A stretch of 64,000 nt of DNA, from positions 558,001 through 622,000 of the forward strand of contig NZ_CP034661.1 in the NCBI RefSeq assembly GCF_003971235.1. The letters are read 5' to 3'. The notes beneath the pieces are model-generated. The model ran no database searches and had not been told where the DNA came from. It worked only from the letters and a program-made list of their open reading frames with translations. The position numbers were made by a program, and so were the translations under genes. This DNA is from Chryseobacterium aureum. Its GTDB lineage: Bacteria; Bacteroidota; Bacteroidia; Flavobacteriales; Weeksellaceae. Numbering within the stretch: the stretch's first letter is position 1; each line of letters starts with the position of its first letter. Shown here piece after piece: positions 1-64,000 of the stretch.

Positions 1-1087
1 CTACAATATATTTTAGATTGGCACCAAATCCGCTTCCGCCCGCCGTACCGGTTGTACCGATGCCGAAGGTACCGTACCCCTGTGGTGCCCAGTCCGTCTC
101 GGTAATGGCGATCGGTGCAATGTCTGCAATAGGTTTTACATTGATATTCCATGCATTTTGAAAAGATTGATAGTTGGTGACACCTCCCCAGTAACCCGGA
201 TAAATATGAACAGCATAACCAATATTACCACCGGTGATCGGGTTGTTTACATAGCCTTGGTAATGGGATTGCCATCCTGTACCCGGTATCCAGCAGACAT
301 TATTCGCCCCATTGTTACGGATGATAGTAACCAACGGCTGAAAGAAATTTTTAAGCGCTGCAAAATGTTCATTTCCTACGCTGCCCCAAGTACCATTGGT
401 CCCCAGAATCTCAACAGGTTCATTCGCTAATTCGAACATTACATTATCAGCATTTTTTAAACCTGGGTGCTGCGACAAAAAGGTCCATACCGTCTTAAGA
501 TAGCTATGATAGGCATCATTCACAGCAATACGGCTCGGGCATACACCGGGAGGACGCAGGATGACATACATTCCCAGGCTTCGGGCATGGTTGATCAGCG
601 GAATAATCACCTGATCTGTATACGTTACCAGGCGGTTATAGTTGAATCTTGAGATGTCATTCTCAGGGATAGCCGGTCCGGGATCATTGGTCCAGTACGG
701 ATCAATATGGAGGCGGATGTAATTGAGATACCAGCCGTCAGCAGCGCTGCTGAGCTTGTTCATGACAGCTTTATTATAGTTCAGAGCACCCTGTACATTG
801 TAATTATCCCAGGTACAGTAGCCGGAATTCGAACCATATTGACAGCCATTAAACCAGGGGCTGGGAGTTATGGCTACACCATGTAAGACAACATTATTGT
901 CACAGGGATCTTTAAGGTATTTACCTCCAACATGTAGCATGGGTGTTGCTGCCAATGCTCTTGCACCAGCGCCGGCATTTAGATTTTGTTCAGATTCTTC
1001 TAGTAAATTTTTTTCATCCATCGTAGAACAGCTGGAAAGAATAATTAACAGAAAGGCCAGAAAAAGCCACATTTTGTTTGTTTTCAT
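1..1087 (-). CDS. GH5-family glycoside hydrolase, lipoprotein (3' end outside window)
   Basis: The reverse strand reads open from the ATG at 1087 to the window edge, giving 362 residues with no stop, so the C-terminus is missing. The N-terminus is a lipoprotein signal ending LIILSSC with Cys20 as the lipidated residue, which predicts an outer-membrane-anchored enzyme. GH5 (clan GH-A) features are clear: FELANEP with the acid/base Glu223, VHIYPGYWG with His294, and ITETDW with the nucleophile Glu330. Family members cut beta-1,4-glucans, mannans or xylans; the neighbouring xylan operon suggests a hemicellulose substrate, but I cannot assign the subfamily. It is transcribed away from the regulator at 1728-2414. 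Confidence 0.85.
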   Translation of the reverse strand, partial: MKTNKMWLFLAFLLIILSSCSTMDEKNLLEESEQNLNAGAGARALAATPMLHVGGKYLKDPCDNNVVLHGVAITPSPWFNGCQYGSNSGYCTWDNYNVQGALNYNKAVMNKLSSAADGWYLNYIRLHIDPYWTNDPGPAIPENDISRFNYNRLVTYTDQVIIPLINHARSLGMYVILRPPGVCPSRIAVNDAYHSYLKTVWTFLSQHPGLKNADNVMFELANEPVEILGTNGTWGSVGNEHFAALKNFFQPLVTIIRNNGANNVCWIPGTGWQSHYQGYVNNPITGGNIGYAVHIYPGYWGGVTNYQSFQNAWNINVKPIADIAPIAITETDWAPQGYGTFGIGTTGTAGGSGFGANLKYIV

Positions 1088-1619
1088 AATGATATATTTA
1101 AAGGTTTGGTCTTATTTTTAGCCGTCAATAACGTGCTTTCGTATTCTGCACAGGAATATTCTGCAGATAAGTAAAACTTTCTGATTTATTAACGATGGAT
1201 TTGAATGAGGATTGATATTATATTTTTCTGTTGAAACTTCTCAACTGCTTTTCCCGGTTCTTTAATAATGGTTTTAACAGAGCAATACAATCATATCTAT
1301 TCAGTTTCTGATTTGAAAATCTTTTCCTTCTCTTTTTCGGGTCCCTAGGTATGGAAGTGTAGTGTTTGTAAAAAAATGAGTTGTTGTTAAATATGGTTAT
1401 TAGTTTTGTATAAAAATACATATAATATTAAATATAAATCAATATTTTATTAAAAATTAACAAAAAATTACATATCATAAATCAGTTTGTGAGCTATATC
1501 ATTATAAATCTTTGTGTGGTAGGAGAAAAGAAAAAAACTTATCATAAATTTTTATGACAATAGTGATAAAAAAGACACACTTACCGGGTTGACTTGATTA
1601 AAATTTCAGCCGAGGACAC
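1088..1619. other. Non-coding stretch upstream of the GH5 gene
   Basis: About 530 bases of very AT-rich DNA without a convincing gene. It should hold the promoter of the GH5 gene, but I see no good TAnnTTTG box on the minus strand. It contains an inverted repeat TCATAAA-TT-TTTATGA at 1542-1557. The 11-mer CTTATCATAAA (1538-1548) recurs, in the opposite orientation, upstream of the GH127 operon at 2786-2796. Confidence 0.5.
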
Positions 1620-1647
1620 AAAAAAAATCTCACAAAAGTGAGATTTT
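1620..1647 (-). terminator. Intrinsic terminator after the Nudix-type regulator
   Basis: A perfect 10-bp stem (1624-1633 with 1638-1647, loop AAAA) is followed on the minus strand by eight T residues. It lies 80 bases downstream of the stop of the regulator gene at 1728-2414. Confidence 0.85.
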
Positions 1648-1727
1648 AATAACGGTATGATGAATTTGTATAATCCAGAATTGTTAACTTTTTACAATTC
1701 ATTTCTAAACCTGCAAAGTATTATCAA

Positions 1728-2414
1728 TTAGATCTTAAACATAAATCCGCGGGAGATTTTTTTGTTGTATTTTTTTTCGTCGAAGCGGTAAAGAAAAGAA
1801 CCTTTCCGGGAAGAAGTCATATCCTTTTTATTGGTATTGACAAGGATATCCATACTGTTGATCTTACTCGTAAAATTACGCTTGTCAAATTTCTCATCAA
1901 AAATAGCTTCATAAAGATTCTGAAGATCCTTCATCGTGAAATTTTCGGGTAAAAGCTCAAATCCTATAGGTCCTGTGGATGCTCTTCTTCTCAGTCTGGC
2001 GACAGCATCTTTTACCATATCATTATGATCGAAAATAAGATCAGGCGCCTTTTGAAGGTCAACCCACTCTGCACTGTACTGCTCATTAATCTGAATATCT
2101 TTTTCTATATTGATCAGTGCGTAATATGAAATAGACATAATTCTGGCTGTTGGCTCACGTTGAATTTCCGTATAGCATTTCAGCTGTTCGAGATAGATAT
2201 TTTCAAGACCTGTCAGTGTGTACAGAACCCTGTTTGCTGCTTCATCAGAAGTTTCTTCGCTGCCCATAAAGCCACCCATCAGTGACCATTTGCCCATTTG
2301 GGGTTCAAAATTTCTTTTTACCAGAAGGATTTTAAGATTTTCGCCGTCAAAACCGAAAATGATACAGTCAACAGCAACAAAGTGTTTGGGATATTGTGAG
2401 TAATCCTCAGTCAT
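1728..2414 (-). CDS. Nudix-domain transcriptional regulator (NrtR/AraR type)
   Basis: A 228-residue protein with an N-terminal Nudix-like domain (about 10-140) and a C-terminal winged helix (about 150-228, beginning GFELLPENFTMKDLQNLY), the architecture of NrtR regulators and of the Bacteroides arabinose regulator AraR. The Nudix box spans G48-L70, but the catalytic REUXEE core reads RVLYTL, so its three catalytic Glu positions are Val63, Thr66 and Leu67. It should therefore bind a ligand rather than hydrolyse nucleotides. Its place between a GH5 gene and a xylan/arabinoside operon suggests that a pentose or oligosaccharide is the effector; this is inference. It is divergent from the GH127 operon. 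Confidence 0.8.
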   Translation of the reverse strand: MTEDYSQYPKHFVAVDCIIFGFDGENLKILLVKRNFEPQMGKWSLMGGFMGSEETSDEAANRVLYTLTGLENIYLEQLKCYTEIQREPTARIMSISYYALINIEKDIQINEQYSAEWVDLQKAPDLIFDHNDMVKDAVARLRRRASTGPIGFELLPENFTMKDLQNLYEAIFDEKFDKRNFTSKINSMDILVNTNKKDMTSSRKGSFLYRFDEKKYNKKISRGFMFKI

Positions 2415-2430
2415 CTTTTATATTTTATTA

Positions 2431-2438
2431 CAAAGGTA
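2431..2438 (-). promoter_or_regulatory. Bacteroidetes -7 box of the Nudix-type regulator
   Basis: The minus strand reads TACCTTTG, an exact TAnnTTTG match, 16 bases upstream of the ATG at 2414. No good -33 TTG is visible at the usual distance. Confidence 0.5.
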
Positions 2439-2928
2439 AAGCTTTTATGGATAAGATTTTATATAAATGTATTTTGTACACTTTTTAATAAACTTCATTT
2501 ATTTGATTTAAATTATTCCATAAGGATATTTTGGGAGATAAAACCGTGATCAAAAATGAAAAATAACACCGAAATCAGATTAAATACCTATGAATTAAAT
2601 GTTAAATTTGTGTTAAAATTAAAATTGAGATTAAAAATAATCAGATAATACAACTTAACATTAAAAATACGATAAGGTATTGTGGATATGATTAAGATTT
2701 TTATTTAAACCTGTGATTGATTCATTTTCATAGGCAATTGTAAGAATCTGCAGTTTCATCAGCCCGTCAGGTGATTATCTTATTTTTTATGATAAGGTAG
2801 TCCGGTTTTGGCTGTTTTTAGGGCTTTATAAAAGGTTTTAATTGTAAAAACAGCATAGTTTCGGGTAAAAAATGTTTTGTATATAGATTCTTTCCTTTAT
2901 TTTAGAAATGTTGAATTAACATTTATCC
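2439..2928. promoter_or_regulatory. Regulatory intergenic region of the divergent regulator/xylan operon
   Basis: This stretch of about 490 bases must carry the promoter of the xylan operon, but no exact TAnnTTTG box was found on the plus strand. It contains GATAAGGTA twice (2671-2679 and 2791-2799), the 11-mer TTTATGATAAG (2786-2796) shared with the GH5 upstream region, and a perfect 10-bp inverted repeat GCTGTTTTTA/TAAAAACAGC (2811-2820 with 2845-2854). These are candidate operators, not proven sites. Confidence 0.4.
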
Positions 2929-5301
2929 ATGACTCCAAAGTTTTCATTTATTGTATTGTGTTTTGTTTCATTTACCTCGGCGCAGGTGAAGAAGAAAATT
3001 CATTATTTTCCTTTGGAAACGGTAAAGTTATCAGAAAGTGTTTTCAGCAGAGCCATGTTGGCAGACCGTAAATATATCCTGGAGATGGATCCGGACAGGC
3101 TGCTGGCACCTTATCTTAAAGAAGCAGGACTGAATCCCAAGGCTTATAATTACCCCAACTGGGAAAATACAGGACTGGATGGCCACATAGGAGGGCATTA
3201 CATTTCCGCATTATCTCTTATGTACGCTTCTACAGGAGATTCCAGTATCAAAAAACGGATTGAGTATATGATTGATGAACTGGAACGCTGTCAGAAGACA
3301 TCTCCGGAAGGATATATCTCAGGAGTTCCGGATGGAAAAAAAATCTGGAAAGAAATTAAAGAAGGAAACATACGGGCTTCTGGCTTTGGACTGAATGACC
3401 GCTGGGTGCCGTTGTATAATATTCATAAGCTGTATGCGGGATTACGGGATGCCTATTGGTATGCAAAAAGTGAAAAAGCTAAAACAATGCTTGTCCGACT
3501 TACAGATTGGATGCTAAATGAAGTATCCGGTCTTTCTGATGATCAGATACAGGATATGCTGCGAAGCGAGCACGGGGGGCTTAACGAAGTTTTTGCAGAT
3601 GTCTACGAGATTACCCACAGCAAAAAATACCTGCTGCTGGCGCAACGGTTTTCTCATCAGGCTGTTATTACTCCCCTTTTGGCAGGAGAAGATAAGCTTA
3701 CAGGTCTTCATGCCAATACACAGATTCCCAAAGTAATTGGTTACAAACGTATTGCTGATCTTCAGAATAATAAGTCCTGGAGCAGTGCTGCTGATTTTTT
3801 CTGGCATAATGTAACCGAAAAGAGATCCTCAGTTATCGGCGGAAACAGCGTCAGTGAGCATTTTAACCCTGTCAATGATTTCAGCGGCATGATCAAAAGT
3901 ATTGAAGGTCCGGAAACCTGCAATACCTATAATATGCTCAAGCTTACGAAAGAACTTTATGCAACGCTGCCGGAATCCTATTATATAGATTACTACGAAA
4001 AAGCATTATACAATCATATCCTTTCCACGGAAAATCATGATCAGGGAGGGTTCGTTTATTTTACGCCGATGCGTCCGGGGCACTACCGTGTCTATTCACA
4101 GCCCCAGACCAGCTTTTGGTGCTGCGTAGGTTCCGGAATGGAAAATCACGCCAAATATGGAGAAATGATTTATGCCTGGTCGGAAAAAGATCTGTATGTT
4201 AACTTATTTATTCCTTCCACGCTTACATGGAAAAAGGAAAAAGTGGTGCTTCGTCAGGTTAATAACTTTCCGGAAGTTCCTGAAACAACATTGATCTTTG
4301 ATGCCGTGGGAAAATCAGCATTTGATTTAAAATTGAGATGTCCGCAATGGACCAACCCTGCGGAAGTAGAAATTCTGATCAATGGAAAACCGGAAAAAGT
4401 ACAGCTTGGTTCCGACGGTTATTTTACACTGAATAAAAAATGGACAAAAGGGGATGTCGTAAAAATGATTCTACCTATGCATCTTTCTGCAGAACAGCTG
4501 CCTGACCATTCCAATTATTATGCATTTAAATACGGACCTGTAGTACTTGCTGCAAAATACGGAACCGAAAACCAGCAGGGACTTCTTGCTGATGACAGTA
4601 GAGGCGGCCATATTGCTCATGGGCCGCAGATTCCCTTAAACGAAATTCCTGTGATCCTTGGAAATTCATCTGAGGTTGTGGATCATGTAACGCCTTTGGG
4701 CACATCAATGAACTTTGTTATTAAGGGGCTTTATCCGTCTGAAAAATTCGGAAAAGGATTTAGTCTTGTACCGTTTTACAATATTCAGGCAGAAAGATAC
4801 ATTCTGTACTGGCCGCAGGCGGACAAAAACGAAATAGAAAATATGCTGAAGCAAAAGGCAAAAGAAGAAGAGGAGACAAGAAAGATTGATAGGATCACAG
4901 CAGATAAAATTCAGCTTGGTGAGCAGCAGCCAGAGTCTGATCATTTTATTGAAAGCAAAGATTCAGGAACAGGATATATGGAAGACCGGCATTTCCGTGA
5001 TGCGGGAGGATGGTTCAGCTATCAGATGAAAAACAAAACAGGAAACGCTTTGTATCTTTATCTGCTTTATTTTGATGCCAATCCCAATCGTACCTTGAAT
5101 ATTGAGATCAATGGTAAAAAAATCACTGATCAGAATATGGAAGGAAAGTCTGGAAGTTCACCTCAATATCTGGTTATTCCCATACCGGATTCAGAAAAGG
5201 ATAAAGAAAATCTTACCGTAAAATTTTTGGCAAAAGAAAAATCAGCAACAGCTAAAGTCATCGAAATCCGTTTACTGACCGGGGATTACGAAAAGAAATA
5301 A
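2929..5301 (+). CDS. GH127-family glycosidase (beta-L-arabinofuranosidase type)
   Basis: A 790-residue secreted protein with a signal peptide (about 1-19, ending TSAQ). The GH127 (DUF1680) core spans roughly 25-640, with signatures DPDRLLAPYLKEAG, YPNWENTGLDGHIGGHY and FWCCVGSGMENH. Compared with the Bifidobacterium enzyme HypBA1, the cysteine-zinc active site is conserved: Glu310, Glu329 (acid/base), Cys331, Cys398 and the adjacent Cys399. The spacing E-x-C and the CC pair match. The last 110 or so residues form an extra beta-sandwich-like domain. The enzyme probably removes arabinose side groups. First gene of a six-gene operon; 32 bases separate it from the esterase gene. Confidence 0.85.
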   Translation: MTPKFSFIVLCFVSFTSAQVKKKIHYFPLETVKLSESVFSRAMLADRKYILEMDPDRLLAPYLKEAGLNPKAYNYPNWENTGLDGHIGGHYISALSLMYASTGDSSIKKRIEYMIDELERCQKTSPEGYISGVPDGKKIWKEIKEGNIRASGFGLNDRWVPLYNIHKLYAGLRDAYWYAKSEKAKTMLVRLTDWMLNEVSGLSDDQIQDMLRSEHGGLNEVFADVYEITHSKKYLLLAQRFSHQAVITPLLAGEDKLTGLHANTQIPKVIGYKRIADLQNNKSWSSAADFFWHNVTEKRSSVIGGNSVSEHFNPVNDFSGMIKSIEGPETCNTYNMLKLTKELYATLPESYYIDYYEKALYNHILSTENHDQGGFVYFTPMRPGHYRVYSQPQTSFWCCVGSGMENHAKYGEMIYAWSEKDLYVNLFIPSTLTWKKEKVVLRQVNNFPEVPETTLIFDAVGKSAFDLKLRCPQWTNPAEVEILINGKPEKVQLGSDGYFTLNKKWTKGDVVKMILPMHLSAEQLPDHSNYYAFKYGPVVLAAKYGTENQQGLLADDSRGGHIAHGPQIPLNEIPVILGNSSEVVDHVTPLGTSMNFVIKGLYPSEKFGKGFSLVPFYNIQAERYILYWPQADKNEIENMLKQKAKEEEETRKIDRITADKIQLGEQQPESDHFIESKDSGTGYMEDRHFRDAGGWFSYQMKNKTGNALYLYLLYFDANPNRTLNIEINGKKITDQNMEGKSGSSPQYLVIPIPDSEKDKENLTVKFLAKEKSATAKVIEIRLLTGDYEKK

Positions 5302-5333
5302 AAAACTGAAACCAATAAAAACAGATTTTTTCC

Positions 5334-7235
5334 ATGAAAAACAGAACCTTATACCTATTATTTTTTTTCGCAGTATTTTGTAGTTTTCAAGCAAAAGTAA
5401 GACTTCCTGCCTTGGTTTCTGACGGAATGATTCTTCAGAGAAACCAGGATCTGAAAATCTGGGGATATGCAGATGCCGGAGAAAAGATAACCGTTAAGCT
5501 TATTAATAAAACCTATACAACCACAGCTGACCAGAACGGGAATTGGATGGTAACGCTTCCAAAACTGAATGCCGGTGGCCCCTATAGGATGACCATTAAT
5601 GAAATCACACTTAAAGATATCTTGGTTGGGGATGTTTGGGTAGCGTCAGGGCAGTCTAATATGGAACTTCCGATGCGCAGGCTGAAACCTCTGTATGAAA
5701 ATGAAATTAAAAACGCGAACAATCAGAATATAAGATTCTTTACGGTTCCGCAGAAATACAACTTTAAAACTCCACAAGATGATCTTGACGGAGGAAAGTG
5801 GGAAAGTACAAACCCTCAGACCATTCTTAATTTTTCGGGGGTAGCGTATTTCTTTGCCAAACAACTCAACGAGAAAAATAAGGTTCCCGTAGGAATTATT
5901 CATGCAAGTCTGGGAGGATCACCCGTTCAGGCATGGATGGATGAGAAATCTTTACAAAAATACCCGGAATACCTTTCCGAAGCAGAAAAATGGAAAAATG
6001 ATGACCTGATAAAATCTACAGAATCAGAGGAACAGTCCTTAAGTAAAGCCTGGTATGCAGAGCTTGATCAAAGTGATATCGGGCTGAATCAGCATTGGGA
6101 AAAAGAAAGTGACGTTTCAGGATGGAAAACGATGCTGGTACCGGGATCATGGGAGGATCAGGAAGGTTCTTTTGACGGTTCAGTATGGCTGCGTAAAGAA
6201 ATCATCCTGCCCAAAGGCACAGATCAGAAAACGGCATTCCTAAATCTGGGAAGGATAAAAGACGCTGATGTCACGTATATTAACGGAATTAAAGTAGGAA
6301 ATGTCACCTATGAATATCCTCCGCGATGGTATGAAATTCCAAAAGGTGTTTTAAAAGAAGGAAAAAATACCATTACGGTAAGGGTCATCAATGGCAGCGG
6401 AAAAGGACAGTTTATTGCTGATAAACCATATTATCTTGAAATAGACGGCCAAAAAACAGACCTTAAGGGTGAATGGAAATATAAAACAGGAGCCAAAATG
6501 GAAAGAATGGCTCCGGGCCAGACATTTATCCGCTGGAAGCCGGTAGGTCTTTATAATGCTATGATTAACCCGCTGATCCACTATAAGATTAAAGGATTCA
6601 TCTGGTATCAGGGCGAAAGCAATACCGGAAAACCTAAAGAATATGGAGATTTGCTGTCAACCATGATCTCAGACTGGCGCTCAAAATGGAATAAAAATGA
6701 TCTGCCCTTCCTGATTGTGCAGCTGGCGAATTTCATGGAAAAAAAAGATGAGCCTCTGGACAGCGGCTGGGCTGAGCTGAGAGAGCAGCAGAGACAGGTT
6801 TCTCTTCACGTTCCTTTTACAGGGCTTGCAGTGGCTATTGATCTGGGAGAATGGAACGATATTCATCCGCTCAATAAAAAAACAGTAGGTGACAGGCTGG
6901 CTTTACAGGCTCAGAAAATCGGAGAGGGGAAAAAAATTATTGCTGACGGCCCCGTTTATCAATCAATGAAAAAAGAAGGAAATACCATAATCCTATCTTT
7001 CAGACCCGGTACAGATGATTTGGTGCAGGGCGGTCTGAAAGGTTTCGCCATTAAGCAGAAAGACGGCAGGTATCAGTGGGCAAAAGCAAAAACAAAAGGA
7101 AATAAAGTCATCGTTTGGAATGATCAGATAACTGACCCTGTACATGTGCGCTACGATTGGGCAGATAACCCTGACGGCAATCTTAAAAATACGAGTGGTC
7201 TTCCGGCTTCACCGTTTACAACTGAAAAAAAATAA
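5334..7235 (+). CDS. SGNH/SASA-family carbohydrate acetylesterase with inserted jelly-roll domain
   Basis: A 633-residue secreted protein with a signal peptide (1-20). The SGNH hydrolase motifs are GQSNMEL with the nucleophile Ser108, WYQGESNT at 424-431, and NDIHP with Asp509 and His511 completing the triad. Between the first and second blocks (about 240-375) sits a sugar-binding jelly-roll domain like that of GH2 enzymes (motifs PGSWED, VWLRKEI, GRIKDADVTYING). This nested layout resembles sialate O-acetylesterase-type proteins and xylan acetylesterases of family CE20. Within a xylan operon the likely job is removal of acetyl groups from xylan or xylo-oligosaccharides. The exact CE family is uncertain. 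Confidence 0.8.
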   Translation: MKNRTLYLLFFFAVFCSFQAKVRLPALVSDGMILQRNQDLKIWGYADAGEKITVKLINKTYTTTADQNGNWMVTLPKLNAGGPYRMTINEITLKDILVGDVWVASGQSNMELPMRRLKPLYENEIKNANNQNIRFFTVPQKYNFKTPQDDLDGGKWESTNPQTILNFSGVAYFFAKQLNEKNKVPVGIIHASLGGSPVQAWMDEKSLQKYPEYLSEAEKWKNDDLIKSTESEEQSLSKAWYAELDQSDIGLNQHWEKESDVSGWKTMLVPGSWEDQEGSFDGSVWLRKEIILPKGTDQKTAFLNLGRIKDADVTYINGIKVGNVTYEYPPRWYEIPKGVLKEGKNTITVRVINGSGKGQFIADKPYYLEIDGQKTDLKGEWKYKTGAKMERMAPGQTFIRWKPVGLYNAMINPLIHYKIKGFIWYQGESNTGKPKEYGDLLSTMISDWRSKWNKNDLPFLIVQLANFMEKKDEPLDSGWAELREQQRQVSLHVPFTGLAVAIDLGEWNDIHPLNKKTVGDRLALQAQKIGEGKKIIADGPVYQSMKKEGNTIILSFRPGTDDLVQGGLKGFAIKQKDGRYQWAKAKTKGNKVIVWNDQITDPVHVRYDWADNPDGNLKNTSGLPASPFTTEKK

Positions 7236-7263
7236 TTTAACATAGAAAATCGTATCAAATTCA

Positions 7264-8709
7264 ATGGATAATCAGCCACAAAAAATATCGGTAATCGAGA
7301 AAATGGGGTACAGCCTGGGAGATCTGGCGGCAAACCTGGTTTTTCAGACTTTAGTGACCTATCTGACCTATTTTTATACCGATATCTACGGACTCAAAGC
7401 GGAGGATGCCTCTTTAATTACACTTACTGTAGGTTTAATTGCCGGGTTCGGTTTCAATCCGCTTATCGGGGCGCTGGCAGACCGTACAAGCTCACGATGG
7501 GGAAAATTTCGTCCATGGATTTTATTTACTGCCGTACCGCTTGGTATTGCAGCGCTGCTAGCCTTCAGTACCCCTCATTTTTCATATCAGGGTAAAATGA
7601 TCTATGCAGCAGTTACCTATTCATTATTACTTTTACTGTACGCATCCAATAACCTGCCTTATGCTGCTTTAAGCGGTGTTATTACAGGAGATATGGGAGA
7701 ACGGAACAGTATTTCTTCCTACCGTTTTGTAGCGGTAATGTTTGCACAGTTCTTTGTGCAGGTGTTCATGCTTCCTATTATTTTATATGTAGGGCAGGGA
7801 GATAAAGCACAGGGAATTGAAACCGTAATGACATGGCTGGCAGTGATCGGATCCATCATGCTTTTGATTACTTTTTTTACGACCAAAGAAAGAATTATTC
7901 CCAAACCGGAGCAGAAATCTAGTCTGAAAGAGGATTTAAAGGATTTATTCCAGAACAGGCCATGGATTATTATGCTGACCGTGACTGCATTCATATTTAT
8001 CACACTGGCAATGAAAGGCGGATCTTATGTATATTATTTTAATAATTATGTAGACGAAAATGCCCTTAGGAGTTTTATTTCACCCATTACAGCATTTTTC
8101 AATTCTGCAGGAATGAATTTCTTTGGCGAAGATCCAAAGTCTGCGGGATTCGGATTGTTTAATGCAGGAGGAATTGTGATGATGATCGTAGGAATTACCT
8201 TTTCTAAAAAGCTGGCAGACAGATTTGGAAAACGCGATACCTTTATTGCATCATTATTCATTTCTACACTATTTATTCTCGCCTTTATACTGTATCCTCC
8301 GAAAGCAGTCGGGATCATGTTTCTGTCACAGATTGTACACGGATTTTTTTACGGAATCAGTACACCGCTTTTGTGGGCTATGATTGCCGATGTTGCCGAC
8401 TATTCGGAATGGAAAAACAACCGCAGGGCAACCGCAATTATTTTCTCTGCCATGATGGTAGGCCTTAAAGTGGGTCTCAGCATAGGAAGCTCTTTAGTAG
8501 CCCTGATCATAGGAAAATACGGATATATCTCAGTGCATGGGAACGAGCAGGTGATTCAGCCTGAAACCGTGGCAGCCGGTGCCAAAATGCTGGTAAGTAT
8601 ATTTCCGTCTATCCCGTTTTTTATTGCCTGCGGACTGCTATTATTTTATAAAATCAACAAAAAAATGGAAGTTCAGATTGAGAAAGATCTGGCAGAAAGA
8701 AGAAAATAA
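7264..8709 (+). CDS. GPH-family sugar:cation symporter
   Basis: A 481-residue integral membrane protein with about 12 hydrophobic segments. The N-terminus (GYSLGDLAANLVFQ, then LTYFYTDIYGL) and the loop ADRTSSRWGKFRPW are hallmarks of the glycoside-pentoside-hexuronide family (MelB, XynP, YicJ). Its position between an esterase and a xylanase points to uptake of xylosides, aldouronates or arabinosides across the inner membrane. Gaps are 28 bases upstream and 11 bases downstream, so it is part of the operon. Substrate is inferred from context only. Confidence 0.85.
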   Translation: MDNQPQKISVIEKMGYSLGDLAANLVFQTLVTYLTYFYTDIYGLKAEDASLITLTVGLIAGFGFNPLIGALADRTSSRWGKFRPWILFTAVPLGIAALLAFSTPHFSYQGKMIYAAVTYSLLLLLYASNNLPYAALSGVITGDMGERNSISSYRFVAVMFAQFFVQVFMLPIILYVGQGDKAQGIETVMTWLAVIGSIMLLITFFTTKERIIPKPEQKSSLKEDLKDLFQNRPWIIMLTVTAFIFITLAMKGGSYVYYFNNYVDENALRSFISPITAFFNSAGMNFFGEDPKSAGFGLFNAGGIVMMIVGITFSKKLADRFGKRDTFIASLFISTLFILAFILYPPKAVGIMFLSQIVHGFFYGISTPLLWAMIADVADYSEWKNNRRATAIIFSAMMVGLKVGLSIGSSLVALIIGKYGYISVHGNEQVIQPETVAAGAKMLVSIFPSIPFFIACGLLLFYKINKKMEVQIEKDLAERRK

Positions 8710-8720
8710 AAAAGATCAAT

Positions 8721-9830
8721 ATGAAACGTATTTTAATGGGTTTGGCGGCCATTACCGCTTCCGGTCTGTCAGCACAGAAGTCTGACGGTTCTTTAAAAAA
8801 AGCATTTCAGGATAAATTCTATATAGGAACGGCGATGAGTCTTCCTCAGATTGACGGGACAGATCAGAAAGCAGCAGCCATTATCAGAAAACAGTTCAGC
8901 TCCATTGTTGCGGAAAACTGTATGAAATCTATGTTTTTGCAGCCTCAGGAAGGAAAGTTCTTCTTTGATGACGCTGATAGATTTGTTGATTTTGGACGAA
9001 AAAACAAGATGTTCATTATCGGGCATACACTGGTTTGGCACTCACAGCTGCCACCATGGTTTTTTGTAGACAGTAATGGAAAAGACGTTTCTCCGGAAGT
9101 ATTGAAACAGCGCATGAAAAATCACATTACAACCGTAGTTTCCCGGTACAAAGGAAAAGTAAAAGGATGGGATGTGGTAAACGAAGCGATTCTTGAGGAC
9201 GGATCTTATAGAAAAAGTAAATTTTATGAAATCCTGGGCGAAGATTTTATTACTCTGGCATTTCAGTATGCGCAGGAAGCCGATCCCGATGCAGAACTAT
9301 ATTACAACGATTATAATGAATGGTATCCTGAAAAGGTAAAAGCAGTTATTAAAATGGTTGAAAAACTTAAATCAAAAGGTATCCGTATTGATGGGGTAGG
9401 AATGCAGTCCCATGTCGGGATGGATAACCCTTCTATGGATGAATATGAAAAAGCAATGGTAGATTATTCCAATGCGGGTGTTAAAGTCAATATTACAGAG
9501 ATGGAAATAAGTGCGTTGCCTTCTCCCTGGGGAAGCTCTGCCAATGTTTCAGATACTGTTGCCTACCAGAAAGAAATGAATCCTTACACAAAAGGCCTGC
9601 CTCCGGATGTAGAAACGAAATGGGAAAAACGGTATCTCGATTTCTTCGGCCTGTTTTTGAAACACAAGGATAAAATAAGAAGAGTAACCTTGTGGGGTGT
9701 TACCGATAAGCAGTCCTGGAAAAATGATTTCCCGGTGAAAGGAAGAACAGATTACCCGTTACTTTTTGACAGAAAAGACCAGGAAAAACCTGTAGTGCAG
9801 AAAATAATAAAACTTGCAGAGCGCAATTAA
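8721..9830 (+). CDS. GH10 endo-1,4-beta-xylanase
   Basis: A 369-residue protein with a signal peptide (1-19, ending GLSAQ) and a single GH10 catalytic domain; no carbohydrate-binding module. Diagnostic motifs are VAENCMKSMFLQP, GHTLVWHSQLPPWF, WDVVNEAI with the acid/base Glu155, and VNITEMEIS with the nucleophile Glu260. GH10 enzymes cut the xylan backbone with retention of configuration and tolerate side chains near the cut. The size fits single-domain xylanases of Bacteroidetes. Together with GH67 and GH43 it gives a coherent glucuronoxylan pathway. Confidence 0.95.
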   Translation: MKRILMGLAAITASGLSAQKSDGSLKKAFQDKFYIGTAMSLPQIDGTDQKAAAIIRKQFSSIVAENCMKSMFLQPQEGKFFFDDADRFVDFGRKNKMFIIGHTLVWHSQLPPWFFVDSNGKDVSPEVLKQRMKNHITTVVSRYKGKVKGWDVVNEAILEDGSYRKSKFYEILGEDFITLAFQYAQEADPDAELYYNDYNEWYPEKVKAVIKMVEKLKSKGIRIDGVGMQSHVGMDNPSMDEYEKAMVDYSNAGVKVNITEMEISALPSPWGSSANVSDTVAYQKEMNPYTKGLPPDVETKWEKRYLDFFGLFLKHKDKIRRVTLWGVTDKQSWKNDFPVKGRTDYPLLFDRKDQEKPVVQKIIKLAERN

Positions 9831-9851
9831 AAACAAAAGAATTTTTAGCTA

Positions 9852-10835
9852 ATGAAAAAATCAAAATATTTATTCCCGGAAGATTATATGGCAGATCCTT
9901 CCGTTCATGTTTTTGAAGATAAACTGTATATCTATCCCTCCCATGACAGAGAAAGCGGAATTGAAGAAAATGACAACGGAGATCATTTTGATATGAATGA
10001 CTACCATGTCTTCTCAATGGATGATGTAGAAAATGGGGAAATTAAAGACCATGGTGCAGTACTTTCGGTGAAAGATATTCCATGGGCGGGAAGACAGCTC
10101 TGGGACTGTGATGTAGCCTTTAAAGACGGTAAATATTACATGTATTTTCCTTTAAAGGATCAGAATGATATTTTCAGGATCGGCGTTGCAGTGAGTGATA
10201 AGCCCTATGGTCCCTTCATTCCGGAAAAACATCCGATGATGGGAAGTTACAGCATTGATCCCTGTATTTTTGAAGATAACGGAAAATATTATATGTACTT
10301 CGGAGGCATCTGGGGCGGGCAATTGCAGCGCTACAGAGACAATAAAGCGCTTGAATCTGCAGTAATTCCTGAAAATAATGAGCCTGCAATCCATTCAAAG
10401 GTTGCTCTTTTGAGTGATGACATGCTTCAGTTTGCCGAAGCGCCTAAAGACGTTGTTATTATTGATGAAAACGGACAGCCGCTGCTTCATGGGGATAAGC
10501 ACCGGTTTTTTGAAGCTTCCTGGATGCATCATTACAACGGTACCTATTATTTTTCTTATTCTACGGGAGACACCCATCTTATCTGTTATGCAACAGGTGA
10601 CAATCCTTACGGTCCGTTTACTTTCCAGGGTGAAATTCTTACTCCGGTCGTAGGCTGGACTACCCATCACAGCATTGTAGAGTTCAAAGGAAAATGGTAT
10701 CTGTTTTTCCACGATTCTGTTCCGAGCGGAGGAAAAACATGGCTGAGAAGTATGAAGGTTATTGAACTGGAATATGATCATGAGGGGAAAATCAAAACTA
10801 TTGAAGGTCTGGAAGACGGCCATACCAATCATTAA
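9852..10835 (+). CDS. GH43 glycosidase (beta-xylosidase / alpha-L-arabinofuranosidase)
   Basis: A 327-residue five-bladed beta-propeller enzyme of family GH43. The three catalytic acids are visible: general base Asp15 in ADPSV, pKa modulator Asp136 in SIDPCIF, and general acid Glu221 in FFEASW. There is no signal peptide, so the enzyme should act in the cytoplasm on oligosaccharides imported by the symporter two genes upstream. GH43 members release xylose or arabinose; which one cannot be told from sequence reading alone. Gaps of 21 and 19 bases tie it to GH10 and GH67. Confidence 0.88.
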   Translation: MKKSKYLFPEDYMADPSVHVFEDKLYIYPSHDRESGIEENDNGDHFDMNDYHVFSMDDVENGEIKDHGAVLSVKDIPWAGRQLWDCDVAFKDGKYYMYFPLKDQNDIFRIGVAVSDKPYGPFIPEKHPMMGSYSIDPCIFEDNGKYYMYFGGIWGGQLQRYRDNKALESAVIPENNEPAIHSKVALLSDDMLQFAEAPKDVVIIDENGQPLLHGDKHRFFEASWMHHYNGTYYFSYSTGDTHLICYATGDNPYGPFTFQGEILTPVVGWTTHHSIVEFKGKWYLFFHDSVPSGGKTWLRSMKVIELEYDHEGKIKTIEGLEDGHTNH

Positions 10836-10854
10836 CTATTTTAAAAACTGTTCA

Positions 10855-12888
10855 ATGCAACATCTGAAACCCTATATTTTCTTTTTTCTGATGGTTCCGC
10901 TGCTGATCTTTGCGGAAGACGGAAGCCAGCTGTGGCTTCGGTTTCCTGCCAAGCAAGGGATATCAGCAGATAAAATCATGTCCAAAGGAAACAGTCCCAC
11001 ACTGAACATTGCCAAAAGAGAGTTAACTGGCCACTGGCAGGGGCAGACGGTGGAACTTCGTACAGAAAACAAAGAGAAAAACCTGAAAGACGGCTACAGA
11101 ATTGTTTCTACACCTGAAAAAATTGTTATCTCTGCACATCAGGAAATAGGATTATTATATGGAGTCTATCATATTTTGCGGTTACAGCAGACAAAAGCTG
11201 ATCTGAACCATCTGAACACTACAGAAAAACCATCCTATGATGTGAGGATTTTGGACCATTGGGATAACCTGGATGGGAGTATTGAAAGAGGCTATGCAGG
11301 AAAATCTCTTTGGAAATGGGAAGACCTGCCGGGCAGAATTTCCCCGCGTTACGAAGAATATGCCAGAGCCAATGCTTCTGTAGGAATTAATTCCGTTGTT
11401 CTGAATAACGTCAATGCCTCTCCCAATATGCTTAGGGAAGACTATCTGAAAAAGGTAAAGGTGCTGGCTGATATTTTCAGACCTTACGGCATAAAAGTAT
11501 ATCTTTCGGTGAATTTTTCTTCGCCTAAAGTTCTGGGCGGATTACAAAATTCAGATCCGTTGAATCAAAATGTACAAAAATGGTGGAAAGATAAATCGGC
11601 TGAAATTTACAGGCTGATTCCTGATTTCGGAGGATTTCTGGTGAAAGCCAACTCTGAAGGGCAGCCCGGACCTCAGGATTATGGAAGAACCCATGCAGAT
11701 GGAGCCAACATGCTGGCTGATGCACTGAAACCTTACAAGGGTATCGTAATGTGGAGAGCATTTGTCTACAGCCCAAGTAAAGATGACAGAGCAAAACAGG
11801 CCTACCTGGAATTTGTTCCTTTGGATGGTAAATTCAGGAATAACGTCATCATCCAGATCAAAAACGGACCGGTTGATTTTCAGCCGCGTGAAGCATTTAA
11901 CCCGCTTTTCGGTGCTTTGAGAAAAACTTCTGAAATGGTTGAATTTCAGGTCACACAGGAATATCTGGGCTTTTCCAATCATCTTGTATTCTTGGCACCT
12001 TTATTCAAAGAAACCCTGGAAAGCGATACCTATGCTGACGGACAGGGATCTACCATTGCAAAAATTACAGACGGCACTTTAAGACCCGCTAAAATTACAG
12101 CGATTTCTGCTGTTGCCAATATCGGTGAAGATACCAACTGGACCGGCCATCATTTTGCCCAGGCCAACTGGTATGCCTTTGGAAGGCTTTCCTGGAACCA
12201 TCAGCTCAGTTCGGAGCAGATAGCAGAGGAATGGATCAAAATGACATTTACTGATGATCAGAACTTTGTGAACCCCGTAAAGGAAATAATGCTTTCGTCC
12301 AGAGAAACTGCTGTGGATTATATGATGCCTTTGGGGCTTCATCATATTTTTGCCGGAGGGCATCATTATGGTCCTGAACCATGGGGAGATTATAAAGGCG
12401 GAAGGCCGGACTGGTCTCCTGTATATTACCATCAGGCGGATGCTCAGGGATTGGGTTTTAACAGAACAAAAACAGGAAGCAATGCTGTTTCACAGTATTT
12501 CCCGCCATTGAATGAAAGGTACGGGAATCTCGCAACCTGTCCGGAAAATCTGATCCTTTGGTTTCATCATGTTCCGTGGGATTATACCATGAAAGACGGG
12601 AAAACACTTTGGGATGAGCTCTGTTATACCTACGATTCCGGAGTGAAAAAGGTGAGGGACTATCAGAAAACATGGGATAGAATGGAACCTTATATAGATG
12701 AAAAGAGGTTTGCTGACGTTCAGTCAAAACTCAGAATTCAGTCCAGGGATGCCGTATGGTGGAAAGACGCCTGCCTGCTGTATTTTCAGACTTTCTCAAA
12801 AAAGCCGGTTCCTTATGACATTGAACGGCCTGTTCATGAACTGGAAGATCTGAAAAAGATTAAACTTGATATGGCACATCACAACTAA
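10855..12888 (+). CDS. GH67 alpha-glucuronidase
   Basis: I chose the ATG at 10855 because it lies just after the GH43 stop and opens a signal peptide (MQHLKPYIFFFLMV..., cut near LLIFA); this gives 677 residues. An upstream in-frame start at 10762 lies inside GH43 and is unlikely. Catalytic residues match Cellvibrio GlcA67A with a constant offset of 24: Glu268 (KANSEGQPGP, E292), Asp341 (GPVDFQPRE, D365) and Glu369 (VTQEYLGF, E393). GH67 removes 4-O-methylglucuronic acid from the non-reducing end of xylo-oligosaccharides. Last gene of the operon. Confidence 0.93.
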   Translation: MQHLKPYIFFFLMVPLLIFAEDGSQLWLRFPAKQGISADKIMSKGNSPTLNIAKRELTGHWQGQTVELRTENKEKNLKDGYRIVSTPEKIVISAHQEIGLLYGVYHILRLQQTKADLNHLNTTEKPSYDVRILDHWDNLDGSIERGYAGKSLWKWEDLPGRISPRYEEYARANASVGINSVVLNNVNASPNMLREDYLKKVKVLADIFRPYGIKVYLSVNFSSPKVLGGLQNSDPLNQNVQKWWKDKSAEIYRLIPDFGGFLVKANSEGQPGPQDYGRTHADGANMLADALKPYKGIVMWRAFVYSPSKDDRAKQAYLEFVPLDGKFRNNVIIQIKNGPVDFQPREAFNPLFGALRKTSEMVEFQVTQEYLGFSNHLVFLAPLFKETLESDTYADGQGSTIAKITDGTLRPAKITAISAVANIGEDTNWTGHHFAQANWYAFGRLSWNHQLSSEQIAEEWIKMTFTDDQNFVNPVKEIMLSSRETAVDYMMPLGLHHIFAGGHHYGPEPWGDYKGGRPDWSPVYYHQADAQGLGFNRTKTGSNAVSQYFPPLNERYGNLATCPENLILWFHHVPWDYTMKDGKTLWDELCYTYDSGVKKVRDYQKTWDRMEPYIDEKRFADVQSKLRIQSRDAVWWKDACLLYFQTFSKKPVPYDIERPVHELEDLKKIKLDMAHHN

Positions 12889-12891
12889 AAA

Positions 12892-12934
12892 TTGAGGCAG
12901 CTCTTTTTCCGGATCGGAATGAAAGCTGCCTCAA
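12892..12934 (+). terminator. Hairpin after the xylan operon
   Basis: An 11-bp stem TTGAGGCAGCT (12892-12902) pairs with 12924-12934, and the loop contains a second inner stem TTCCG/CGGAA. It is only 3 bases past the GH67 stop. No strong T run follows on the plus strand; on the minus strand TTTTT follows. It may act in both directions. Confidence 0.6.
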
Positions 12935-13008
12935 AACAATAAACTGTAAGTAAAATTTTAATCCAAAATAATTTGGAATGATCGATATGTCAATCTATCT
13001 ATTTCTTT

Positions 13009-13605
13009 TTATCGGAGTGAAATCATTTTATTAAATACATTTCCGTTTTCTTCAACCCGGATGATATATTGATCTGCTGTTTTCGGATCAAGGTCGAAAG
13101 TGACATCCACTTTTCCGTTATCAGCTTTTCTGCTGGAAGTATAGTATGTTGTATTGTAAAGATCAGATACCGAAATGTTTACATCACCCTTTACATCAGA
13201 CATATGAAGTTTTGCCATATGTCCCGAAATAGTATATTGAGGCTTATTCACTGCGCTTACCGGTGTTTTTTCCACTTCCATTGCATTTTCCTCACCAATT
13301 TTTATTCTGTATTTCTCAATCTTCATTTCAGATTCTGCTACCAGATAATAAACTCCCGGCGCAAAGCTCTGAAAATCATAAGTTTTGGTTATACGATCCC
13401 CATCGGTAAGATTTTCAGAGAATAGCTCGTCATGGGCGCTGTTGTACACAAAAACAGATACGCTCTTAGCATTTGACAGCTGAATATTCAATGTTTTGGC
13501 TTGTACGTTTCCAAAGGAAAGGGAAAAATCTCTGTCCTTACTCATTACATTGGCTGAAAACAATAATGATCCTGCAAAAAATACGGCTTTTAATAATGTA
13601 CTCAT
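13009..13605 (-). CDS. Secreted beta-sandwich-like protein of unknown function
   Basis: A 198-residue protein with a signal peptide (about 1-22, MSTLLKAVFFAGSLLFSANV). The rest is rich in beta-strand-forming residues, with the pattern FAPGVYYLVAESE near 90-102 that is common in Bacteroidetes surface proteins with sorting-domain-like folds, and a second similar segment at the C-terminus (QYIIRVEENGNVFNK). There is no catalytic motif. It converges on the xylan operon, and a TAGCTTTG box lies upstream at 13633-13640. Confidence 0.7.
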   Translation of the reverse strand: MSTLLKAVFFAGSLLFSANVMSKDRDFSLSFGNVQAKTLNIQLSNAKSVSVFVYNSAHDELFSENLTDGDRITKTYDFQSFAPGVYYLVAESEMKIEKYRIKIGEENAMEVEKTPVSAVNKPQYTISGHMAKLHMSDVKGDVNISVSDLYNTTYYTSSRKADNGKVDVTFDLDPKTADQYIIRVEENGNVFNKMISLR

Positions 13606-13632
13606 GGGTGAAGGCTTTTAGAATTAATGGTA

Positions 13633-13640
13633 CAAAGCTA
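13633..13640 (-). promoter_or_regulatory. Bacteroidetes -7 box of the secreted protein gene
   Basis: The minus strand reads TAGCTTTG (TAnnTTTG), 27 bases before the ATG at 13605. No -33 TTG at standard spacing. Confidence 0.45.
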
Positions 13641-13727
13641 TGACGGTTAGAGTTATCTTGCTATAATTAAATTTTCATATTTATGTGTTATATTACCTTT
13701 AAATGTTATTATTGATGTATAATTTGT

Positions 13728-13735
13728 TAATTTTG
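13728..13735 (+). promoter_or_regulatory. Bacteroidetes -7 box of the AraC regulator
   Basis: TAATTTTG matches TAnnTTTG exactly, 22 bases before the ATG at 13758. Confidence 0.5.
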
Positions 13736-13757
13736 CATATGAAAAGAATTTTGTCTT

Positions 13758-14630
13758 ATGAAGCATGCCAATCCGTCTTTCGAGGCCGTAAGGCCAACAA
13801 TTGGAAGTAGTTTTACCAGTCTTAAGTTTCTTACCAATGAAAATATAAAATCTCACGTATGGCACTATCATCCTGAAATTGAACTGATTTTTGTCTGCAA
13901 AGGTTCAGGAAAGAGGCAGATCGGGAGCAGTATCTCTTATTTTTCAGACGGAGACCTTGTTCTGATAGGGAGTAATCTTCCGCATTGCGGGCTTACCAAT
14001 GAGAACACCCATAATGAGTATGAAATGGTAATTCAGTTTAAACCGGACTTTTTAGGAGAGCCTGTATGGAGTATTCCGGAAATGCAGAGAATTGCTGCTT
14101 TACTGGAAAAGTCCAAGGCAGGAATTGTCTTTGGTGAACAGGTGAAAAAGAAGATAGGAAAAGAAATTGTAGAGATGCACGAGGCTTCTTCTCTGGACAG
14201 GCTTTGTAAGTTCCTGAAAATATTGGATGAGCTGTCGGTTACTCAGGATTACAGGACTCTGAATGCGGGTAAATATTATCTGCAGACACAGGTTGAAGAT
14301 AATGAAAGAATTAATCTGATCTTTAATTATGTTAAGGATCATTTTAAAGAATCTATTACCCTGGAGGAAGTGGCTGATCTTGCCAATATGAAAGTACCTT
14401 CTTTCTGCCGCTATTTCAAGAAAATTACCAATAAAACATTTACGCGCTTTGTAAACGAGTACAGGATTACCCATGCACTGAAACTGCTGGCAGAACAGCC
14501 CTTAAGCATTACAGAAGTCTGTTTTGAGTCAGGATTCAATAATTTCAGCTATTTTAACAAAACTTTTAAAGAATATATCCAAAAAAGTCCTTCCCAATAC
14601 AGGAAAGAATTTAATTACTTCATCCAGTAG
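13758..14630 (+). CDS. AraC-family regulator with N-terminal cupin
   Basis: A 290-residue protein. Residues about 25-95 form a sugar-sensing cupin (WHYHPEIELIFVCKGSG, then GDLVLIGSNLPHCG). Residues about 190-285 form the double helix-turn-helix of AraC proteins, with SITLEEVADLANMKVPSFCR and CFESGFNNFSYFNKTFKE as the two recognition units. It is followed, 88 bases on and in the same direction, by transaldolase, galK and galT, so local control of galactose use is plausible. The effector is unknown. Confidence 0.85.
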   Translation: MKHANPSFEAVRPTIGSSFTSLKFLTNENIKSHVWHYHPEIELIFVCKGSGKRQIGSSISYFSDGDLVLIGSNLPHCGLTNENTHNEYEMVIQFKPDFLGEPVWSIPEMQRIAALLEKSKAGIVFGEQVKKKIGKEIVEMHEASSLDRLCKFLKILDELSVTQDYRTLNAGKYYLQTQVEDNERINLIFNYVKDHFKESITLEEVADLANMKVPSFCRYFKKITNKTFTRFVNEYRITHALKLLAEQPLSITEVCFESGFNNFSYFNKTFKEYIQKSPSQYRKEFNYFIQ

Positions 14631-14678
14631 TTTTCTAAAATTCAGTAAAAAAATACATTCTGCTATGATTTATTGAAA

Positions 14679-14703
14679 TATAAGTGTAAATTTAACACTT
14701 ATA
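14679..14703. promoter_or_regulatory. Palindrome before the transaldolase-gal operon
   Basis: A perfect 9-bp inverted repeat TATAAGTGT/ACACTTATA surrounds the 7-base centre AAATTTA. It ends 15 bases before the transaldolase ATG and carries no T run, so an operator is more likely than a terminator. The AraC protein encoded next door is a candidate, but AraC-type sites are often direct repeats. Confidence 0.45.
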
Positions 14704-14718
14704 AATAATAATTGATGT

Positions 14719-15372
14719 ATGAAATTTTTTATTGATACCGCCAATCTGGCGATGATAGAAGAAGCCAATGCGCTTGGCGTTCTGGATGGGGTTACCACGA
14801 ATCCTTCACTGATGGCGAAAGAAGGAATCTCGGGAAAACAAAATATACACCAGCACTACCTTGAGATCTGTACTCTTGTAGATGGGGATGTAAGTGCCGA
14901 AGTTTTGGGAACTGCGTTTGAAGAAATGATTAAAGAAGGAGAGGAGCTCGCCGCATTACATCCAAGGATTGTTGTGAAAGTTCCTGTCACTAAAGAAGGA
15001 ATCAAAGCCATCCGTTACTTTGCTGAAAAAGGAATCAAGACCAATTGCACGCTGGTTTTCTCAGCCGGTCAGGCTCTTTTGGCGGCCAAAGCAGGAGCCA
15101 CTTATGTTTCCCCCTTTCTGGGAAGACTGGACGATGTTTCTACAGATGGTCTTCATCTGATCTCTGAAATCAGGGAGATTTACGATAATTATAATTTTCA
15201 TACACAGATACTCGCAGCTTCTGTCCGCCATAGCATGCATATCCTCAACTGTGCAAAAATTGGTGCAGATGTGGTTACCTGCCCGCTGGCTCCTATCCTT
15301 TCTCTTCTGAAACATCCGCTTACAGATTCAGGATTAGACCAGTTTATCAGAGATTCACAGAAAATGAAATAA
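14719..15372 (+). CDS. Transaldolase / fructose-6-phosphate aldolase-type
   Basis: A 217-residue single-domain TIM barrel of the small transaldolase (TalC/Fsa) class, from FIDTANLAMIEEA and GVTTNPSL at the N-terminus to the Schiff-base lysine Lys87 in IVVKVPVTKEG. It transfers dihydroxyacetone units in the pentose phosphate pathway, or makes fructose-6-phosphate; these two activities cannot be separated by eye. It leads the galK-galT operon (16-base gap), where it could link galactose or pentose carbon to central metabolism. Confidence 0.88.
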   Translation: MKFFIDTANLAMIEEANALGVLDGVTTNPSLMAKEGISGKQNIHQHYLEICTLVDGDVSAEVLGTAFEEMIKEGEELAALHPRIVVKVPVTKEGIKAIRYFAEKGIKTNCTLVFSAGQALLAAKAGATYVSPFLGRLDDVSTDGLHLISEIREIYDNYNFHTQILAASVRHSMHILNCAKIGADVVTCPLAPILSLLKHPLTDSGLDQFIRDSQKMK

Positions 15373-15388
15373 GATCGGGAAGGGAAAG

Positions 15389-16579
15389 ATGGATATTCAT
15401 GAACACTTACTCAGGCCAGCCATAGAAAAGTTTAAAGCAGAATTCGGGGCAGAGCCGGAACGCTTATTTCTTTCTCCGGGAAGAATTAATATTATCGGTG
15501 AGCATGTGGATTACAGCGATGGCTTTGTGCTGCCTGCTGCAATAGATAGATACATCTGTTTTGCTGTCCGTAAAACTCCTGAGACAAATGTATGTACAAT
15601 TGTCGCCAAAGATCTTGGGGAAACATACACCTTTGATATTACCACGCAAGTGAAACCGGTACAGCAGATGTGGATGAATTACATGCTGGGTGTTTTAAGC
15701 CAGCTGCAGAAACCGGAAAATCAGTTTTGCGGACTGGAAATTGTACTTAGCAGTACCATCCCCATGGGTGCGGGACTTTCTTCTTCAGCTGCTCTTGAGT
15801 GCGGTTTTGCCTATCTCCTTAATGAGCTTTTTGATCTTCAGATCCCCAAAAAAGAGATTGCAGTGATAGGGCAAAAATCAGAACATGCTTTTGCGGGAGT
15901 TCAGTGTGGAATTATGGATCAGTTTGCCTCCGTTTTCGGAAAGGAAAACAAGGTGATCATGCTCGACTGCCATTCTCTGGATTATCAGTATTTTGATGCT
16001 GATCTTAGAGGATACAGCTTGCTCCTTTTTGACAGCTGTGTAAAGCACAGCCACCTTACATCTGGTTATAATGAAAGGCGTAAAGATGTTGAACACGGTA
16101 AAAAAATCTTATGGAAAAATTTTCCGGAAATCAAGAAATTCAGAGATTTTACGCTGGCGATGCTTGATCATGTAAAAGAAGAAATGGGTGCTGTTTCATA
16201 CAAAAGATGCCTTTATCTTCTTAAAGAAATTCGCAGAGTGGAAATGGCTGCCCGTGCTATTTCTGACGGAGATGCTGAACATCTGGGAAGACTTCTCACG
16301 GAAACCCATGCAGGCCTTTCAACAGAATTTGAGGTCAGCTGTAATGAGCTTGATTTTTTGGTTGAAAACACATTGCAGCAGGAAGGAGTATTAGGTGCAA
16401 GAATCATGGGAGGTGGTTTCGGAGGCTGCAGCATTAATCTGATCCGGGAAAATAAAGCGGAAGAAATAATTAAAGCAATCAGTGAGAAATACCTGGAAAA
16501 TTTCAATATCCGGATGAAAGTTTATCAGGTTAAAATTTCAGACGGGATAAAAGAATACACCAATGAATACATTATTTGA
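15389..16579 (+). CDS. galK: Galactokinase
   Basis: A 396-residue GHMP kinase, typical GalK length. Motif 1 is the galactokinase signature PGRINIIGEHVDYSDG; motif 2 is PMGAGLSSSAALE, the ATP phosphate loop; GIMDQFASVFG holds the catalytic Asp, and MGGGFGGCSI is motif 3. It phosphorylates alpha-D-galactose to galactose-1-phosphate, first step of the Leloir pathway after mutarotation. Its 3' end overlaps galT by 17 bases, which suggests translational coupling. Confidence 0.95.
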   Translation: MDIHEHLLRPAIEKFKAEFGAEPERLFLSPGRINIIGEHVDYSDGFVLPAAIDRYICFAVRKTPETNVCTIVAKDLGETYTFDITTQVKPVQQMWMNYMLGVLSQLQKPENQFCGLEIVLSSTIPMGAGLSSSAALECGFAYLLNELFDLQIPKKEIAVIGQKSEHAFAGVQCGIMDQFASVFGKENKVIMLDCHSLDYQYFDADLRGYSLLLFDSCVKHSHLTSGYNERRKDVEHGKKILWKNFPEIKKFRDFTLAMLDHVKEEMGAVSYKRCLYLLKEIRRVEMAARAISDGDAEHLGRLLTETHAGLSTEFEVSCNELDFLVENTLQQEGVLGARIMGGGFGGCSINLIRENKAEEIIKAISEKYLENFNIRMKVYQVKISDGIKEYTNEYII

Positions 16580-17612
16580 TCCTAAAAAACATCCCCACAG
16601 AAGATATAATCCTCTTTTAAATGAATGGATACTGGTTTCTCCACAGCGGGCAGACAGGCCATGGCAGGGACAGAAAGAAAAAGTTACAGAAGAAAACCGT
16701 CCTGTACACGATCCGGACTGTTATCTCTGTTCCGGAAATACACGTGCTAATGGCACACAAAACCCTTTGTATACAGGTACCTATGTTTTTAATAATGACT
16801 TTGGAGCATTGCTTAACACCGAAATTGATTTTTCTGGAGAACATTCCGGTTTTTTTACCCTTCTTCCGGAACGGGGCATCAACAGGGTAGTGTGTTTTTC
16901 TGAAGATCACAGTCTTACCCTGCCGGAAATGTCTCTTGAACAGATAAAAAATGTGGTAGAGGTGTGGCAGGAACAGTTTAATGAGCTGGGGGCACTGGAA
17001 TATATTAATTATGTTCAGATTTTTGAAAATAAGGGTAGCATTATGGGCTGCAGCAATCCTCATCCCCATGGGCAGATATGGGCACAGTCTTCCACTCCGA
17101 CAATAGTTCAGAAAACCCAGGATCAATTGAAATTCTATTTTGAAAAGCATAAAAGGACATTGCTGGAAGACTATTTAGAGCAGGAAATTAAAGCAAGGGA
17201 GCGTATAGTTACCGAAAACGAATATTTTACGGCACTGGTTCCTTTTTGGGCATCGTGGCCCTATGAAATCATGATTGTCAGCAGGCAGAAAAGAGAAAAT
17301 ATTGCAGGGTTTTCCGAAGAAGAAAAGGAATCTTTTGCTGAAATTATCAGGAATGTCACTACACGATATGACAATCTTTTTGAAACTTCATTTCCCTATT
17401 CCGCAGGAATCCACCAGTCGCCCACAGATGGCAGGCCACATCCGGAATGGCATTTTCATATGCATTTCTATCCTCCGCTGCTCAGAAATGCGGAAATAAA
17501 GAAATTTATGGTAGGCTATGAGATGCTGGCAGAACCTCAGCGGGACATTACCCCTGAACAGAGTGCAGCAATATTAAGAAACCTTCCCGCCATTCATTAT
17601 AAGAAAAAATAA
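16563..17612 (+). CDS. galT: Galactose-1-phosphate uridylyltransferase
   Basis: A 349-residue HIT-superfamily enzyme. The active site NPHPHGQIW places the nucleophile His169 after His167; the zinc site includes CYLC near 55-58 and the C-terminal motif EWHFHMHFYPPLLR. It exchanges UDP between UDP-glucose and galactose-1-phosphate. The start at 16563 lies inside the end of galK, as expected for coupled genes. No galE or galM is present here, so those steps must be coded elsewhere. Confidence 0.95.
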   Translation: MNTLFDPKKHPHRRYNPLLNEWILVSPQRADRPWQGQKEKVTEENRPVHDPDCYLCSGNTRANGTQNPLYTGTYVFNNDFGALLNTEIDFSGEHSGFFTLLPERGINRVVCFSEDHSLTLPEMSLEQIKNVVEVWQEQFNELGALEYINYVQIFENKGSIMGCSNPHPHGQIWAQSSTPTIVQKTQDQLKFYFEKHKRTLLEDYLEQEIKARERIVTENEYFTALVPFWASWPYEIMIVSRQKRENIAGFSEEEKESFAEIIRNVTTRYDNLFETSFPYSAGIHQSPTDGRPHPEWHFHMHFYPPLLRNAEIKKFMVGYEMLAEPQRDITPEQSAAILRNLPAIHYKKK

Positions 17613-17638
17613 TAAAATCAATATCTTTGAAAAAGAAT

Positions 17639-17680
17639 AAGCAAATGATGATTCTGATACATTCAGAATCTTGCTTTTCC
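17639..17680 (+). terminator. Hairpin between galT and the HAD phosphatase
   Basis: Stem GATTCTGA/TCAGAATC (17650-17657 with 17663-17670), loop TACAT, with an outer AAGCAA/TTGCTT pairing (17639-17644 with 17671-17676) and TTTT after it. It may end part of the gal transcripts or stabilise the galT message 3' end. Confidence 0.55.
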
Positions 17681-17689
17681 CAATAAATT

Positions 17690-18490
17690 ATGGAACAGAT
17701 AAAATTAATTGTGACCGATATGGATGGAACCTTTCTTAATTCCAGCCATGAAATAAGCCCCGAATTTTCGGATATTTATAAAGAACTGAAAAAAAGAAAT
17801 ATTCTTTTTGTACCTGCAAGCGGCAGACAGATGCCGGGTATCACTCATTATTTCGGAGAAATAGAAAGTGAGATCGGTTTTATTGCTGAAAACGGAGGCT
17901 ATGTTATCTACAAAGATCAGGAGCTTTTTGCCGATACGCTTGAATACCAGTATATTGTTGAAATCATCCAGGCTGTTCGTGAAATACCGGGAGCAAAAGC
18001 TGTATTGTCAGCCAAAAAAATGGCTTATTATGAAACCGAAGATCAGCAGTTTGTAGATTTTTTCTCCAAATACTATACGGAAAACATGAAAAAAGATGAC
18101 CTTACTGAAAAAATTGATGATACCGCTTTAAAAATAGCTGTCTATCATCCGGAAGGCTCTGAAAAATATCTTTATCCTGCGCTTAAAAAATTTGAGGAAT
18201 TCGGCCTTGAAGTAGTGGTTTCCGGTGAGTTCTGGCTGGATATCATGAATAAGGATATTAATAAAGGAAACGCTCTGAAAATCCTTCAGAAATCCTTGGG
18301 AATCTCTCCCGAAAATACCATGGCTTTCGGAGATTATATGAATGATATTGAAATGCTGAAGAATGCCAAATATTCCTACGCAATGAAAAATGCCCATCCG
18401 AATGTAAAGCAGGTAGCTAACTTTGAAGCCTGTACCAATGACAGTTTCGGAGTGCTGAAAACCATTAAGGATTACCTCCATCTGAATTAA
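17690..18490 (+). CDS. Cof-type HAD-IIB sugar-phosphate phosphatase
   Basis: A 266-residue HAD hydrolase. Motif I is VTDMDGTFLN with the nucleophile Asp10 and Asp12; motif IV is FGDYMNDIEML; the large C2-type cap lies between. Such YidA-like proteins dephosphorylate sugar phosphates. It follows galT by 77 bases with a hairpin between, so it may be transcribed partly with the gal genes and could guard against sugar-phosphate build-up. Exact substrate unknown. Confidence 0.85.
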   Translation: MEQIKLIVTDMDGTFLNSSHEISPEFSDIYKELKKRNILFVPASGRQMPGITHYFGEIESEIGFIAENGGYVIYKDQELFADTLEYQYIVEIIQAVREIPGAKAVLSAKKMAYYETEDQQFVDFFSKYYTENMKKDDLTEKIDDTALKIAVYHPEGSEKYLYPALKKFEEFGLEVVVSGEFWLDIMNKDINKGNALKILQKSLGISPENTMAFGDYMNDIEMLKNAKYSYAMKNAHPNVKQVANFEACTNDSFGVLKTIKDYLHLN

Positions 18491-18522
18491 CATCTCCTCT
18501 AAAAACTTATACCCATACTGCT

Positions 18523-18729
18523 ATGAAAAAAACTACCGGAAGAAAGCCCGCCAAAGCCTGTTATGAGCATATTGGCGGTAAATTAGGACAGCTTCTTTTA
18601 GAGCAATTTGTTGAAAAAGGCTGGATTGCGAAGGACCATCCTTCAGACCACCATTATTATATTACAGATAAAGGACAGGAAGAATTTACAAAACTGGGCC
18701 TCGATCTCTCACAGATAAAGGAAGAATAA
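18523..18729 (+). CDS. Short ArsR-like winged-helix C-terminal protein
   Basis: A 68-residue protein, KACYEHIGGKLGQLLLEQ followed by ITDKGQEEF. This resembles the C-terminal third of ArsR-type regulators (CYDHLGG...), but the DNA-binding part in front is missing. No in-frame upstream remnant is obvious, since the HAD stop is only 32 bases before. Either a real stand-alone small protein or a leftover of a larger gene. It converges with the epimerase gene. Confidence 0.5.
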   Translation: MKKTTGRKPAKACYEHIGGKLGQLLLEQFVEKGWIAKDHPSDHHYYITDKGQEEFTKLGLDLSQIKEE

Positions 18730-18757
18730 CACCGGTGTACACTGTTTTTGTTTGGAT

Positions 18758-19600
18758 CTAATTTTTGAAATGTTTCTTGAGAAATGCAAGGCTTCCTTCG
18801 GCAAGTTCCTGAGCATTATAGGGCGATTTCTGCCACAGTGAAACCTTTTCCTGCATTCCCGGAATGGAGGAGCTGAAGTTTTCGAGAACCAGATTCCCTT
18901 CAAAATTGATTTGCTTCAAGGCGGAGAAAAATTCATTCCAATTAACAGTGCCTTCTCCCAACATACCCCGGTGAGATTCTGTAACATGAATGTGCTTCAG
19001 CATTTTTCCGGAATTGATAATCGGGTCATAAAAATTATTTTCTTCAATATTCATATGGAAGGTATCAAGATGAAGGAAGAGATTGTTTTTACCCGTTTTC
19101 CTAATAAGCTCAAGAACATTTTCTGCGGTATTACAGACGTATGATTCATAACGGTTAATAGGCTCTATAGCAATGTCTATGCTTTTGGCTTGAGCATAAT
19201 CTGCCACATTGCACCATACTTCAGCAATGATTTCTTTTTCGTTTGCTGTGAGCGGTTTTCCGGAAAATACACCAATTCCGCTGTGTAAAACTCCTGCCAG
19301 CAGGTTGGTTTCCAGTTTATTAACCTGATCAATTGCTTTTTTGATCAGTTTTTCTGCTTCTTCAGGATAAAATGCTATATGGGCATCTTTAGGAAGATTC
19401 AGCGAGCATACCGCTTCCAAGTGGTTGTCTTTCAGCTGTTTTTTTACCGTAGCAGCATCAAAATCCATTGAGTTCGGCAGCAGTATTTCGATAAGATCAA
19501 ATCCTGCTTTTGAGGTTTTTTCGATAGCATATTTTCCTGATTCCGCATTCCATAAAGGAGTGATCCAGGAGAGTAGGGAAGCCCCTAATTTTATATTCAT
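18758..19600 (-). CDS. Ketose 3-epimerase (D-tagatose/D-allulose 3-epimerase family)
   Basis: A 280-residue TIM-barrel enzyme. Residues known in Pseudomonas cichorii D-tagatose 3-epimerase occur at a constant shift of six: Glu146 (E152), Asp179 (D185), His205 (H211), Arg211 (R217) and Glu240 (E246), in the motifs EPINRYE, HLDTFHMNIEE, HIHVTESHRG and LENFS. These bind the metal and invert C3 of free ketoses, for example allulose to fructose. Last gene of the LacI operon; the adjacent kinase would phosphorylate the product. Substrate is inference. Confidence 0.82.
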   Translation of the reverse strand: MNIKLGASLLSWITPLWNAESGKYAIEKTSKAGFDLIEILLPNSMDFDAATVKKQLKDNHLEAVCSLNLPKDAHIAFYPEEAEKLIKKAIDQVNKLETNLLAGVLHSGIGVFSGKPLTANEKEIIAEVWCNVADYAQAKSIDIAIEPINRYESYVCNTAENVLELIRKTGKNNLFLHLDTFHMNIEENNFYDPIINSGKMLKHIHVTESHRGMLGEGTVNWNEFFSALKQINFEGNLVLENFSSSIPGMQEKVSLWQKSPYNAQELAEGSLAFLKKHFKN

Positions 19601-19618
19601 TATATTTCTTTATGTATT

Positions 19619-21028
19619 TTAAAAAATCCACCATTCTGTCCGTATTCCGAAATAGGTTCCGAATCTTTTGGCACCTGACTGCTGTAAAAATGGTGAGTAA
19701 AGACTGTTCATAGCCTGATCATTATATCTTGACACTTCTGCAATAAACCGGATATGAGGTCTTGCCCAGACACTTCGCTCCGCAGTAGGAACAATGGTGG
19801 GAGCTAAAACCAGTTTCATCATTGATGCTGCATCCTGGGTTCCGTTTTTACGGGTTGCATAGTGAAACTCGGAAAGAATATGAAACCAGTTGTTACAATA
19901 ATAAGTAGCTCTGATTCCGGTATTAAATTCTGTTTTCCTGTTGAAAATTTCACGGTTATAATAGTCCGGAGCTTTATCAGTACTGGCTGATCCTCCTTTA
20001 CTTTTGGTGAAAACGGCATAGGGATTAATTGACCAACGATCTGAAATATTCCAGAGAAAATGTTCAACAACTGTAAGAGAATAGGCTCCATTGTATGTTT
20101 TTGAGATCTCATCAGGAGCTCCATACGTTCGCCAGGTCTGTGTGTTTCCGTTATCTCCGCCATTGGCAATTCCGGTTCCGTATCTTACGGAGAGCTGGTT
20201 GAATGAGCCCGGAATTTTTGTGGCAATATCGGTGTTCAGCTTGGCTCCGAAAACCCATCCCCGGTCTGCAGGATATTGTTCTATGGAATTTTCTCCTGAT
20301 CTTTCAACGTGATGAAATTCGGCCATCAGTTTCAGTTTATGCTTTTTACTTTTAAACGGGAGGGTCTGCTCCAGAACAAATACTTCTCTCTGCCTGTAGA
20401 TCAGGTTTTTTGATCCGCTGATCACATTGGTGTAAGAATAGGGAGTCGAATTGCTGGCAGCGGTATCAATAGCTGCGGGGAAAAACATAGAAAAACGGGT
20501 GTTTCTGTGTCTCAGACCCCAGCCGGTTGCCGAGTGGTCATCGAAATAAAAGTAATCTGCAATGTGAATGTCATCATATCTCAGCCATCTTGATCCGGCC
20601 CAGACATCCCAGTCGCTTCCCATAATGTTTCGGGCTTCCACAAAGGCTTCCGGTAAGGCAACAATCATCCCCTGATTAGATTTTGAATCTACGTTTCCCA
20701 AAAAAGTCCCGCCTGAATAAAAGCTTAACCTCGCCTGCATATCAATCTTTGTCGTTTTTGTACTGTCACCGTTCACTACAGGAGAAAAATGAAATGCCGG
20801 TAAAAAATCAACATAATCTCCCTGGTCCATCCTGCCCCCTAACGATCCCTGGTTATTAAGATTCAGCTGTCTTCCGGTTTTTCCATCGGCATTTGGAGAA
20901 TAGCCAACCCCGATTCTTCCGGTGGTACCAAAAGAAAATTTTTTGTTGGTAATGGTAATCTGGGCAGTAATTCCCCTGCTGATGCATACGAATAAAATGC
21001 ACCAGGCCACTAAAAGCTTTGTGTTCAT
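19619..21028 (-). CDS. LamB-like carbohydrate porin
   Basis: A 469-residue protein with a signal peptide (about 1-22) and a beta-barrel pattern ending in an aromatic residue (RTEWWIF). The segment WAGSRWLRYDDIHIADYFYFDDHSATGWG aligns in style with the maltoporin LamB hallmark around its sugar channel. Passive sugar porins are less usual than SusC in Bacteroidetes. It lies in the operon between the permease (5 bases) and epimerase (18 bases), so it likely brings the same sugar across the outer membrane. Confidence 0.65.
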   Translation of the reverse strand: MNTKLLVAWCILFVCISRGITAQITITNKKFSFGTTGRIGVGYSPNADGKTGRQLNLNNQGSLGGRMDQGDYVDFLPAFHFSPVVNGDSTKTTKIDMQARLSFYSGGTFLGNVDSKSNQGMIVALPEAFVEARNIMGSDWDVWAGSRWLRYDDIHIADYFYFDDHSATGWGLRHRNTRFSMFFPAAIDTAASNSTPYSYTNVISGSKNLIYRQREVFVLEQTLPFKSKKHKLKLMAEFHHVERSGENSIEQYPADRGWVFGAKLNTDIATKIPGSFNQLSVRYGTGIANGGDNGNTQTWRTYGAPDEISKTYNGAYSLTVVEHFLWNISDRWSINPYAVFTKSKGGSASTDKAPDYYNREIFNRKTEFNTGIRATYYCNNWFHILSEFHYATRKNGTQDAASMMKLVLAPTIVPTAERSVWARPHIRFIAEVSRYNDQAMNSLYSPFLQQSGAKRFGTYFGIRTEWWIF

Positions 21029-21033
21029 AGGAA

Positions 21034-22278
21034 TTATTTAAAGGTTTTGGGCTTGTAATATTTTAATGCAAATAATAGAATAACCGCATAGCAAAGAATA
21101 GGAAGGAGGTATGCATGAGCGATATCTTTTTCTGCAATTGTACCCATGATAGGAGGGAATACAGCTCCTCCAAACATTGCCATAACAAGGAATGATGAAG
21201 CCTGCTGCACTTTTGAACCCAATCTTTTAAGACCGAGACTGAATATGGTAGGGTACATTACACTCAGAAACAGGTTGAGCAAAATAAGGCTGATAAATGA
21301 TACCCACCCGAAACTCTGTGATATAATAAGACAGAGAATGATATTACATGCTGTAAAGATAGCCAGCAGTTTGTTCGGAGCAATGAATCTCATCAGGAAA
21401 GTTCCGATAAATCTTCCGATCATCATCATCGCCATACTCAAAGAAAAATAATAGGAAGCCTGTATCTCCGGAAGATGCATTTTTTCTACCCCGTAGTTGA
21501 TAAAATAAGCCCATGTTCCCCCCTGTGCAGCAATATTAAAGAACTGGGCAATGACTGCAAATATAAAATGTCTCTGCTTATAAAGCGGTGCGTGAGGATC
21601 TGATACGGATAAATCTTCTCCCTTTTCATTTTCTGAAATGATAATGTCTTCTGCATGAGGATCTTTGAGATCCGGTACTTTGATAAAGCTGAAAACAATC
21701 GTGATTATTAAAATTACAATACCAATCCATGTATAAAGATTCTTTACTGAATCCAGAGATCCCGATCCGGAATCAGGTGCTCCGAAAATAAAGTATCCAC
21801 CTAGCAGAGGTCCGATAATTGCGCCTAAACCATTAAAAGACTGGGCAAAATTAACCCTCTGATCACTCGTTCTTTCGTCCCCAAGAGCCGCTACAAAAGG
21901 GTGGGCTACTGTTTCAAGAGTGGCCATTCCCATGGCCAGTACAAAAAGTGCCAGTCTGAAAAAGTTAAATGAAGAAGTATTGGCTGCCGGAATAAATAGG
22001 AAAGATCCCAGTGCAAATAACGAGAGTCCCAACATGACCCCCAGTTTATAACCAAATCTTTTCATGAAAAGTCCTGCCGGAATCCCCATCAGTGCATAGG
22101 CTCCGAAAATAGAAAGCTGCACAAGTCCTGATTTCGACTTCGAAATGTGAAGCACATTCTGGAAATGCTTGTTCAATACATCACCCATGGTAAGGGCAAT
22201 AGCCCAGAAGAAGAATAAAGAGGTTACAAAAGAAAGGATGATATAGTATTTCTTATCTGTAAATTTTGGAGTATTCAT
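21034..22278 (-). CDS. FucP-type MFS sugar permease
   Basis: A 414-residue membrane protein with about 12 transmembrane segments. The N-terminal region MGDVLNKHFQNVLHISKSK and GAYALMGIPAGLFMKRFGY, and the central ETVAHPFVAALGD, match the fucose/galactose/glucose:H+ symporter (FHS) family. In this operon it should import the ketose handled by the kinase and epimerase. The gap to the kinase is 12 bases. Confidence 0.85.
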   Translation of the reverse strand: MNTPKFTDKKYYIILSFVTSLFFFWAIALTMGDVLNKHFQNVLHISKSKSGLVQLSIFGAYALMGIPAGLFMKRFGYKLGVMLGLSLFALGSFLFIPAANTSSFNFFRLALFVLAMGMATLETVAHPFVAALGDERTSDQRVNFAQSFNGLGAIIGPLLGGYFIFGAPDSGSGSLDSVKNLYTWIGIVILIITIVFSFIKVPDLKDPHAEDIIISENEKGEDLSVSDPHAPLYKQRHFIFAVIAQFFNIAAQGGTWAYFINYGVEKMHLPEIQASYYFSLSMAMMMIGRFIGTFLMRFIAPNKLLAIFTACNIILCLIISQSFGWVSFISLILLNLFLSVMYPTIFSLGLKRLGSKVQQASSFLVMAMFGGAVFPPIMGTIAEKDIAHAYLLPILCYAVILLFALKYYKPKTFK

Positions 22279-22290
22279 ATAATCTTTTTT

Positions 22291-23205
22291 TTAAGAAGTT
22301 TTACAGCTGTTTATTTCTCTGAATGCTTTGAAGTCCTCATAGGTGTAATCCGGACAGGCCCCTGACTTTGAAGTGATAAACGCTCCTAGTGACGTTGCCT
22401 GCTTCATGATCTCTTCCGGGGATCTTCCCTGAATTCTTTTAGACAGGAAGCCGGCAAGAAAAGAATCCCCGCTTCCCACAGTATCTTCAATCTCAATATG
22501 AACTGCCGGGAAATTGTAAGCTGTATTCCCTACAAAGTATCTGGCACCTTTACTTCCTTTGGTCAGAACAATTTCATTCAGGGTAAAATAATTCTGAAGA
22601 TAGTGGATGCCTGTATCTTCATCAATATAATCTTCACCGAGATGCTCAAGAATGGTTCTCAGTTCCGCCTTATTCATTTTTACCAGGTCAGCTTTGTGAA
22701 GTAATTTTTTTATAAATTCAAAATCAATAAACGGCGGGCGGAAATTAACATCAAAAACCCTGAATTTTGAATATTCCAACAGTTGAAGCAGGGTATTGCG
22801 GGATTCTTCATTTCGTGTAATCAGGCTTCCAAAAACAAATGCTTCAGAATTCTGGATCAGTTCCTGATGTTCCGGTAGTAGCTGGATATAGTCCCAGGCA
22901 ACATCCTGTACGATATCATACACAGCTTCTCCATGCTCATCAAAATCTGCAATCACCGTTCCTGTCGCTTTTCCGGTATCTACCTGTATGGAGTCTGTTG
23001 AAATCCCCCAATCTTTAATCTGGTTGAGAAGACGATCTCCCAATTCATCGTTGCCAATTCGGCTCAGCATTTTACTATTGGTTCCCATTTTGAAAAGATT
23101 ATAGGCAACATTAAATGGTGCACCGCCAGCTCTGGATCCGGAAGGGAAGATGTCCCAAAGAATTTCTCCAAAGCACACGACATCGTTTAAATTATTTGTT
23201 ATCAT
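22291..23205 (-). CDS. PfkB-family carbohydrate kinase (fructokinase-like)
   Basis: A 304-residue ribokinase-fold enzyme. GEILWDIFPSGSRAGGAPFN is the fructokinase-like N-terminal signature, and DTVGSGDSFLAGF holds the anion hole and the catalytic Asp. It most likely phosphorylates fructose or a related sugar at C6. It directly follows lacI (53 bases), and that gap carries the perfect palindrome TTAAACGTTTAA. Confidence 0.85.
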   Translation of the reverse strand: MITNNLNDVVCFGEILWDIFPSGSRAGGAPFNVAYNLFKMGTNSKMLSRIGNDELGDRLLNQIKDWGISTDSIQVDTGKATGTVIADFDEHGEAVYDIVQDVAWDYIQLLPEHQELIQNSEAFVFGSLITRNEESRNTLLQLLEYSKFRVFDVNFRPPFIDFEFIKKLLHKADLVKMNKAELRTILEHLGEDYIDEDTGIHYLQNYFTLNEIVLTKGSKGARYFVGNTAYNFPAVHIEIEDTVGSGDSFLAGFLSKRIQGRSPEEIMKQATSLGAFITSKSGACPDYTYEDFKAFREINSCKTS

Positions 23206-23211
23206 ATTAGG

Positions 23212-23223
23212 TTAAACGTTTAA
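23212..23223. promoter_or_regulatory. LacI-family operator 1
   Basis: Perfect 12-bp palindrome TTAAACGTTTAA with the central CG typical of LacI/GalR operators, 7 bases upstream of the kinase start and inside the lacI-kinase gap. A second copy lies upstream of the lacI gene. Confidence 0.75.
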
Positions 23224-23258
23224 GTTAATATTTAAAAAAATGTATTCTGTTTAATTAA

Positions 23259-24266
23259 TTATTTTAAAGATGCTTTAGGAATAAGCTTTGCAGATAAGGT
23301 TACCCTTTTTGCGGTTGCTGCATAATTATTGATTTGTGCATCCAATAGCTTAATAGCCTCTTCAGCCATTGCTTCAATAGGCTGCTGGATATAGGTAATT
23401 TCCGTGGGGAAAAGATTATAGGTATCCGTTTCATCAAATGCTATGACAGATACCTGTTCCGGAACCTGTATATTATTTTTAACCAGGTAGGAAAGCCCGG
23501 CAACGGCAAGTTTATTGCTCGAAAAATAGAGCGCTATATTTTCTGGGCTTTTCCCCAAGGTGTTTTCAAGCTGAGAATGTACCTCCTGTACAATATTTTC
23601 CAGTCCTACCAGAATATATTGTATTTCAACTGCTTTTTGGGAATTGTGTACCGCTCTCTCAAACCCATGCAGGCGGTCCAGAAGGTGGGGAAGCTCCGTA
23701 TCATAGCCTGTGTAGATGATTTTGTCAAAGTCCTTATTAAGGAGTAGGTTGGTTGTATTCTCTGCTATTTCCTGATTGTCAATTGTAATACCCGGGACGT
23801 TTACCCCCTTAAGATATCTGTCAATTGTTACAACCGGATATTTAATATGAATAAGGTTTTCAAGGGTCTTTTCTGAACCAGCCACAGGAGCAACAATCAT
23901 TCCGTCCACCTGCTGCTGTGAGAAAAGCTCAGTAAGCTTTCTGAACTTTTCTGCGTTCTCATCCGAACTGCCAATGATAAGTGTGTAGCCTAATTGTAAG
24001 GCCTTATCTTCCAGGTTTCTTGCCATATGAGAGTAGAAATCATTGGAAATGTCTGCTACGATAAGTCCTAAAAGCTTTGTTGTATTAGTTTTAAGGCTTT
24101 TCGCAATCTTATTGGGAGTGTAGTTAATCGTTTCAGCAATTTCAAAAATTTTTTTCCGGGTCTCTTCGCTGATGCGCTGTCCTTCCTTTCTGTTGAGAAC
24201 ATAGGATACTGTGGCAACGGAAACTCCTGCCAGCTTAGCAATATCTTTAATAGATGACCTTTTCAT
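23259..24266 (-). CDS. LacI-family transcriptional repressor
   Basis: A 335-residue regulator. The N-terminal helix-turn-helix SIKDIAKLAGVSVATVSYVL is followed by the hinge YTPNKIAKSLKTN and a periplasmic-binding-protein-like sensor domain (about 60-335). First gene of the kinase-permease-porin-epimerase operon, which it should control through the two TTAAACGTTTA sites. The upstream operator and its own promoter imply autoregulation. The effector sugar is not known. Confidence 0.92.
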   Translation of the reverse strand: MKRSSIKDIAKLAGVSVATVSYVLNRKEGQRISEETRKKIFEIAETINYTPNKIAKSLKTNTTKLLGLIVADISNDFYSHMARNLEDKALQLGYTLIIGSSDENAEKFRKLTELFSQQQVDGMIVAPVAGSEKTLENLIHIKYPVVTIDRYLKGVNVPGITIDNQEIAENTTNLLLNKDFDKIIYTGYDTELPHLLDRLHGFERAVHNSQKAVEIQYILVGLENIVQEVHSQLENTLGKSPENIALYFSSNKLAVAGLSYLVKNNIQVPEQVSVIAFDETDTYNLFPTEITYIQQPIEAMAEEAIKLLDAQINNYAATAKRVTLSAKLIPKASLK

Positions 24267-24280
24267 TTTATTTTAAAAAG

Positions 24281-24312
24281 CAAAAATATTTCATAAAATA
24301 GTAAAAAAACAA
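24281..24312 (-). promoter_or_regulatory. Bacteroidetes promoter of the lacI operon
   Basis: Minus strand: -33 TTG (24310-24312), 21-base spacer, -7 box TATTTTTG (24281-24288), then the ATG 14 bases on. Both elements fit the flavobacterial consensus. Confidence 0.65.
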
Positions 24313-25001
24313 TAGTGCAATTTATTGGGTAGTTAAAGAAAATAATGTAATTTGGCGGCTTTTTTTCATTTTAATTAACACGTTGGTTTTTAGTTGTTTA
24401 TATTTCTTAATTTGACGCTATATTAATTGTTTGTTAAATTATCTTGCCGTAATTATTAATTTTGGTTAAACGTTTATTCAAAGAACTTGTAAAATTTTTT
24501 ATCATTTTATTTTCTGGTGGGTCAAATAAAACTGAAACTAAAATCTTTAACGCATAAAACCGTTCCGCTCTTGGTTTTAAGAATTACAGATTCTCACAGA
24601 AATATTCATGCTTAGAGAACAAAAGTTTAATCTGAGCGTAAACATTGGTATCATAGTATGAATTGATTGAACTATTTTCCATTTTATATAAAAAAAATTT
24701 AACAGGCAATAAGTACTGTTACGGGTTTCCGTAAATTATCACATGAAGAATATTTCATTTTTGTAAAAAATTATGAATGAAAAAATCTTATCGCTATTTG
24801 CACGCCTTTCATGTCTGGAAAAGATAAACGAAAAGGCATCAAGAATATCCAATTGCCTGATTATAGAGAGATAAGGACTTTTAATAGCTTATCATCTGTA
24901 CACAGTTTTAATTTTTTTTCTTACATAAGAATCCAAATACTTAATTATCTCGTAAATAGTTTTAAGATCTTTTATTATAAAAACTAATGCAATTATAAAA
25001 C
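24313..25001. other. Intergenic region between lacI and the tandem secreted genes
   Basis: About 690 bases with no supported gene. It holds the second LacI operator (24466-24477) and must carry the promoter of the plus-strand array starting at 25002, but I see no exact TAnnTTTG box for it. A 33-codon ORF at 24773-24874 is too short to call. Confidence 0.5.
24466..24477. promoter_or_regulatory. LacI-family operator 2
   Basis: TTAAACGTTTAT differs at one base from the perfect palindrome at 23212-23223. It lies 200 bases upstream of the lacI start, 154 bases beyond its promoter, which would permit looping between the two sites. Confidence 0.65.
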
Positions 25002-25793
25002 ATGAAAACAGTGAATTGTATGGTTCCTTTTTTATTAGCCGGATTTTCCATTATAAAGGCTCAGATCGGAATCGGAACAGCGTCTCCCAATGCCAATGCC
25101 ATGATGGAAGTAACCAGTACGAATAAAGGAGTATTGCTGCCTAGAGTGGCTCTTGTTTCTACCAATAATGCTTCGCCGCTTTCAGCGCATGTTGCCGGAA
25201 TAACAGTCTACAATACAGCAATAAATACTTCAGTGGCCTCCAATCCCGTATATCCGGGGCCCTATTATAATGATGGCACCCAATGGCTGAGAAAATCTAC
25301 GTGGAATGATGTAAGAACGGTTACGGGCGGAAGCATAAGTGACCCCATTTCGCTGATTACAGCAGATGTTACAGCAGAAACCGCGTTAAGTACCATTCTG
25401 AGTACTGTTTCTTTTACATTAGACAGACCTTCAACTGTGGAGTTCAGTGCGAATGTCTCTACCCGATATACTGCATCCGGAAGCAATACGACTCCATTAT
25501 CAGATGGATCAGTAAAATTATGTACAATTAACTTTCAGTTTACCACAGCTCCTGCGGGAGTATCTACAACAGCTTTTTTTGGAGATCATTCCGCCTCATA
25601 TGTCAACTCACTTTCCAACGCAGGAACAACAATCGGAGATGTTTATCTGAATCCATACGGAGTAGTTACCCTGCCTGTAGGCAGCTATGTTTTGAATTTA
25701 AGGGGGTCTGTTTTAAGCGGTACTGCTTTCAGAATTGGATACGGTGGGGGAACCCGCGATATGATCATGATCAAAGCAACTCCATTACAATAA
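25002..25793 (+). CDS. Secreted tandem paralog 1, unknown function
   Basis: A 263-residue protein with a signal peptide (about 1-20). After it comes the widespread Bacteroidetes segment IGTASPNANAMMEVTSTNKG then LLPRVAL, VYNTA and YYNDGTQW (about 23-95), known from tail-fibre-like and surface proteins. The second half (100-263) is a beta-rich domain (STVSFTLDRPSTVEFSANVS, ending GTRDMIMIKATP). It has two close neighbours of the same make, so the family expanded here by duplication. Function unknown; a surface or adhesive role is only a guess. Confidence 0.8.
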   Translation: MKTVNCMVPFLLAGFSIIKAQIGIGTASPNANAMMEVTSTNKGVLLPRVALVSTNNASPLSAHVAGITVYNTAINTSVASNPVYPGPYYNDGTQWLRKSTWNDVRTVTGGSISDPISLITADVTAETALSTILSTVSFTLDRPSTVEFSANVSTRYTASGSNTTPLSDGSVKLCTINFQFTTAPAGVSTTAFFGDHSASYVNSLSNAGTTIGDVYLNPYGVVTLPVGSYVLNLRGSVLSGTAFRIGYGGGTRDMIMIKATPLQ

Positions 25794-25835
25794 TCCGAAT
25801 ACCTTTATATTTTCAACATCTCTAAAAATCAAATT

Positions 25836-26630
25836 ATGAAAAAAAACAAATATACCAGCCTGATATTCACGGTTTTTTATTTGCTTACAAATGCACAGGT
25901 TGGGGTAGGAGTATCAAATCCCAATGCCAATGCACAGCTGGATATCACAAGTACCAATAAAGGTTTTTTGATGCCTAGAGTAGCATTGACAGCAACTAAT
26001 AGTCCGCTACCCCTTACCAGCCATGTAGCGGGAATGACCGTTTACAATACCGCCACCAATACATCTGTTGCAGCCAATCCCGTATATCCCGGTGAATATT
26101 ATAATGATGGAACACAATGGCAGAGGCATTCGTCTTTAAGTGATGTAAAAATGATAGCAGGAGGTACCATTGCTGATTTGCTCTCATCCATTCCTGTTGA
26201 TGTTTCGGCTGGCAGTACTGTCAATACAACTTTAACAACCTTTTCTTTTACTCTGGACAGACCTTCCAGTGTAGAATTCGGAGGAAATATTTCTATGTCC
26301 ATTACGGCAAATGGTGACAGCAATACTCCAATAGGAGATTCGGCTGTAAAATTAGTTACTTTAAATTTCATCTTTACTTCCGCTCCCAGCGGGATAGCTG
26401 TCAATACACCATTTGGAGACAGTACAATGACTTATATGAACGCCACAACAGCCAACATCACCACCATTACAGGCAATCTTTACACAGCCCCTCATGCAGT
26501 ACTTCAATTACCGGCGGGAAATTATGTTGTTAATCTCAATGGATCAGCATCTGGTGCAACTGCCTTTAGAGTCATTTATGGAAGCGGTATTCGTGATCTT
26601 GCCCAGATTAAAGCCACGCCCACAAAATAA
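25836..26630 (+). CDS. Secreted tandem paralog 2, unknown function
   Basis: A 264-residue protein with a signal peptide (about 1-20). It shares with its neighbours the N-terminal half (NPNANAQLDITSTNKG, LMPRVALTATN, HVAGMTVYNTATNTSVAAN) and the C-terminal pattern FTLDRPSSVEFGGNIS ... GIRDLAQIKATP. The middle (residues 100-130 and 185-215) is more divergent. It lies 42 bases after paralog 1 and 41 before paralog 3, so one transcript is likely. Confidence 0.8.
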   Translation: MKKNKYTSLIFTVFYLLTNAQVGVGVSNPNANAQLDITSTNKGFLMPRVALTATNSPLPLTSHVAGMTVYNTATNTSVAANPVYPGEYYNDGTQWQRHSSLSDVKMIAGGTIADLLSSIPVDVSAGSTVNTTLTTFSFTLDRPSSVEFGGNISMSITANGDSNTPIGDSAVKLVTLNFIFTSAPSGIAVNTPFGDSTMTYMNATTANITTITGNLYTAPHAVLQLPAGNYVVNLNGSASGATAFRVIYGSGIRDLAQIKATPTK

Positions 26631-26671
26631 ACGGCAATATGCATAATATCTATTGATTAAAAACAGGACTA

Positions 26672-27487
26672 ATGAAAAATTTGTTACATACATTAATTAT
26701 TTTTTTGGGATTTTCATCTCCGATAGCAGCACAGGTGGGGATAGGCCTTGCTTCGCCTAACAGCAATGCAATGCTGGATATAAGCAGTGCCAATAAAGGC
26801 CTGTTACTTCCCAGAGTAGCGCTTACTGCAACCAATAATCCATCACCTCTTTCCGCGCATGTTGCAGGAATGACCGTATACAATACCGCAACGAATACAT
26901 CTGTTGCAGCCAATCCCGTTTATCCCGGAGAATATTATAATGACGGAAGTCTTTGGCAGAGAAAGACAGCCTGGTCTGAAAAAGCAATGATTTCAGGAGG
27001 TACAATAAACGGAGATGCTCTTACCGCAACAATTTTAGAGGTTCCGGCAGCGACTACATCCGGATCTATATCCACTATAACTTTGACGACCTTGTCATTT
27101 ACACTCAATAAACCGTCATTAGTAGAATTTAATTCCAATATTTCTGTAGTTTTTACCAACTCAGGGATTGCTCAGGGATCTGCCGGAGCTGGCATAACAG
27201 ATAATGTGGTAAAATTATGTACCCTCTATTATTCTTTTACTGCCGCCCCTGCGGGTATCCCTACCAATAGCGTATTTGGATTATCTTCACTTACTTATAT
27301 CAATAGCTTTGCAACGTACGTTGCAACAGGTAATTTTTATCTTGTTCCCCGTTCTACTTTAACTTTACCTGCGGGAAATTATACCCTTACAGTAAACGGT
27401 GCCGGTGCAAGCGGAACTGCTTTCAGGCTGACATTTGGCTCAGGTAACCGTGACGCTATTAATATAAGGACAACTCCTATCAAATAG
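26672..27487 (+). CDS. Secreted tandem paralog 3, unknown function
   Basis: A 271-residue protein with a signal peptide (about 1-20), the longest of the three because of extra residues around 115-125 and 160-170. The N-terminal block (SPNSNAMLDISSANKG, HVAGMTVYNTATNTSVAAN) is nearly the same as in paralog 2, and the C-terminus reads GNRDAINIRTTP. It ends the array, just before a strong terminator. Confidence 0.8.
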   Translation: MKNLLHTLIIFLGFSSPIAAQVGIGLASPNSNAMLDISSANKGLLLPRVALTATNNPSPLSAHVAGMTVYNTATNTSVAANPVYPGEYYNDGSLWQRKTAWSEKAMISGGTINGDALTATILEVPAATTSGSISTITLTTLSFTLNKPSLVEFNSNISVVFTNSGIAQGSAGAGITDNVVKLCTLYYSFTAAPAGIPTNSVFGLSSLTYINSFATYVATGNFYLVPRSTLTLPAGNYTLTVNGAGASGTAFRLTFGSGNRDAINIRTTPIK

Positions 27488-27496
27488 ATAGGTCGT

Positions 27497-27532
27497 AAAT
27501 TCTACAAAATTTAATTTTGTAGAATTTTTTTT
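27497..27532 (+). terminator. Intrinsic terminator of the paralog array
   Basis: A 13-bp perfect stem AAATTCTACAAAA/TTTTGTAGAATTT (27497-27509 with 27515-27527), loop TTTAA, then a run of T. It starts 9 bases after the stop of paralog 3. Confidence 0.92.
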
Positions 27533-27581
27533 ATTATTACTGTGGTAGCTTTTCAATTCCCGGAATTCCAACAGAATATAC

Positions 27582-27589
27582 TAGATTTG
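27582..27589 (+). promoter_or_regulatory. Bacteroidetes -7 box before the Arr gene
   Basis: TAGATTTG matches TAnnTTTG exactly, 15 bases upstream of the ATG at 27605. It lies inside a longer reading frame opening with GTG at 27542, which is the main reason to prefer the ATG. Confidence 0.6.
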
Positions 27590-27604
27590 GGGAAAATAAA
27601 AAAT

Positions 27605-28348
27605 ATGGAATTTTCACCTTTTAATCCTGTAATCAAGCTTTGTCTGCAAGGAATGAGTTTTGAAGAGAAAGGAAAGTCTGAAGAAGCAATTCGTCTTTTT
27701 TTACAAGCCTGGGAAGAAGCTTCAGATGATCATGAAAAGTTTCTGGCGGCTCATTATGTATCCCGTCACCAGAAAACAGTGGCCGATCGTCTAAAATGGC
27801 TTGAAACTTCTTTAGAATTTGCCTTAAAAGTAAATGATGATACCGTTAAAAGTGCTTTACCTGCTCTTTATCTGAATATTTCCAAATGCTACGAAGAATC
27901 AGGAGATATAGAAAATGCAAAAAAGAATGCTGAGTTATCATTGTTGCTTCAAAATCATCCGTCTGATAAAGGGCCATTTTATCACGGAACCAAAGCAGAC
28001 CTTCAGGTTGAGGATCTTCTGACAGCGGGTGGGAATTCTAATTATAAATCAGGATTCAAAATGAACCACATTTATTTCACTGCTTTGCCCAATGGGGCAG
28101 GACTCGCTGCGGCACTGGCAAAAGGGGATGGAGCCGAGCGCGTATACGTAGTGGAACCTACAGGTAATTTTGAAAATGATCCCAATGTAACCGATAAGAA
28201 ATTCCCCGGAAATCCTACCCGTTCTTACCGCTCTGAAAAGCCGTTAAAAATTATTGGAGAGATTAAAGAATGGAATAGGCCAACGTCTGAAGATCTTCAG
28301 AAGTTCAGGGAAAAGCTTGAAAACAGCAATGGTGAAATCATCAATTAA
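27605..28348 (+). CDS. arr: NAD+-rifampin ADP-ribosyltransferase with helical N-terminal extension
   Basis: The last 105 or so residues match Arr, the enzyme that inactivates rifamycins by ADP-ribosylation: FYHGTKADLQVEDLLTAGG, HIYFTA, RVYVVEPTG, FENDPNVTDKKFPGNPTRSY. Arr of mycobacteria is only about 140 residues; here 247, with an extra N-terminal helical part (about 1-125; FEEKGKSEEAIRLFLQAWEE, LYLNISKCYEESGDIENAKK) that looks like TPR repeats. I chose the ATG at 27605 over a GTG at 27542 because a -7 box lies between. Cytoplasmic. Resistance is inferred from the family. Confidence 0.85.
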   Translation: MEFSPFNPVIKLCLQGMSFEEKGKSEEAIRLFLQAWEEASDDHEKFLAAHYVSRHQKTVADRLKWLETSLEFALKVNDDTVKSALPALYLNISKCYEESGDIENAKKNAELSLLLQNHPSDKGPFYHGTKADLQVEDLLTAGGNSNYKSGFKMNHIYFTALPNGAGLAAALAKGDGAERVYVVEPTGNFENDPNVTDKKFPGNPTRSYRSEKPLKIIGEIKEWNRPTSEDLQKFREKLENSNGEIIN

Positions 28349-28434
28349 TTCATAATAACGATTATTCGCCATTGATTCAGATCATAATTTGTTTGCAGCA
28401 ATATCAGTAAATTGTTTCTGTAAAAAAGAAAAAT

Positions 28435-28662
28435 ATGAACTATAATGAAGCTGTAAAATATAAAAAAGAAGCCGTAGAAAAAGCGGATGATTCTGTTCTT
28501 GAAAATTATTATATTCTAATTGTCCCGGCAGATACTGATGAAAGTGCTAAATACATTGAAGAATATTCCAAACATCCGGATAAATTCAAGGATGAGAGCT
28601 GTAAAAAATATTGTTCCAACGAAGAATATCTGGTTGTGAGTTTCAAGAAGGACTCCGTGTAA
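28435..28662 (+). CDS. Small hypothetical protein
   Basis: 75 residues, rich in Lys, Glu and Asp, no signal peptide and no known motif (MNYNEAVKYKKEAVEKAD...; CKKYCSNEEYLVVSFKK near the C-terminus). It follows arr by 86 bases in the same direction. The coding pattern is plausible but I do not recognise it. Confidence 0.5.
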   Translation: MNYNEAVKYKKEAVEKADDSVLENYYILIVPADTDESAKYIEEYSKHPDKFKDESCKKYCSNEEYLVVSFKKDSV

Positions 28663-28803
28663 CTCCATATGAAATAATACATACAATTAGAATATCATGG
28701 TAAGGGAATCCGTAATTTGAATAGGTTTATGACTATACTCATAAATGGCAGAATGAATGTTTCCTACTTTTAGGATAAGTTTTTCATTCATCCAATAGTT
28801 TTT

Positions 28804-28830
28804 AGCCTCCTGTCTGGGGGGCTTTTCTTT
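28804..28830 (+). terminator. Probable terminator
   Basis: Stem AGCCTCC/GGGGGCT with one G-T pair (loop TGTCTG), then TTTTCTTTT. It lies 140 bases past the small ORF at 28435-28662. Confidence 0.55.
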
Positions 28831-28881
28831 TGGATTATTTTTCACACATATTTTAAAGAAGATTTTTTGTTATAATAAAAA

Positions 28882-28907
28882 CAGCCACAATAGAAATCTT
28901 GTGGCTG
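28882..28907 (-). terminator. Bidirectional terminator hairpin
   Basis: Perfect 9-bp stem CAGCCACAA/TTGTGGCTG with loop TAGAAATC. It is T-rich on the minus side (TTTTTAT) and also on the plus side (CCTTTTT). It ends 25 bases beyond the stop of the gene at 28932. Confidence 0.8.
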
Positions 28908-28931
28908 CCTTTTTGAAATCATTATCGACTA

Positions 28932-29615
28932 TTATAAAGATCTGGAGCGGGCAATATTAATAAGATACACAAGGTGTGCATACATGCTTCGCTTTACAGA
29001 CTCTACTTTTATATCTCCGGTGGTCTGGTTAATGGTGGTTACTAGATCTGTATTGCATTGGCCGGCAAAGTTTCCACTTCCTAAATAATTGGCTGTATTG
29101 GCACTGGGATAAGAAATCCTCGGGTAATCCGGTGCTGTCTGATTGGCAACTGGTGCAGTGCCGGCAAATCCCTTATTATCAATATATCGGGCTGTCCAGG
29201 TTCCTAAAAACTGTCCGTTACCCGTATTAATAGTCTGTCCTACCACAATTTGAGTATCCACAGGATTACTGAATCCGGCACAGGAAGAATAATGATTAAC
29301 AGAAACGGTACATGAAGATGCGTTATCAGTAGGTTGGAAGCATTTTCCTTCATAAACGGTAAATCTCTGCTCTGCAGAGGTCATGGAAGTGTTTAATAGT
29401 GCTTTCGGGGCAAAAATCTCTTCCGGGGAAATCAGGGTTAAAACTCCTTCTGCATCAGCTGCCACAATTTTTTTTTCTGCATTGGAAAGCGCTCTTACTC
29501 TTACCAGACCATTAACATCTAAGGTCTGAGTGGGGGAAGATGTATTAATCCCAACCTGTGCTGTTAAACTGCCGCCAATGGCAAGTGCTGCCAAAAAGAA
29601 TGTTTTTGTTTTCAT
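28932..29615 (-). CDS. Secreted protein of unknown function
   Basis: I start it at 29615, where MKTKTFFLAALAIGGSLTAQ is a good signal peptide; an upstream in-frame start at 29666 would hide this. Length 227. It begins with the Bacteroidetes tail-fibre-like segment (VGINTSSPTQTLDVNG) and continues with a cysteine-containing region (CFQPTDNASSC, SSCAG, GQC), then a C-terminus with KVESVKRSMYAHLVYL. Probably cell-surface or secreted. Confidence 0.7.
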   Translation of the reverse strand: MKTKTFFLAALAIGGSLTAQVGINTSSPTQTLDVNGLVRVRALSNAEKKIVAADAEGVLTLISPEEIFAPKALLNTSMTSAEQRFTVYEGKCFQPTDNASSCTVSVNHYSSCAGFSNPVDTQIVVGQTINTGNGQFLGTWTARYIDNKGFAGTAPVANQTAPDYPRISYPSANTANYLGSGNFAGQCNTDLVTTINQTTGDIKVESVKRSMYAHLVYLINIARSRSL

Positions 29616-29666
29616 GTTATTTTTTGAAAAGGTTAATTTTTTCACTAAGGTAAGAAATATCTTCAA

Positions 29667-29997
29667 AACAAGAAGAAAAATAGCCTGAAATCTGATATAA
29701 AGTACTGGTAAATGAATATTGATTAGAAGAATATACGGTTTTAAGTTTATTTTTAAAATAACTCAACATTTAAACACTTTGTATTTGTTTGAAAAATATT
29801 TGTATTTTAGCCGAAATATGTTGTTTTTTAATAAACATATTGGACACTAATTAAAATTCAGATAATTTGAATAAAAAATTAGTAGATTTGCACGGAACAA
29901 AAAAATAATAAATATTAAACACTATTCTTTGTGACGAACCTTCTAACAGGATGTAATAGAGAATAACAGGATTTTAGGTTATAAAACTACTGAAACT
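29667..29997. other. Intergenic region with a promoter box for the lipoprotein gene
   Basis: 331 bases, very AT-rich. TAGATTTG (29883-29890) fits TAnnTTTG and would give a leader of about 100 nucleotides before the lipoprotein gene at 29998. No gene is visible. Confidence 0.5.
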
Positions 29998-30369
29998 ATG
30001 AAGAAACTTTTTTTACTTTTATTTACGGCATTTTTATTTATCGGTTGCAGCTCAGATGATGATACCATCTATGATTATGTAGGAAGATGGTCTGGTTCTT
30101 ATGAAGGAAGTGACAAAGGAGTCTGGAACCTTGTGGTAGATGAAAGTGGTAAAGTGGTAGGAACGATGCATTCCGATGTCAATGATGAAAACTATAATAT
30201 TTCCGGAAATTTAAGTGAAACAGGAGATCTTACTGCAACCTTAGGACTTCCGTCAAAGGGAGAATTCAGAGGAACATTATCTTCTACAGATAAAAAAGGA
30301 AACGGAAACTGGTCTAACGCTCTTCCTACACCTGCCAAATCAGGAAGCTGGAAAGGAGAAAAGAAATAA
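29998..30369 (+). CDS. Small lipoprotein, unknown function
   Basis: 123 residues with a lipobox FLFIGC (Cys17), followed by SSDDD, the acidic stretch typical of surface-exported Bacteroidetes lipoproteins. The rest is a small beta-barrel-like domain with glycine-rich strands (GRWSGSYEGS, GKVVGTMHS, GEFRGTLSS, GNGNWSN). It has its own promoter and terminator. Confidence 0.75.
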   Translation: MKKLFLLLFTAFLFIGCSSDDDTIYDYVGRWSGSYEGSDKGVWNLVVDESGKVVGTMHSDVNDENYNISGNLSETGDLTATLGLPSKGEFRGTLSSTDKKGNGNWSNALPTPAKSGSWKGEKK

Positions 30370-30372
30370 AAT

Positions 30373-30406
30373 AAAAAGTCTGCAGAATTTACTGCAGACT
30401 TTTTTA
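30373..30406. terminator. Bidirectional intrinsic terminator
   Basis: Stem AGTCTGCAG/CTGCAGACT with loop AATTTA, flanked by A and T runs on both sides. It lies between two convergent genes (stops at 30369 and 30408). Confidence 0.9.
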
Positions 30407-30407
30407 T

Positions 30408-31046
30408 TTAAACGAATCCCATCTGGATAATGTCATTCTTCTCGTTTTTCAATACAATGAAGTAGAGCAGAAGGTCATCTTCGGAAAAATACTTTTTAAA
30501 GGCATAATTCTGTTCCTTGTTCCACTTAACAATTTCTTCAGCAGATTCTGCTGTGTACTTTTCAGAGTCTAATTGTAGGGTTACAAACACCGCCTGATCT
30601 GAAATGCATGCTTCATTCTTATAAAGCATTTGATCCTTAATTCTTACACTGTCCGAAACATTACTGATGCTACCCATCTGAAATTCTCTCAGGAGCTTTT
30701 TGCCTTCTGCAGTTCTTAACCCATTTTCAACTGTTCTTTTTCCTCTTTCGGAAACTTTATCCCAATCTTTAACAGCTGTCATCACTTTTGCGAACTTCTG
30801 GTAGAGTAGGGGATCGCCAGCTTCTTTAAGGTAGATTTCCAGACTCTTACGGATGATCTTCCCTATTTTTGAACAGTGTCCAAATTCTGAACTGTTCTGG
30901 CGCACTTTCTCGTAGGACGGATTCTTTTTAAAAGCCGTTTTATTGAACCCGCTTTTCTTCCGAACCACATTTTTCCCGTTCAGATTATAAAATACCAGAT
31001 CACCCACAGCTCCGGTGATCTTGATTACACTTTCATAGGTTGCCAT
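30408..31046 (-). CDS. Conserved hypothetical protein
   Basis: 212 residues, basic, no signal peptide, no membrane segment. The N-terminus (TGAVGDLVFYNLNGKNVVRK, then RQNSSEFGHCSKIGKIIRKS) is reminiscent of proteins found repeatedly in Flavobacteriia, but I cannot name the family. It has a very good promoter: -33 TTG (31090-31092), 19-base spacer, TATATTTG (31063-31070) on the minus strand. Confidence 0.6.
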   Translation of the reverse strand: MATYESVIKITGAVGDLVFYNLNGKNVVRKKSGFNKTAFKKNPSYEKVRQNSSEFGHCSKIGKIIRKSLEIYLKEAGDPLLYQKFAKVMTAVKDWDKVSERGKRTVENGLRTAEGKKLLREFQMGSISNVSDSVRIKDQMLYKNEACISDQAVFVTLQLDSEKYTAESAEEIVKWNKEQNYAFKKYFSEDDLLLYFIVLKNEKNDIIQMGFV

Positions 31047-31062
31047 ATCTTCAAAATAGAAT

Positions 31063-31092
31063 CAAATATACCAATAAATAATGGTAAACCAA
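31063..31092 (-). promoter_or_regulatory. Bacteroidetes promoter of the hypothetical gene
   Basis: Minus strand TTG (31090-31092) - 19 bases - TATATTTG (31063-31070), starting 16 bases before the ATG at 31046. Confidence 0.7.
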
Positions 31093-31154
31093 ATTTTAAC
31101 ATATATTTATCATATAGTTGTAGTATAGTTATTCCATAATTATAATATAAAATG

Positions 31155-31162
31155 TATATTTG
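31155..31162 (+). promoter_or_regulatory. Bacteroidetes -7 box of the NlpC/P60 gene
   Basis: TATATTTG, an exact TAnnTTTG match, 37 bases before the ATG at 31200. No -33 TTG at standard distance. Confidence 0.5.
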
Positions 31163-31199
31163 TACAATATTTTGTTAATTAATTACAAATCAGAAGAAT

Positions 31200-31772
31200 A
31201 TGGGAACGGGATTATTTCAACAAAAAATGAAAGTAAAGCAGATGGCTGTTATACTGGCTGCGTCTGTTTTTGTAGTTTCCTGCGGATCCTCTAAAAGCGC
31301 TTCCGCCAATAAAAGATCAAATACTAAGACTGTATCTAAAGCAGAAAATCTCAGAAAGCTGGATTCCAAATTTGACGGTAAAATTTCAAGATCCGTCAGT
31401 GATATTCTTAAGGATGCTGAAAAATACATCGGAACACCCTATAAATTCGGGGGGAATACAGCATCAGGCTTCGACTGTTCAGGTTTTACGGTAAAAGTAT
31501 TTGAAGAAAATGATCTCAACCTTCCCAGAAGATCTTCTGATCAGGCTGAAGCCGGAAAAAATATTGATATCAAAGAGGTCAAACCCGGTGATTTGTTATT
31601 TTTTGCCACAGCAGGAGGAAGCAGAGTTTCTCACGTAGGCATTGTACATGATATCGGCCCTGATGGAGAAGTAAAATTTATCCATGCATCCACTTCAAAA
31701 GGAGTAATGATTTCCTCCCTGAATGAAAAATACTGGAACAAGGCTTATCTTCATGCTCAAAGAGTGTTGTAG
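31200..31772 (+). CDS. NlpC/P60 (C40) cell-wall peptidase, lipoprotein
   Basis: 190 residues. The N-terminal lipobox VVSC places the lipidated Cys at 28 (or 19 if the second ATG at 31227 is used). The C40 domain (about 68-190) has the catalytic Cys93 in FDCSGF, His145 in VSHVGI and His162 in FIHAST. It should cleave peptide bonds in peptidoglycan, probably facing the periplasm. Single gene, followed by a palindromic non-coding element. Confidence 0.88.
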   Translation: MGTGLFQQKMKVKQMAVILAASVFVVSCGSSKSASANKRSNTKTVSKAENLRKLDSKFDGKISRSVSDILKDAEKYIGTPYKFGGNTASGFDCSGFTVKVFEENDLNLPRRSSDQAEAGKNIDIKEVKPGDLLFFATAGGSRVSHVGIVHDIGPDGEVKFIHASTSKGVMISSLNEKYWNKAYLHAQRVL

Positions 31773-31800
31773 GCTGTACCCCAAATATATATTCTTAATC

Positions 31801-31860
31801 CACCCCGTCAAAAAATTCTCTGAATTTTCGCCACCCCTCCGGAGGAGGGAAATTTTTACG
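31801..31860. repeat. Possible REP-like palindromic element
   Basis: Contains CCCTCC/GGAGGAGGG arms around a CCTCCGGAGG palindrome (about 31834-31850), with flanking AATT-rich half-palindromes (AAAATTC before, AAATTTTT after). Nothing else codes here. A single copy in this window, so repeat status is inference. Confidence 0.35.
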
Positions 31861-31943
31861 TTTCCCATTGTAATTTTTCTGTAAGCAATCATTGCAATAG
31901 TGTTGCATCCCAAAACTTAGCAAATTTGCCTAAAACTATTTAC

Positions 31944-32555
31944 ATGGCAGATTTCATCAGATTCTTTATTCCTTACTACTTCCTGTTGTTTTTTATTGTA
32001 TCTTTCTTAGGAATTAGCGTTAAAGTAGCAAAACAGATTGGCAAAAATCCCAACGTCCTTCCAAGAGATGGCTCAGCTTATGCTCTGGTAGGATTATATT
32101 TTAAACTGATTTTATTGGCACTGTTTGCTTATGTTATGCTTCTTTTGTGGTTTCCGGAATCTGTATTTCCGGCATTTAAAATTCAACTTCTGGAATCTTC
32201 TTTTTTTCAGTATACAGGTTTTTTTTTGATGATGACCGCATTTATTTGGGTGGTTATAGCCCAGATGCAAATGAAAGATTCATGGCGTATCGGTATTGAC
32301 AGCGAAATAAAAACTAACCTGATTACTCATGGATTATTCAGATTTTCAAGAAATCCTATATTCCTGGGAATGACCATCAGTCTTGCCGGTTTTTTTCTTA
32401 TTTTTCCCACTGTAATTGCTTTATCTTTTCTTATGATTGGAAGTATTTTGATGCAGATCCAGATCCGTCTTGAAGAAGAATATCTGATCAAAGAACATGG
32501 ACAGATGTACCTGGCCTATAAAAAGAGAGTAAAGCGTATGCTGAGCCTTTATTAA
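31944..32555 (+). CDS. Isoprenylcysteine carboxyl methyltransferase-like membrane protein
   Basis: I use the ATG at 31944 rather than a TTG at 31926; 203 residues. About five transmembrane helices, then the conserved PEMT/ICMT C-terminal motif: LITHGLFRFSRNPIFLGM and LEEEYLIKEHGQMYLAYKK, which bind S-adenosylmethionine in the family. Bacterial members have poorly known substrates (lipids or small molecules). It is transcribed as a single gene ahead of dapD. Confidence 0.75.
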   Translation: MADFIRFFIPYYFLLFFIVSFLGISVKVAKQIGKNPNVLPRDGSAYALVGLYFKLILLALFAYVMLLLWFPESVFPAFKIQLLESSFFQYTGFFLMMTAFIWVVIAQMQMKDSWRIGIDSEIKTNLITHGLFRFSRNPIFLGMTISLAGFFLIFPTVIALSFLMIGSILMQIQIRLEEEYLIKEHGQMYLAYKKRVKRMLSLY

Positions 32556-32593
32556 AAGCATCATGTTAAAAACGGTTTTGCTGAACTTTTTTG

Positions 32594-32601
32594 TATCTTT
32601 G
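32594..32601 (+). promoter_or_regulatory. Bacteroidetes -7 box of dapD
   Basis: TATCTTTG matches TAnnTTTG, 37 bases before the dapD ATG. Confidence 0.55.
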
Positions 32602-32638
32602 GCAGGTATAATTTTTCAAACTAATTTAAATAAGAAAC

Positions 32639-33451
32639 ATGTCGTTACAACAAACTATTGAAAATATCTGGGACAACAGAGAATTATTGCAGAATGAAGA
32701 CAGCCAAAAGGCGATCAGAGAAGTTATTTCTTTAGTTGATAAAGGGGAACTTCGTACTGCAGAACCTACAGAAAACGGATGGCAGGTGAATGAATGGGTA
32801 AAAAAAGCAGTAGTAATGTATTTCCCGATTCAGAAAATGGAAACCATTGAAGTAGGTCCGTTTGAATTTCATGATAAAATGCCTTTGAAGAGAAACTATG
32901 CTGAAAAAGGGGTGAGAGTTGTACCACATGCTGTGGCTAGAGAAGGAGCTTACATTGCTCCGGGAGTTATTATGATGCCTTCATACGTAAACATCGGTGC
33001 TTATGTAGACTCCGGAACAATGGTAGATACATGGGCTACAGTAGGAAGCTGTGCACAGATTGGTAAAAACGTTCACCTGAGTGGCGGAGTTGGTATCGGT
33101 GGGGTATTGGAACCGTTACAGGCGGCTCCCGTAATCATTGAAGACGACTGTTTCATCGGGTCAAGATGTATTGTTGTAGAAGGAGTTCACGTAGAAAAAG
33201 AAGCCGTATTGGGTGCCAATGTAGTATTAACAGCTTCTACAAAAATCATTGACGTGACAGGAGATACCCCTGTTGAGATCAAAGGAAGAGTTCCTGCACG
33301 TTCAGTAGTTATTCCTGGAAGCTATACAAAACAGTATCCGGCTGGAGAATATCAGGTTCCTTGTGCACTGATCATCGGTCAGAGAAAAGAATCTACAGAT
33401 AAGAAAACATCTCTGAATGATGCATTGAGAGAGAATAATGTAGCTGTTTAA
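32639..33451 (+). CDS. dapD: 2,3,4,5-tetrahydropyridine-2,6-dicarboxylate N-succinyltransferase
   Basis: 270 residues, the usual DapD length. N-terminal helical domain, then hexapeptide repeats of a left-handed beta-helix (about 95-230: IAPGVIMMPSYVNIGAYV, then GVGIGGVLEPLQAAPVIIED). It transfers succinate from succinyl-CoA in lysine and diaminopimelate synthesis. Homotrimer in other species. First of a five-gene run with the glycan genes, 29 bases before the next. Confidence 0.93.
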   Translation: MSLQQTIENIWDNRELLQNEDSQKAIREVISLVDKGELRTAEPTENGWQVNEWVKKAVVMYFPIQKMETIEVGPFEFHDKMPLKRNYAEKGVRVVPHAVAREGAYIAPGVIMMPSYVNIGAYVDSGTMVDTWATVGSCAQIGKNVHLSGGVGIGGVLEPLQAAPVIIEDDCFIGSRCIVVEGVHVEKEAVLGANVVLTASTKIIDVTGDTPVEIKGRVPARSVVIPGSYTKQYPAGEYQVPCALIIGQRKESTDKKTSLNDALRENNVAV

Positions 33452-33480
33452 GATTAACATTCTAAGCTAATATTACAATC

Positions 33481-34650
33481 TTGAAAGAAAAATTTCTTAA
33501 AATACTTTTAAACCCTAAATATATATTTGGGGTTTATCTTATTATATCCGTTGTTACAGCAATTTCCAAATACCTGCGGGGAGATTATGCGATCAATAAT
33601 TATCTGATTTTTAAAAACGTATTCTTCAATACCATTCATCAGAAAAACTTATTTATCCATTATCCTGATCTTTATTTTGACTTGAATCATTATGGGGTAT
33701 TTTTCAGTGCATTGATTGCTCCGTTTGCGATGATGCCGGATTGGCTTGGGATTTCACTTTGGAATATTGCCAATACTTTTATCTTTATTTACGGAATTTA
33801 TAAACTGCCGTTTTCAGACAGTAAAAAAGCGATTTTCGGATTGCTTTGTCTTCAGGAATACATTACCGCTGCTTTAAGTCTGCAATTCAATGTAGCGCTG
33901 ACAGGCCTTTTGCTGTTATCCGCAGTCTATATTTACGAAAGAAAAGAAGTAAAGTCTGTAACCGCAATTTTAATAGGGATATTTGTGAAAATCTACGGAA
34001 TTGTAGGATTAACACAGTTTTTCTTTATTAAAAACAAAATTAAATTTATTCTTTCAGGAGTTGCCATTGCTGTAGTATTTTTTGTACTTCCAATGGCGTA
34101 TTCGAGTCCGCAGTTTGTGATTCAGTGTTACTCAGACTGGTTTCAGTCTATTGTAGAGAAAAATAATGAAAATCAGGTATTGGGAAACATGCAGGATATC
34201 TCACTGATGGGTTTTGTAAGAAGAGTTTTAGGAGATGCCTCTATTTCTAATCTTGTATTTTTAGCAGGAGGGCTGCCGCTGTTTGCTTTACCTTATATCA
34301 GAATTAAACAATATAAAAATTATGCTTTCCAGCTGATGATCCTGGCTTCTACATTACTGTTTCTGGTATTGTTCAGCTCCAGTTCAGAATCTCCAACGTA
34401 TATTATTGCTGTGGTAGGAGTGCTGATATGGTTTTTCCTTCAGAAAGAAAGAACGCCGCTTATCATAGGATTGCTGGTTTTTGTCATTATTTTTACCTGT
34501 TTCTCTACTTCGGATCTGTTCCCGAAATTTGTAAAAGAGAATTATATCATTAAATATTCATTAAAAGCCGTACCTTGTATTGTAATCTGGCTGAGAGTCA
34601 CTTATGAGCTTCTGACTAAAGATTTTGAGAAAAATTATAGCCTGAATTAA
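33481..34650 (+). CDS. GT87-like integral membrane glycosyltransferase
   Basis: 389 residues, about ten transmembrane segments, in the manner of GT87/DUF2029 mannosyl- or arabinosyl-transferases that use polyprenyl-phosphate sugars. TTG at 33481 must be the start: the frame is closed by TAA at 33463 and the first in-frame ATG is more than 80 codons inside. It opens a glycan block with a GT2, a deacetylase and a GT4. Donor and product unknown. Confidence 0.65.
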   Translation: MKEKFLKILLNPKYIFGVYLIISVVTAISKYLRGDYAINNYLIFKNVFFNTIHQKNLFIHYPDLYFDLNHYGVFFSALIAPFAMMPDWLGISLWNIANTFIFIYGIYKLPFSDSKKAIFGLLCLQEYITAALSLQFNVALTGLLLLSAVYIYERKEVKSVTAILIGIFVKIYGIVGLTQFFFIKNKIKFILSGVAIAVVFFVLPMAYSSPQFVIQCYSDWFQSIVEKNNENQVLGNMQDISLMGFVRRVLGDASISNLVFLAGGLPLFALPYIRIKQYKNYAFQLMILASTLLFLVLFSSSSESPTYIIAVVGVLIWFFLQKERTPLIIGLLVFVIIFTCFSTSDLFPKFVKENYIIKYSLKAVPCIVIWLRVTYELLTKDFEKNYSLN

Positions 34651-34655
34651 TTAAT

Positions 34656-35585
34656 ATGAAGAAAATTTCAATTGTAATTCCCGCTTATAACGAAGAAGGA
34701 AACGTTGCCATGATCCATCAGAAAATTAAAGAAGTTTTTGATGGGCTGAATAACTATGACTTTGAAATCATATTTGTAAATGATGGCAGCCGAGACAATA
34801 CACAGCAGAAATTAGAAGAGCTTTCCAGCCAGTATGATGAAGTGAAATTCATAGAATTTTCACGTAATTTTGGCCACCAGCCCGCAGTAAAAGCAGGAAT
34901 GGACAATGCCCTCGGAAATGCAGTTATTTCAATGGACGGCGATCTTCAGCATCCGCCGGAGCTGATCCCTGAAATGATTCAGAAATGGGAAGAAGGCTAT
35001 GATGTTGTTTTTACCTTCAGAACCTATCCCAAAGAAATTTCTTTCTTTAAAAGAAAAACATCAGATCTGTTTTACAAGCTTTTATCAAGCCTTTCAGACG
35101 TTAATTTAACAAAAGGGGGCGGCTCAGATTTCAGACTGCTGGATGCCAGCGCTGTGGAAGTCATGAGAAACTTTAATGAAGATGATCTGTTCCTTAGAGG
35201 ATTAACAAGCTGGATGGGTTTCAAACAAACAGGAATTGATTTTACCGCAGCAGAAAGACTCTCAGGAAAAAGCAGCTATAATCTTAAAAAGATGTTTACC
35301 TTCGCCTTTACAGGGATCACAGCTTTCAGTGTAAAACCGCTTTATCTGGCAGCTTATCTGGGATTTTTATTCTCGGCACTTTCTGTAATAGGATATGGAA
35401 CGTATGTCATTCATTCATTTGTTGCCGGAACCGAAATATCAGGTTGGGCATCTTTGATTATGACCATTGTTTTCTTTGGCGGGCTTCAGCTGATCATCAT
35501 GGGAATCATGGGGATTTATTTAGGTAAAATATTCAAACAGGTGAAAGACAGACCAAATTATATTATTAAAAACAAAAATTTTTAA
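34656..35585 (+). CDS. GT2 glycosyltransferase, polyprenyl-phosphate sugar type
   Basis: 309 residues. A GT-A domain (SIVIPAYNEEGNV, FVNDGSRDNT, MDGDLQHPPE with the DxD-like centre) is followed by two C-terminal transmembrane helices (about 225-300), the layout of GtrB/DPM1 enzymes that make undecaprenyl-phosphate-linked sugars. This could feed the GT87-like enzyme upstream (5-base gap) with its donor. Confidence 0.85.
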   Translation: MKKISIVIPAYNEEGNVAMIHQKIKEVFDGLNNYDFEIIFVNDGSRDNTQQKLEELSSQYDEVKFIEFSRNFGHQPAVKAGMDNALGNAVISMDGDLQHPPELIPEMIQKWEEGYDVVFTFRTYPKEISFFKRKTSDLFYKLLSSLSDVNLTKGGGSDFRLLDASAVEVMRNFNEDDLFLRGLTSWMGFKQTGIDFTAAERLSGKSSYNLKKMFTFAFTGITAFSVKPLYLAAYLGFLFSALSVIGYGTYVIHSFVAGTEISGWASLIMTIVFFGGLQLIIMGIMGIYLGKIFKQVKDRPNYIIKNKNF

Positions 35586-35586
35586 A

Positions 35587-36363
35587 ATGGTATTATTGAG
35601 TTTTGATATTGAAGAATTTGATATGCCACTGGAATATAAGGGTGAAATTCCCTTTGAAAAGCAGATTTCAATTTCACAGACAGGATTAGAGAGAATCCTC
35701 GATATCCTTAAAAAACATAACGCAAAAGCTACCTTTTTTTCCACCGTAGTTTTTGCAGAAAACAGCAGACATCTTATCGAAAGGCTATTAAACGATGGTC
35801 ATGAACTGGCTTCTCATACCTGGTTTCATTCAGAATTTGAAGATAAACACCTGAAGGAATCCAGAGAAAGGCTGGAAGAATTATTCTCCACAAAAGTGAC
35901 CGGATTAAGAATGCCGAGGATGATGCCTGTAGACGAGAAAGAAGTGGAAAAAGCAGGATATTCCTACAATTCCTCCATCAATCCTACATTTTTACCAGGA
36001 AGGTATAATAATTTAAAAGTATCCAGAACCTATTTCAAAGAAGGAAATGTAACCCAGGTTCCGGCTTCGGTTTCACCCAACTTCAGAATTCCTCTGTTTT
36101 GGCTGAGTTTTCACAACTTTCCTTTGTTCTTCTATAAAAAGCTGGCTTCAGACAGCTTGAAAAAAGACAAATATCTGAACATTTATTTCCATCCCTGGGA
36201 ATTTGCAGAAATCAAGGAGGAAGCCTTTAAGCTCCCCGGATTTACTGTAAAAAACTCAGGAAAAGAGATGGTAGAAAGGTTTGATTCTTTTGTAGGCTGG
36301 CTGAAGGAAAAAGGACATGCATTCGGGACATTTCAGGAATTTCAAAAACAGATAGAACGATGA
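35587..36363 (+). CDS. Polysaccharide deacetylase (NodB-type)
   Basis: 258 residues. Metal-binding and catalytic features of carbohydrate esterase family 4: SFDIEEFD near residue 5, ATFFSTVVFAENS, and HELASHTWFH with the HxxxH pair. The C-terminal YFHPWEF motif matches DUF3473-type members linked to exopolysaccharide export clusters. No signal peptide, so it would act on the cytoplasmic side. Its stop overlaps the next start by 4 bases (ATGA). Confidence 0.85.
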   Translation: MVLLSFDIEEFDMPLEYKGEIPFEKQISISQTGLERILDILKKHNAKATFFSTVVFAENSRHLIERLLNDGHELASHTWFHSEFEDKHLKESRERLEELFSTKVTGLRMPRMMPVDEKEVEKAGYSYNSSINPTFLPGRYNNLKVSRTYFKEGNVTQVPASVSPNFRIPLFWLSFHNFPLFFYKKLASDSLKKDKYLNIYFHPWEFAEIKEEAFKLPGFTVKNSGKEMVERFDSFVGWLKEKGHAFGTFQEFQKQIER

Positions 36364-37457
36364 AGATTGCCTTTGATGCAAAACGGTTTTTTCACAATAC
36401 ATCCGGTCTGGGAAATTATTCCAGAGACCTTGTAAGAATCCTTTCGGAATACAAACCGGACAACGAATATCTGTTACTCAATAAGAACAAATCGGAACGT
36501 GGAAAAGAAATTCTTGAACGGCCTAATGTTCAGTTTATTGAAACCTCAAAGGGGAATTTATCCCGCCAGCTGAAAATGGGTAAAGATGCCCAAAAACAAG
36601 GAGCCAATATTTTCCATGGCTTATCCGGCGAACTTCCTTTAAAATGGGATCCAAAGCCTATTAAAAAAGTCGTTACCATTCATGACATGATCTTTGTGAG
36701 ATATCCGCAGTATTATTCTTTTTTTGACCGGAAAATCCATTTCTGGAAATTTAAAAAAGCGGCTGATTCGGCGGATAAAATTATTGCTATTTCAGAACAG
36801 ACCAAAAGAGATATTATCCGGTATTTAAAAGTTCCTGAGAATAAAATTGAAGTGATTTATCAGGGATGCCATCACGCTTTCAAAGAACAGCAGTCTCCGG
36901 AACTGATACAGGCTGTACAAGAGAAATTTAAGCTTCCTGAAAGGTTTATACTGAATGTCGGTACCATTGAAGACCGTAAAAATCTGCTGAATGTTGTCAA
37001 AGCAATCAATGGAACAGAGATCCCGCTCGTTGTCGTAGGAAGGAAGACCCAATATTATCAGAAAATAGAACATTTCCTGAAAAAAAATAAAATCGAAAAG
37101 CAGGTGTCATTCCTTGAAGGCGTTTCGATGGATGAGCTGGCATGTCTCTATAAGCTGGCAGATATTTTTGTCTATCCGAGCTTCTTTGAAGGCTTCGGAA
37201 TCCCGGTTATTGAGGCTCTTTTTTCTAAAACTGTGGTTGTTACAAGCAATACCAGTTGTCTGCCGGAAGCGGGAGGAAAAGATTCGGTGTATGTGAATCC
37301 GGACAATGAACTTGATATCCGAGCCAAAATCAAATTTCTCTGGGAAAATGAATCTGAAAGAAAACGCCGTGAGGAAAAGGGTTTCGAGTTTGTTCAGAAG
37401 TTTAATGACGAACCTATTGCACAGGAATTGATAAAGTTCTATCAAAAAATTATCTGA
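36360..37457 (+). CDS. GT4 glycosyltransferase
   Basis: 365 residues of a GT-B fold, family GT4: N-terminal acceptor domain (FDAKRFFHNTSGLGNYSR), linker, and C-terminal donor domain with FILNVGTIEDRKN, VSMDELACLYKLADIFVYPS and FEGFGIPVIEAL, where the Glu residues bind the nucleotide sugar. The start overlaps the deacetylase stop. End of the dapD-glycan operon; the his leader promoter starts 7 bases after its stop. Confidence 0.88.
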   Translation: MKIAFDAKRFFHNTSGLGNYSRDLVRILSEYKPDNEYLLLNKNKSERGKEILERPNVQFIETSKGNLSRQLKMGKDAQKQGANIFHGLSGELPLKWDPKPIKKVVTIHDMIFVRYPQYYSFFDRKIHFWKFKKAADSADKIIAISEQTKRDIIRYLKVPENKIEVIYQGCHHAFKEQQSPELIQAVQEKFKLPERFILNVGTIEDRKNLLNVVKAINGTEIPLVVVGRKTQYYQKIEHFLKKNKIEKQVSFLEGVSMDELACLYKLADIFVYPSFFEGFGIPVIEALFSKTVVVTSNTSCLPEAGGKDSVYVNPDNELDIRAKIKFLWENESERKRREEKGFEFVQKFNDEPIAQELIKFYQKII

Positions 37458-37463
37458 AAAAAC

Positions 37464-37493
37464 TTTGCATTTTAAAAATAAATCCTACATTTG
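37464..37493 (+). promoter_or_regulatory. Promoter of the his operon
   Basis: -33 TTTG (37464-37467), 18-base spacer, -7 TACATTTG (37486-37493): a full Bacteroidetes promoter. Transcription should start near 37500, 10 bases before the leader peptide. Confidence 0.85.
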
Positions 37494-37509
37494 CATTATA
37501 ATTCAAACA

Positions 37510-37560
37510 ATGAAACCAACATTTTTAGCATTACATCATTATCATCATCATCTCTGCTAG
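37510..37560 (+). CDS. hisL: his operon leader peptide
   Basis: A 16-residue ORF, MKPTFLALHHYHHHLC, with five His codons in a block of six (37534-37551). It lies behind an exact promoter and 45 bases before an attenuator terminator; the stop codon overlaps the antiterminator arm AGACGG. This is the classical set-up of histidine attenuation, in which ribosome stalling at His codons signals lack of charged tRNA-His. Too short for ordinary ORF finding. Confidence 0.9.
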   Translation: MKPTFLALHHYHHHLC

Positions 37561-37636
37561 ACGGAATTGATTGATATAAGTATGTGCTGAAATCAAAAAT
37601 AATTAAAACCGTCTGAGTAAATAGACGGTTTTTTTG
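37559..37636 (+). terminator. his attenuator: antiterminator arm and terminator hairpin
   Basis: Terminator: AAAACCGTCT (37605-37614), loop GAGTAAAT, AGACGGTTTT (37623-37632), and seven T (37629-37635). A second AGACGG at 37559-37564, over the leader stop codon, can pair with the same CCGTCT (37609-37614) and so prevent the terminator. A ribosome that finishes the leader covers this first copy and lets termination occur; a ribosome stalled at His codons leaves it free. Confidence 0.88.
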
Positions 37637-37702
37637 TTTCCTGGATTCTCCTAAGAAATTTCAATAGATCAGTTTTATTTGCTCAGACCCAAAAAAGGCA
37701 AA

Positions 37703-38560
37703 ATGAGTAAATTAAAAATTGCGATCCAAAAAAGCGGCCGGCTTTACGAAGAATCTCTTCAGCTTCTCAAAGACTGTGGAATCTTTGTCAACAACGGTAA
37801 AGACCAACTCAAAGTTTCAGTAGATAATTTCCCGATGGAAATCATGTACCTTCGGAATTCAGACATCCCTCAGTACCTGGAAGACGGCGTGGTGGATGTA
37901 GCCATTGTAGGCGAAAATCTTCTGATTGAAAAGGCTAAAAATATCAAAACAATCCAGAAACTCGGGTTTTCAAAGTGCCGCGTTTCATTGGCCGTTCCTA
38001 AAGAGGTAGAAACCGATGAGCTGTCTTATTTTCAAGGCAGAAAAATTGCTACTTCTTACCCTAATACCCTCAAAAACTTCTTAGAAAAAGAAGGAATCGT
38101 ATCAGATATTCACATTATTTCCGGTTCTGTAGAAATTGCACCTAATATTGGTCTTGCAGATGGAATTTGCGATATTGTAAGTTCCGGAAGCACTTTATTC
38201 AAAAATGGATTAAGAGAAACGGTCACTTTACTGAAATCGGAAGCTGTTTTGGCTCAAACTCCCCAACTATCAGCTGAAAAAGAAGCCATACTGGGGAAAT
38301 TTGTATTCAGAATCAAGTCAGTTTTAAAAGCAAAAAATTCAAAATACATCCTGATGAATGTCCCTAATGAAAAAATTCAGAAAGTAGCCGGTGTGCTTCC
38401 TGTACTGAAAAGTCCTACCGTTATTCCATTGGCAGAAGAAGGCTGGAGCAGTATCCATTCCGTCATTGATGAAGAACGTTTCTGGGATGTCATTGATGAA
38501 CTGAAAGAAAACGGTGCGCAGGATATTCTAATCATCCCAATTGATAAAATGGTTATTTAG
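37703..38560 (+). CDS. hisG: ATP phosphoribosyltransferase, long form
   Basis: I start at the ATG at 37703 (MSKLKIAIQKSGRLYEES), not at a TTG 24 bases upstream. 285 residues, the long HisG form with a C-terminal ACT-like regulatory domain (about 215-285), so no HisZ is needed. Motifs GVVDVAIVGENLL and GLADGICDIVSSGSTL (PRPP site). It starts histidine synthesis from ATP and PRPP and is usually inhibited by histidine. First structural gene behind the attenuator. Confidence 0.95.
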   Translation: MSKLKIAIQKSGRLYEESLQLLKDCGIFVNNGKDQLKVSVDNFPMEIMYLRNSDIPQYLEDGVVDVAIVGENLLIEKAKNIKTIQKLGFSKCRVSLAVPKEVETDELSYFQGRKIATSYPNTLKNFLEKEGIVSDIHIISGSVEIAPNIGLADGICDIVSSGSTLFKNGLRETVTLLKSEAVLAQTPQLSAEKEAILGKFVFRIKSVLKAKNSKYILMNVPNEKIQKVAGVLPVLKSPTVIPLAEEGWSSIHSVIDEERFWDVIDELKENGAQDILIIPIDKMVI

Positions 38561-38591
38561 AAAATTGATAATTGTAAAGGTAGTTCAACAC

Positions 38592-38778
38592 AAAGGCGCA
38601 ATGAAAATAAAGTTAATACTGTTTTAAGGCGCAAAGATTTTATCTGCGATAAAATTGAATGCCGTTCTCAGTCACAAAACTATACTCACGCAATTGCTGA
38701 AAATCTCACATTGAGCAAAGTTGAAATGTTCTCGCGCCTTAAAAAAGTAAAGATTAAAAAAACCTGTGCCTTTGCGTT
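38592..38778. repeat. Inverted-repeat element A (between hisG and hisD)
   Basis: Nested inverted repeats: a perfect 11-bp pair TTTTAAGGCGC (38622-38632) / GCGCCTTAAAA (38734-38744), and outer near-matches AAAGGCGCAA (38592-38601) / TGCCTTTGCGTT (38767-38778). The inner part 38626-38660 is about 85-90% the same as 40125-40160 in the gap after hisD. No coding capacity. It looks like a non-autonomous or REP-type element. Confidence 0.7.
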
Positions 38779-38831
38779 CATAAAAAAACTGGGACATATA
38801 GCTAATGGTTCAAAAAAAATAAAAAAGTACA

Positions 38832-40106
38832 ATGAAAATATACAGATATCCCACAAAAGAAACCTGGAAAGACTTGATAAAACGGCCTGTTTTGGAACAG
38901 AAAGAGATCTCCGGTCTGATCACAGAAATATTTGCAGAAGTTGAAAAAAACGGTGATCAAGCTTTAATAGAGTTCAATAAAAAGTTTGATAAAGCAGAAA
39001 CCGAGAGCATAAAAGTTTCTGATGCGGAAATTCAGGAAGCAGAAAATCAGATTAATGCTGACTTGAGAGAAGCCATTCAACAGGCTAAAGAAAATATTTC
39101 AACATTTCACGCTTCTCAAAAACAGGAGATTCAGAAAATTGAAACAACAAAAGGAGTGGTTTGCTGGCGGGAAAACCGTGCTGTAGAAAGAGTAGGAATT
39201 TATATTCCGGGAGGAACGGCCCCTTTGTTTTCCACTGTGCTGATGCTTGCAATCCCTGCAAATCTGGCGGGATGTAAAGAAATTGTATTGTGTACACCAC
39301 CGGATAAGAATGGAAATATTAATCCTGCTATTCTTTATGCTGCAAAACGTTGTGGTGTTACTGAAATCTTTAAAACTGGTGGGGCGCAGGCAATCGCAGC
39401 TATGACTCTCGGGACAGAAAGCATTCCGGCAGTGCATAAAATTTTCGGACCCGGAAATCAGTTTGTAGTTGCAGGAAAAGAATATGCACAACGTTACAGA
39501 GTGGCTATCGATATGCCTGCCGGACCGAGTGAAGTTCTTGTGATAGCTGATGAGCAGGCTGTCCCTGAATTTTGCGCCGCAGATCTTCTTTCACAGGCAG
39601 AACACGGGAGTGACAGTCAGGTGGTTTTTGTGACAACAGACCTTAAAGTATTTGAAGAGACTGTAGAGGCTGTAGAGCAGCAGATCAAAGACTTACCTAG
39701 AAATGAATTTGCCGGCCTGGCACTGGAAAGCAGTTCTTTCATTTTAGTCGGGTCACTGGACGAAGCTCTTGAATTCAGTAATCTATATGCTCCGGAGCAC
39801 CTTATTCTGGCAGTCAGCGATTTTGAGAGATATATTCCTGAAATACAGAATGCAGGATCGGTTTTCCTTGGAAACTACTCTTGTGAAAGTGCCGGGGATT
39901 ATGCCAGTGGGACGAATCACACTCTTCCTACCAATGCGTATGCGAAGAATTACAGCGGAGTGTCACTGGACAGTTTTGTGAAGAAAATAACATTCCAGCA
40001 TCTTTCAAAAGAAGGCCTTCAGAATTTAGGAAAAACAATAGAGCTCATGGCCGAAGCAGAAGGCCTGTTTGCTCACAAAAATGCTGTATCCATAAGGTTA
40101 AAATAA
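38832..40106 (+). CDS. hisD: Histidinol dehydrogenase
   Basis: 424 residues. Signatures VGIYIPGGTAPLFSTVLML, GPGNQFV, AGPSEVLVIADE, LLSQAEHGSDSQ (zinc ligands Gln/His), the catalytic YAPEHL, and CESAGDYASGTNHTLPT. It oxidises histidinol to histidine in two NAD+ steps. Separated from hisG by 270 bases that contain element A, unusual for a his operon. Confidence 0.95.
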   Translation: MKIYRYPTKETWKDLIKRPVLEQKEISGLITEIFAEVEKNGDQALIEFNKKFDKAETESIKVSDAEIQEAENQINADLREAIQQAKENISTFHASQKQEIQKIETTKGVVCWRENRAVERVGIYIPGGTAPLFSTVLMLAIPANLAGCKEIVLCTPPDKNGNINPAILYAAKRCGVTEIFKTGGAQAIAAMTLGTESIPAVHKIFGPGNQFVVAGKEYAQRYRVAIDMPAGPSEVLVIADEQAVPEFCAADLLSQAEHGSDSQVVFVTTDLKVFEETVEAVEQQIKDLPRNEFAGLALESSSFILVGSLDEALEFSNLYAPEHLILAVSDFERYIPEIQNAGSVFLGNYSCESAGDYASGTNHTLPTNAYAKNYSGVSLDSFVKKITFQHLSKEGLQNLGKTIELMAEAEGLFAHKNAVSIRLK

Positions 40107-40118
40107 TAAATGTTGGAA

Positions 40119-40200
40119 AACGCAAAGGCGCAAGGATTTTGTCTCCGATAAAAATTGAATAATGCATGTAAAAACACAAAACAAAGCGCATATTGCTTAA
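40119..40200. repeat. Inverted-repeat element B (between hisD and hisC)
   Basis: Starts with AAACGCAAAGGCGCAAGG, the reverse complement in style of the end of element A (CTTTGCGTT). 40125-40160 aligns with 38626-38660. Shorter than A; its right arm is eroded. The remaining gap to hisC (40201-40304) shows nothing else. Confidence 0.6.
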
Positions 40201-40304
40201 TAAAGATTGGAAGATATTTTCTTCACTATTCTTAATCACTCAATGCATCTTAATGGTTTAAAAACGGTTTTATAATAAATCATTTTTAAAAGAAAATCAA
40301 AACA

Positions 40305-41333
40305 ATGAAAAACAGCAGTATCAAAACACTCGTAAGAGAAAACATATTACAATTACAGCCCTACATCAGTTTCAGGGATCACAATGAGTTCAATGCCCCT
40401 GTTATGCTGGATGCCAACGAAAGTCCTTTCGGGGAATGCAACCGCTACCCGGATTCTACCCAGAAAAGGCTTAAAAGTAAGCTTGCGGAGCTTAAAAATG
40501 TTTCACCCTCACAGATGGCCATAGGAAACGGAAGCGATGAGCTGATAGACCTTATCATTAAAATCTTCTGTGAGCCTAAAAAAGATGCCATTCTGATGAT
40601 GAATCCGTCATTTGCCATGTATGGATTTTATGCAGCAATCAATGAAAATAAAGTTTCAAAGCTGAATCTGGATGAAAATTTTAACATTGTAAAAGACAAT
40701 TTCTTAAAGGTGGCAGAAGATCCTTCATTGAAAGTTTTCTTTTTGTGCTCACCCAATAATCCTACAGGAAACAGTATCGATGATATTGAATTTTATATCC
40801 AGAATTTCAAGGGAATAGTGGTAGTAGACGAAGCCTACATTGAATTTTCCCATAGAAAATCAAGTCTGGAACTTTTGGAAAAATATTCTAACCTGATTGT
40901 ATTACAAACATTCTCGAAGGCATGGGGAATGGCCGGAGCAAGAGTAGGTGTGGCTTATGCGTCCGAAGAGATCATTAGCTTAATCAATACCGTAAAAGCA
41001 CCTTATAATGTGAATGTTTTGAGTCAGGAATTGATTTTAAAGATTCTGGAGGAAGAAGACAGACTACAAAAGAACGTAACTCGTATTCTGGAAGAAAGAG
41101 TATGGCTGAAGCAGCAGTTTGAAAGTGTTGCATGCATTAAGAAAGTATTTTCCACGGATGCCAATTTCTTCCTGATCAGAATGGATAATGTAGACCATGT
41201 CTATTCTAAAATGCTGGAAGAAGAAATTTTAACCAGCAGAAGGGATCCTGCCATTCCGGGCTGTATCAGGATTAATGTTGGGGCCCGTGCAGAAAATGAA
41301 AAACTCATTGCTCTTTTAAAAAGGATATCATAA
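40305..41333 (+). CDS. hisC: Histidinol-phosphate aminotransferase
   Basis: 342 residues, PLP-dependent class II fold. The PLP lysine sits in [14 protein letters not shown]; the phosphate and cofactor loop is seen in [25 protein letters not shown], and CSPNNPTGN with the Asp in [10 protein letters not shown]. It transfers the amino group from glutamate to imidazole acetol phosphate. It lies 29 bases before hisB. Confidence 0.95.
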
Positions 41334-41362
41334 TAAAAATCTCTTATCTAAATATAAAACAT

Positions 41363-42457
41363 ATGAAAAAAGTACTCTTTATAGACCGTGACGGAACACT
41401 GATCATTGAACCCCCTACAGATTTTCAGGTAGATTCCCTGGAAAAACTGGAATTTTACCCAGGTGTTTTTCAAAACCTTGCAAAAATTGTCAGTGAGCTG
41501 GATTACGAACTGGTCATGATAACCAATCAGGATGGGCTGGGCACGGAAAGTTTCCCCGAAGAAGATTTCATAAAACCCCATGCAAAAATGCTGCAGGCAT
41601 TTGAAAATGAAGGGATCCTTTTTAGTGATATTTTAATTGATAAAAGCTTTGAACATGAAAATCTTCCTACCAGAAAACCAGGAATCGGAATGCTGGGAAA
41701 ATACATCTACGGGAATTACGACCTTGAAAATTCCTATGTAATCGGTGATCGAAATACAGATGTTCAACTTGCTAAAAATCTGAATTCTAAGGCTATTTAT
41801 CTTAATGAAAACTTAAATGCTGAAGCTGAACTGTCTACCACCCAATGGTCCGAGATCTATAACTTCTTAAAATCCGGAATGAGGAAAGCTAAAGTCTCCC
41901 GAAAAACCAATGAAACCGATATTGAAATAGAAGTCAATCTTGACGGAAACGGAAAGGCAGATATTTCAACCGGGCTTCACTTTTTTGACCATATGCTGGA
42001 TCAGATTGCAAGACACGGGAATATGGACCTTACCATTAAAGTAAATGGAGATCTTGCTGTAGATGAGCACCACACCATTGAAGATACAGGAATTGTGCTG
42101 GGAGAGGCTATTTTAAAAGCCTTAGGAAAGAAAAAGGGGATAGAGCGATACGGTTTCCTGCTTCCGATGGACGACTGCCTTTCTCAGGTGGCTATTGATT
42201 TTGGAGGAAGACCATGGTTGGTTTGGGATGCCCCGTTTAAAAGAGAAAAGATTGGAGATGTGCCTACGGAGATGTTTTTTCATTTCTTTAAATCCTTTAC
42301 AGATGCTTCAAAATCTAATCTGAACATTAAAGCTGAAGGCGATAATGAGCACCACAAAATAGAATCTATCTTTAAGGCCTTTGCAAAAGCCGTTAAAATG
42401 GCGGTAAATCAATCAGACAGTAATTACAGTTTACCTTCTACAAAAGGAAGTTTATAA
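41363..42457 (+). CDS. hisB: Bifunctional histidinol-phosphatase / imidazoleglycerol-phosphate dehydratase
   Basis: 364 residues in two fused domains. Residues about 1-165: HAD phosphatase ([33 protein letters not shown]). Residues about 170-364: dehydratase with two metal-binding repeats ([23 protein letters not shown], and [13 protein letters not shown]). Bifunctional HisB is best known from gamma-proteobacteria; its presence in Bacteroidetes is a known case of spread of the fused gene. It catalyses steps 6 and 8 of the pathway. Confidence 0.95.
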
Positions 42458-42459
42458 AT

Positions 42460-43038
42460 ATGATTGCCATAATAAAATACAACGGAGGAAATGTAAACTC
42501 TGTTCAGAATGCGCTCAACAGGCTGAACGTGGAATCTGTGATCACAGATGACCCCGAACAGATTTTAAAAGCTGATAAAGTGATCTTCCCGGGTGTAGGT
42601 GAAGCATCATCCACCATGAAGCTGCTCAGGGAAAGAGAACTTGATCTTCTCATTCCGGGTCTTCAACAACCGGTTTTGGGAATATGTCTCGGTATGCAGC
42701 TGATGTGTAAAGAAAATGAAGAGGGGAATACCGAAGGAATGGGAATTTTTGATATCAATGTCAGAAAATTTCCGGCAAAGGATATTGTTCCGCACATGGG
42801 TTGGAATACCCTTTCAGGCCAGTCTTCTCCACTGTTTTCAGGAATTGGGATGAACAGCGATGTTTATTTTGTTCACAGCTATTATTGTGAGCTTTCAGAC
42901 TTTACAACTTCTGTCTGTGATTATATTCTGCCCTTCAGCGCCTCATTGCAGAAAGACAATTTCTATGCGGTACAGTTTCACCCTGAAAAGTCTGGAATGG
43001 TAGGAAATCAGATTGTTAAGAACTTTATAAATTTATAA
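42460..43038 (+). CDS. hisH: Imidazole glycerol phosphate synthase, glutaminase subunit
   Basis: 192 residues, class I glutamine amidotransferase. Nucleophile Cys in [17 protein letters not shown]; His and Glu of the triad in [10 protein letters not shown]. It passes ammonia to HisF. The stop overlaps the hisA start by one base. Confidence 0.95.
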
Positions 43039-43763
43039 TGATGAAAATAATTCCGGCTATTGATATTATTGACGGCAAATGTGTCCGCTTATCAAAAGGA
43101 GATTACAATACAAAAAAAATATACAACGAAGATCCTGTAGAAGTGGCGAAGGAATTTGAAAGTTTCGGCATTCAGTTTCTTCACCTGGTGGATCTTGACG
43201 GGGCGAAATCCAAACACATTGTCAATCAGAAGGTCCTGGAAAACATTGCACGTTCAACTTCCCTGCATATTGATTTTGGAGGTGGATTAAAAACTCATGA
43301 AGATATTGAGACAGCTTTTAATTCAGGGGCAAAGCAAATTACTTTGGGAAGTATTGCGGTTCAGAATCCCGAATTCTGCTATGAAATGATCCAAACATAT
43401 GGTTCTGAGAAAATTATATTGGGAGCAGACTGCGACAACAGGAAAATTAAAACCTCCGGATGGCTCGAGGAAAGTGATAATGATATTATTGATTTTATCC
43501 TGCAGTATCAGGAAAAAGGAATACAAACGGTAATATGCACCGACATTGCAAAAGACGGGATGCTGGAAGGCCCTTCAACAGGACTTTACATTGAGATTTT
43601 ATACAAAACTTCAGTGAAACTGGTGGCAAGCGGCGGAATTTCCGGTATAGCTGATGTCTATAAAATGAAAGATATAGGATGCGCGGGGACCATCATCGGA
43701 AAAGCAATTTACGAAGGAAAAATAAGCCTGCAACAACTTCAAAATTTTATTGAAAATGCTTAA
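43038..43763 (+). CDS. hisA: Phosphoribosylformimino-AICAR-P isomerase
   Basis: 241 residues, half-barrel duplication TIM fold: [20 protein letters not shown] with the catalytic Asp, and [12 protein letters not shown] with the second Asp; phosphate loops [11 protein letters not shown] and ASGGISG. It isomerises ProFAR. The start could also be the next ATG at 43041. It overlaps hisF by 8 bases. Confidence 0.94.
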
Positions 43764-44508
43764 AAAAAGAATTATTCCATGTCTGGATATCAAAGATGGT
43801 GCTACCGTGAAGGGGATCAATTTTGAGGATCTTAAAAATGCAGGAGACCCCGTAGAACTAGCTAAAAAATACGAACAGGAAGGGGCAGATGAGCTTGTTT
43901 TTCTTGATATTACAGCAACTATTGAGAACAGAAAGACTTTTGTAGAACTGGTAAAGGAGATTGCAAAAGAGCTCAGTATTCCTTTTACGGTGGGAGGTGG
44001 AATTTCGTCTGTGGAAGATGTAAGAAAGCTTTTAGAAGCTGGAGCAGACAAAATCAGTATCAATTCCTCTGCGGTAAAAAATCCGGCACTTATTTCTGAT
44101 TTGGCTAAAGAATTCGGAAGCCAGTGTGTTGTGGTAGCTATCGATACAAAGCAGGTAGGAGATAAAGACCTGGTTCATATCAAAGGCGGAAGAGAGGCTA
44201 CTGCACTTGCTACAATAGAATGGGCTAAAGAAGCCGCATCTTTAGGGGCAGGAGAAATTCTGCTGACTTCTATGGATGGGGACGGTACAAAAAATGGTTT
44301 TGACCTTCGCATTACAAAACTCGTTTCGGATAACATCACCATTCCTGTGATTGCTTCAGGAGGTGCCGGTAAAGTGGATGACTTTGTTCAGGTATTTAAT
44401 GAAACAAAAGCTACCGGAGGTCTGGCAGCCAGTATTTTCCATTTTAATGAAATAGGGATTCAGGATTTAAAACAACAGCTAAAAACTCAAAAAATAGAAG
44501 TACGATGA
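43756..44508 (+). CDS. hisF: Imidazole glycerol phosphate synthase, cyclase subunit
   Basis: I chose the ATG at 43756 ([15 protein letters not shown]), the family-standard start, over a TTG two codons upstream; 250 residues. TIM barrel with Asp11 in CLDIKDG and the second Asp in [11 protein letters not shown]. Partner of HisH; forms IGP and AICAR. Confidence 0.95.
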
Positions 44509-45092
44509 AAATAGATTTTAATAAAGATAACGGGCTTGTTCCGGTAGTCATTCAGGATAACAGAACACTGCAGGTTCTGATGTTGGGGTACATGAATGAA
44601 GAAGCTTTTGAAAAAACAAAGAAAGAAGGAATTGTTACTTTTTTCAGCCGCTCCAAAAACAGACTCTGGACAAAAGGTGAGGAATCCGGTAATTTCTTAA
44701 CGGTAAAGAGTATTGATGTAGACTGTGATCAGGACACCATTTTAATTAAAGCCGTTCCCAAGAATGTGGTTTGCCATACAGGAAGCTTTAGCTGCTTCGG
44801 AGAAAAGAATACGAAAGGGTTTTTGTATGAACTGGAAGAAAAGATTTCCCAAAGGATAGACATGAAAGCTGAAGGTTCTTATACCTATTCACTTTACCAG
44901 AGAGGAATCAATAAAATGGCTCAGAAAGTAGGAGAGGAAGCCGTAGAATTGGTCATAGAAGCCAAAGATCATAACGAAGAGCTCTTTAAGAATGAAGCCG
45001 CAGACCTGCTGTATCACTTCCTGATTCTGTTGAAAGCCAAAGGATTTTCAATGGATGAGATTGAAAAAGTTCTTCAGGACAGAGATCAATAA
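44505..45092 (+). CDS. hisI: Bifunctional phosphoribosyl-AMP cyclohydrolase / phosphoribosyl-ATP pyrophosphatase
   Basis: 195 residues, fused HisI (about 1-105; [38 protein letters not shown]) and HisE (about 110-195; [20 protein letters not shown] with the metal-binding Glu residues). The start overlaps hisF by 4 bases. Steps 2 and 3 of the pathway; last his gene. Confidence 0.95.
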
Positions 45093-45180
45093 AAACAGAT
45101 TTACTTTTGGTTGTGAGATAGAACCCCTTTGGGTAAATGAAAAGCGTTATTTTAAGATCGGAGAAAATAAACTTTCAGAT

Positions 45181-45606
45181 ATGACTGACGGGCTACAGAA
45201 AGCTAAGGATTTAATGGATGACGGGCACTATTTTCCCGCTGTGGAAATTTTGCAGAATATCAGAGGGCTATCTGCAAAATCTGAACACTACAGACTGTTA
45301 TTCATGTCATACTGTTGGTATAATTTAGGAGAATATCAATGGACGGTTAATATTGCTGATGATTTATTACAGAAAGATAGGCACAATGAGTTAGCTTCTC
45401 AGATAAAATATTTGTCCTATTGCGGGCTTAAAGATTTTGATAAATCCTTACAGGAAATTATAAGGTTTTTGTCATTCAATGAAGCGGATGTATATAAAAT
45501 AACCCTGGAGGAATTATTAGCAGATATCAAAAATGGCTTTATTAATGAACAGGCTGTTATTGCTAAAATCAAAGAACTGGCATTAAAAAATAACTGTTTG
45601 AAGTAA
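45181..45606 (+). CDS. Small TPR-like protein
   Basis: I use the ATG at 45181 (MTDGLQKAKDLMDDGHYFPA...), 141 residues; an upstream in-frame start lies inside hisI and gives an odd basic N-terminus. Helical repeat pattern (FPAVEILQNIRG, YCWYNLGEYQWTVNIADDLL). No signal or known domain. Probably cotranscribed at the end of the his operon, just before its terminator; no reason to think it takes part in histidine synthesis. Confidence 0.6.
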   Translation: MTDGLQKAKDLMDDGHYFPAVEILQNIRGLSAKSEHYRLLFMSYCWYNLGEYQWTVNIADDLLQKDRHNELASQIKYLSYCGLKDFDKSLQEIIRFLSFNEADVYKITLEELLADIKNGFINEQAVIAKIKELALKNNCLK

Positions 45607-45632
45607 AATGCTTACATACGCTTTTCTAAAAT

Positions 45633-45662
45633 AAAACAGCAGGAATAGGCCTGCTGTTTTTT
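45633..45662. terminator. Terminator of the his operon (bidirectional)
   Basis: Stem AAAACAGCAGG/CCTGCTGTTTT (45633-45643 with 45650-45660), loop AATAGG, T run on the plus side and A run before it. It also serves the minus-strand M28 gene at 45682. Confidence 0.92.
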
Positions 45663-45681
45663 ATATAATCTGATTGATCTC

Positions 45682-46851
45682 TTATCTCTCGATCATGATA
45701 TTCTTAACAAGCGTTTCTTCACCCAATTTCAGCACTCCGATATACACTCCGTTCTGTAATCCGGAAACCTCAATCTTTCTTTCATTATTGACTTTCAAAA
45801 GAGTTCTTCCCAAAGTGTTGCTGATCTCAAAACTGAAATGAGTCTCCTTAGAATCAGGGAGGTCAATATTCAGGACATTATTGGCGGGATTTGGATAGAT
45901 TTTTACCGATTCCAGAGAATTTTTGGCAGCAGCTTTACTCAGTGCAGTTGCAGCGGTCGCAAAATGCTGTAATGCCCCCACAGTAGCTTTACCGATATTA
46001 TAAACATACACGGGATCCATATTGGTAAAGGTATCTTTTGAAGAGTGCGGATAGGTACTTCGGATTCTTTCAAAGAAACCGGTAATCACTTCACCTTTCT
46101 GTTCAAAAGGAATATAATCTGTGTCAGCAGCAGGATCTACCGCCGTCTGAAGAGGAGAATAGAGTGCTGTACAGTTTCTCAGCTGCTGAGTTACTGCCGC
46201 AGAAGCAGCATTATTGCTGGAAAGTCCGCCCTGATCTTCATCACAATAGACGGTATTGTTGTTGTTTCCTTTCACTCCGCCTACCTGATCCAGATTGAAG
46301 ACCAGCTTGATATCTAATTTTTTGACCCCTCCCTGATATACCACATTATTCACATAATGGCTGCTTCCCTTCAATCCCTGCTCCTCACCGGAAAAATGGA
46401 TAAACTTAATGGAATATTCAGTAGGTACATTTCTCAGAATTCTTGCCGCTTCAAGAATAATAGAGGTTCCACTGCCATTATCATTTACTCCTGGTCCGTA
46501 AATGGTGTCGAAATGCCCGCAAATAATGACATATTTGTTGGGATAAAGCGTTCCGGTTTTGGTAATGATTAAATTTTTTGAACTGGTGCTTCCAAAAGTA
46601 AACGGGCTTTCCACAATCTGGCTGGCTGTATAGCCGTAAGAAAGGTACTTGTTTTTGATCCAGGTCAGGGTATTGGCATTGGCTACAGAACCAGTAGTTT
46701 TTACGCCTAAATTACTAAACTCCTGAAGATTGGCAGTAATATTGGCCTGGGTAACCATATCCGCTCTGTCTTTGTAAGCCTGAATAAAACTTTGAGCCCC
46801 GATGTACTGCATCACAAATGCAGTGCACAAAAATGTTGTGAATTTTTTCAT
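45682..46851 (-). CDS. M28 metallopeptidase 1, T9SS-exported
   Basis: The start at 46851 (MKKFTTFLCTAFVMQYIGAQ, signal peptide) is preferred to one 96 bases upstream; 389 residues. Two-zinc aminopeptidase site: CGHFDT (His, Asp), GVNDNGSG (bridging Asp), GEEQG (Glu pair), NLDQVGG (Asp) and the final His in YPHSSKDT. C-terminal 70 residues (KIYPNPANNVLNIDLPDS to the end) are a type IX secretion sorting domain. Secreted or surface peptidase for nutrient release. Confidence 0.9.
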   Translation of the reverse strand: MKKFTTFLCTAFVMQYIGAQSFIQAYKDRADMVTQANITANLQEFSNLGVKTTGSVANANTLTWIKNKYLSYGYTASQIVESPFTFGSTSSKNLIITKTGTLYPNKYVIICGHFDTIYGPGVNDNGSGTSIILEAARILRNVPTEYSIKFIHFSGEEQGLKGSSHYVNNVVYQGGVKKLDIKLVFNLDQVGGVKGNNNNTVYCDEDQGGLSSNNAASAAVTQQLRNCTALYSPLQTAVDPAADTDYIPFEQKGEVITGFFERIRSTYPHSSKDTFTNMDPVYVYNIGKATVGALQHFATAATALSKAAAKNSLESVKIYPNPANNVLNIDLPDSKETHFSFEISNTLGRTLLKVNNERKIEVSGLQNGVYIGVLKLGEETLVKNIMIER

Positions 46852-46990
46852 ATCAATATTATTAATTTGGTGACACGAATGTAGTAAATAAATCACAATA
46901 AAGTGTTTAATATTGTAAATTAAATGAAAATTAATTATGAATATCATATCAGTTTATCGGTATGTATTGGGAATGCTTCAATTAGGGGTA

Positions 46991-47023
46991 AAAAAGAAAA
47001 CCTCTGAAGCTATTCAGAGGTTC
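46991..47023 (-). terminator. Terminator of M28 genes 2 and 3
   Basis: Stem AACCTCTGAA/TTCAGAGGTT with loop GCTA (46999-47008 with 47013-47022), T-rich on the minus side. 25 bases after the M28-2 stop. Confidence 0.85.
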
Positions 47024-47047
47024 TTATTAACAAAGTCTTGCAGTAAA

Positions 47048-48223
47048 TTATCTTTCGATCATCACTTTTCTTACCACAGTTTGTTCTCCGGCTTTTAAAA
47101 CCCCGAGGTAAGCACCGTTTTCCAATCCTGAAACATTGATTTTTGTTTCATTGGTTCTCTTGAAAATAGATCGTCCCTGGAAATCGGTAACTTCAAAAGT
47201 GAAATTCTTAATCCCGGAATTAGGAAATTCAATGTTAATGAGATCCTTTGCCGGATTGGGGTAAATTTTTATGTCCTCAAGGCTGTTTTTTACAACCGTT
47301 TCATGGGTTCCCAATGTTCCTGTAGCAACCGCAAAATGCTGTAAAGCTCCCACAGATGCTTTTCCTATATTATAAATGTAAACAGGATCTGTATTGGCAA
47401 AAGTGTCGTTCACGGTATGCGGATAGGTACTTCTGATTCTTTCAAAGAAACCGGTAATCACTTCACCTTTCTGCTCAAAAGGAATATAATCGGTGGCTTC
47501 CGCAGGATCTACCGCCGTCTGAAGAGGAGAGTAAAGTGCTGTACAGTTTCTCAGCTGCTGAGTCACGGCAGCAGAGGCCGCATTATTTGAAGAAAGCCCT
47601 CCCTGATCTTCATCACAGTAAACGGTATTGTTATTATTTCCCATTACACCGCCTACCTGATCCAGATTAAAGACCAGTTTTATATCTAAAACCCGGTTAC
47701 TCCCCTGATAAGCCACGGTATTAGCATAATGTGTGCTTCCTAAAAGTCCCTGCTCTTCACCGGAAAAATGAATGAAATTGATAGAATATTCTGTAGAAAC
47801 ATCTTTAAGAATCCGTGCTGCTTCAAGAAGGATAGAGGTTCCGCTTCCATTATCATTAACGCCCGTTCCGGTAATGCTGTCGAAATGCGCACAGATAATC
47901 ACATATTTATTGGGATACACTGTTCCTGTTTTAGTAATGACCAGATTTTTAGAGGTATAACCTCCTAAAGTAAACGGATCTTCTGCAATCTGGCTGGCTG
48001 TATATCCGTAGGAAAGATATTTCGTTTTAAGCCATTCCAGAGCATTATTATTGGCTGTTGTGCCTGTTTTTTTTACTCCCAGAAGAGCAAACTCCTGAAG
48101 AGCGGTGGTAATATTGGTTTGGTTGACCATATTCGCCCGATCCTGATAAGCCTGAATGAAACTTTGGGCATTCACATTATACACAGCAATAGAAGCGAGT
48201 AAAAAAGTAGAAATTTTCTTCAT
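47048..48223 (-). CDS. M28 metallopeptidase 2, T9SS-exported
   Basis: The start at 48223 (MKKISTFLLASIAVYNVNAQ) gives a clean signal peptide; 391 residues. All zinc-site motifs are kept: CAHFDS, GVNDNGSG, GEEQGLLG, NLDQVGG and YPHTVNDT. C-terminal sorting domain from KIYPNPAKDLINIEFPNS. The stretch around 47418-47645 is nearly the same as in M28 1, while other parts differ more. Follows M28 3 with a 68-base gap and no terminator, so both may share one transcript. Confidence 0.9.
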   Translation of the reverse strand: MKKISTFLLASIAVYNVNAQSFIQAYQDRANMVNQTNITTALQEFALLGVKKTGTTANNNALEWLKTKYLSYGYTASQIAEDPFTLGGYTSKNLVITKTGTVYPNKYVIICAHFDSITGTGVNDNGSGTSILLEAARILKDVSTEYSINFIHFSGEEQGLLGSTHYANTVAYQGSNRVLDIKLVFNLDQVGGVMGNNNNTVYCDEDQGGLSSNNAASAAVTQQLRNCTALYSPLQTAVDPAEATDYIPFEQKGEVITGFFERIRSTYPHTVNDTFANTDPVYIYNIGKASVGALQHFAVATGTLGTHETVVKNSLEDIKIYPNPAKDLINIEFPNSGIKNFTFEVTDFQGRSIFKRTNETKINVSGLENGAYLGVLKAGEQTVVRKVMIER

Positions 48224-48291
48224 TGTATGATTCTGTTCCATTAAATATTGATACAATATAAGCTGATATCAATATTCAGGATAATATTGTA

Positions 48292-49470
48292 TTATTTACT
48301 GATGATGATCTTTTTGGTTGTATTTCCTTTTTCTGTCTTAACGGTTACCATATAAACTCCGTTTTTAAGACCTGAAGTATTTATTTTTTCTATGTTTTCA
48401 ACATTAAGAACGGAATTTCCTGCCATGTCACTGATCTCAACGTTAAATTGCTTCACCTTTTGCTGAAATTCCACCGTTAGAAGATCCTTCGCAGGGTTGG
48501 GATAAACTCTTACTGCTTCTGCCGGCTTTTGTGTAGCTTCCTGGGTATTTAAAAGACTGCTGACAGTAGTGGCTACGGCAAAATGCTGCAATGCGCCCAC
48601 GGTGGCTTTCCCTACATTGAAAACATACACCGGATCAAGGTTGGCATAAGTATCACTTACCGTATGTTGGTTATTGCTTTCGATGGTTTCATAAAATCCG
48701 GTAATGGTATATCCTTTAGCTTCAAAAGGCATATAATCTGAGTTGTAGGCATGAGAAAGATTGGTCTGAAGAGGAGAGTAAAGGGTAGTGCAGGTCATCA
48801 GCTCCTGAGTCATCGTATTTGATATTGCATTGTTGGAAGACAATCCGCCCTCATCTCTTTCACAGTTGATTGTATTGTTGTTATTTCCTATAAGACCTCC
48901 TACCTGATCAATATTTAAAACCAGTTTGATGTCCAGAACACGGGTGTTCCCTTGATAAGCCACATTGCTTACGTAATGGCTGCTCCCTACGAGACCTTGC
49001 TCTTCCCCGGAAAAATGGATAAACTTAATGGAATATTCTGTAGGAACATCTTTCAGAATCCTCGCTGCCTCAAGAAGAATAGATGTTCCGCTGCCATTAT
49101 CACTTACCCCAGCTCCAACAATGGTGTCATAATGACCGCAAATGATCACGTACTTGTTAGGGTAAAGCGTTCCGGTTTTGGTGATAATGAGATTCTTTGA
49201 GGTATTACCTGCATACGTGAAAACATCTTCAGAAAAGTCACTTGCTGTATATCCATAAGAAAGGTATTTATTTTTTAGCCAGTCAAAAGCATTATTATTA
49301 GCTGCAGTACCGGTTTTTTTTACACCCAGTCCTGCAAACTCCTGAAGGTTGGTGTTGATATTGGTTTGGGTTACCATATCTGCCCTGTCTTTATAAGCTT
49401 GGATAAAACTCTGTGCGCCAATAGTTTGTAATGCAGAAGAAGCCAGCAAAAAAACTGCAATTTTTTTCAT
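48292..49470 (-). CDS. M28 metallopeptidase 3, T9SS-exported
   Basis: 392 residues with a signal peptide (1-19). Zinc-site motifs CGHYDT, GVSDNGSG, GEEQGLVG, NIDQVGG and QHTVSDT. The most divergent of the three (NINCERDEGG where the others have TVYCDEDQGG). C-terminal sorting domain RVYPNPAKDLLTVEFQQK onwards. Same family and probable role as its two neighbours. Confidence 0.9.
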   Translation of the reverse strand: MKKIAVFLLASSALQTIGAQSFIQAYKDRADMVTQTNINTNLQEFAGLGVKKTGTAANNNAFDWLKNKYLSYGYTASDFSEDVFTYAGNTSKNLIITKTGTLYPNKYVIICGHYDTIVGAGVSDNGSGTSILLEAARILKDVPTEYSIKFIHFSGEEQGLVGSSHYVSNVAYQGNTRVLDIKLVLNIDQVGGLIGNNNNTINCERDEGGLSSNNAISNTMTQELMTCTTLYSPLQTNLSHAYNSDYMPFEAKGYTITGFYETIESNNQHTVSDTYANLDPVYVFNVGKATVGALQHFAVATTVSSLLNTQEATQKPAEAVRVYPNPAKDLLTVEFQQKVKQFNVEISDMAGNSVLNVENIEKINTSGLKNGVYMVTVKTEKGNTTKKIIISK

Positions 49471-49797
49471 TGTAGATACTTTCTTTAGAGATTGCTAATA
49501 TAATAATAAATCGTTATTTATTATTAATTATTAAAGCTATATTGTTAATATTATTTGTATTTTTAATAATTATAGATCTTTTTCTTGTATTTTGTACTAT
49601 GTTGTTTTTTATGTTCGCTTAATGTATTGTATTTGTTTATATTTTACTGTTATTTTAAATTTTATATGTTTATTTTTTATTAATTCATTCTTAAATTTTA
49701 AATGTTTCAATGTTGAGATGATAAAATTTGCTGAAAATTACGATCCACTAAAAAGGAATTTTACATTAATAAAAGGGTAAAATCGGGGAGTATAGAG
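49471..49797. other. AT-rich intergenic region
   Basis: About 330 bases, extremely AT-rich, between the M28 array and the ribosomal protein genes. It must hold the M28-3 promoter (minus strand), but I see no exact box. No gene supported. Confidence 0.5.
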
Positions 49798-49827
49798 CAA
49801 AAAAAAATCCCGGATAAATCCGGGACT
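49798..49827 (-). terminator. Terminator of rpmI-rplT
   Basis: Stem TCCCGGA/TCCGGGA (49808-49814 with 49819-49825), loop TAAA, T run on the minus strand. 26 bases after the rplT stop. Confidence 0.92.
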
Positions 49828-49853
49828 ATATTGATAACAAAATCTATTCTACA

Positions 49854-50198
49854 TTATTTTACTTGATCTACAACAGCTTTGAAAGCTTCAGGGTGATTCA
49901 TTGCTAAATCTGCTAAAACTTTTCTGTTAAGTTCGATGTTGTTCTTTTTAAGAGCTCCCATAAATTGAGAGTAAGACATTCCGTGCTCTCTGGTTCCCGC
50001 GTTGATACGAGTGATCCAAAGTGCTCTGAAATTTCTTTTCTTCTCTTTTCTACCACGGTAAGCATATTGCATTGCTTTTTCTACCGCGTTTTTAGCTACA
50101 GTCCAAACGTTCTTTCTTCTTCCGAAGAAACCTTTAGCTTGCTTAAAAATTTTCTTTCTGCGAGCTCTTGAAGCTACGGCATTTACTGATCTTGGCAT
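49854..50198 (-). CDS. rplT: 50S ribosomal protein L20
   Basis: 114 residues, full length: [60 protein letters not shown]. Binds 23S rRNA early in 50S assembly, and in many bacteria represses its own operon. It follows rpmI by 119 bases on the minus strand. Confidence 0.98.
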
Positions 50199-50317
50199 AA
50201 TTTAAATTGTTTTTTTGAAAAGGGCGGCAACTGATGTTACTCTTATCTGCACCGTTTCAGGGTTAAATTGTTGAATTTGTTTTGAATTCTTATAAACCGG
50301 ATATAGATTTATAAAAA

Positions 50318-50515
50318 CTACTTAATGGCTAATTGACGTTGAACGCTTTTCTCGTCCACTTTAGCTACGTAAGAAGTAGTAGTAAGATTTCTCTTCTGCT
50401 TCGTTTCTTTCTTAGTTAAGATGTGGCTTTTGTAAGCATTTTTTCTTTTGATCTTACCAGAACCAGTAAGAGCAAAACGCTTTTTAGCACCTGATTTCGT
50501 TTTTAATTTTGGCAT
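50318..50515 (-). CDS. rpmI: 50S ribosomal protein L35
   Basis: 65 residues: [40 protein letters not shown]. Normally it sits right after infC; here infC is 11 kb away, and the gene just upstream is a secreted protein ending at 50551 (35-base gap). No TAnnTTTG box is visible in the short gap, so rpmI may depend on read-through or an unseen promoter. Confidence 0.97.
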
Positions 50516-50550
50516 TGTTTTGCTTTTTTATTGTTTTTGTTATCAATATC

Positions 50551-51174
50551 TTAGTTACAATTCTTTTCGAAATACTCCACAAAAGTGAAAGGATTTTTTT
50601 TGAATTTTATTTCACCTTTTTCGTAAGCTTCACTTACCTGGGGACATTTATCCTTAAAATATTTCAAAAGAGTTTTTACATTAGCTTTCTTCTGAAAAGT
50701 ATTGATCGTTAAAGGTCCTGCATCCATTATTGAAGTTACAATATTTCCAGGCTCATTTTTATATTGGAAAACGTAAATTGAATATTCTGTTTCATTTGAG
50801 TACAAATTCCCATTTCTAAAAGAATTTTGTATATCTACATTAGAAAACGTATAAACATTTAGTTTTCCGGTATAAATTTTATAAAGCCATTTTTTTTCAT
50901 TTTTTAACTCTGCAACAGGAATAGGCTCTGCAATGGCTATTTTATCACCTTCCTTATATTCGATTTTACTTAAATCATCCAATGAAACCTGTTGTTTCTG
51001 TCCATCTTTTGATTCTTTATAATCTAATAAATTTTTCTTATTTACTTTGACTAACTCATCTGCATATCCATTTACAACCTTCCCGTTTTTAAAAGTAAGA
51101 GTTGCCTGAAACTTTTGAGCATACACCAAATTGGATAGAAAAACTCCTGCAAGTATAATAATACTTTTTTTCAT
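50551..51174 (-). CDS. Secreted protein of unknown function
   Basis: Start at 51174 (MKKSIIILAGVFLSNLVYAQ, signal peptide); 207 residues. Beta-rich N-terminal part (FQATLTFKNGKVVNGYADEL), lysine-rich, and helical end (TLLKYFKDKCPQVSEAYEKG). I recognise no family. It comes just before rpmI on the same strand, with a TATCTTTG box at 51204-51211 that could drive the three genes. Confidence 0.65.
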   Translation of the reverse strand: MKKSIIILAGVFLSNLVYAQKFQATLTFKNGKVVNGYADELVKVNKKNLLDYKESKDGQKQQVSLDDLSKIEYKEGDKIAIAEPIPVAELKNEKKWLYKIYTGKLNVYTFSNVDIQNSFRNGNLYSNETEYSIYVFQYKNEPGNIVTSIMDAGPLTINTFQKKANVKTLLKYFKDKCPQVSEAYEKGEIKFKKNPFTFVEYFEKNCN

Positions 51175-51203
51175 TTGTGTTTTCATTTATGTTTATTAGT
51201 TTG

Positions 51204-51211
51204 CAAAGATA
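51204..51211 (-). promoter_or_regulatory. Bacteroidetes -7 box upstream of the secreted protein and rpmI-rplT
   Basis: The minus strand reads TATCTTTG, 29 bases before the ATG at 51174. A TTG occurs 15 bases further upstream (51227-51229), somewhat close. Confidence 0.5.
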
Positions 51212-51263
51212 CAAAAAATATTGATTCAAACTTTGATTGAGCGAGATTTGTCAGGGTGTATTA

Positions 51264-51293
51264 TAAAAAAGCCGTTTCAGTTAAGAAACGGCT
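51264..51293 (-). terminator. Terminator of the lectin lipoprotein gene
   Basis: Stem AGCCGTTTC/GAAACGGCT (51270-51278 with 51285-51293), loop AGTTAA, T run on the minus side; 21 bases past the stop at 51315. Confidence 0.9.
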
Positions 51294-51314
51294 GTATGCT
51301 AAAAATTGTTATTT

Positions 51315-51887
51315 TTAGAAGAAGTCTTCAACAATGATGTCGTTTCTTTCTTCATTATTTCCACCTAAAATAACTTTAATTCTGTAGCCTGTAGGAATAG
51401 CTGCTCCTGCTCTGGAGTAAAGCTGAAGTTTCACATGCGGATTAGCCACATAATAATCAACAGCAGTATTAGAGCTCCAAAGCGGGCTTCCATCTCTGTA
51501 GATTACCATATTTCCGTCGTTCTGTACAATAAGTGAAGGGGTACCCGTACTTCTGTACGTATTGGAATGCCATAATACCGTATTCAGTCCTGGTCTTTCT
51601 CTGTACAGAACGAGGTTGTTATCAGTCTGCATGATGAACCGGTAAGTGCTTCCGCCGTATTCCATGCTGATAGACTGTCCTGCACTTAATGTCTGAGGAT
51701 GGTTGGTAGATTCCTTTAAAAGTTTGTAACGTGTAAGATCTATAATCCCACGGGATGCGTTCTTTCCGTCTGCATGAGTGCTTTTCTCAATGGCTGTATT
51801 CATGTTCACAGCGTCAAGATCGTTATCCTGAGCACAAGATGCAAGAAGCATCGGAAGACTTAATAAAGTCAGTAATTTGGTTTTCAT
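51315..51887 (-). CDS. Lipoprotein with bulb-type (GNA-like) lectin domain
   Basis: 190 residues. Lipobox MLLASC (Cys18), then a linker, then a monocot-mannose-binding-type domain (about 70-160) with two QxDxNxVxY-like sugar sites: MQTDNNLVLY and VQNDGNMVIY; a third strand motif (VKLQLY) has lost the residues. Domains of this type bind mannose and occur in lectin-like bacteriocins and in adhesins. The lipoprotein anchor favours a surface role. Single gene with its own terminator. Confidence 0.75.
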   Translation of the reverse strand: MKTKLLTLLSLPMLLASCAQDNDLDAVNMNTAIEKSTHADGKNASRGIIDLTRYKLLKESTNHPQTLSAGQSISMEYGGSTYRFIMQTDNNLVLYRERPGLNTVLWHSNTYRSTGTPSLIVQNDGNMVIYRDGSPLWSSNTAVDYYVANPHVKLQLYSRAGAAIPTGYRIKVILGGNNEERNDIIVEDFF

Positions 51888-52149
51888 AAGTATAATTTAA
51901 CAGCACGAATTTAAAAAATAATACTATTAAATCACAACCTTGAGATTAAATAATTCCTGTAAATTATTTATTTAAGGTATTTTTGAGTTGTTTTTAAAAC
52001 ACATATTAGTGTATTATGTTTCAAAGATGCCACTTTAACAGCTCATAAATTTGGGATCGTTTAAAACGAATCAATTATGTTTGAAAATCTATGAAATGTT
52101 GTTATGGGCTAATTTTGTTTATATAATTGATATAAATCATAAAAAAAAT

Positions 52150-53919
52150 TCAATTCTTTCTTTCCAGAACAATGCTTTCTAAAGAGATTGGGGTATTGGG
52201 AGTAAGGGTAATCCATAGCTGTCCATCCCTGTGGGCAATACCGGTGTTAAAATCTGTACTTTCTCCCTTAGTACTTTTTATCTGCCAGTCACCCTGCACA
52301 ATAGGATCAATGGCTAAAGTATACGCTTTGTCTTTATCCATTGTTTTTATAAGTTGATGCCCGGAAAAGATGCTTCTATCTTCTGAAGAAGCATTGAAAA
52401 AGTATGCAGGAATCGTTAAGGTATTTCCACTCCTTTGAATACCTGTATTTTTTCCGTATTTATTAAAAAACAGGATATAATCCAGCGCTCCTGCTTTGGC
52501 CCTTACCTTAATATAATCTTTGTTAAAGATTTTATTTGCTTTCATCTGATCTCCGATATTAAAGTTGGGCTCATCACCTACATGGAAAATCATAATGTCA
52601 GGATTTCTTTTTACAACATAATTGGCATCTCCCAGCTCATGGGCTAAAGCTCCGCTTCCAAAGTTTTTTGGGGGATGCCTCGGAATATAATAATCATTCA
52701 GTCCAAGCATGTCTATGGCTGGCAGTTCTGAAGAATAGGGAATACATCCGGCAGACGTTACAGCAATAAGAGTTTGATGAGGAAAAGTTTCTTTTAAAAT
52801 TTCTCCCAGTTTTATTCCTTTGAATTCCCATCTTTCGTCAACTGCATTTTTATTGTCTGTTATTTTAGATTGAACTAAAGTGTTAGCAATTAAAAGGATG
52901 GCAATAGCAAATTTTGCTTGCTTTGTTTCCGGTTTAATCTTTTTCATATAAGGCAATCCAAAAATAATTGAAAAAACAAACAGGATAAGTACGGCGTAAT
53001 AATGTCTGAACGCGGGGAAAATATCTCCCCCAACGGATGTTACATACCCGATCCATGCTGTAATGATAAGTAATAAATAATATCCGAAAAGAGATTTCTG
53101 TTTTAAAAGAGCGTAGAGTGAAACCAACCCCAATCCGGATAAAAGCAAAGTTCCACAAAAAGCTTTGAAGTTATAAAAACCACCCCGAAGAATATGATGA
53201 ATTGTTACTTTTACCTTTACTAATGCGGTATTTGGAACAAATTCTCCATAAAAGTCATAGCGAAATGCAAGCTGCCCCAGAAGAAATAAGGTAGGAATTA
53301 CTGCGGTTGCTAATCCTATTTTAATAAATTGTTCTTTATTTCGCCCCAGCGTCATCAGTAAAAATCCGGATGTCAGGACTGTAAACAGGAATCCGTCTGG
53401 TCTGGTAAGTGCCAGAAGCCCCAGCCAGAGAGATAATAGATAGAGGGTTCTGAAACTTTTATCGTTGATAATTTTGGATACTTCAATCAATGTTAACGTC
53501 AGCAGGAAAATATATAAAGGCTGTTCAAGCCCTCCGATAGCCCAAACCAGAAAACATGGCGTTGTGACCAATAACAGCAGGGCAAAAAAGAGATATTCTT
53601 TTTTTATATTTTGAGTCTTAACATAATAAAAAATAGCTCCTAAGGTCCCCAGTGAACATAGGACGCCTAATATTCTTGCAGCAAGGATAAGATCTATTCC
53701 CATTTTTCCCAGTGCAGCAACCCCCAGTACCCAAAGCAAATTAGAGTAACCTTCCACAGGATGGCCGTCATTCCAGGTAAGACCTTTTCCCTGGATAAAA
53801 CGTTGTGCATAACGCAGTGATATTAAACTGTCATCCGAAAAAAAAGGATAGTAATAATAACATCCCCAAAAAAAGATTATGGCTGCAAAGAAAAAAAAGG
53901 ACAGATATCCTAGCTTCAT
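52150..53919 (-). CDS. Integral membrane glycosyltransferase-like protein (AftB-like)
   Basis: 589 residues with about ten transmembrane helices in the first 380 and a soluble C-terminal part. The N-terminal segment DDSLISLRYAQRFIQGKGL plus PVEGYSNLLWVL has the pattern of polyprenyl-phosphate-dependent transferases of the AftB/GT-C group, where the first acidic pair is catalytic. GLNDYYIPRH lies in the soluble part. Donor and acceptor unknown. Single gene on the minus strand. Confidence 0.6.
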   Translation of the reverse strand: MKLGYLSFFFFAAIIFFWGCYYYYPFFSDDSLISLRYAQRFIQGKGLTWNDGHPVEGYSNLLWVLGVAALGKMGIDLILAARILGVLCSLGTLGAIFYYVKTQNIKKEYLFFALLLLVTTPCFLVWAIGGLEQPLYIFLLTLTLIEVSKIINDKSFRTLYLLSLWLGLLALTRPDGFLFTVLTSGFLLMTLGRNKEQFIKIGLATAVIPTLFLLGQLAFRYDFYGEFVPNTALVKVKVTIHHILRGGFYNFKAFCGTLLLSGLGLVSLYALLKQKSLFGYYLLLIITAWIGYVTSVGGDIFPAFRHYYAVLILFVFSIIFGLPYMKKIKPETKQAKFAIAILLIANTLVQSKITDNKNAVDERWEFKGIKLGEILKETFPHQTLIAVTSAGCIPYSSELPAIDMLGLNDYYIPRHPPKNFGSGALAHELGDANYVVKRNPDIMIFHVGDEPNFNIGDQMKANKIFNKDYIKVRAKAGALDYILFFNKYGKNTGIQRSGNTLTIPAYFFNASSEDRSIFSGHQLIKTMDKDKAYTLAIDPIVQGDWQIKSTKGESTDFNTGIAHRDGQLWITLTPNTPISLESIVLERKN

Positions 53920-53986
53920 AAATGATCGTGTTTATACCGGAGCTTCCCAAGCTTTTCAGGAATATCAAATACAAAATAACGAAAAT

Positions 53987-54021
53987 AAAAAAGCTACAGA
54001 CAAATTTATCCGTAGCTTTTT
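53987..54021 (-). terminator. Terminator of the alpha/beta hydrolase
   Basis: Stem AAAAGCTAC/GTAGCTTTT, T run on the minus and plus sides, 19 bases beyond the stop at 54040. Confidence 0.7.
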
Positions 54022-54039
54022 CTTTATTGATAAAGAATA

Positions 54040-54861
54040 TTAGGACTTAATAAACTCAAGAAGATCCCTGTTAATGGTTTCAGCCTCTGTAGTCGGCATC
54101 CCGTGCGGGAAACCAGGATAAGAAATCAGTTTTCCGTTTTTAAGCAGGGTAGCTGCTACTTTACCGGTGGTTTCGAAAGGAACAATCTGGTCATCTTCAC
54201 CGTGCATCACTAACACTGGTACGTCAACGCTTTTAAGATCTTCAGTGAAATCTGTTTCTGAGAATGCTTTTACACAGTCGTAATGAGCTTTGATAGAACC
54301 GCTCATTCCCTGTCTCCACCAGTTTCTCTGGATTCCTTCAGAAACTTTAGCCCCTTCTCTGTTATATCCATAGAAAGGGAAAGTGATGTCAATAAAGAAT
54401 TGTTGTCTGTGTTTTGCCGTATTATTTCGGATATCATCAAAAACAGAGATTGGAACTCCGTTCGGGTTGTTCTCATTCTGAACCATAATAGGAGTAACAG
54501 CACTTACCAAAACAGCTTTTGCAACTCTTCCGTTCCCATGTTTTGCTACATATCTGATCACTTCACCACCTCCGGTAGAGTGTCCTACATGAATTACATC
54601 TTTTAAATCCAGAGCTTCAACAATTTCTGCGACATCAGATGCATAAGTATCCATATCATGTCCGTAAGGCGTCTGCTCGGATCTTCCGTGTCCTCTTCTG
54701 TCATGAGCAATTACTCTGTACCCCTGTTCAAGGAAGAAGAACATTTGTGCATCCCAATCATCACTTGATAGTGGCCATCCGTGGTGGAAGAAAATAGCTT
54801 GTCCTTTTCCCCAGTCTTTGTAGTAAATTTCAGTTCCGTCTTTTAATGTAAGTGTGCTCAT
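54040..54861 (-). CDS. Alpha/beta hydrolase, non-heme chloroperoxidase/esterase type
   Basis: 273 residues, very close in pattern to cofactor-free chloroperoxidases and arylesterases: FFHHGWPLSSDDWDAQM, AHDRRGHGRSEQ, GHSTGGGE with nucleophile Ser95, MHGEDDQIVPFE with Asp224, FPHGMPTTEA with His253. Full-length. Family enzymes hydrolyse esters and can form peracids. A TACATTTG box lies upstream (54912-54919, minus strand). Confidence 0.88.
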   Translation of the reverse strand: MSTLTLKDGTEIYYKDWGKGQAIFFHHGWPLSSDDWDAQMFFFLEQGYRVIAHDRRGHGRSEQTPYGHDMDTYASDVAEIVEALDLKDVIHVGHSTGGGEVIRYVAKHGNGRVAKAVLVSAVTPIMVQNENNPNGVPISVFDDIRNNTAKHRQQFFIDITFPFYGYNREGAKVSEGIQRNWWRQGMSGSIKAHYDCVKAFSETDFTEDLKSVDVPVLVMHGEDDQIVPFETTGKVAATLLKNGKLISYPGFPHGMPTTEAETINRDLLEFIKS

Positions 54862-54911
54862 TGTTTCTTTTTTTAATGATTAATAAATAGTGTATTTGAT
54901 TTTTATATTCA

Positions 54912-54919
54912 CAAATGTA
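54912..54919 (-). promoter_or_regulatory. Bacteroidetes -7 box of the alpha/beta hydrolase
   Basis: Minus strand TACATTTG (TAnnTTTG), 50 bases before the ATG at 54861. Confidence 0.5.
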
Positions 54920-55309
54920 GATAGAAAATCTTGATTATATCTTGATCTAAGATAATATTTGGTTAAAAATTTTCAATAAATAATAATATATAGATAATAT
55001 TATTCTAAATAACAATAGGCTGGAAATCTTTATATTATGGAAATAAGATAAGGAAAATAATCCAGAACGGTCCCTAAATAGTCTCAGAAGAATCACATTG
55101 CTAATAAAATATAGCTGATAATAGGGATTGTACCCATCTTCAGTTCTTTCTAATATTGATGCATACAACGGGTACAGTCTGATCTATGAAAACAATGCTG
55201 TGCATGGTCCTTTTTTATTCTGAGTTCATTTACAGCCGGCATAAAGAAAAGAAAGAGCATTCCCTGTTGTTTCTATTTATATATATTAATCCCATTATTA
55301 GAAAAAAAT
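54920..55309. other. Intergenic region, left part
   Basis: About 390 AT-rich bases between the hydrolase promoter and a small membrane ORF. No gene, repeat or clear hairpin was seen. Confidence 0.4.
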
Positions 55310-55531
55310 ATGTTGTCATCTGCGGACTTACACCTGGAAAGAGCCTTGTTTCTCGCTGTCTTAATTCTATTTTTCGGAGCCGGATTTTTGTGCACGCTCA
55401 TCACTTTTATTTTTCACTCTATACTCAAAAGAAATAAAAGAGTACGCTATTATATTGCAGTATTTCTGATTTCAGGAATCACCGGCATTGCCCTGGCAGT
55501 GTTTTACTGTTATCTGATTCTGGTAGCATGA
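55310..55531 (+). CDS. Putative small membrane protein
   Basis: 73 residues with two strong hydrophobic segments (about 12-35, FLAVLILFFGAGFLCTLIT; about 48-72, YIAVFLISGITGIALAVFYC), separated by a basic loop (LKRNKRVRYY), a sensible two-helix hairpin. No known family. An overlapping frame (55186-55437) looks less protein-like. No promoter box was seen, so this is only a candidate. Confidence 0.4.
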   Translation: MLSSADLHLERALFLAVLILFFGAGFLCTLITFIFHSILKRNKRVRYYIAVFLISGITGIALAVFYCYLILVA

Positions 55532-56113
55532 TGGAAATTAAGTTCTACAAAAACCCCTGTTATCAGGGATATTTTCATGCAATGCCTTTCACTACCTTTG
55601 GTCCGGAAAATTATTGAATGAACGGTTGAAAAAACAACTGGTGATTTTACATACATTTTCACCCTGTTTGGATCAACAGATATTTATTGATAATATTTTA
55701 TAACTTTTATAGCTTTCTTTTTCACACCCAATTAAATGATAAATTCTTATTTCGGACAAACACAATGAAATATACGGGTAAAAACAGTAACCAAATAAAT
55801 TGAGTGAAGAAGAAGCTGTAAAAGTAACCATTGTCCCCAGCTGTCTATTCAGCAGTTTCAGTTTTATTAAGGAGTGGGAATATTCAAATAGCTGTTTAAA
55901 AGCTTTTAATTTAAAATAAAGCTTCCTCGTGAATGAAGTTTCTGCTTTTATCATTAATCAGGTTCAGACAGTGGGTAAGAAAATAGAAATCAGCTTTTAA
56001 AATAAGGGTCAGAAGCAGCTCATTCAATCGTAAAAACGGCATGGAAACCGGTTAAAAGGTATTTACTTATATTTACGCTCTTTAGTACAATATAACTTCA
56101 TAAAGATAAGGGT
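55532..56113. other. Intergenic region upstream of the sensor kinase
   Basis: About 580 bases without a supported gene. TATATTTA (near 56068-56075) is one base from the -7 consensus and could serve the kinase gene. A minus-strand frame at 55673-55954 lacks any protein-like feature. Confidence 0.4.
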
Positions 56114-58324
56114 TTGATGCACAGGTTATTATTTATATTCACTTTAATTATTTGTCCGTTTTTTGTTCAGGCGCAGGATGTTTTAAGCAAATTGGAAAGA
56201 GAATATAGCCACGCTTTAAACAATACAGAAGAACAGTTGAATCTGGCTCCCAAATATGCCACTGCCTTATTTTTTCATGATATTAAACCGAAATCTTATC
56301 AGATTTTACAAACGAATATTTCCATTGCTGCAAAACAGGCCGATGGGAAGTACGCCGCTATTTTGTATGCTGTACAGGCCATGAATTATCGTCTTGATAA
56401 TAAAAGTACGGAATCTGCGAAAAGTTTGGTAATGGCCAAAACGTATAGTTTAAAAACAGCCAGCAATGAAGCCAAAGGTTATGTACAATATGCCAAAGGC
56501 TGGATTCTGACCCGTGATAACAAAACAACGGAAGCCGTTGCTGCTTATCTGAAAGCCATTGAATATTACGAAAACTCGCCAACAACTTCCACACTATATG
56601 GTAGATTGGGCAATACGGCAAAGGAGCTATCTGCCATTTATTCTGATCTGAATGAATTTCAGCTGGAAGAAAAATACAGCAAACAGTTTCTACTGCTGGC
56701 TTCCAAACAAAATGATCCCAATCTTATCTTCGATGCCTACATGCGGATGGGCTATGTATATGAACAAAAATATACACAGGAGCCATCCAATACTGCATTT
56801 AGGAATAAAACAGAGCAGTATTATTTACAGGCCATTGCTACTTTCAATAAAAATAAAGATGCTATGCTTAGCAGAAACAGCCTTTCTTATGCTGCCATCA
56901 ATTTAGCAAATTTATATACGGGGTTTGACAGCAATAAAGCAATGCAATATGCACAGCTTGCTAATAAAGTAAGTCTGGAAATAGGTGATGCTATTCATAT
57001 TGCTTCTTCATTTGGAATTTTAGCAGAATTGGCATTACAGAATAAAAATTATGATTTAGCCAAGTCTTATTTCCTGAAAGCTTCTATGGAAATTGGAAAA
57101 AGCCCGGTAAGAAATCATATGATAGAATTGTCTATTCTTGAATCTCTCTCCAGAATTAGCGAAGAACAGGGCAATTATAAAGAAGCGCTGGCATATTATA
57201 AAAGCTATGTTGACAAATACAAAAGTGTTTATGACCAGGAAAAACTGGATATTACCAAAAGACTGGAATCTCAGTTTGATAAAGAAAGACAGGAGCAGAA
57301 ATATATAAAACTCCAGCTGGAAAGTGATAAAAAAGCCCAGGAAATTAAGCTGATTAATATTTTGCGTGCACAGCGGGAACAGGTTTATAATAACCTGAAG
57401 CTGGTAGAAGAAAACCAGCGTGAGCGCCTGAAGTTTTCAGAGCTTGAATCCGAGAAAAAAGAACAGCAGCTTCGCCTGGCAAAACTGGAAACCCAGCAGA
57501 AGAACAACGATATCAATACTTTTAAAAAGCTTTTGGCATTCAAGGAAAAGATCAATACGTACTATATCTTTTTTATTATCTTTTTCATTGTTCTGATTCT
57601 CTTATTGCTGTATGCCTATAAACAGCGTGCTAAATCTATGAAACAAAGAGATGAGCTGCATGCCCTGGCCCTGGAAAAAGAGAAACAAAACTCAAAAATA
57701 TCCACGCTTACCGCATTGCTGGAAGGGCAGGAGCAGGAGCGTGGCCGTCTCGCCCGTGATCTCCATGACGGATTGGGGGGTCTGCTTTCAGGAACGAAAC
57801 ACCAGTTGTCTTATCTTACTCCTCATCAGTCAGAAAATATAGAAGAAGGAATTTCAAAATCTATAGGCCAGATTGATGAAGCGGTCGAGGAGCTGAGACG
57901 TGTAGCACACAATTTAATGCCGGATTTATTACTGAAATATGGCTTGGAAGCCGCTATTCAGGACTTTGCCTCCCGTGTATCCAATAGCGCATTAGAAATT
58001 CATACAGAATTTATCAATTACAGTAATTCTATATCACAGGAAAAGCAGCTTATTGTTTACAGAATTATTCAGGAGTTGGTTAATAATGCCATAAAGCACG
58101 CTCATACTTCCGAGATTATTGTACAGATTAGTGAAGAAGAAAATCTGTTAAACCTTATAGTGGAGGACAACGGTAGTGGTTTTGATCCTAAAAGCTTAAG
58201 TATGAGAAAAACAGCAGGTTTTCATAATATAGAAATCAGAGTTCAATTTTTAAAAGGAACGATGAATATCACCTCCGAACTTAATGTCGGTACCAGTGTA
58301 GAACTTCAAATCCCTATTCATTAA
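56114..58324 (+). CDS. Sensor histidine kinase with TPR sensor domain (NarL-system type)
   Basis: 736 residues: signal peptide (1-21), TPR-like helical repeats (about 25-390), coiled coil (about 390-478), one transmembrane helix (about 480-501), a second short coil, a HisKA_3 dimerisation box with the phospho-accepting His551 in ARDLHDGLGGLLSG, and an HATPase domain (NNAIKHAHTSEI, EDNGSGFDP). The TPR part would lie in the periplasm. It pairs with the response regulator 2 bases downstream. Confidence 0.9.
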   Translation: MMHRLLFIFTLIICPFFVQAQDVLSKLEREYSHALNNTEEQLNLAPKYATALFFHDIKPKSYQILQTNISIAAKQADGKYAAILYAVQAMNYRLDNKSTESAKSLVMAKTYSLKTASNEAKGYVQYAKGWILTRDNKTTEAVAAYLKAIEYYENSPTTSTLYGRLGNTAKELSAIYSDLNEFQLEEKYSKQFLLLASKQNDPNLIFDAYMRMGYVYEQKYTQEPSNTAFRNKTEQYYLQAIATFNKNKDAMLSRNSLSYAAINLANLYTGFDSNKAMQYAQLANKVSLEIGDAIHIASSFGILAELALQNKNYDLAKSYFLKASMEIGKSPVRNHMIELSILESLSRISEEQGNYKEALAYYKSYVDKYKSVYDQEKLDITKRLESQFDKERQEQKYIKLQLESDKKAQEIKLINILRAQREQVYNNLKLVEENQRERLKFSELESEKKEQQLRLAKLETQQKNNDINTFKKLLAFKEKINTYYIFFIIFFIVLILLLLYAYKQRAKSMKQRDELHALALEKEKQNSKISTLTALLEGQEQERGRLARDLHDGLGGLLSGTKHQLSYLTPHQSENIEEGISKSIGQIDEAVEELRRVAHNLMPDLLLKYGLEAAIQDFASRVSNSALEIHTEFINYSNSISQEKQLIVYRIIQELVNNAIKHAHTSEIIVQISEEENLLNLIVEDNGSGFDPKSLSMRKTAGFHNIEIRVQFLKGTMNITSELNVGTSVELQIPIH

Positions 58325-58326
58325 AC

Positions 58327-58956
58327 ATGATAAAAGTAGCCATCACAGACGATCATCCACTTCTATTAGAAGGGCTTAAAAATATTTTAGGAAACAGCAG
58401 TACCATAGATGTTGTAGATTGTTTCAGAAACGTTTCCGAAATGAATGCAGGCCTTGCAAAACAAGCGGTTGATATTTTATTGCTGGATATCAACCTGGTG
58501 GATACCAACAGCATTGAGCTCATCAGGCCTTTAAAGAAAAAGTACAGCAATCTTCAGATTATCATTCTTAGTGTTCATAATGAACTGCCTGTTATCAACA
58601 GTACCTTGGCTGAAGGAGCGCTGGGATATATTCAGAAAAATGCTTCGGTTTCTGAGATTCTGGAAGGAATTACCAGCGTGTATGAAGGAAAAAAGTTTTT
58701 ATGTTCCCAAACGCAGTCTGTGTTGGAGAAAAAATCAGCAGATGGGTTGAATCATGTTCCGAAGTTGACGCGAAGGGAAAAGGAAATTCTGGGGGAAGCA
58801 GCGAAAGGGCTTACCACCAATCAGATGGCTGAAAAACTTTTCATCAGCCCGCATACTGTGGAAAGCCACCGGAAGAATCTTATTGAAAAGTTTCAGACCT
58901 CCAATCTTAGCTCAGCCATAAAACTGGCGATAGAATACGGTTTAATTATTGAGTAA
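58327..58956 (+). CDS. NarL/LuxR-family response regulator
   Basis: 209 residues. Receiver domain with the acidic pair Asp8-Asp9 and phosphorylated Asp54 (ILLLDINLVD); C-terminal LuxR helix-turn-helix (LTRREKEILGEAAKGLTTNQ, then AEKLFISPHTVESHRKNL). Partner of the kinase encoded just upstream. Its regulon is not apparent from the neighbours. Confidence 0.93.
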   Translation: MIKVAITDDHPLLLEGLKNILGNSSTIDVVDCFRNVSEMNAGLAKQAVDILLLDINLVDTNSIELIRPLKKKYSNLQIIILSVHNELPVINSTLAEGALGYIQKNASVSEILEGITSVYEGKKFLCSQTQSVLEKKSADGLNHVPKLTRREKEILGEAAKGLTTNQMAEKLFISPHTVESHRKNLIEKFQTSNLSSAIKLAIEYGLIIE

Positions 58957-58970
58957 AATAATCATCCAGC

Positions 58971-59009
58971 AAAAAGGCCTGCTTACATCGTAAAAGCAGA
59001 CCTTTTTTT
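58971..59009 (+). terminator. Terminator of the two-component operon
   Basis: Stem AAGG-CTGCTT/AAGCAG-CCTT with one mismatch, then seven T. It begins 15 bases after the regulator stop. Confidence 0.85.
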
Positions 59010-59033
59010 ATATAATCAAATAATTGGTGTGTT

Positions 59034-59603
59034 TTAATCTTTGAATTTCAATGCCGCCTGAAACAGGTTTTTCTTTCCTATTAAATCATATTCGTCATTG
59101 TATTCAGGCTGGTACATCAGGATAAACACGCTGCCGTCGAAATTCTTTAATGGAACAGGCTGATCTACCATGATATCATAAAATCTTGTAATCGTACGGG
59201 TAGCCGTCCATTGTTTTGCATTCCCTTTTGGATTTTTATCAAATCTGTGATCTTTCGCATCTGTATAATACCAATAAGACGGCGCAGAATCCATCAGAAA
59301 CATTTCTTTGTCCTTATTGTAAAGCTCCTCTGCCATCCCTGTATTCTGGAACCACTGAACCTCTTGTGTGCTTAAAAGTCCCAGCGCTCCTGCATAGATA
59401 TCTTTATTGGTAGTGGCACCCACTAAAAACCCTTCCAGATTGACAGCAGTAATTTCGAACTGAAAAGTTGATTTCTTCAGTTCATAAACATCATTCACCG
59501 GCTCAATTACTTTTCCGTCCTGTTTTACAACCACTTTTAAAGATTGTGCAAAAGCCATAAAACTTAGTAAACAGAAAAGAAGGGTCAAACTTAATTTTTT
59601 CAT
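59034..59603 (-). CDS. Secreted protein of unknown function
   Basis: 189 residues with a signal peptide (1-19, FMAFAQ). Soluble, mixed content, with WYYTDAKDHRFDKNPKGN and VFILMYQPEYNDEYD. No family recognised. A -7 box TATCTTTG lies at 59627-59634 on the minus strand. Confidence 0.65.
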   Translation of the reverse strand: MKKLSLTLLFCLLSFMAFAQSLKVVVKQDGKVIEPVNDVYELKKSTFQFEITAVNLEGFLVGATTNKDIYAGALGLLSTQEVQWFQNTGMAEELYNKDKEMFLMDSAPSYWYYTDAKDHRFDKNPKGNAKQWTATRTITRFYDIMVDQPVPLKNFDGSVFILMYQPEYNDEYDLIGKKNLFQAALKFKD

Positions 59604-59626
59604 TGTATCTCTTTAAATAATTGCAG

Positions 59627-59634
59627 CAAAGATA
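59627..59634 (-). promoter_or_regulatory. Bacteroidetes -7 box
   Basis: Minus strand TATCTTTG, 23 bases before the ATG at 59603. No -33 TTG at standard spacing. Confidence 0.5.
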
Positions 59635-59702
59635 TTGGACTTTATCCCCATAAACACTGGCTGGTTTCAGGGGTTTTTAAATGTATTTTCAAGATGGATT
59701 TT

Positions 59703-60776
59703 TTAAAACAGATTAGCCTTCAACTGGATTTTGATATAAGCTGTTTTCCGGTTTTTACCGGAGGCCGGAGAAGAATTAACAGGATAGACTTCCGCATAGA
59801 AGGTGTCATTATCTGTCCAGAATGCCTTTTTATCATCTGCTATTTTGAAATTGGTGAAATTGACATACAAAAGATTAATCTGTTTTTTGGTTTGTGGATT
59901 ATATTGGGAAATAACAAAATTACTCCCCACATCGTTATTGGACGAAACAAAGCTAACCCAGCCTTTAGAAGGAAGAATCTGTGGATAGCCTTCTGTACTG
60001 AGTTCAAACATAACTGCATTTTTTATACTGAAAAAAGAATAATAGGAATCGGCCGTTTCATCAGAATTTTCTTTGAATACTTCCAGATTTAAATAAGATG
60101 ACCTTCCTACATACTCATTGGCAAGCGGCCCGGTTTCTGTAGAGACACTTTCATGCTGTGTAATCACGTCTTCTCTGCCATTTTCTTTGTATACCCAGTT
60201 ATCTTCCTGCAACTGTATGCTTGGATTTTTTACCAGCACTTCACCGATTTGTTTTTTAGAATTAGCTTTAAATTCCTGTTCTGAAATCTCCGTAATCGTT
60301 CCAAATTTCTTAAAGGATTTATTCTTCAAATCATCAGATTGTTTAAATGTGCTGCTTCGGATCTCATAAAGATCTGCTCCTTTTAGCGTAAGCTCATATG
60401 CAGGAGTAAATTCCGATTTCAGGACAAATGCTTCAATACTGTTCGAAATGTTGTTATTAATGCTGTAGTGAATGGAGTAGAAGTCTTCAAACTCTTCAAA
60501 TCCGTAATAATTATCCAGTTTATTGTAAGCCACCTTCAGATGGGCGGCATCTTTGCTGGGAGTTACAAAAAACCGGACAGAATCAAGTCTGGTAAATAAT
60601 TGAAACGGTACCTCCTGAACATTATCCACCCCTTTTATTTTTTTGAAGTCGGCTAATGTTACAGTCTTTTGCTTACTTTCAGCTTCTGCTTTGTTCTTCT
60701 CTGATGTTTTATTCTGTTGACTACATCCCGCAAGAACCACCATTGATGATATAAAGAATTGATTGATGAATTTCAT
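59703..60776 (-). CDS. Lipoprotein of unknown function
   Basis: Start at 60776 (MKFINQFFISSMVVLAGC, lipobox with Cys18) because the -7 box at 60792-60799 would lie in the coding region of the longer 60794 form. 357 residues. Beta-rich after a lysine/glutamate linker (QQNKTSEKNKAEAESKQK). No family recognised. It faces away from the lipoprotein gene at 60935. Confidence 0.7.
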   Translation of the reverse strand: MKFINQFFISSMVVLAGCSQQNKTSEKNKAEAESKQKTVTLADFKKIKGVDNVQEVPFQLFTRLDSVRFFVTPSKDAAHLKVAYNKLDNYYGFEEFEDFYSIHYSINNNISNSIEAFVLKSEFTPAYELTLKGADLYEIRSSTFKQSDDLKNKSFKKFGTITEISEQEFKANSKKQIGEVLVKNPSIQLQEDNWVYKENGREDVITQHESVSTETGPLANEYVGRSSYLNLEVFKENSDETADSYYSFFSIKNAVMFELSTEGYPQILPSKGWVSFVSSNNDVGSNFVISQYNPQTKKQINLLYVNFTNFKIADDKKAFWTDNDTFYAEVYPVNSSPASGKNRKTAYIKIQLKANLF

Positions 60777-60791
60777 TTTTATATTTTTGGG

Positions 60792-60822
60792 CAAATGTAT
60801 CGGTAATCATACCGATAGCCAA
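60792..60822 (-). promoter_or_regulatory. Bacteroidetes promoter of the lipoprotein gene
   Basis: Minus strand TTG (60820-60822), 20-base spacer, TACATTTG (60792-60799), 15 bases before the ATG at 60776. Confidence 0.7.
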
Positions 60823-60934
60823 CAAAATGCCTGAATACACACCATAAATGGCTGAAAACAGGGATATATGAAGTGGCAGATTTTGGACAATTTTACAAAA
60901 CGATAAACCTGATCTTGTAATTTACTTTATAAAC

Positions 60935-61498
60935 ATGAAAAACTTAATCATCGGCCTTTCAGTGGTGGCCGCCTTACTGGCATCTTGTTCTCCCGCTACG
61001 GACAAAAAAGGGAAAGAAAATACTTCTTCTGAGGCTAAAAAAGACCTTGCAGTGCCTACCCCGAAACCCGTTAAGAATGCTCCGGCAGTATTAGACATAC
61101 CCGTTGATTTTTCAGCATTAGTTCCTGTTGATGTGTTAAATAATAAAAGTACCCGTGTGCATGATAAGTATGGTATAGAATTTTCCGGGAACTGTTATTC
61201 TTGTGACCTGGCAAGCCTGTCTGTAACAAAAAAGCAGATCAGATGGACGAATGTCTGTGATGAAAAAGATACTTTCGAAATTGATGACTTTTCATACTCT
61301 CATGAAGGAAACAAAACGATCTTTCAAACACCGGAAAGAACTTATATTTTAACCCAGATAGATAAAGCTCCTGTTTACGAACTTGTGATAGAAGGTAAGA
61401 AACTGGAATTAAAAAATAAAAGAATATCCAAATATTTTACCACTAAAAAAGCACTGCCGCTTTTTACAGAACATGATTGCGGAGATTTTGAGGGATAG
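60935..61498 (+). CDS. Small lipoprotein of unknown function
   Basis: 187 residues. Lipobox ALLASC (Cys18), a lysine/proline-rich linker (TPKPVKNAP), then a globular domain with a CysXXCys (GNCYSCDL) and two more cysteines (TNVCDE, HDCGDF). The CxxC could bind metal or form a disulfide. Divergent from the lipoprotein gene at 59703-60776, with 158 bases between. Confidence 0.7.
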   Translation: MKNLIIGLSVVAALLASCSPATDKKGKENTSSEAKKDLAVPTPKPVKNAPAVLDIPVDFSALVPVDVLNNKSTRVHDKYGIEFSGNCYSCDLASLSVTKKQIRWTNVCDEKDTFEIDDFSYSHEGNKTIFQTPERTYILTQIDKAPVYELVIEGKKLELKNKRISKYFTTKKALPLFTEHDCGDFEG

Positions 61499-61530
61499 AC
61501 GGTAGAGTAGCCCTGAACAATTTTTGATAT

Positions 61531-61562
61531 AAAAAAGCCCCAAATGACTTTGAGGCTTTTTT
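61531..61562. terminator. Bidirectional terminator
   Basis: Stem AAAAGCCCCAAA/TTTGAGGCTTTT with one G-T pair and loop TGAC, flanked by A and T runs. It separates the lipoprotein gene from infC. Confidence 0.88.
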
Positions 61563-61582
61563 ATATTAAAATAATGACTTAA

Positions 61583-62143
61583 TTATTTTGCTGGTTTTTT
61601 AGGACTCATCATCATAATCATCCTTTTCCCTTCAAGTTTAGGAAGCTGGTCTACTTTACCAACATGCTCCAGTTCCTGAGCAAGTTTTAAAAGTAAAATT
61701 TCTCCCTGGTCCTTAAAGATAATCGAACGTCCTTTAAAAAATACGTAGGTCTTTAATTTCGAACCTTCTTCAAGGAATTTTTCAGCATGCTTCTTTTTGA
61801 ATTCATAATCATGGTCGTCTGTCTGAGGTCCGAAACGGATCTCTTTCACCACCACTTTTACCTGCTTAGCTTTAAGTTCCTTTTGTTTTTTCTTTTGCTC
61901 GTATAAGAATTTCTTATATTCTAATACTCTTGCAATAAAAGGTTCTGCTTTATCAGAAATTACTACCAGATCCAATTCCTGCTCTGCAGCAATCTGTCTT
62001 GCTTTGTCAATTGGATAAATTCCTGGTTCTACGTTATCGCCCACCAAACGAAGCTCTCTCACACGAATTTTATCGTTGATCAAGTGTAAGTCCTCTTGTA
62101 CCGGACGTCTTTGTGGGCCCCTGTTGTTAAATCTTTGTGCTAT
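61583..62143 (-). CDS. infC: Translation initiation factor IF-3 with AUA start
   Basis: The C-terminal 166 residues from 62083 are plain IF-3 ([48 protein letters not shown]). The reading frame continues upstream with the family's usual N-terminus [20 protein letters not shown], but between the in-frame TAA (62158-62156) and that segment there is no ATG, GTG or TTG. The codon just before Ala is ATA at 62143, so 186 residues starting at AUA is the best reading. It recalls the AUU start of Escherichia coli infC, used for self-control. The TTG at 62083 would delete the conserved N-terminus. Confidence 0.8.
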
Positions 62144-62255
62144 TGTATTATAATTTTATTGGTTAATTACTTAATTTAATTGATTTAAATATTTAAAATT
62201 GAAAAATTCCATTTATTCTTTAATCTCTGAATCCTTCAATTTTTTAATTTAAAAT

Positions 62256-64000
62256 TTATATGGCGGCTTCTTTTTTGAAGTAAGCCACGAAATCCTCCAT
62301 CTTCATCACGCCAAGATCTCCTTCACCACGTCTTCTTACAGAAATCGTACCTTCTTTTTCTTCATTTTCTCCTACAACAAGCATGAAAGGAATTTTATTC
62401 AATTCTGCATCACGGATCTTTTTCCCTGTCTTCTCGTTTCTGTCATCAATCTGACCGCTAATATCGTGATTTTCCAAAAATTGTGAAACTTTTTTTGAAT
62501 AATCTACATATTTTTCACTGATCGGTAGAATAATAAACTGATCCGGGCTTAGCCATAATGGGAAATCACCAGCTGTATTTTCCAGCAAGATAGCGATGAA
62601 ACGCTCCATAGAACCAAATGGTGCTCTGTGGATCATCACCGGTCTGTGCTTTTCGTTATCATTTCCGATATAGTGAAGATCAAATCTTTCCGGAAGGTTA
62701 TAATCCACCTGGATCGTTCCCAGCTGCCATTTTCTTCCTAAAGCATCCTTCACCATGAAATCAAGCTTAGGGCCATAGAATGCCGCTTCTCCGTATTCGA
62801 TCACTGTTTTTAAACCTTTCTTCTGAGCTGCATTGATAATTGCGCTTTCTGCTTTTTCCCAGTTTTCATCAGAACCGATGTACTTTTGTTTGTTTTCAGG
62901 ATCTCTCAAAGAAACCTGAGTTACAAAATCTTCAAATCCTAAAGATTTGAAAACATAAAGCGTAAGGTCAATTACCTTCTCAAATTCTTCAGAAAGCTGA
63001 TCCGGAGTACAGAAAAGGTGAGCATCATCCTGAGTAAATCCACGAACTCTTGTCAATCCGTGAAGCTCTCCACTTTGCTCATATCTGTATACCGTACCGA
63101 ATTCTGCATATCTTTTAGGTAAATCCCTGTAGCTCCATTGTGAAGTTTTGTAAATTTCACAGTGGTGAGGACAGTTCATTGGCTTCAATAAAAATTCTTC
63201 TCCTTCATTCGGAGTTTTAATCGGCTGGAAGCTGTCTTCCCCGTATTTATCCCAGTGTCCTGAAGTTACATATAATTCTTTTGCCCCGATATGTGGAGAC
63301 ATTACAAACTCGTAACCTCCTTTTTTCTGAGCATCAGAAAGGAAATTCTCCAGTTTTCTTCTTAAAGCAGTTCCTTTTGGCAGCCAAAGTGGTAAACCGG
63401 CACCTACTTTTTCAGAAAATGCAAAAATTCCAAGCTCTTTACCTAATTTTCTATGGTCTCTTCTTTTAGCTTCTTCTAACCTTTCAAGATATTCAGTTAG
63501 GTCTTTCTGTTTAGGGAAAGAAATACCGTATACTCTTGTTAACTGAGGATTTTTTTCATTTCCTCTCCAGTAAGCTCCTGCTGCATTTAATATTTTAACC
63601 GCCTTTACGATTCCTGTATTCGGAATATGACCACCGCGGCATAAATCGGTGAAGTTATCATGTGTTACAAAAGTGATTTCCCCATCATTAAGATTAGAGA
63701 TCAGTTCCACTTTGTAAGGGTTGTCTGCATATGTTTTTAAAGCATCTTCTTTAGAAACCGGGTAAAGAGAGAAGGTAGAACCTTTCTTCGCGTTTTCCAG
63801 GATCTTTTTTTCAATCTTTTCAAAATCTTTTTCAGATAAGCTTTCATCCCCGAAATCTACATCATAATAGAATCCGCTTTCAATGGCCGGACCGATTGTC
63901 AACTTAGCATTAGGATAAAACTCAAGGATTGCCTGCGCCAAAAGGTGGGCAGAAGAGTGCCAGAAAGCCTTCTTTCCAAGATCATCATTCCAGGTCAAAA
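62256..64000 (-). CDS. thrS: Threonyl-tRNA synthetase (5' end outside window)
   Basis: The frame stays open to the window end, giving about 581 of an expected 640 residues; the N-terminal TGS domain is outside. Present are the editing domain ([17 protein letters not shown]), the class II catalytic core with zinc ligands in [11 protein letters not shown] and further His in DAHLFC and [13 protein letters not shown], and the anticodon-binding domain (from about [16 protein letters not shown]). It precedes infC by 112 bases, the conserved order. Confidence 0.95.

Follow-up and report, generated by a model that had tools for sequence, protein, structure and literature searches.

The his operon of Chryseobacterium aureum is preceded by a short region that has the look of a histidine attenuator. 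By HisG, the nearest named records belong to Chryseobacterium. In the window (the whole stretch of 64,000 nt of DNA that was analysed) hisG (37703..38560, + strand) is the operon's first gene and was recognised by the NCBIfam models TIGR00070 and TIGR03455, both above cut-off. It is followed on the same strand by hisD, hisC, hisB, hisH, hisA, hisF and hisIE (38832..45092, likewise assigned by NCBIfam), which gives the gene order hisGDCBHAF-IE downstream of the leader. The intergenic gaps between hisG and hisD (about 271 nt, 38561-38831) and between hisD and hisC (about 198 nt, 40107-40304) are unlike those of the later his genes, which nearly touch or overlap. Upstream of these genes the + strand carries, between 37464 and 37711, a promoter-like site, a leader ORF, an arm A, an arm C, a loop, an arm D with a T7 tract, an arm E and the hisG start, in this order.

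The histidine leader and its spread

The promoter-like site is of the form TTTG-N18-TACATTTG (37464..37493, + strand), with TTTG at 37464-37467, TACATTTG at 37486-37493 and a spacer of 18. We take this form to resemble the -33/-7 consensus of Bacteroidetes. A regular expression for it had a single match on the + strand of the 64-kb window, which is the site before the his leader, and the exact form was present in 72 of 97 related loci, with a spacer of 18 in 63 of those 72. A transcription start is predicted near 37500. The leader ORF (37510..37560, + strand), delimited from the sequence and by locus comparison, encodes MKPTFLALHHYHHHLC followed by a stop; its 16 codons comprise five for His and one for Tyr. 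The stop codon TAG (37558-37560) is overlapped by AGACGG (37559-37564), the arm A. The initial annotation of this DNA had described a promoter, a 16-codon leader with five His codons, a terminator with seven T and a copy of AGACGG over the stop codon, and all of these elements are present as it read them.

The His-run pattern CAYCAYTAYCAYCAYCAY occurs once in the 5.07-Mb single-contig genome, at the leader, and does not occur in the reversed control. Among the loci collected first, a counting that includes the window's own genome twice and some other repeats, 110 of 111 have a His-rich ORF upstream of hisG; the sole exception, L088, has about 100 nt of upstream sequence. A strict leader test, which demanded an ATG start and three His within six codons in the right place, was applied to a wider sample from the order and the phylum. 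The 102 loci of this sample were hand-picked among the matches listed, one or a few per genus, with a single one taken from the many 0.6-Mb genomes. The hisG start was resolved in 92 of them; the others (L185, L188, L192, L200, L202, L215, L216, L217, L219 and L221) were dropped. A strict leader was found in 82 of the 92 loci (order set, 51 of 54; phylum set, 31 of 38), where shuffles gave an expectation of 0.54. In other words, an ORF rich in codons for the amino acid that the operon produces lies upstream of that operon. A search for His-rich ORFs upstream of hisG had been suggested in the initial annotation, which considered that the leader might be an independent or strongly reshaped case. 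Among the Bacteroidota sampled it does not stand alone.

Several loci deserve separate mention. L170, the one reduced genome of 0.6 Mb in the sample, is among the ten loci that missed the strict test, and the script recorded it as being without a His leader, which is consistent with loss of the regulation in a reduced genome. L164 and L233 have in common a second short ORF, which starts M(Y/H)LKHACLPFHH and lies ahead of the his leader, about 370-430 nt upstream of hisG. In the distant loci L180, L194 and L209 the His leader ends in HHFHHSS or HGHHSS, and a palindrome-like CTCTTAAGAG or CTCTTGAGAG lies over the leader stop. A clear A:C pairing or a strong terminator was looked for in these three loci and not found, and an arrangement other than A:C and terminator may be in use there.

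Terminator and predicted antiterminator

Arm C (CCGTCTG, 37609..37615, + strand) is the 5' arm of the terminator, and A, D and E all contest it. It is followed by the loop AGTAAA (37616..37621, + strand) and by arm D (TAGACGG) with the T7 tract (37622..37635, + strand). The terminator spans 37605-37632 and the seven T occupy 37629-37635. By itself the hairpin is unexceptional, because 17 terminator-like sites were counted on both strands of 30000-48000 and the mean of the shuffles was 13.4 (sd 3.7). A terminator-like hairpin is present between leader and hisG in all 54 order loci and in 33 of the 38 phylum loci, and two-sided changes were seen at 6 of the 7 pairs of C:D.

Arm A (AGACGG, 37559..37564, + strand) supplies the 5' strand of the predicted antiterminator A:C and would be covered by a ribosome that has reached the leader stop. 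The competing arm is a recurrent feature: in 86 of 91 genus loci, as in 62 of 87 others, A:C ranked with the top 10 of 200 shuffles, and its sequences differ from lineage to lineage. The order of leader, A arm and terminator is kept in 97 distinct loci, identical upstream regions being counted once. In most genus loci arm A overlaps the leader stop; in L064, L071, L079 and L086 it lies inside the ORF. Outside the genus it mostly begins 9-20 nt upstream of the leader stop, within the last codons, which would explain the recurrent leader tails QAR, QAK and QAS.

The initial annotation had set these stems against each other as 6 bp against 10 bp. The lengths need small corrections: the terminator has 11 bp with a closing G-U pair, and in the computed fold the A:C helix extends past 6 bp, with inner pairs. 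The proposed transcription-translation attenuation is borne out by the comparison, in which leader, A and terminator occur together and A:C and C:D covary across the phylum; what had been missed is the third arm, E. Read from the aligned loci, His-codon attenuation at the hisG leader is a well supported prediction, yet it is incomplete as an account. The comparison also supports two points that go beyond the earlier reading, namely that the putative attenuator recurs in most of the sampled loci of the phylum and that there is a candidate third arm.

The enterobacterial family His_leader (RF00514) shares with this region a His-codon leader, a terminator and a competing antiterminator before the his operon, as far as the available part of the source describes it (PMC9413887). 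Unlike RF00514, the Chryseobacterium leader has different sequences and the extra arm E downstream of the terminator. RF00514 was the best sub-threshold Rfam match of the leader (24.5 bits against 49 for gathering, E 0.052), and there was no match to it at the gathering cut-off in the window or in 20 loci. The Chryseobacterium his leader is outside RF00514 by that family's cut-off, yet is predicted to work like known attenuators. The his attenuators of Firmicutes, which were predicted by comparison, likewise consist of a short His-codon leader, a terminator and an antiterminator; the available part of their description mentions no third arm, unlike the Chryseobacterium region with arm E (PMC9413887).

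The same partial text gives his attenuators for Proteobacteria and candidates in 17 genomes of Firmicutes (PMC9413887). An account of his genes across Bacteroidota describes attenuation, in the part available, for E. coli and Salmonella only (PMC8305728). Short ORFs reminiscent of leader peptides have been noted in the 5' UTRs of Bacteroides (PMC7366714, available part), and leader genes of Bacteroidetes have been counted, in the portion available, by distance only (PMC4833913). In the literature searched, which covered few subscription papers, we found no his attenuator of Bacteroidota; a printed case may exist. Bacteroid-trp (RF01692) is a printed candidate for a cis-regulatory RNA of Bacteroidetes, here compared by its table row (PMC2864571). 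In an Rfam scan of the window and of 26 other loci it was not matched at the gathering cut-off. The scan as a whole gave nothing at that cut-off in the window and, in the 26 other loci, nothing for leader families. Its single match in these loci, away from the leader, was a Flavo-1 RNA (RF01705, 46 bits, cut-off 42) on the minus strand of L133 (35-120), about 1.4 kb upstream of hisG.

Arm E, the terminator loop and the hisG start

Arm E (ATTTGCTCAGAC, 37677..37688, + strand) ends 14 nt upstream of the hisG ATG. It is complementary to the terminator 5' arm and loop (37611-37622) and also to the hisG start, arm F (ATGAGTAAA, 37703..37711, + strand), which consists of the start codon and codons 2-3. 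The end of C and the loop together read TGAGTAAA, the same as the hisG start. The loop thus imitates the start of the gene, and one arm E can serve both pairings.

The C:E helix was scored as the duplex energy of C plus loop against the spacer in 177 loci; loci were dropped if the leader or the terminator had not been called or if the spacer was < 12 nt, and the genus loci L112-L132 were left out. A z < -3 was obtained in 89 of 91 genus loci (two of which, L076 and L086, are MAGs named only Weeksellaceae), in 6 of 6 named non-genus loci, in 30 of 51 order loci and in 2 of 29 phylum loci, one of the latter (L201) being set aside by hand as chance. Scored E was absent from two of the 91 genus loci (L052 and L091) and from 21 of the 51 order loci. 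L165 was counted as E-less; E is visible there by eye and the terminator was mis-called.

Covariation was assessed in alignment A1, whose 59 sequences are 37 numbered above L104 and every fourth genus row (22). For C:E, 94.1% of the cells are paired. Two-sided changes occur at 8 of the 12 pairs, which 2 of 500 shuffles reach, and the covariation score of 0.288 was reached by none of 500 shuffles, slid registers giving at most 0.058. Bases left unpaired in the terminator loop join C:E, as can be seen where the loop GAGTACA meets E TGTACTC (L223-226), where GAGTATATCA meets TGATATACTC (L231) and where GACAATC meets GATTGTTTC (L149 and L151). That C:E might aid termination was considered and rejected, since E is transcribed only after the T tract.

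When a covariance model of C to F was run on 36 genus genomes, 35 of them gave a single strong site each, located at hisG, and the other genome was without a HisG match. Other sites of the model in the genus were weak (E 0.004 to 0.06). Matches at E <= 0.1 were obtained in 42 of 59 genomes, some of the loci being in the model by construction. A simple pattern of E plus start, TACTCA...ATGAGTA, was also tried genome-wide and proved uninformative, hitting one further site where the reversed control gave 2 and 4; it misses the window's own site because E there reads TTTGCTCA.

Another amino-acid leader was observed in the same genome. Upstream of the best chorismate-binding (trpE-like) match, at L236, a Trp leader ORF MLKMNNNIWWWLSNSSSGLKVLSCC (IWWW) precedes a hairpin and a run of T; leader-peptide attenuation in this genome thus probably extends beyond his. 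This leader had no Rfam match. An E arm before trpE was sought by eye and not seen; E therefore looks his-specific in its own genome. At ilvD (L239) and at one homoserine dehydrogenase locus (L241) no obvious leader was found.

The second helix, E:F, has 93.8% paired cells in its alignment. Two-sided changes occur at 5 of 8 pairs (reached by 1 of 500 shuffles), and the covariation score is 0.186 (reached by 0 of 500, with slid registers at most 0.068). E:F has z < -2 in 119 of the 126 E-bearing loci. In 18 representatives, each of 20000 permutations of the partners paired less well than the species' own combinations, both for C:E and for E:F, and AGT is codon 2 of hisG in 121 of the 126 E-bearing loci against 8 of 50 E-less ones; kinship among the loci inflates these permutation results and AGT counts, as it does the shuffle results for both helices. 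The clearest separate cases, in which the hisG start and E are both altered, are L140, L145, L150 and L223-226. E:F is weak in seven of the 126 loci (L095, L099, L109, L133, L153, L174 and L231). Two of these, L153 and L174, lack E:F but still show a good C:E, which may therefore serve some other function in them. Several changes in hisG codon 3 are unmatched in E.

Among 54 genes of the window, one has a stronger start pairing than hisG. Synonymous recoding of the hisG codons lowered the fold to a mild degree (mean z -1.09 in 88 genus loci and -0.32 in 38 others). An extension of the predicted E:F stem into hisG codons 4-9, mainly in the genus, is supported only mildly.

Folding order and a predicted double lock

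In equilibrium folds of the growing transcript A:C appears first, if A is free, followed by C:D, by C:E and by C:D together with E:F as D, E and F emerge. Once D has been made, A:C loses to C:D at equilibrium (P about 0.01), and in the full-length fold hisG is closed irrespective of the state of A. The antiterminator and the open state must therefore be kinetic. Barriers between the states were estimated by a path-based heuristic. They amount to 11.9 kcal/mol from A:C to C:D, 4.0 kcal/mol from A:C to C:E, 14.9 kcal/mol from C:D to C:E, 5.4-5.9 kcal/mol from C:D to C:D with E:F, and 15.7-21.5 kcal/mol from C:E to C:D with E:F. On these values A:C would hold out against C:D yet pass readily into C:E as soon as E exists, whereas C:D, if formed, would seldom become C:E and would rapidly be joined by E:F. 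The order of the barriers is identical in 125 of 125 distinct loci and follows largely from topology. When E has just emerged, C:E is favoured in 88 of 88 genus loci but in only 23 of 38 loci outside the genus.

To judge by the size of its footprint, a ribosome that stalls on the earliest His codons would leave A free, whereas at the stop codon it would cover A. Ribosomes of Flavobacteriales are not known to rely on Shine-Dalgarno pairing. In the mechanism that we propose, the ribosome would reach the leader stop when histidine is plentiful and would cover A; C:D would form and transcription would end. Transcripts that leak through would keep C:D, and E, being thus free, would close the hisG start via E:F. 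When histidine is short, the ribosome would stall at the first His codons, A would pair with C before D is made, and the polymerase would pass. After antitermination the exposed loop and D would let E invade quickly and form C:E, which would keep E off the hisG start, and hisG would be translated. Because C:E resists replacement by E:F (the barrier of 15.7-21.5 kcal/mol), the hisG start would stay open.

We lean towards the view, suggested by the compared loci and the computed folds, that this is a his leader-peptide attenuator acting twice, by early termination and, as a likely second step, by concealing the start codon of hisG. The fuller model, which we hold to have about an even chance of being correct, is that of a double-locked attenuator of Flavobacteriales: one leader ribosome would set both the passage of the polymerase and the opening of the hisG start, with the start-imitating loop serving as a kinetic memory.

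It might be thought that the region is a plain transcription attenuator. In that case C:E would only hold the terminator hairpin open in read-through mRNA, for reasons of stability or ribosome passage, and the match of E with F would be a by-product of a common ATGAGTAAA start. L153 and L174, which retain a covarying C:E without E:F, fit such a reading, as do the better support for C:E than for E:F as a helix and an equilibrium that is closed in the end, whatever A does. It is nevertheless a rather unlikely explanation, because E:F also covaries, own partners do better than permuted ones, and AGT starts accompany E (in 121 of 126 loci, against 8 of 50). We regard as improbable a scheme of the opposite sign, in which C:E would be the translation-off form, blocking ribosome entry upstream of the hisG ATG, and A:C would free E. 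In most loci 13-25 nt do separate the end of C:E from the hisG ATG (values that are overestimated by three for the genus), a distance comparable to a ribosome footprint. However, E once freed would bind F and mask the start codon itself, and the AUG of hisG is 74% unpaired with C:E held against 34% in the other computed states. That there is no attenuator, only a chance His-rich ORF beside the terminator of the upstream gene, is barely credible, for although the hairpin alone is within the regional shuffle expectation (17 against 13.4), strict leaders, at 82 of 92 loci, far exceed theirs of 0.54, both A:C and C:D show conservation and covariation, and a promoter-like site sits between the upstream gene and the leader.

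For an attenuator that acts twice as we propose, vmlR of Bacillus subtilis is the nearest printed precedent that we found, combining a terminator with a lock on the initiation site that a single stalled ribosome opens (PMC9226507, available part). There, likewise, a ribosome stalled on a uORF favours the antiterminator, the last hairpin, SL-4, hides the initiation site, and a pairing in the read-through transcript has been proposed to open SL-4 (PMC9226507). At the his locus the predicted and covarying E:F is a hairpin of this kind, hiding the initiation site downstream of the terminator, and the predicted and covarying C:E, together with the barriers, provides an alternative pairing that would open the lock in read-through RNA. 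The antibiotic-stalled uORF of an ABC-F resistance gene has no counterpart here, the leader being His-rich and the gene being hisG; vmlR senses antibiotics, whereas the predicted signal of the his region is its His codons (PMC9226507). Moreover, vmlR hides its Shine-Dalgarno sequence, as described in the same partial source, whereas the predicted his lock would hide the start codon, by means of an arm that is complementary to the terminator arm and loop.

If the spread of the leader is as it appears, leader-peptide control of histidine synthesis would reach most of the Bacteroidota sampled, beyond the Proteobacteria and some Firmicutes for which the literature searched describes it. The region itself would be a small natural RNA in which C and the loop are contested by three partners in the order of their transcription. 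With a start-codon lock, a general question comes within reach of experiment: do attenuators also shut off the transcripts that get past termination, and is that decision carried by co-transcriptional folding? If the lock is real, transcripts that slip through the terminator in rich medium would stay silent, while antiterminated transcripts would be translated.
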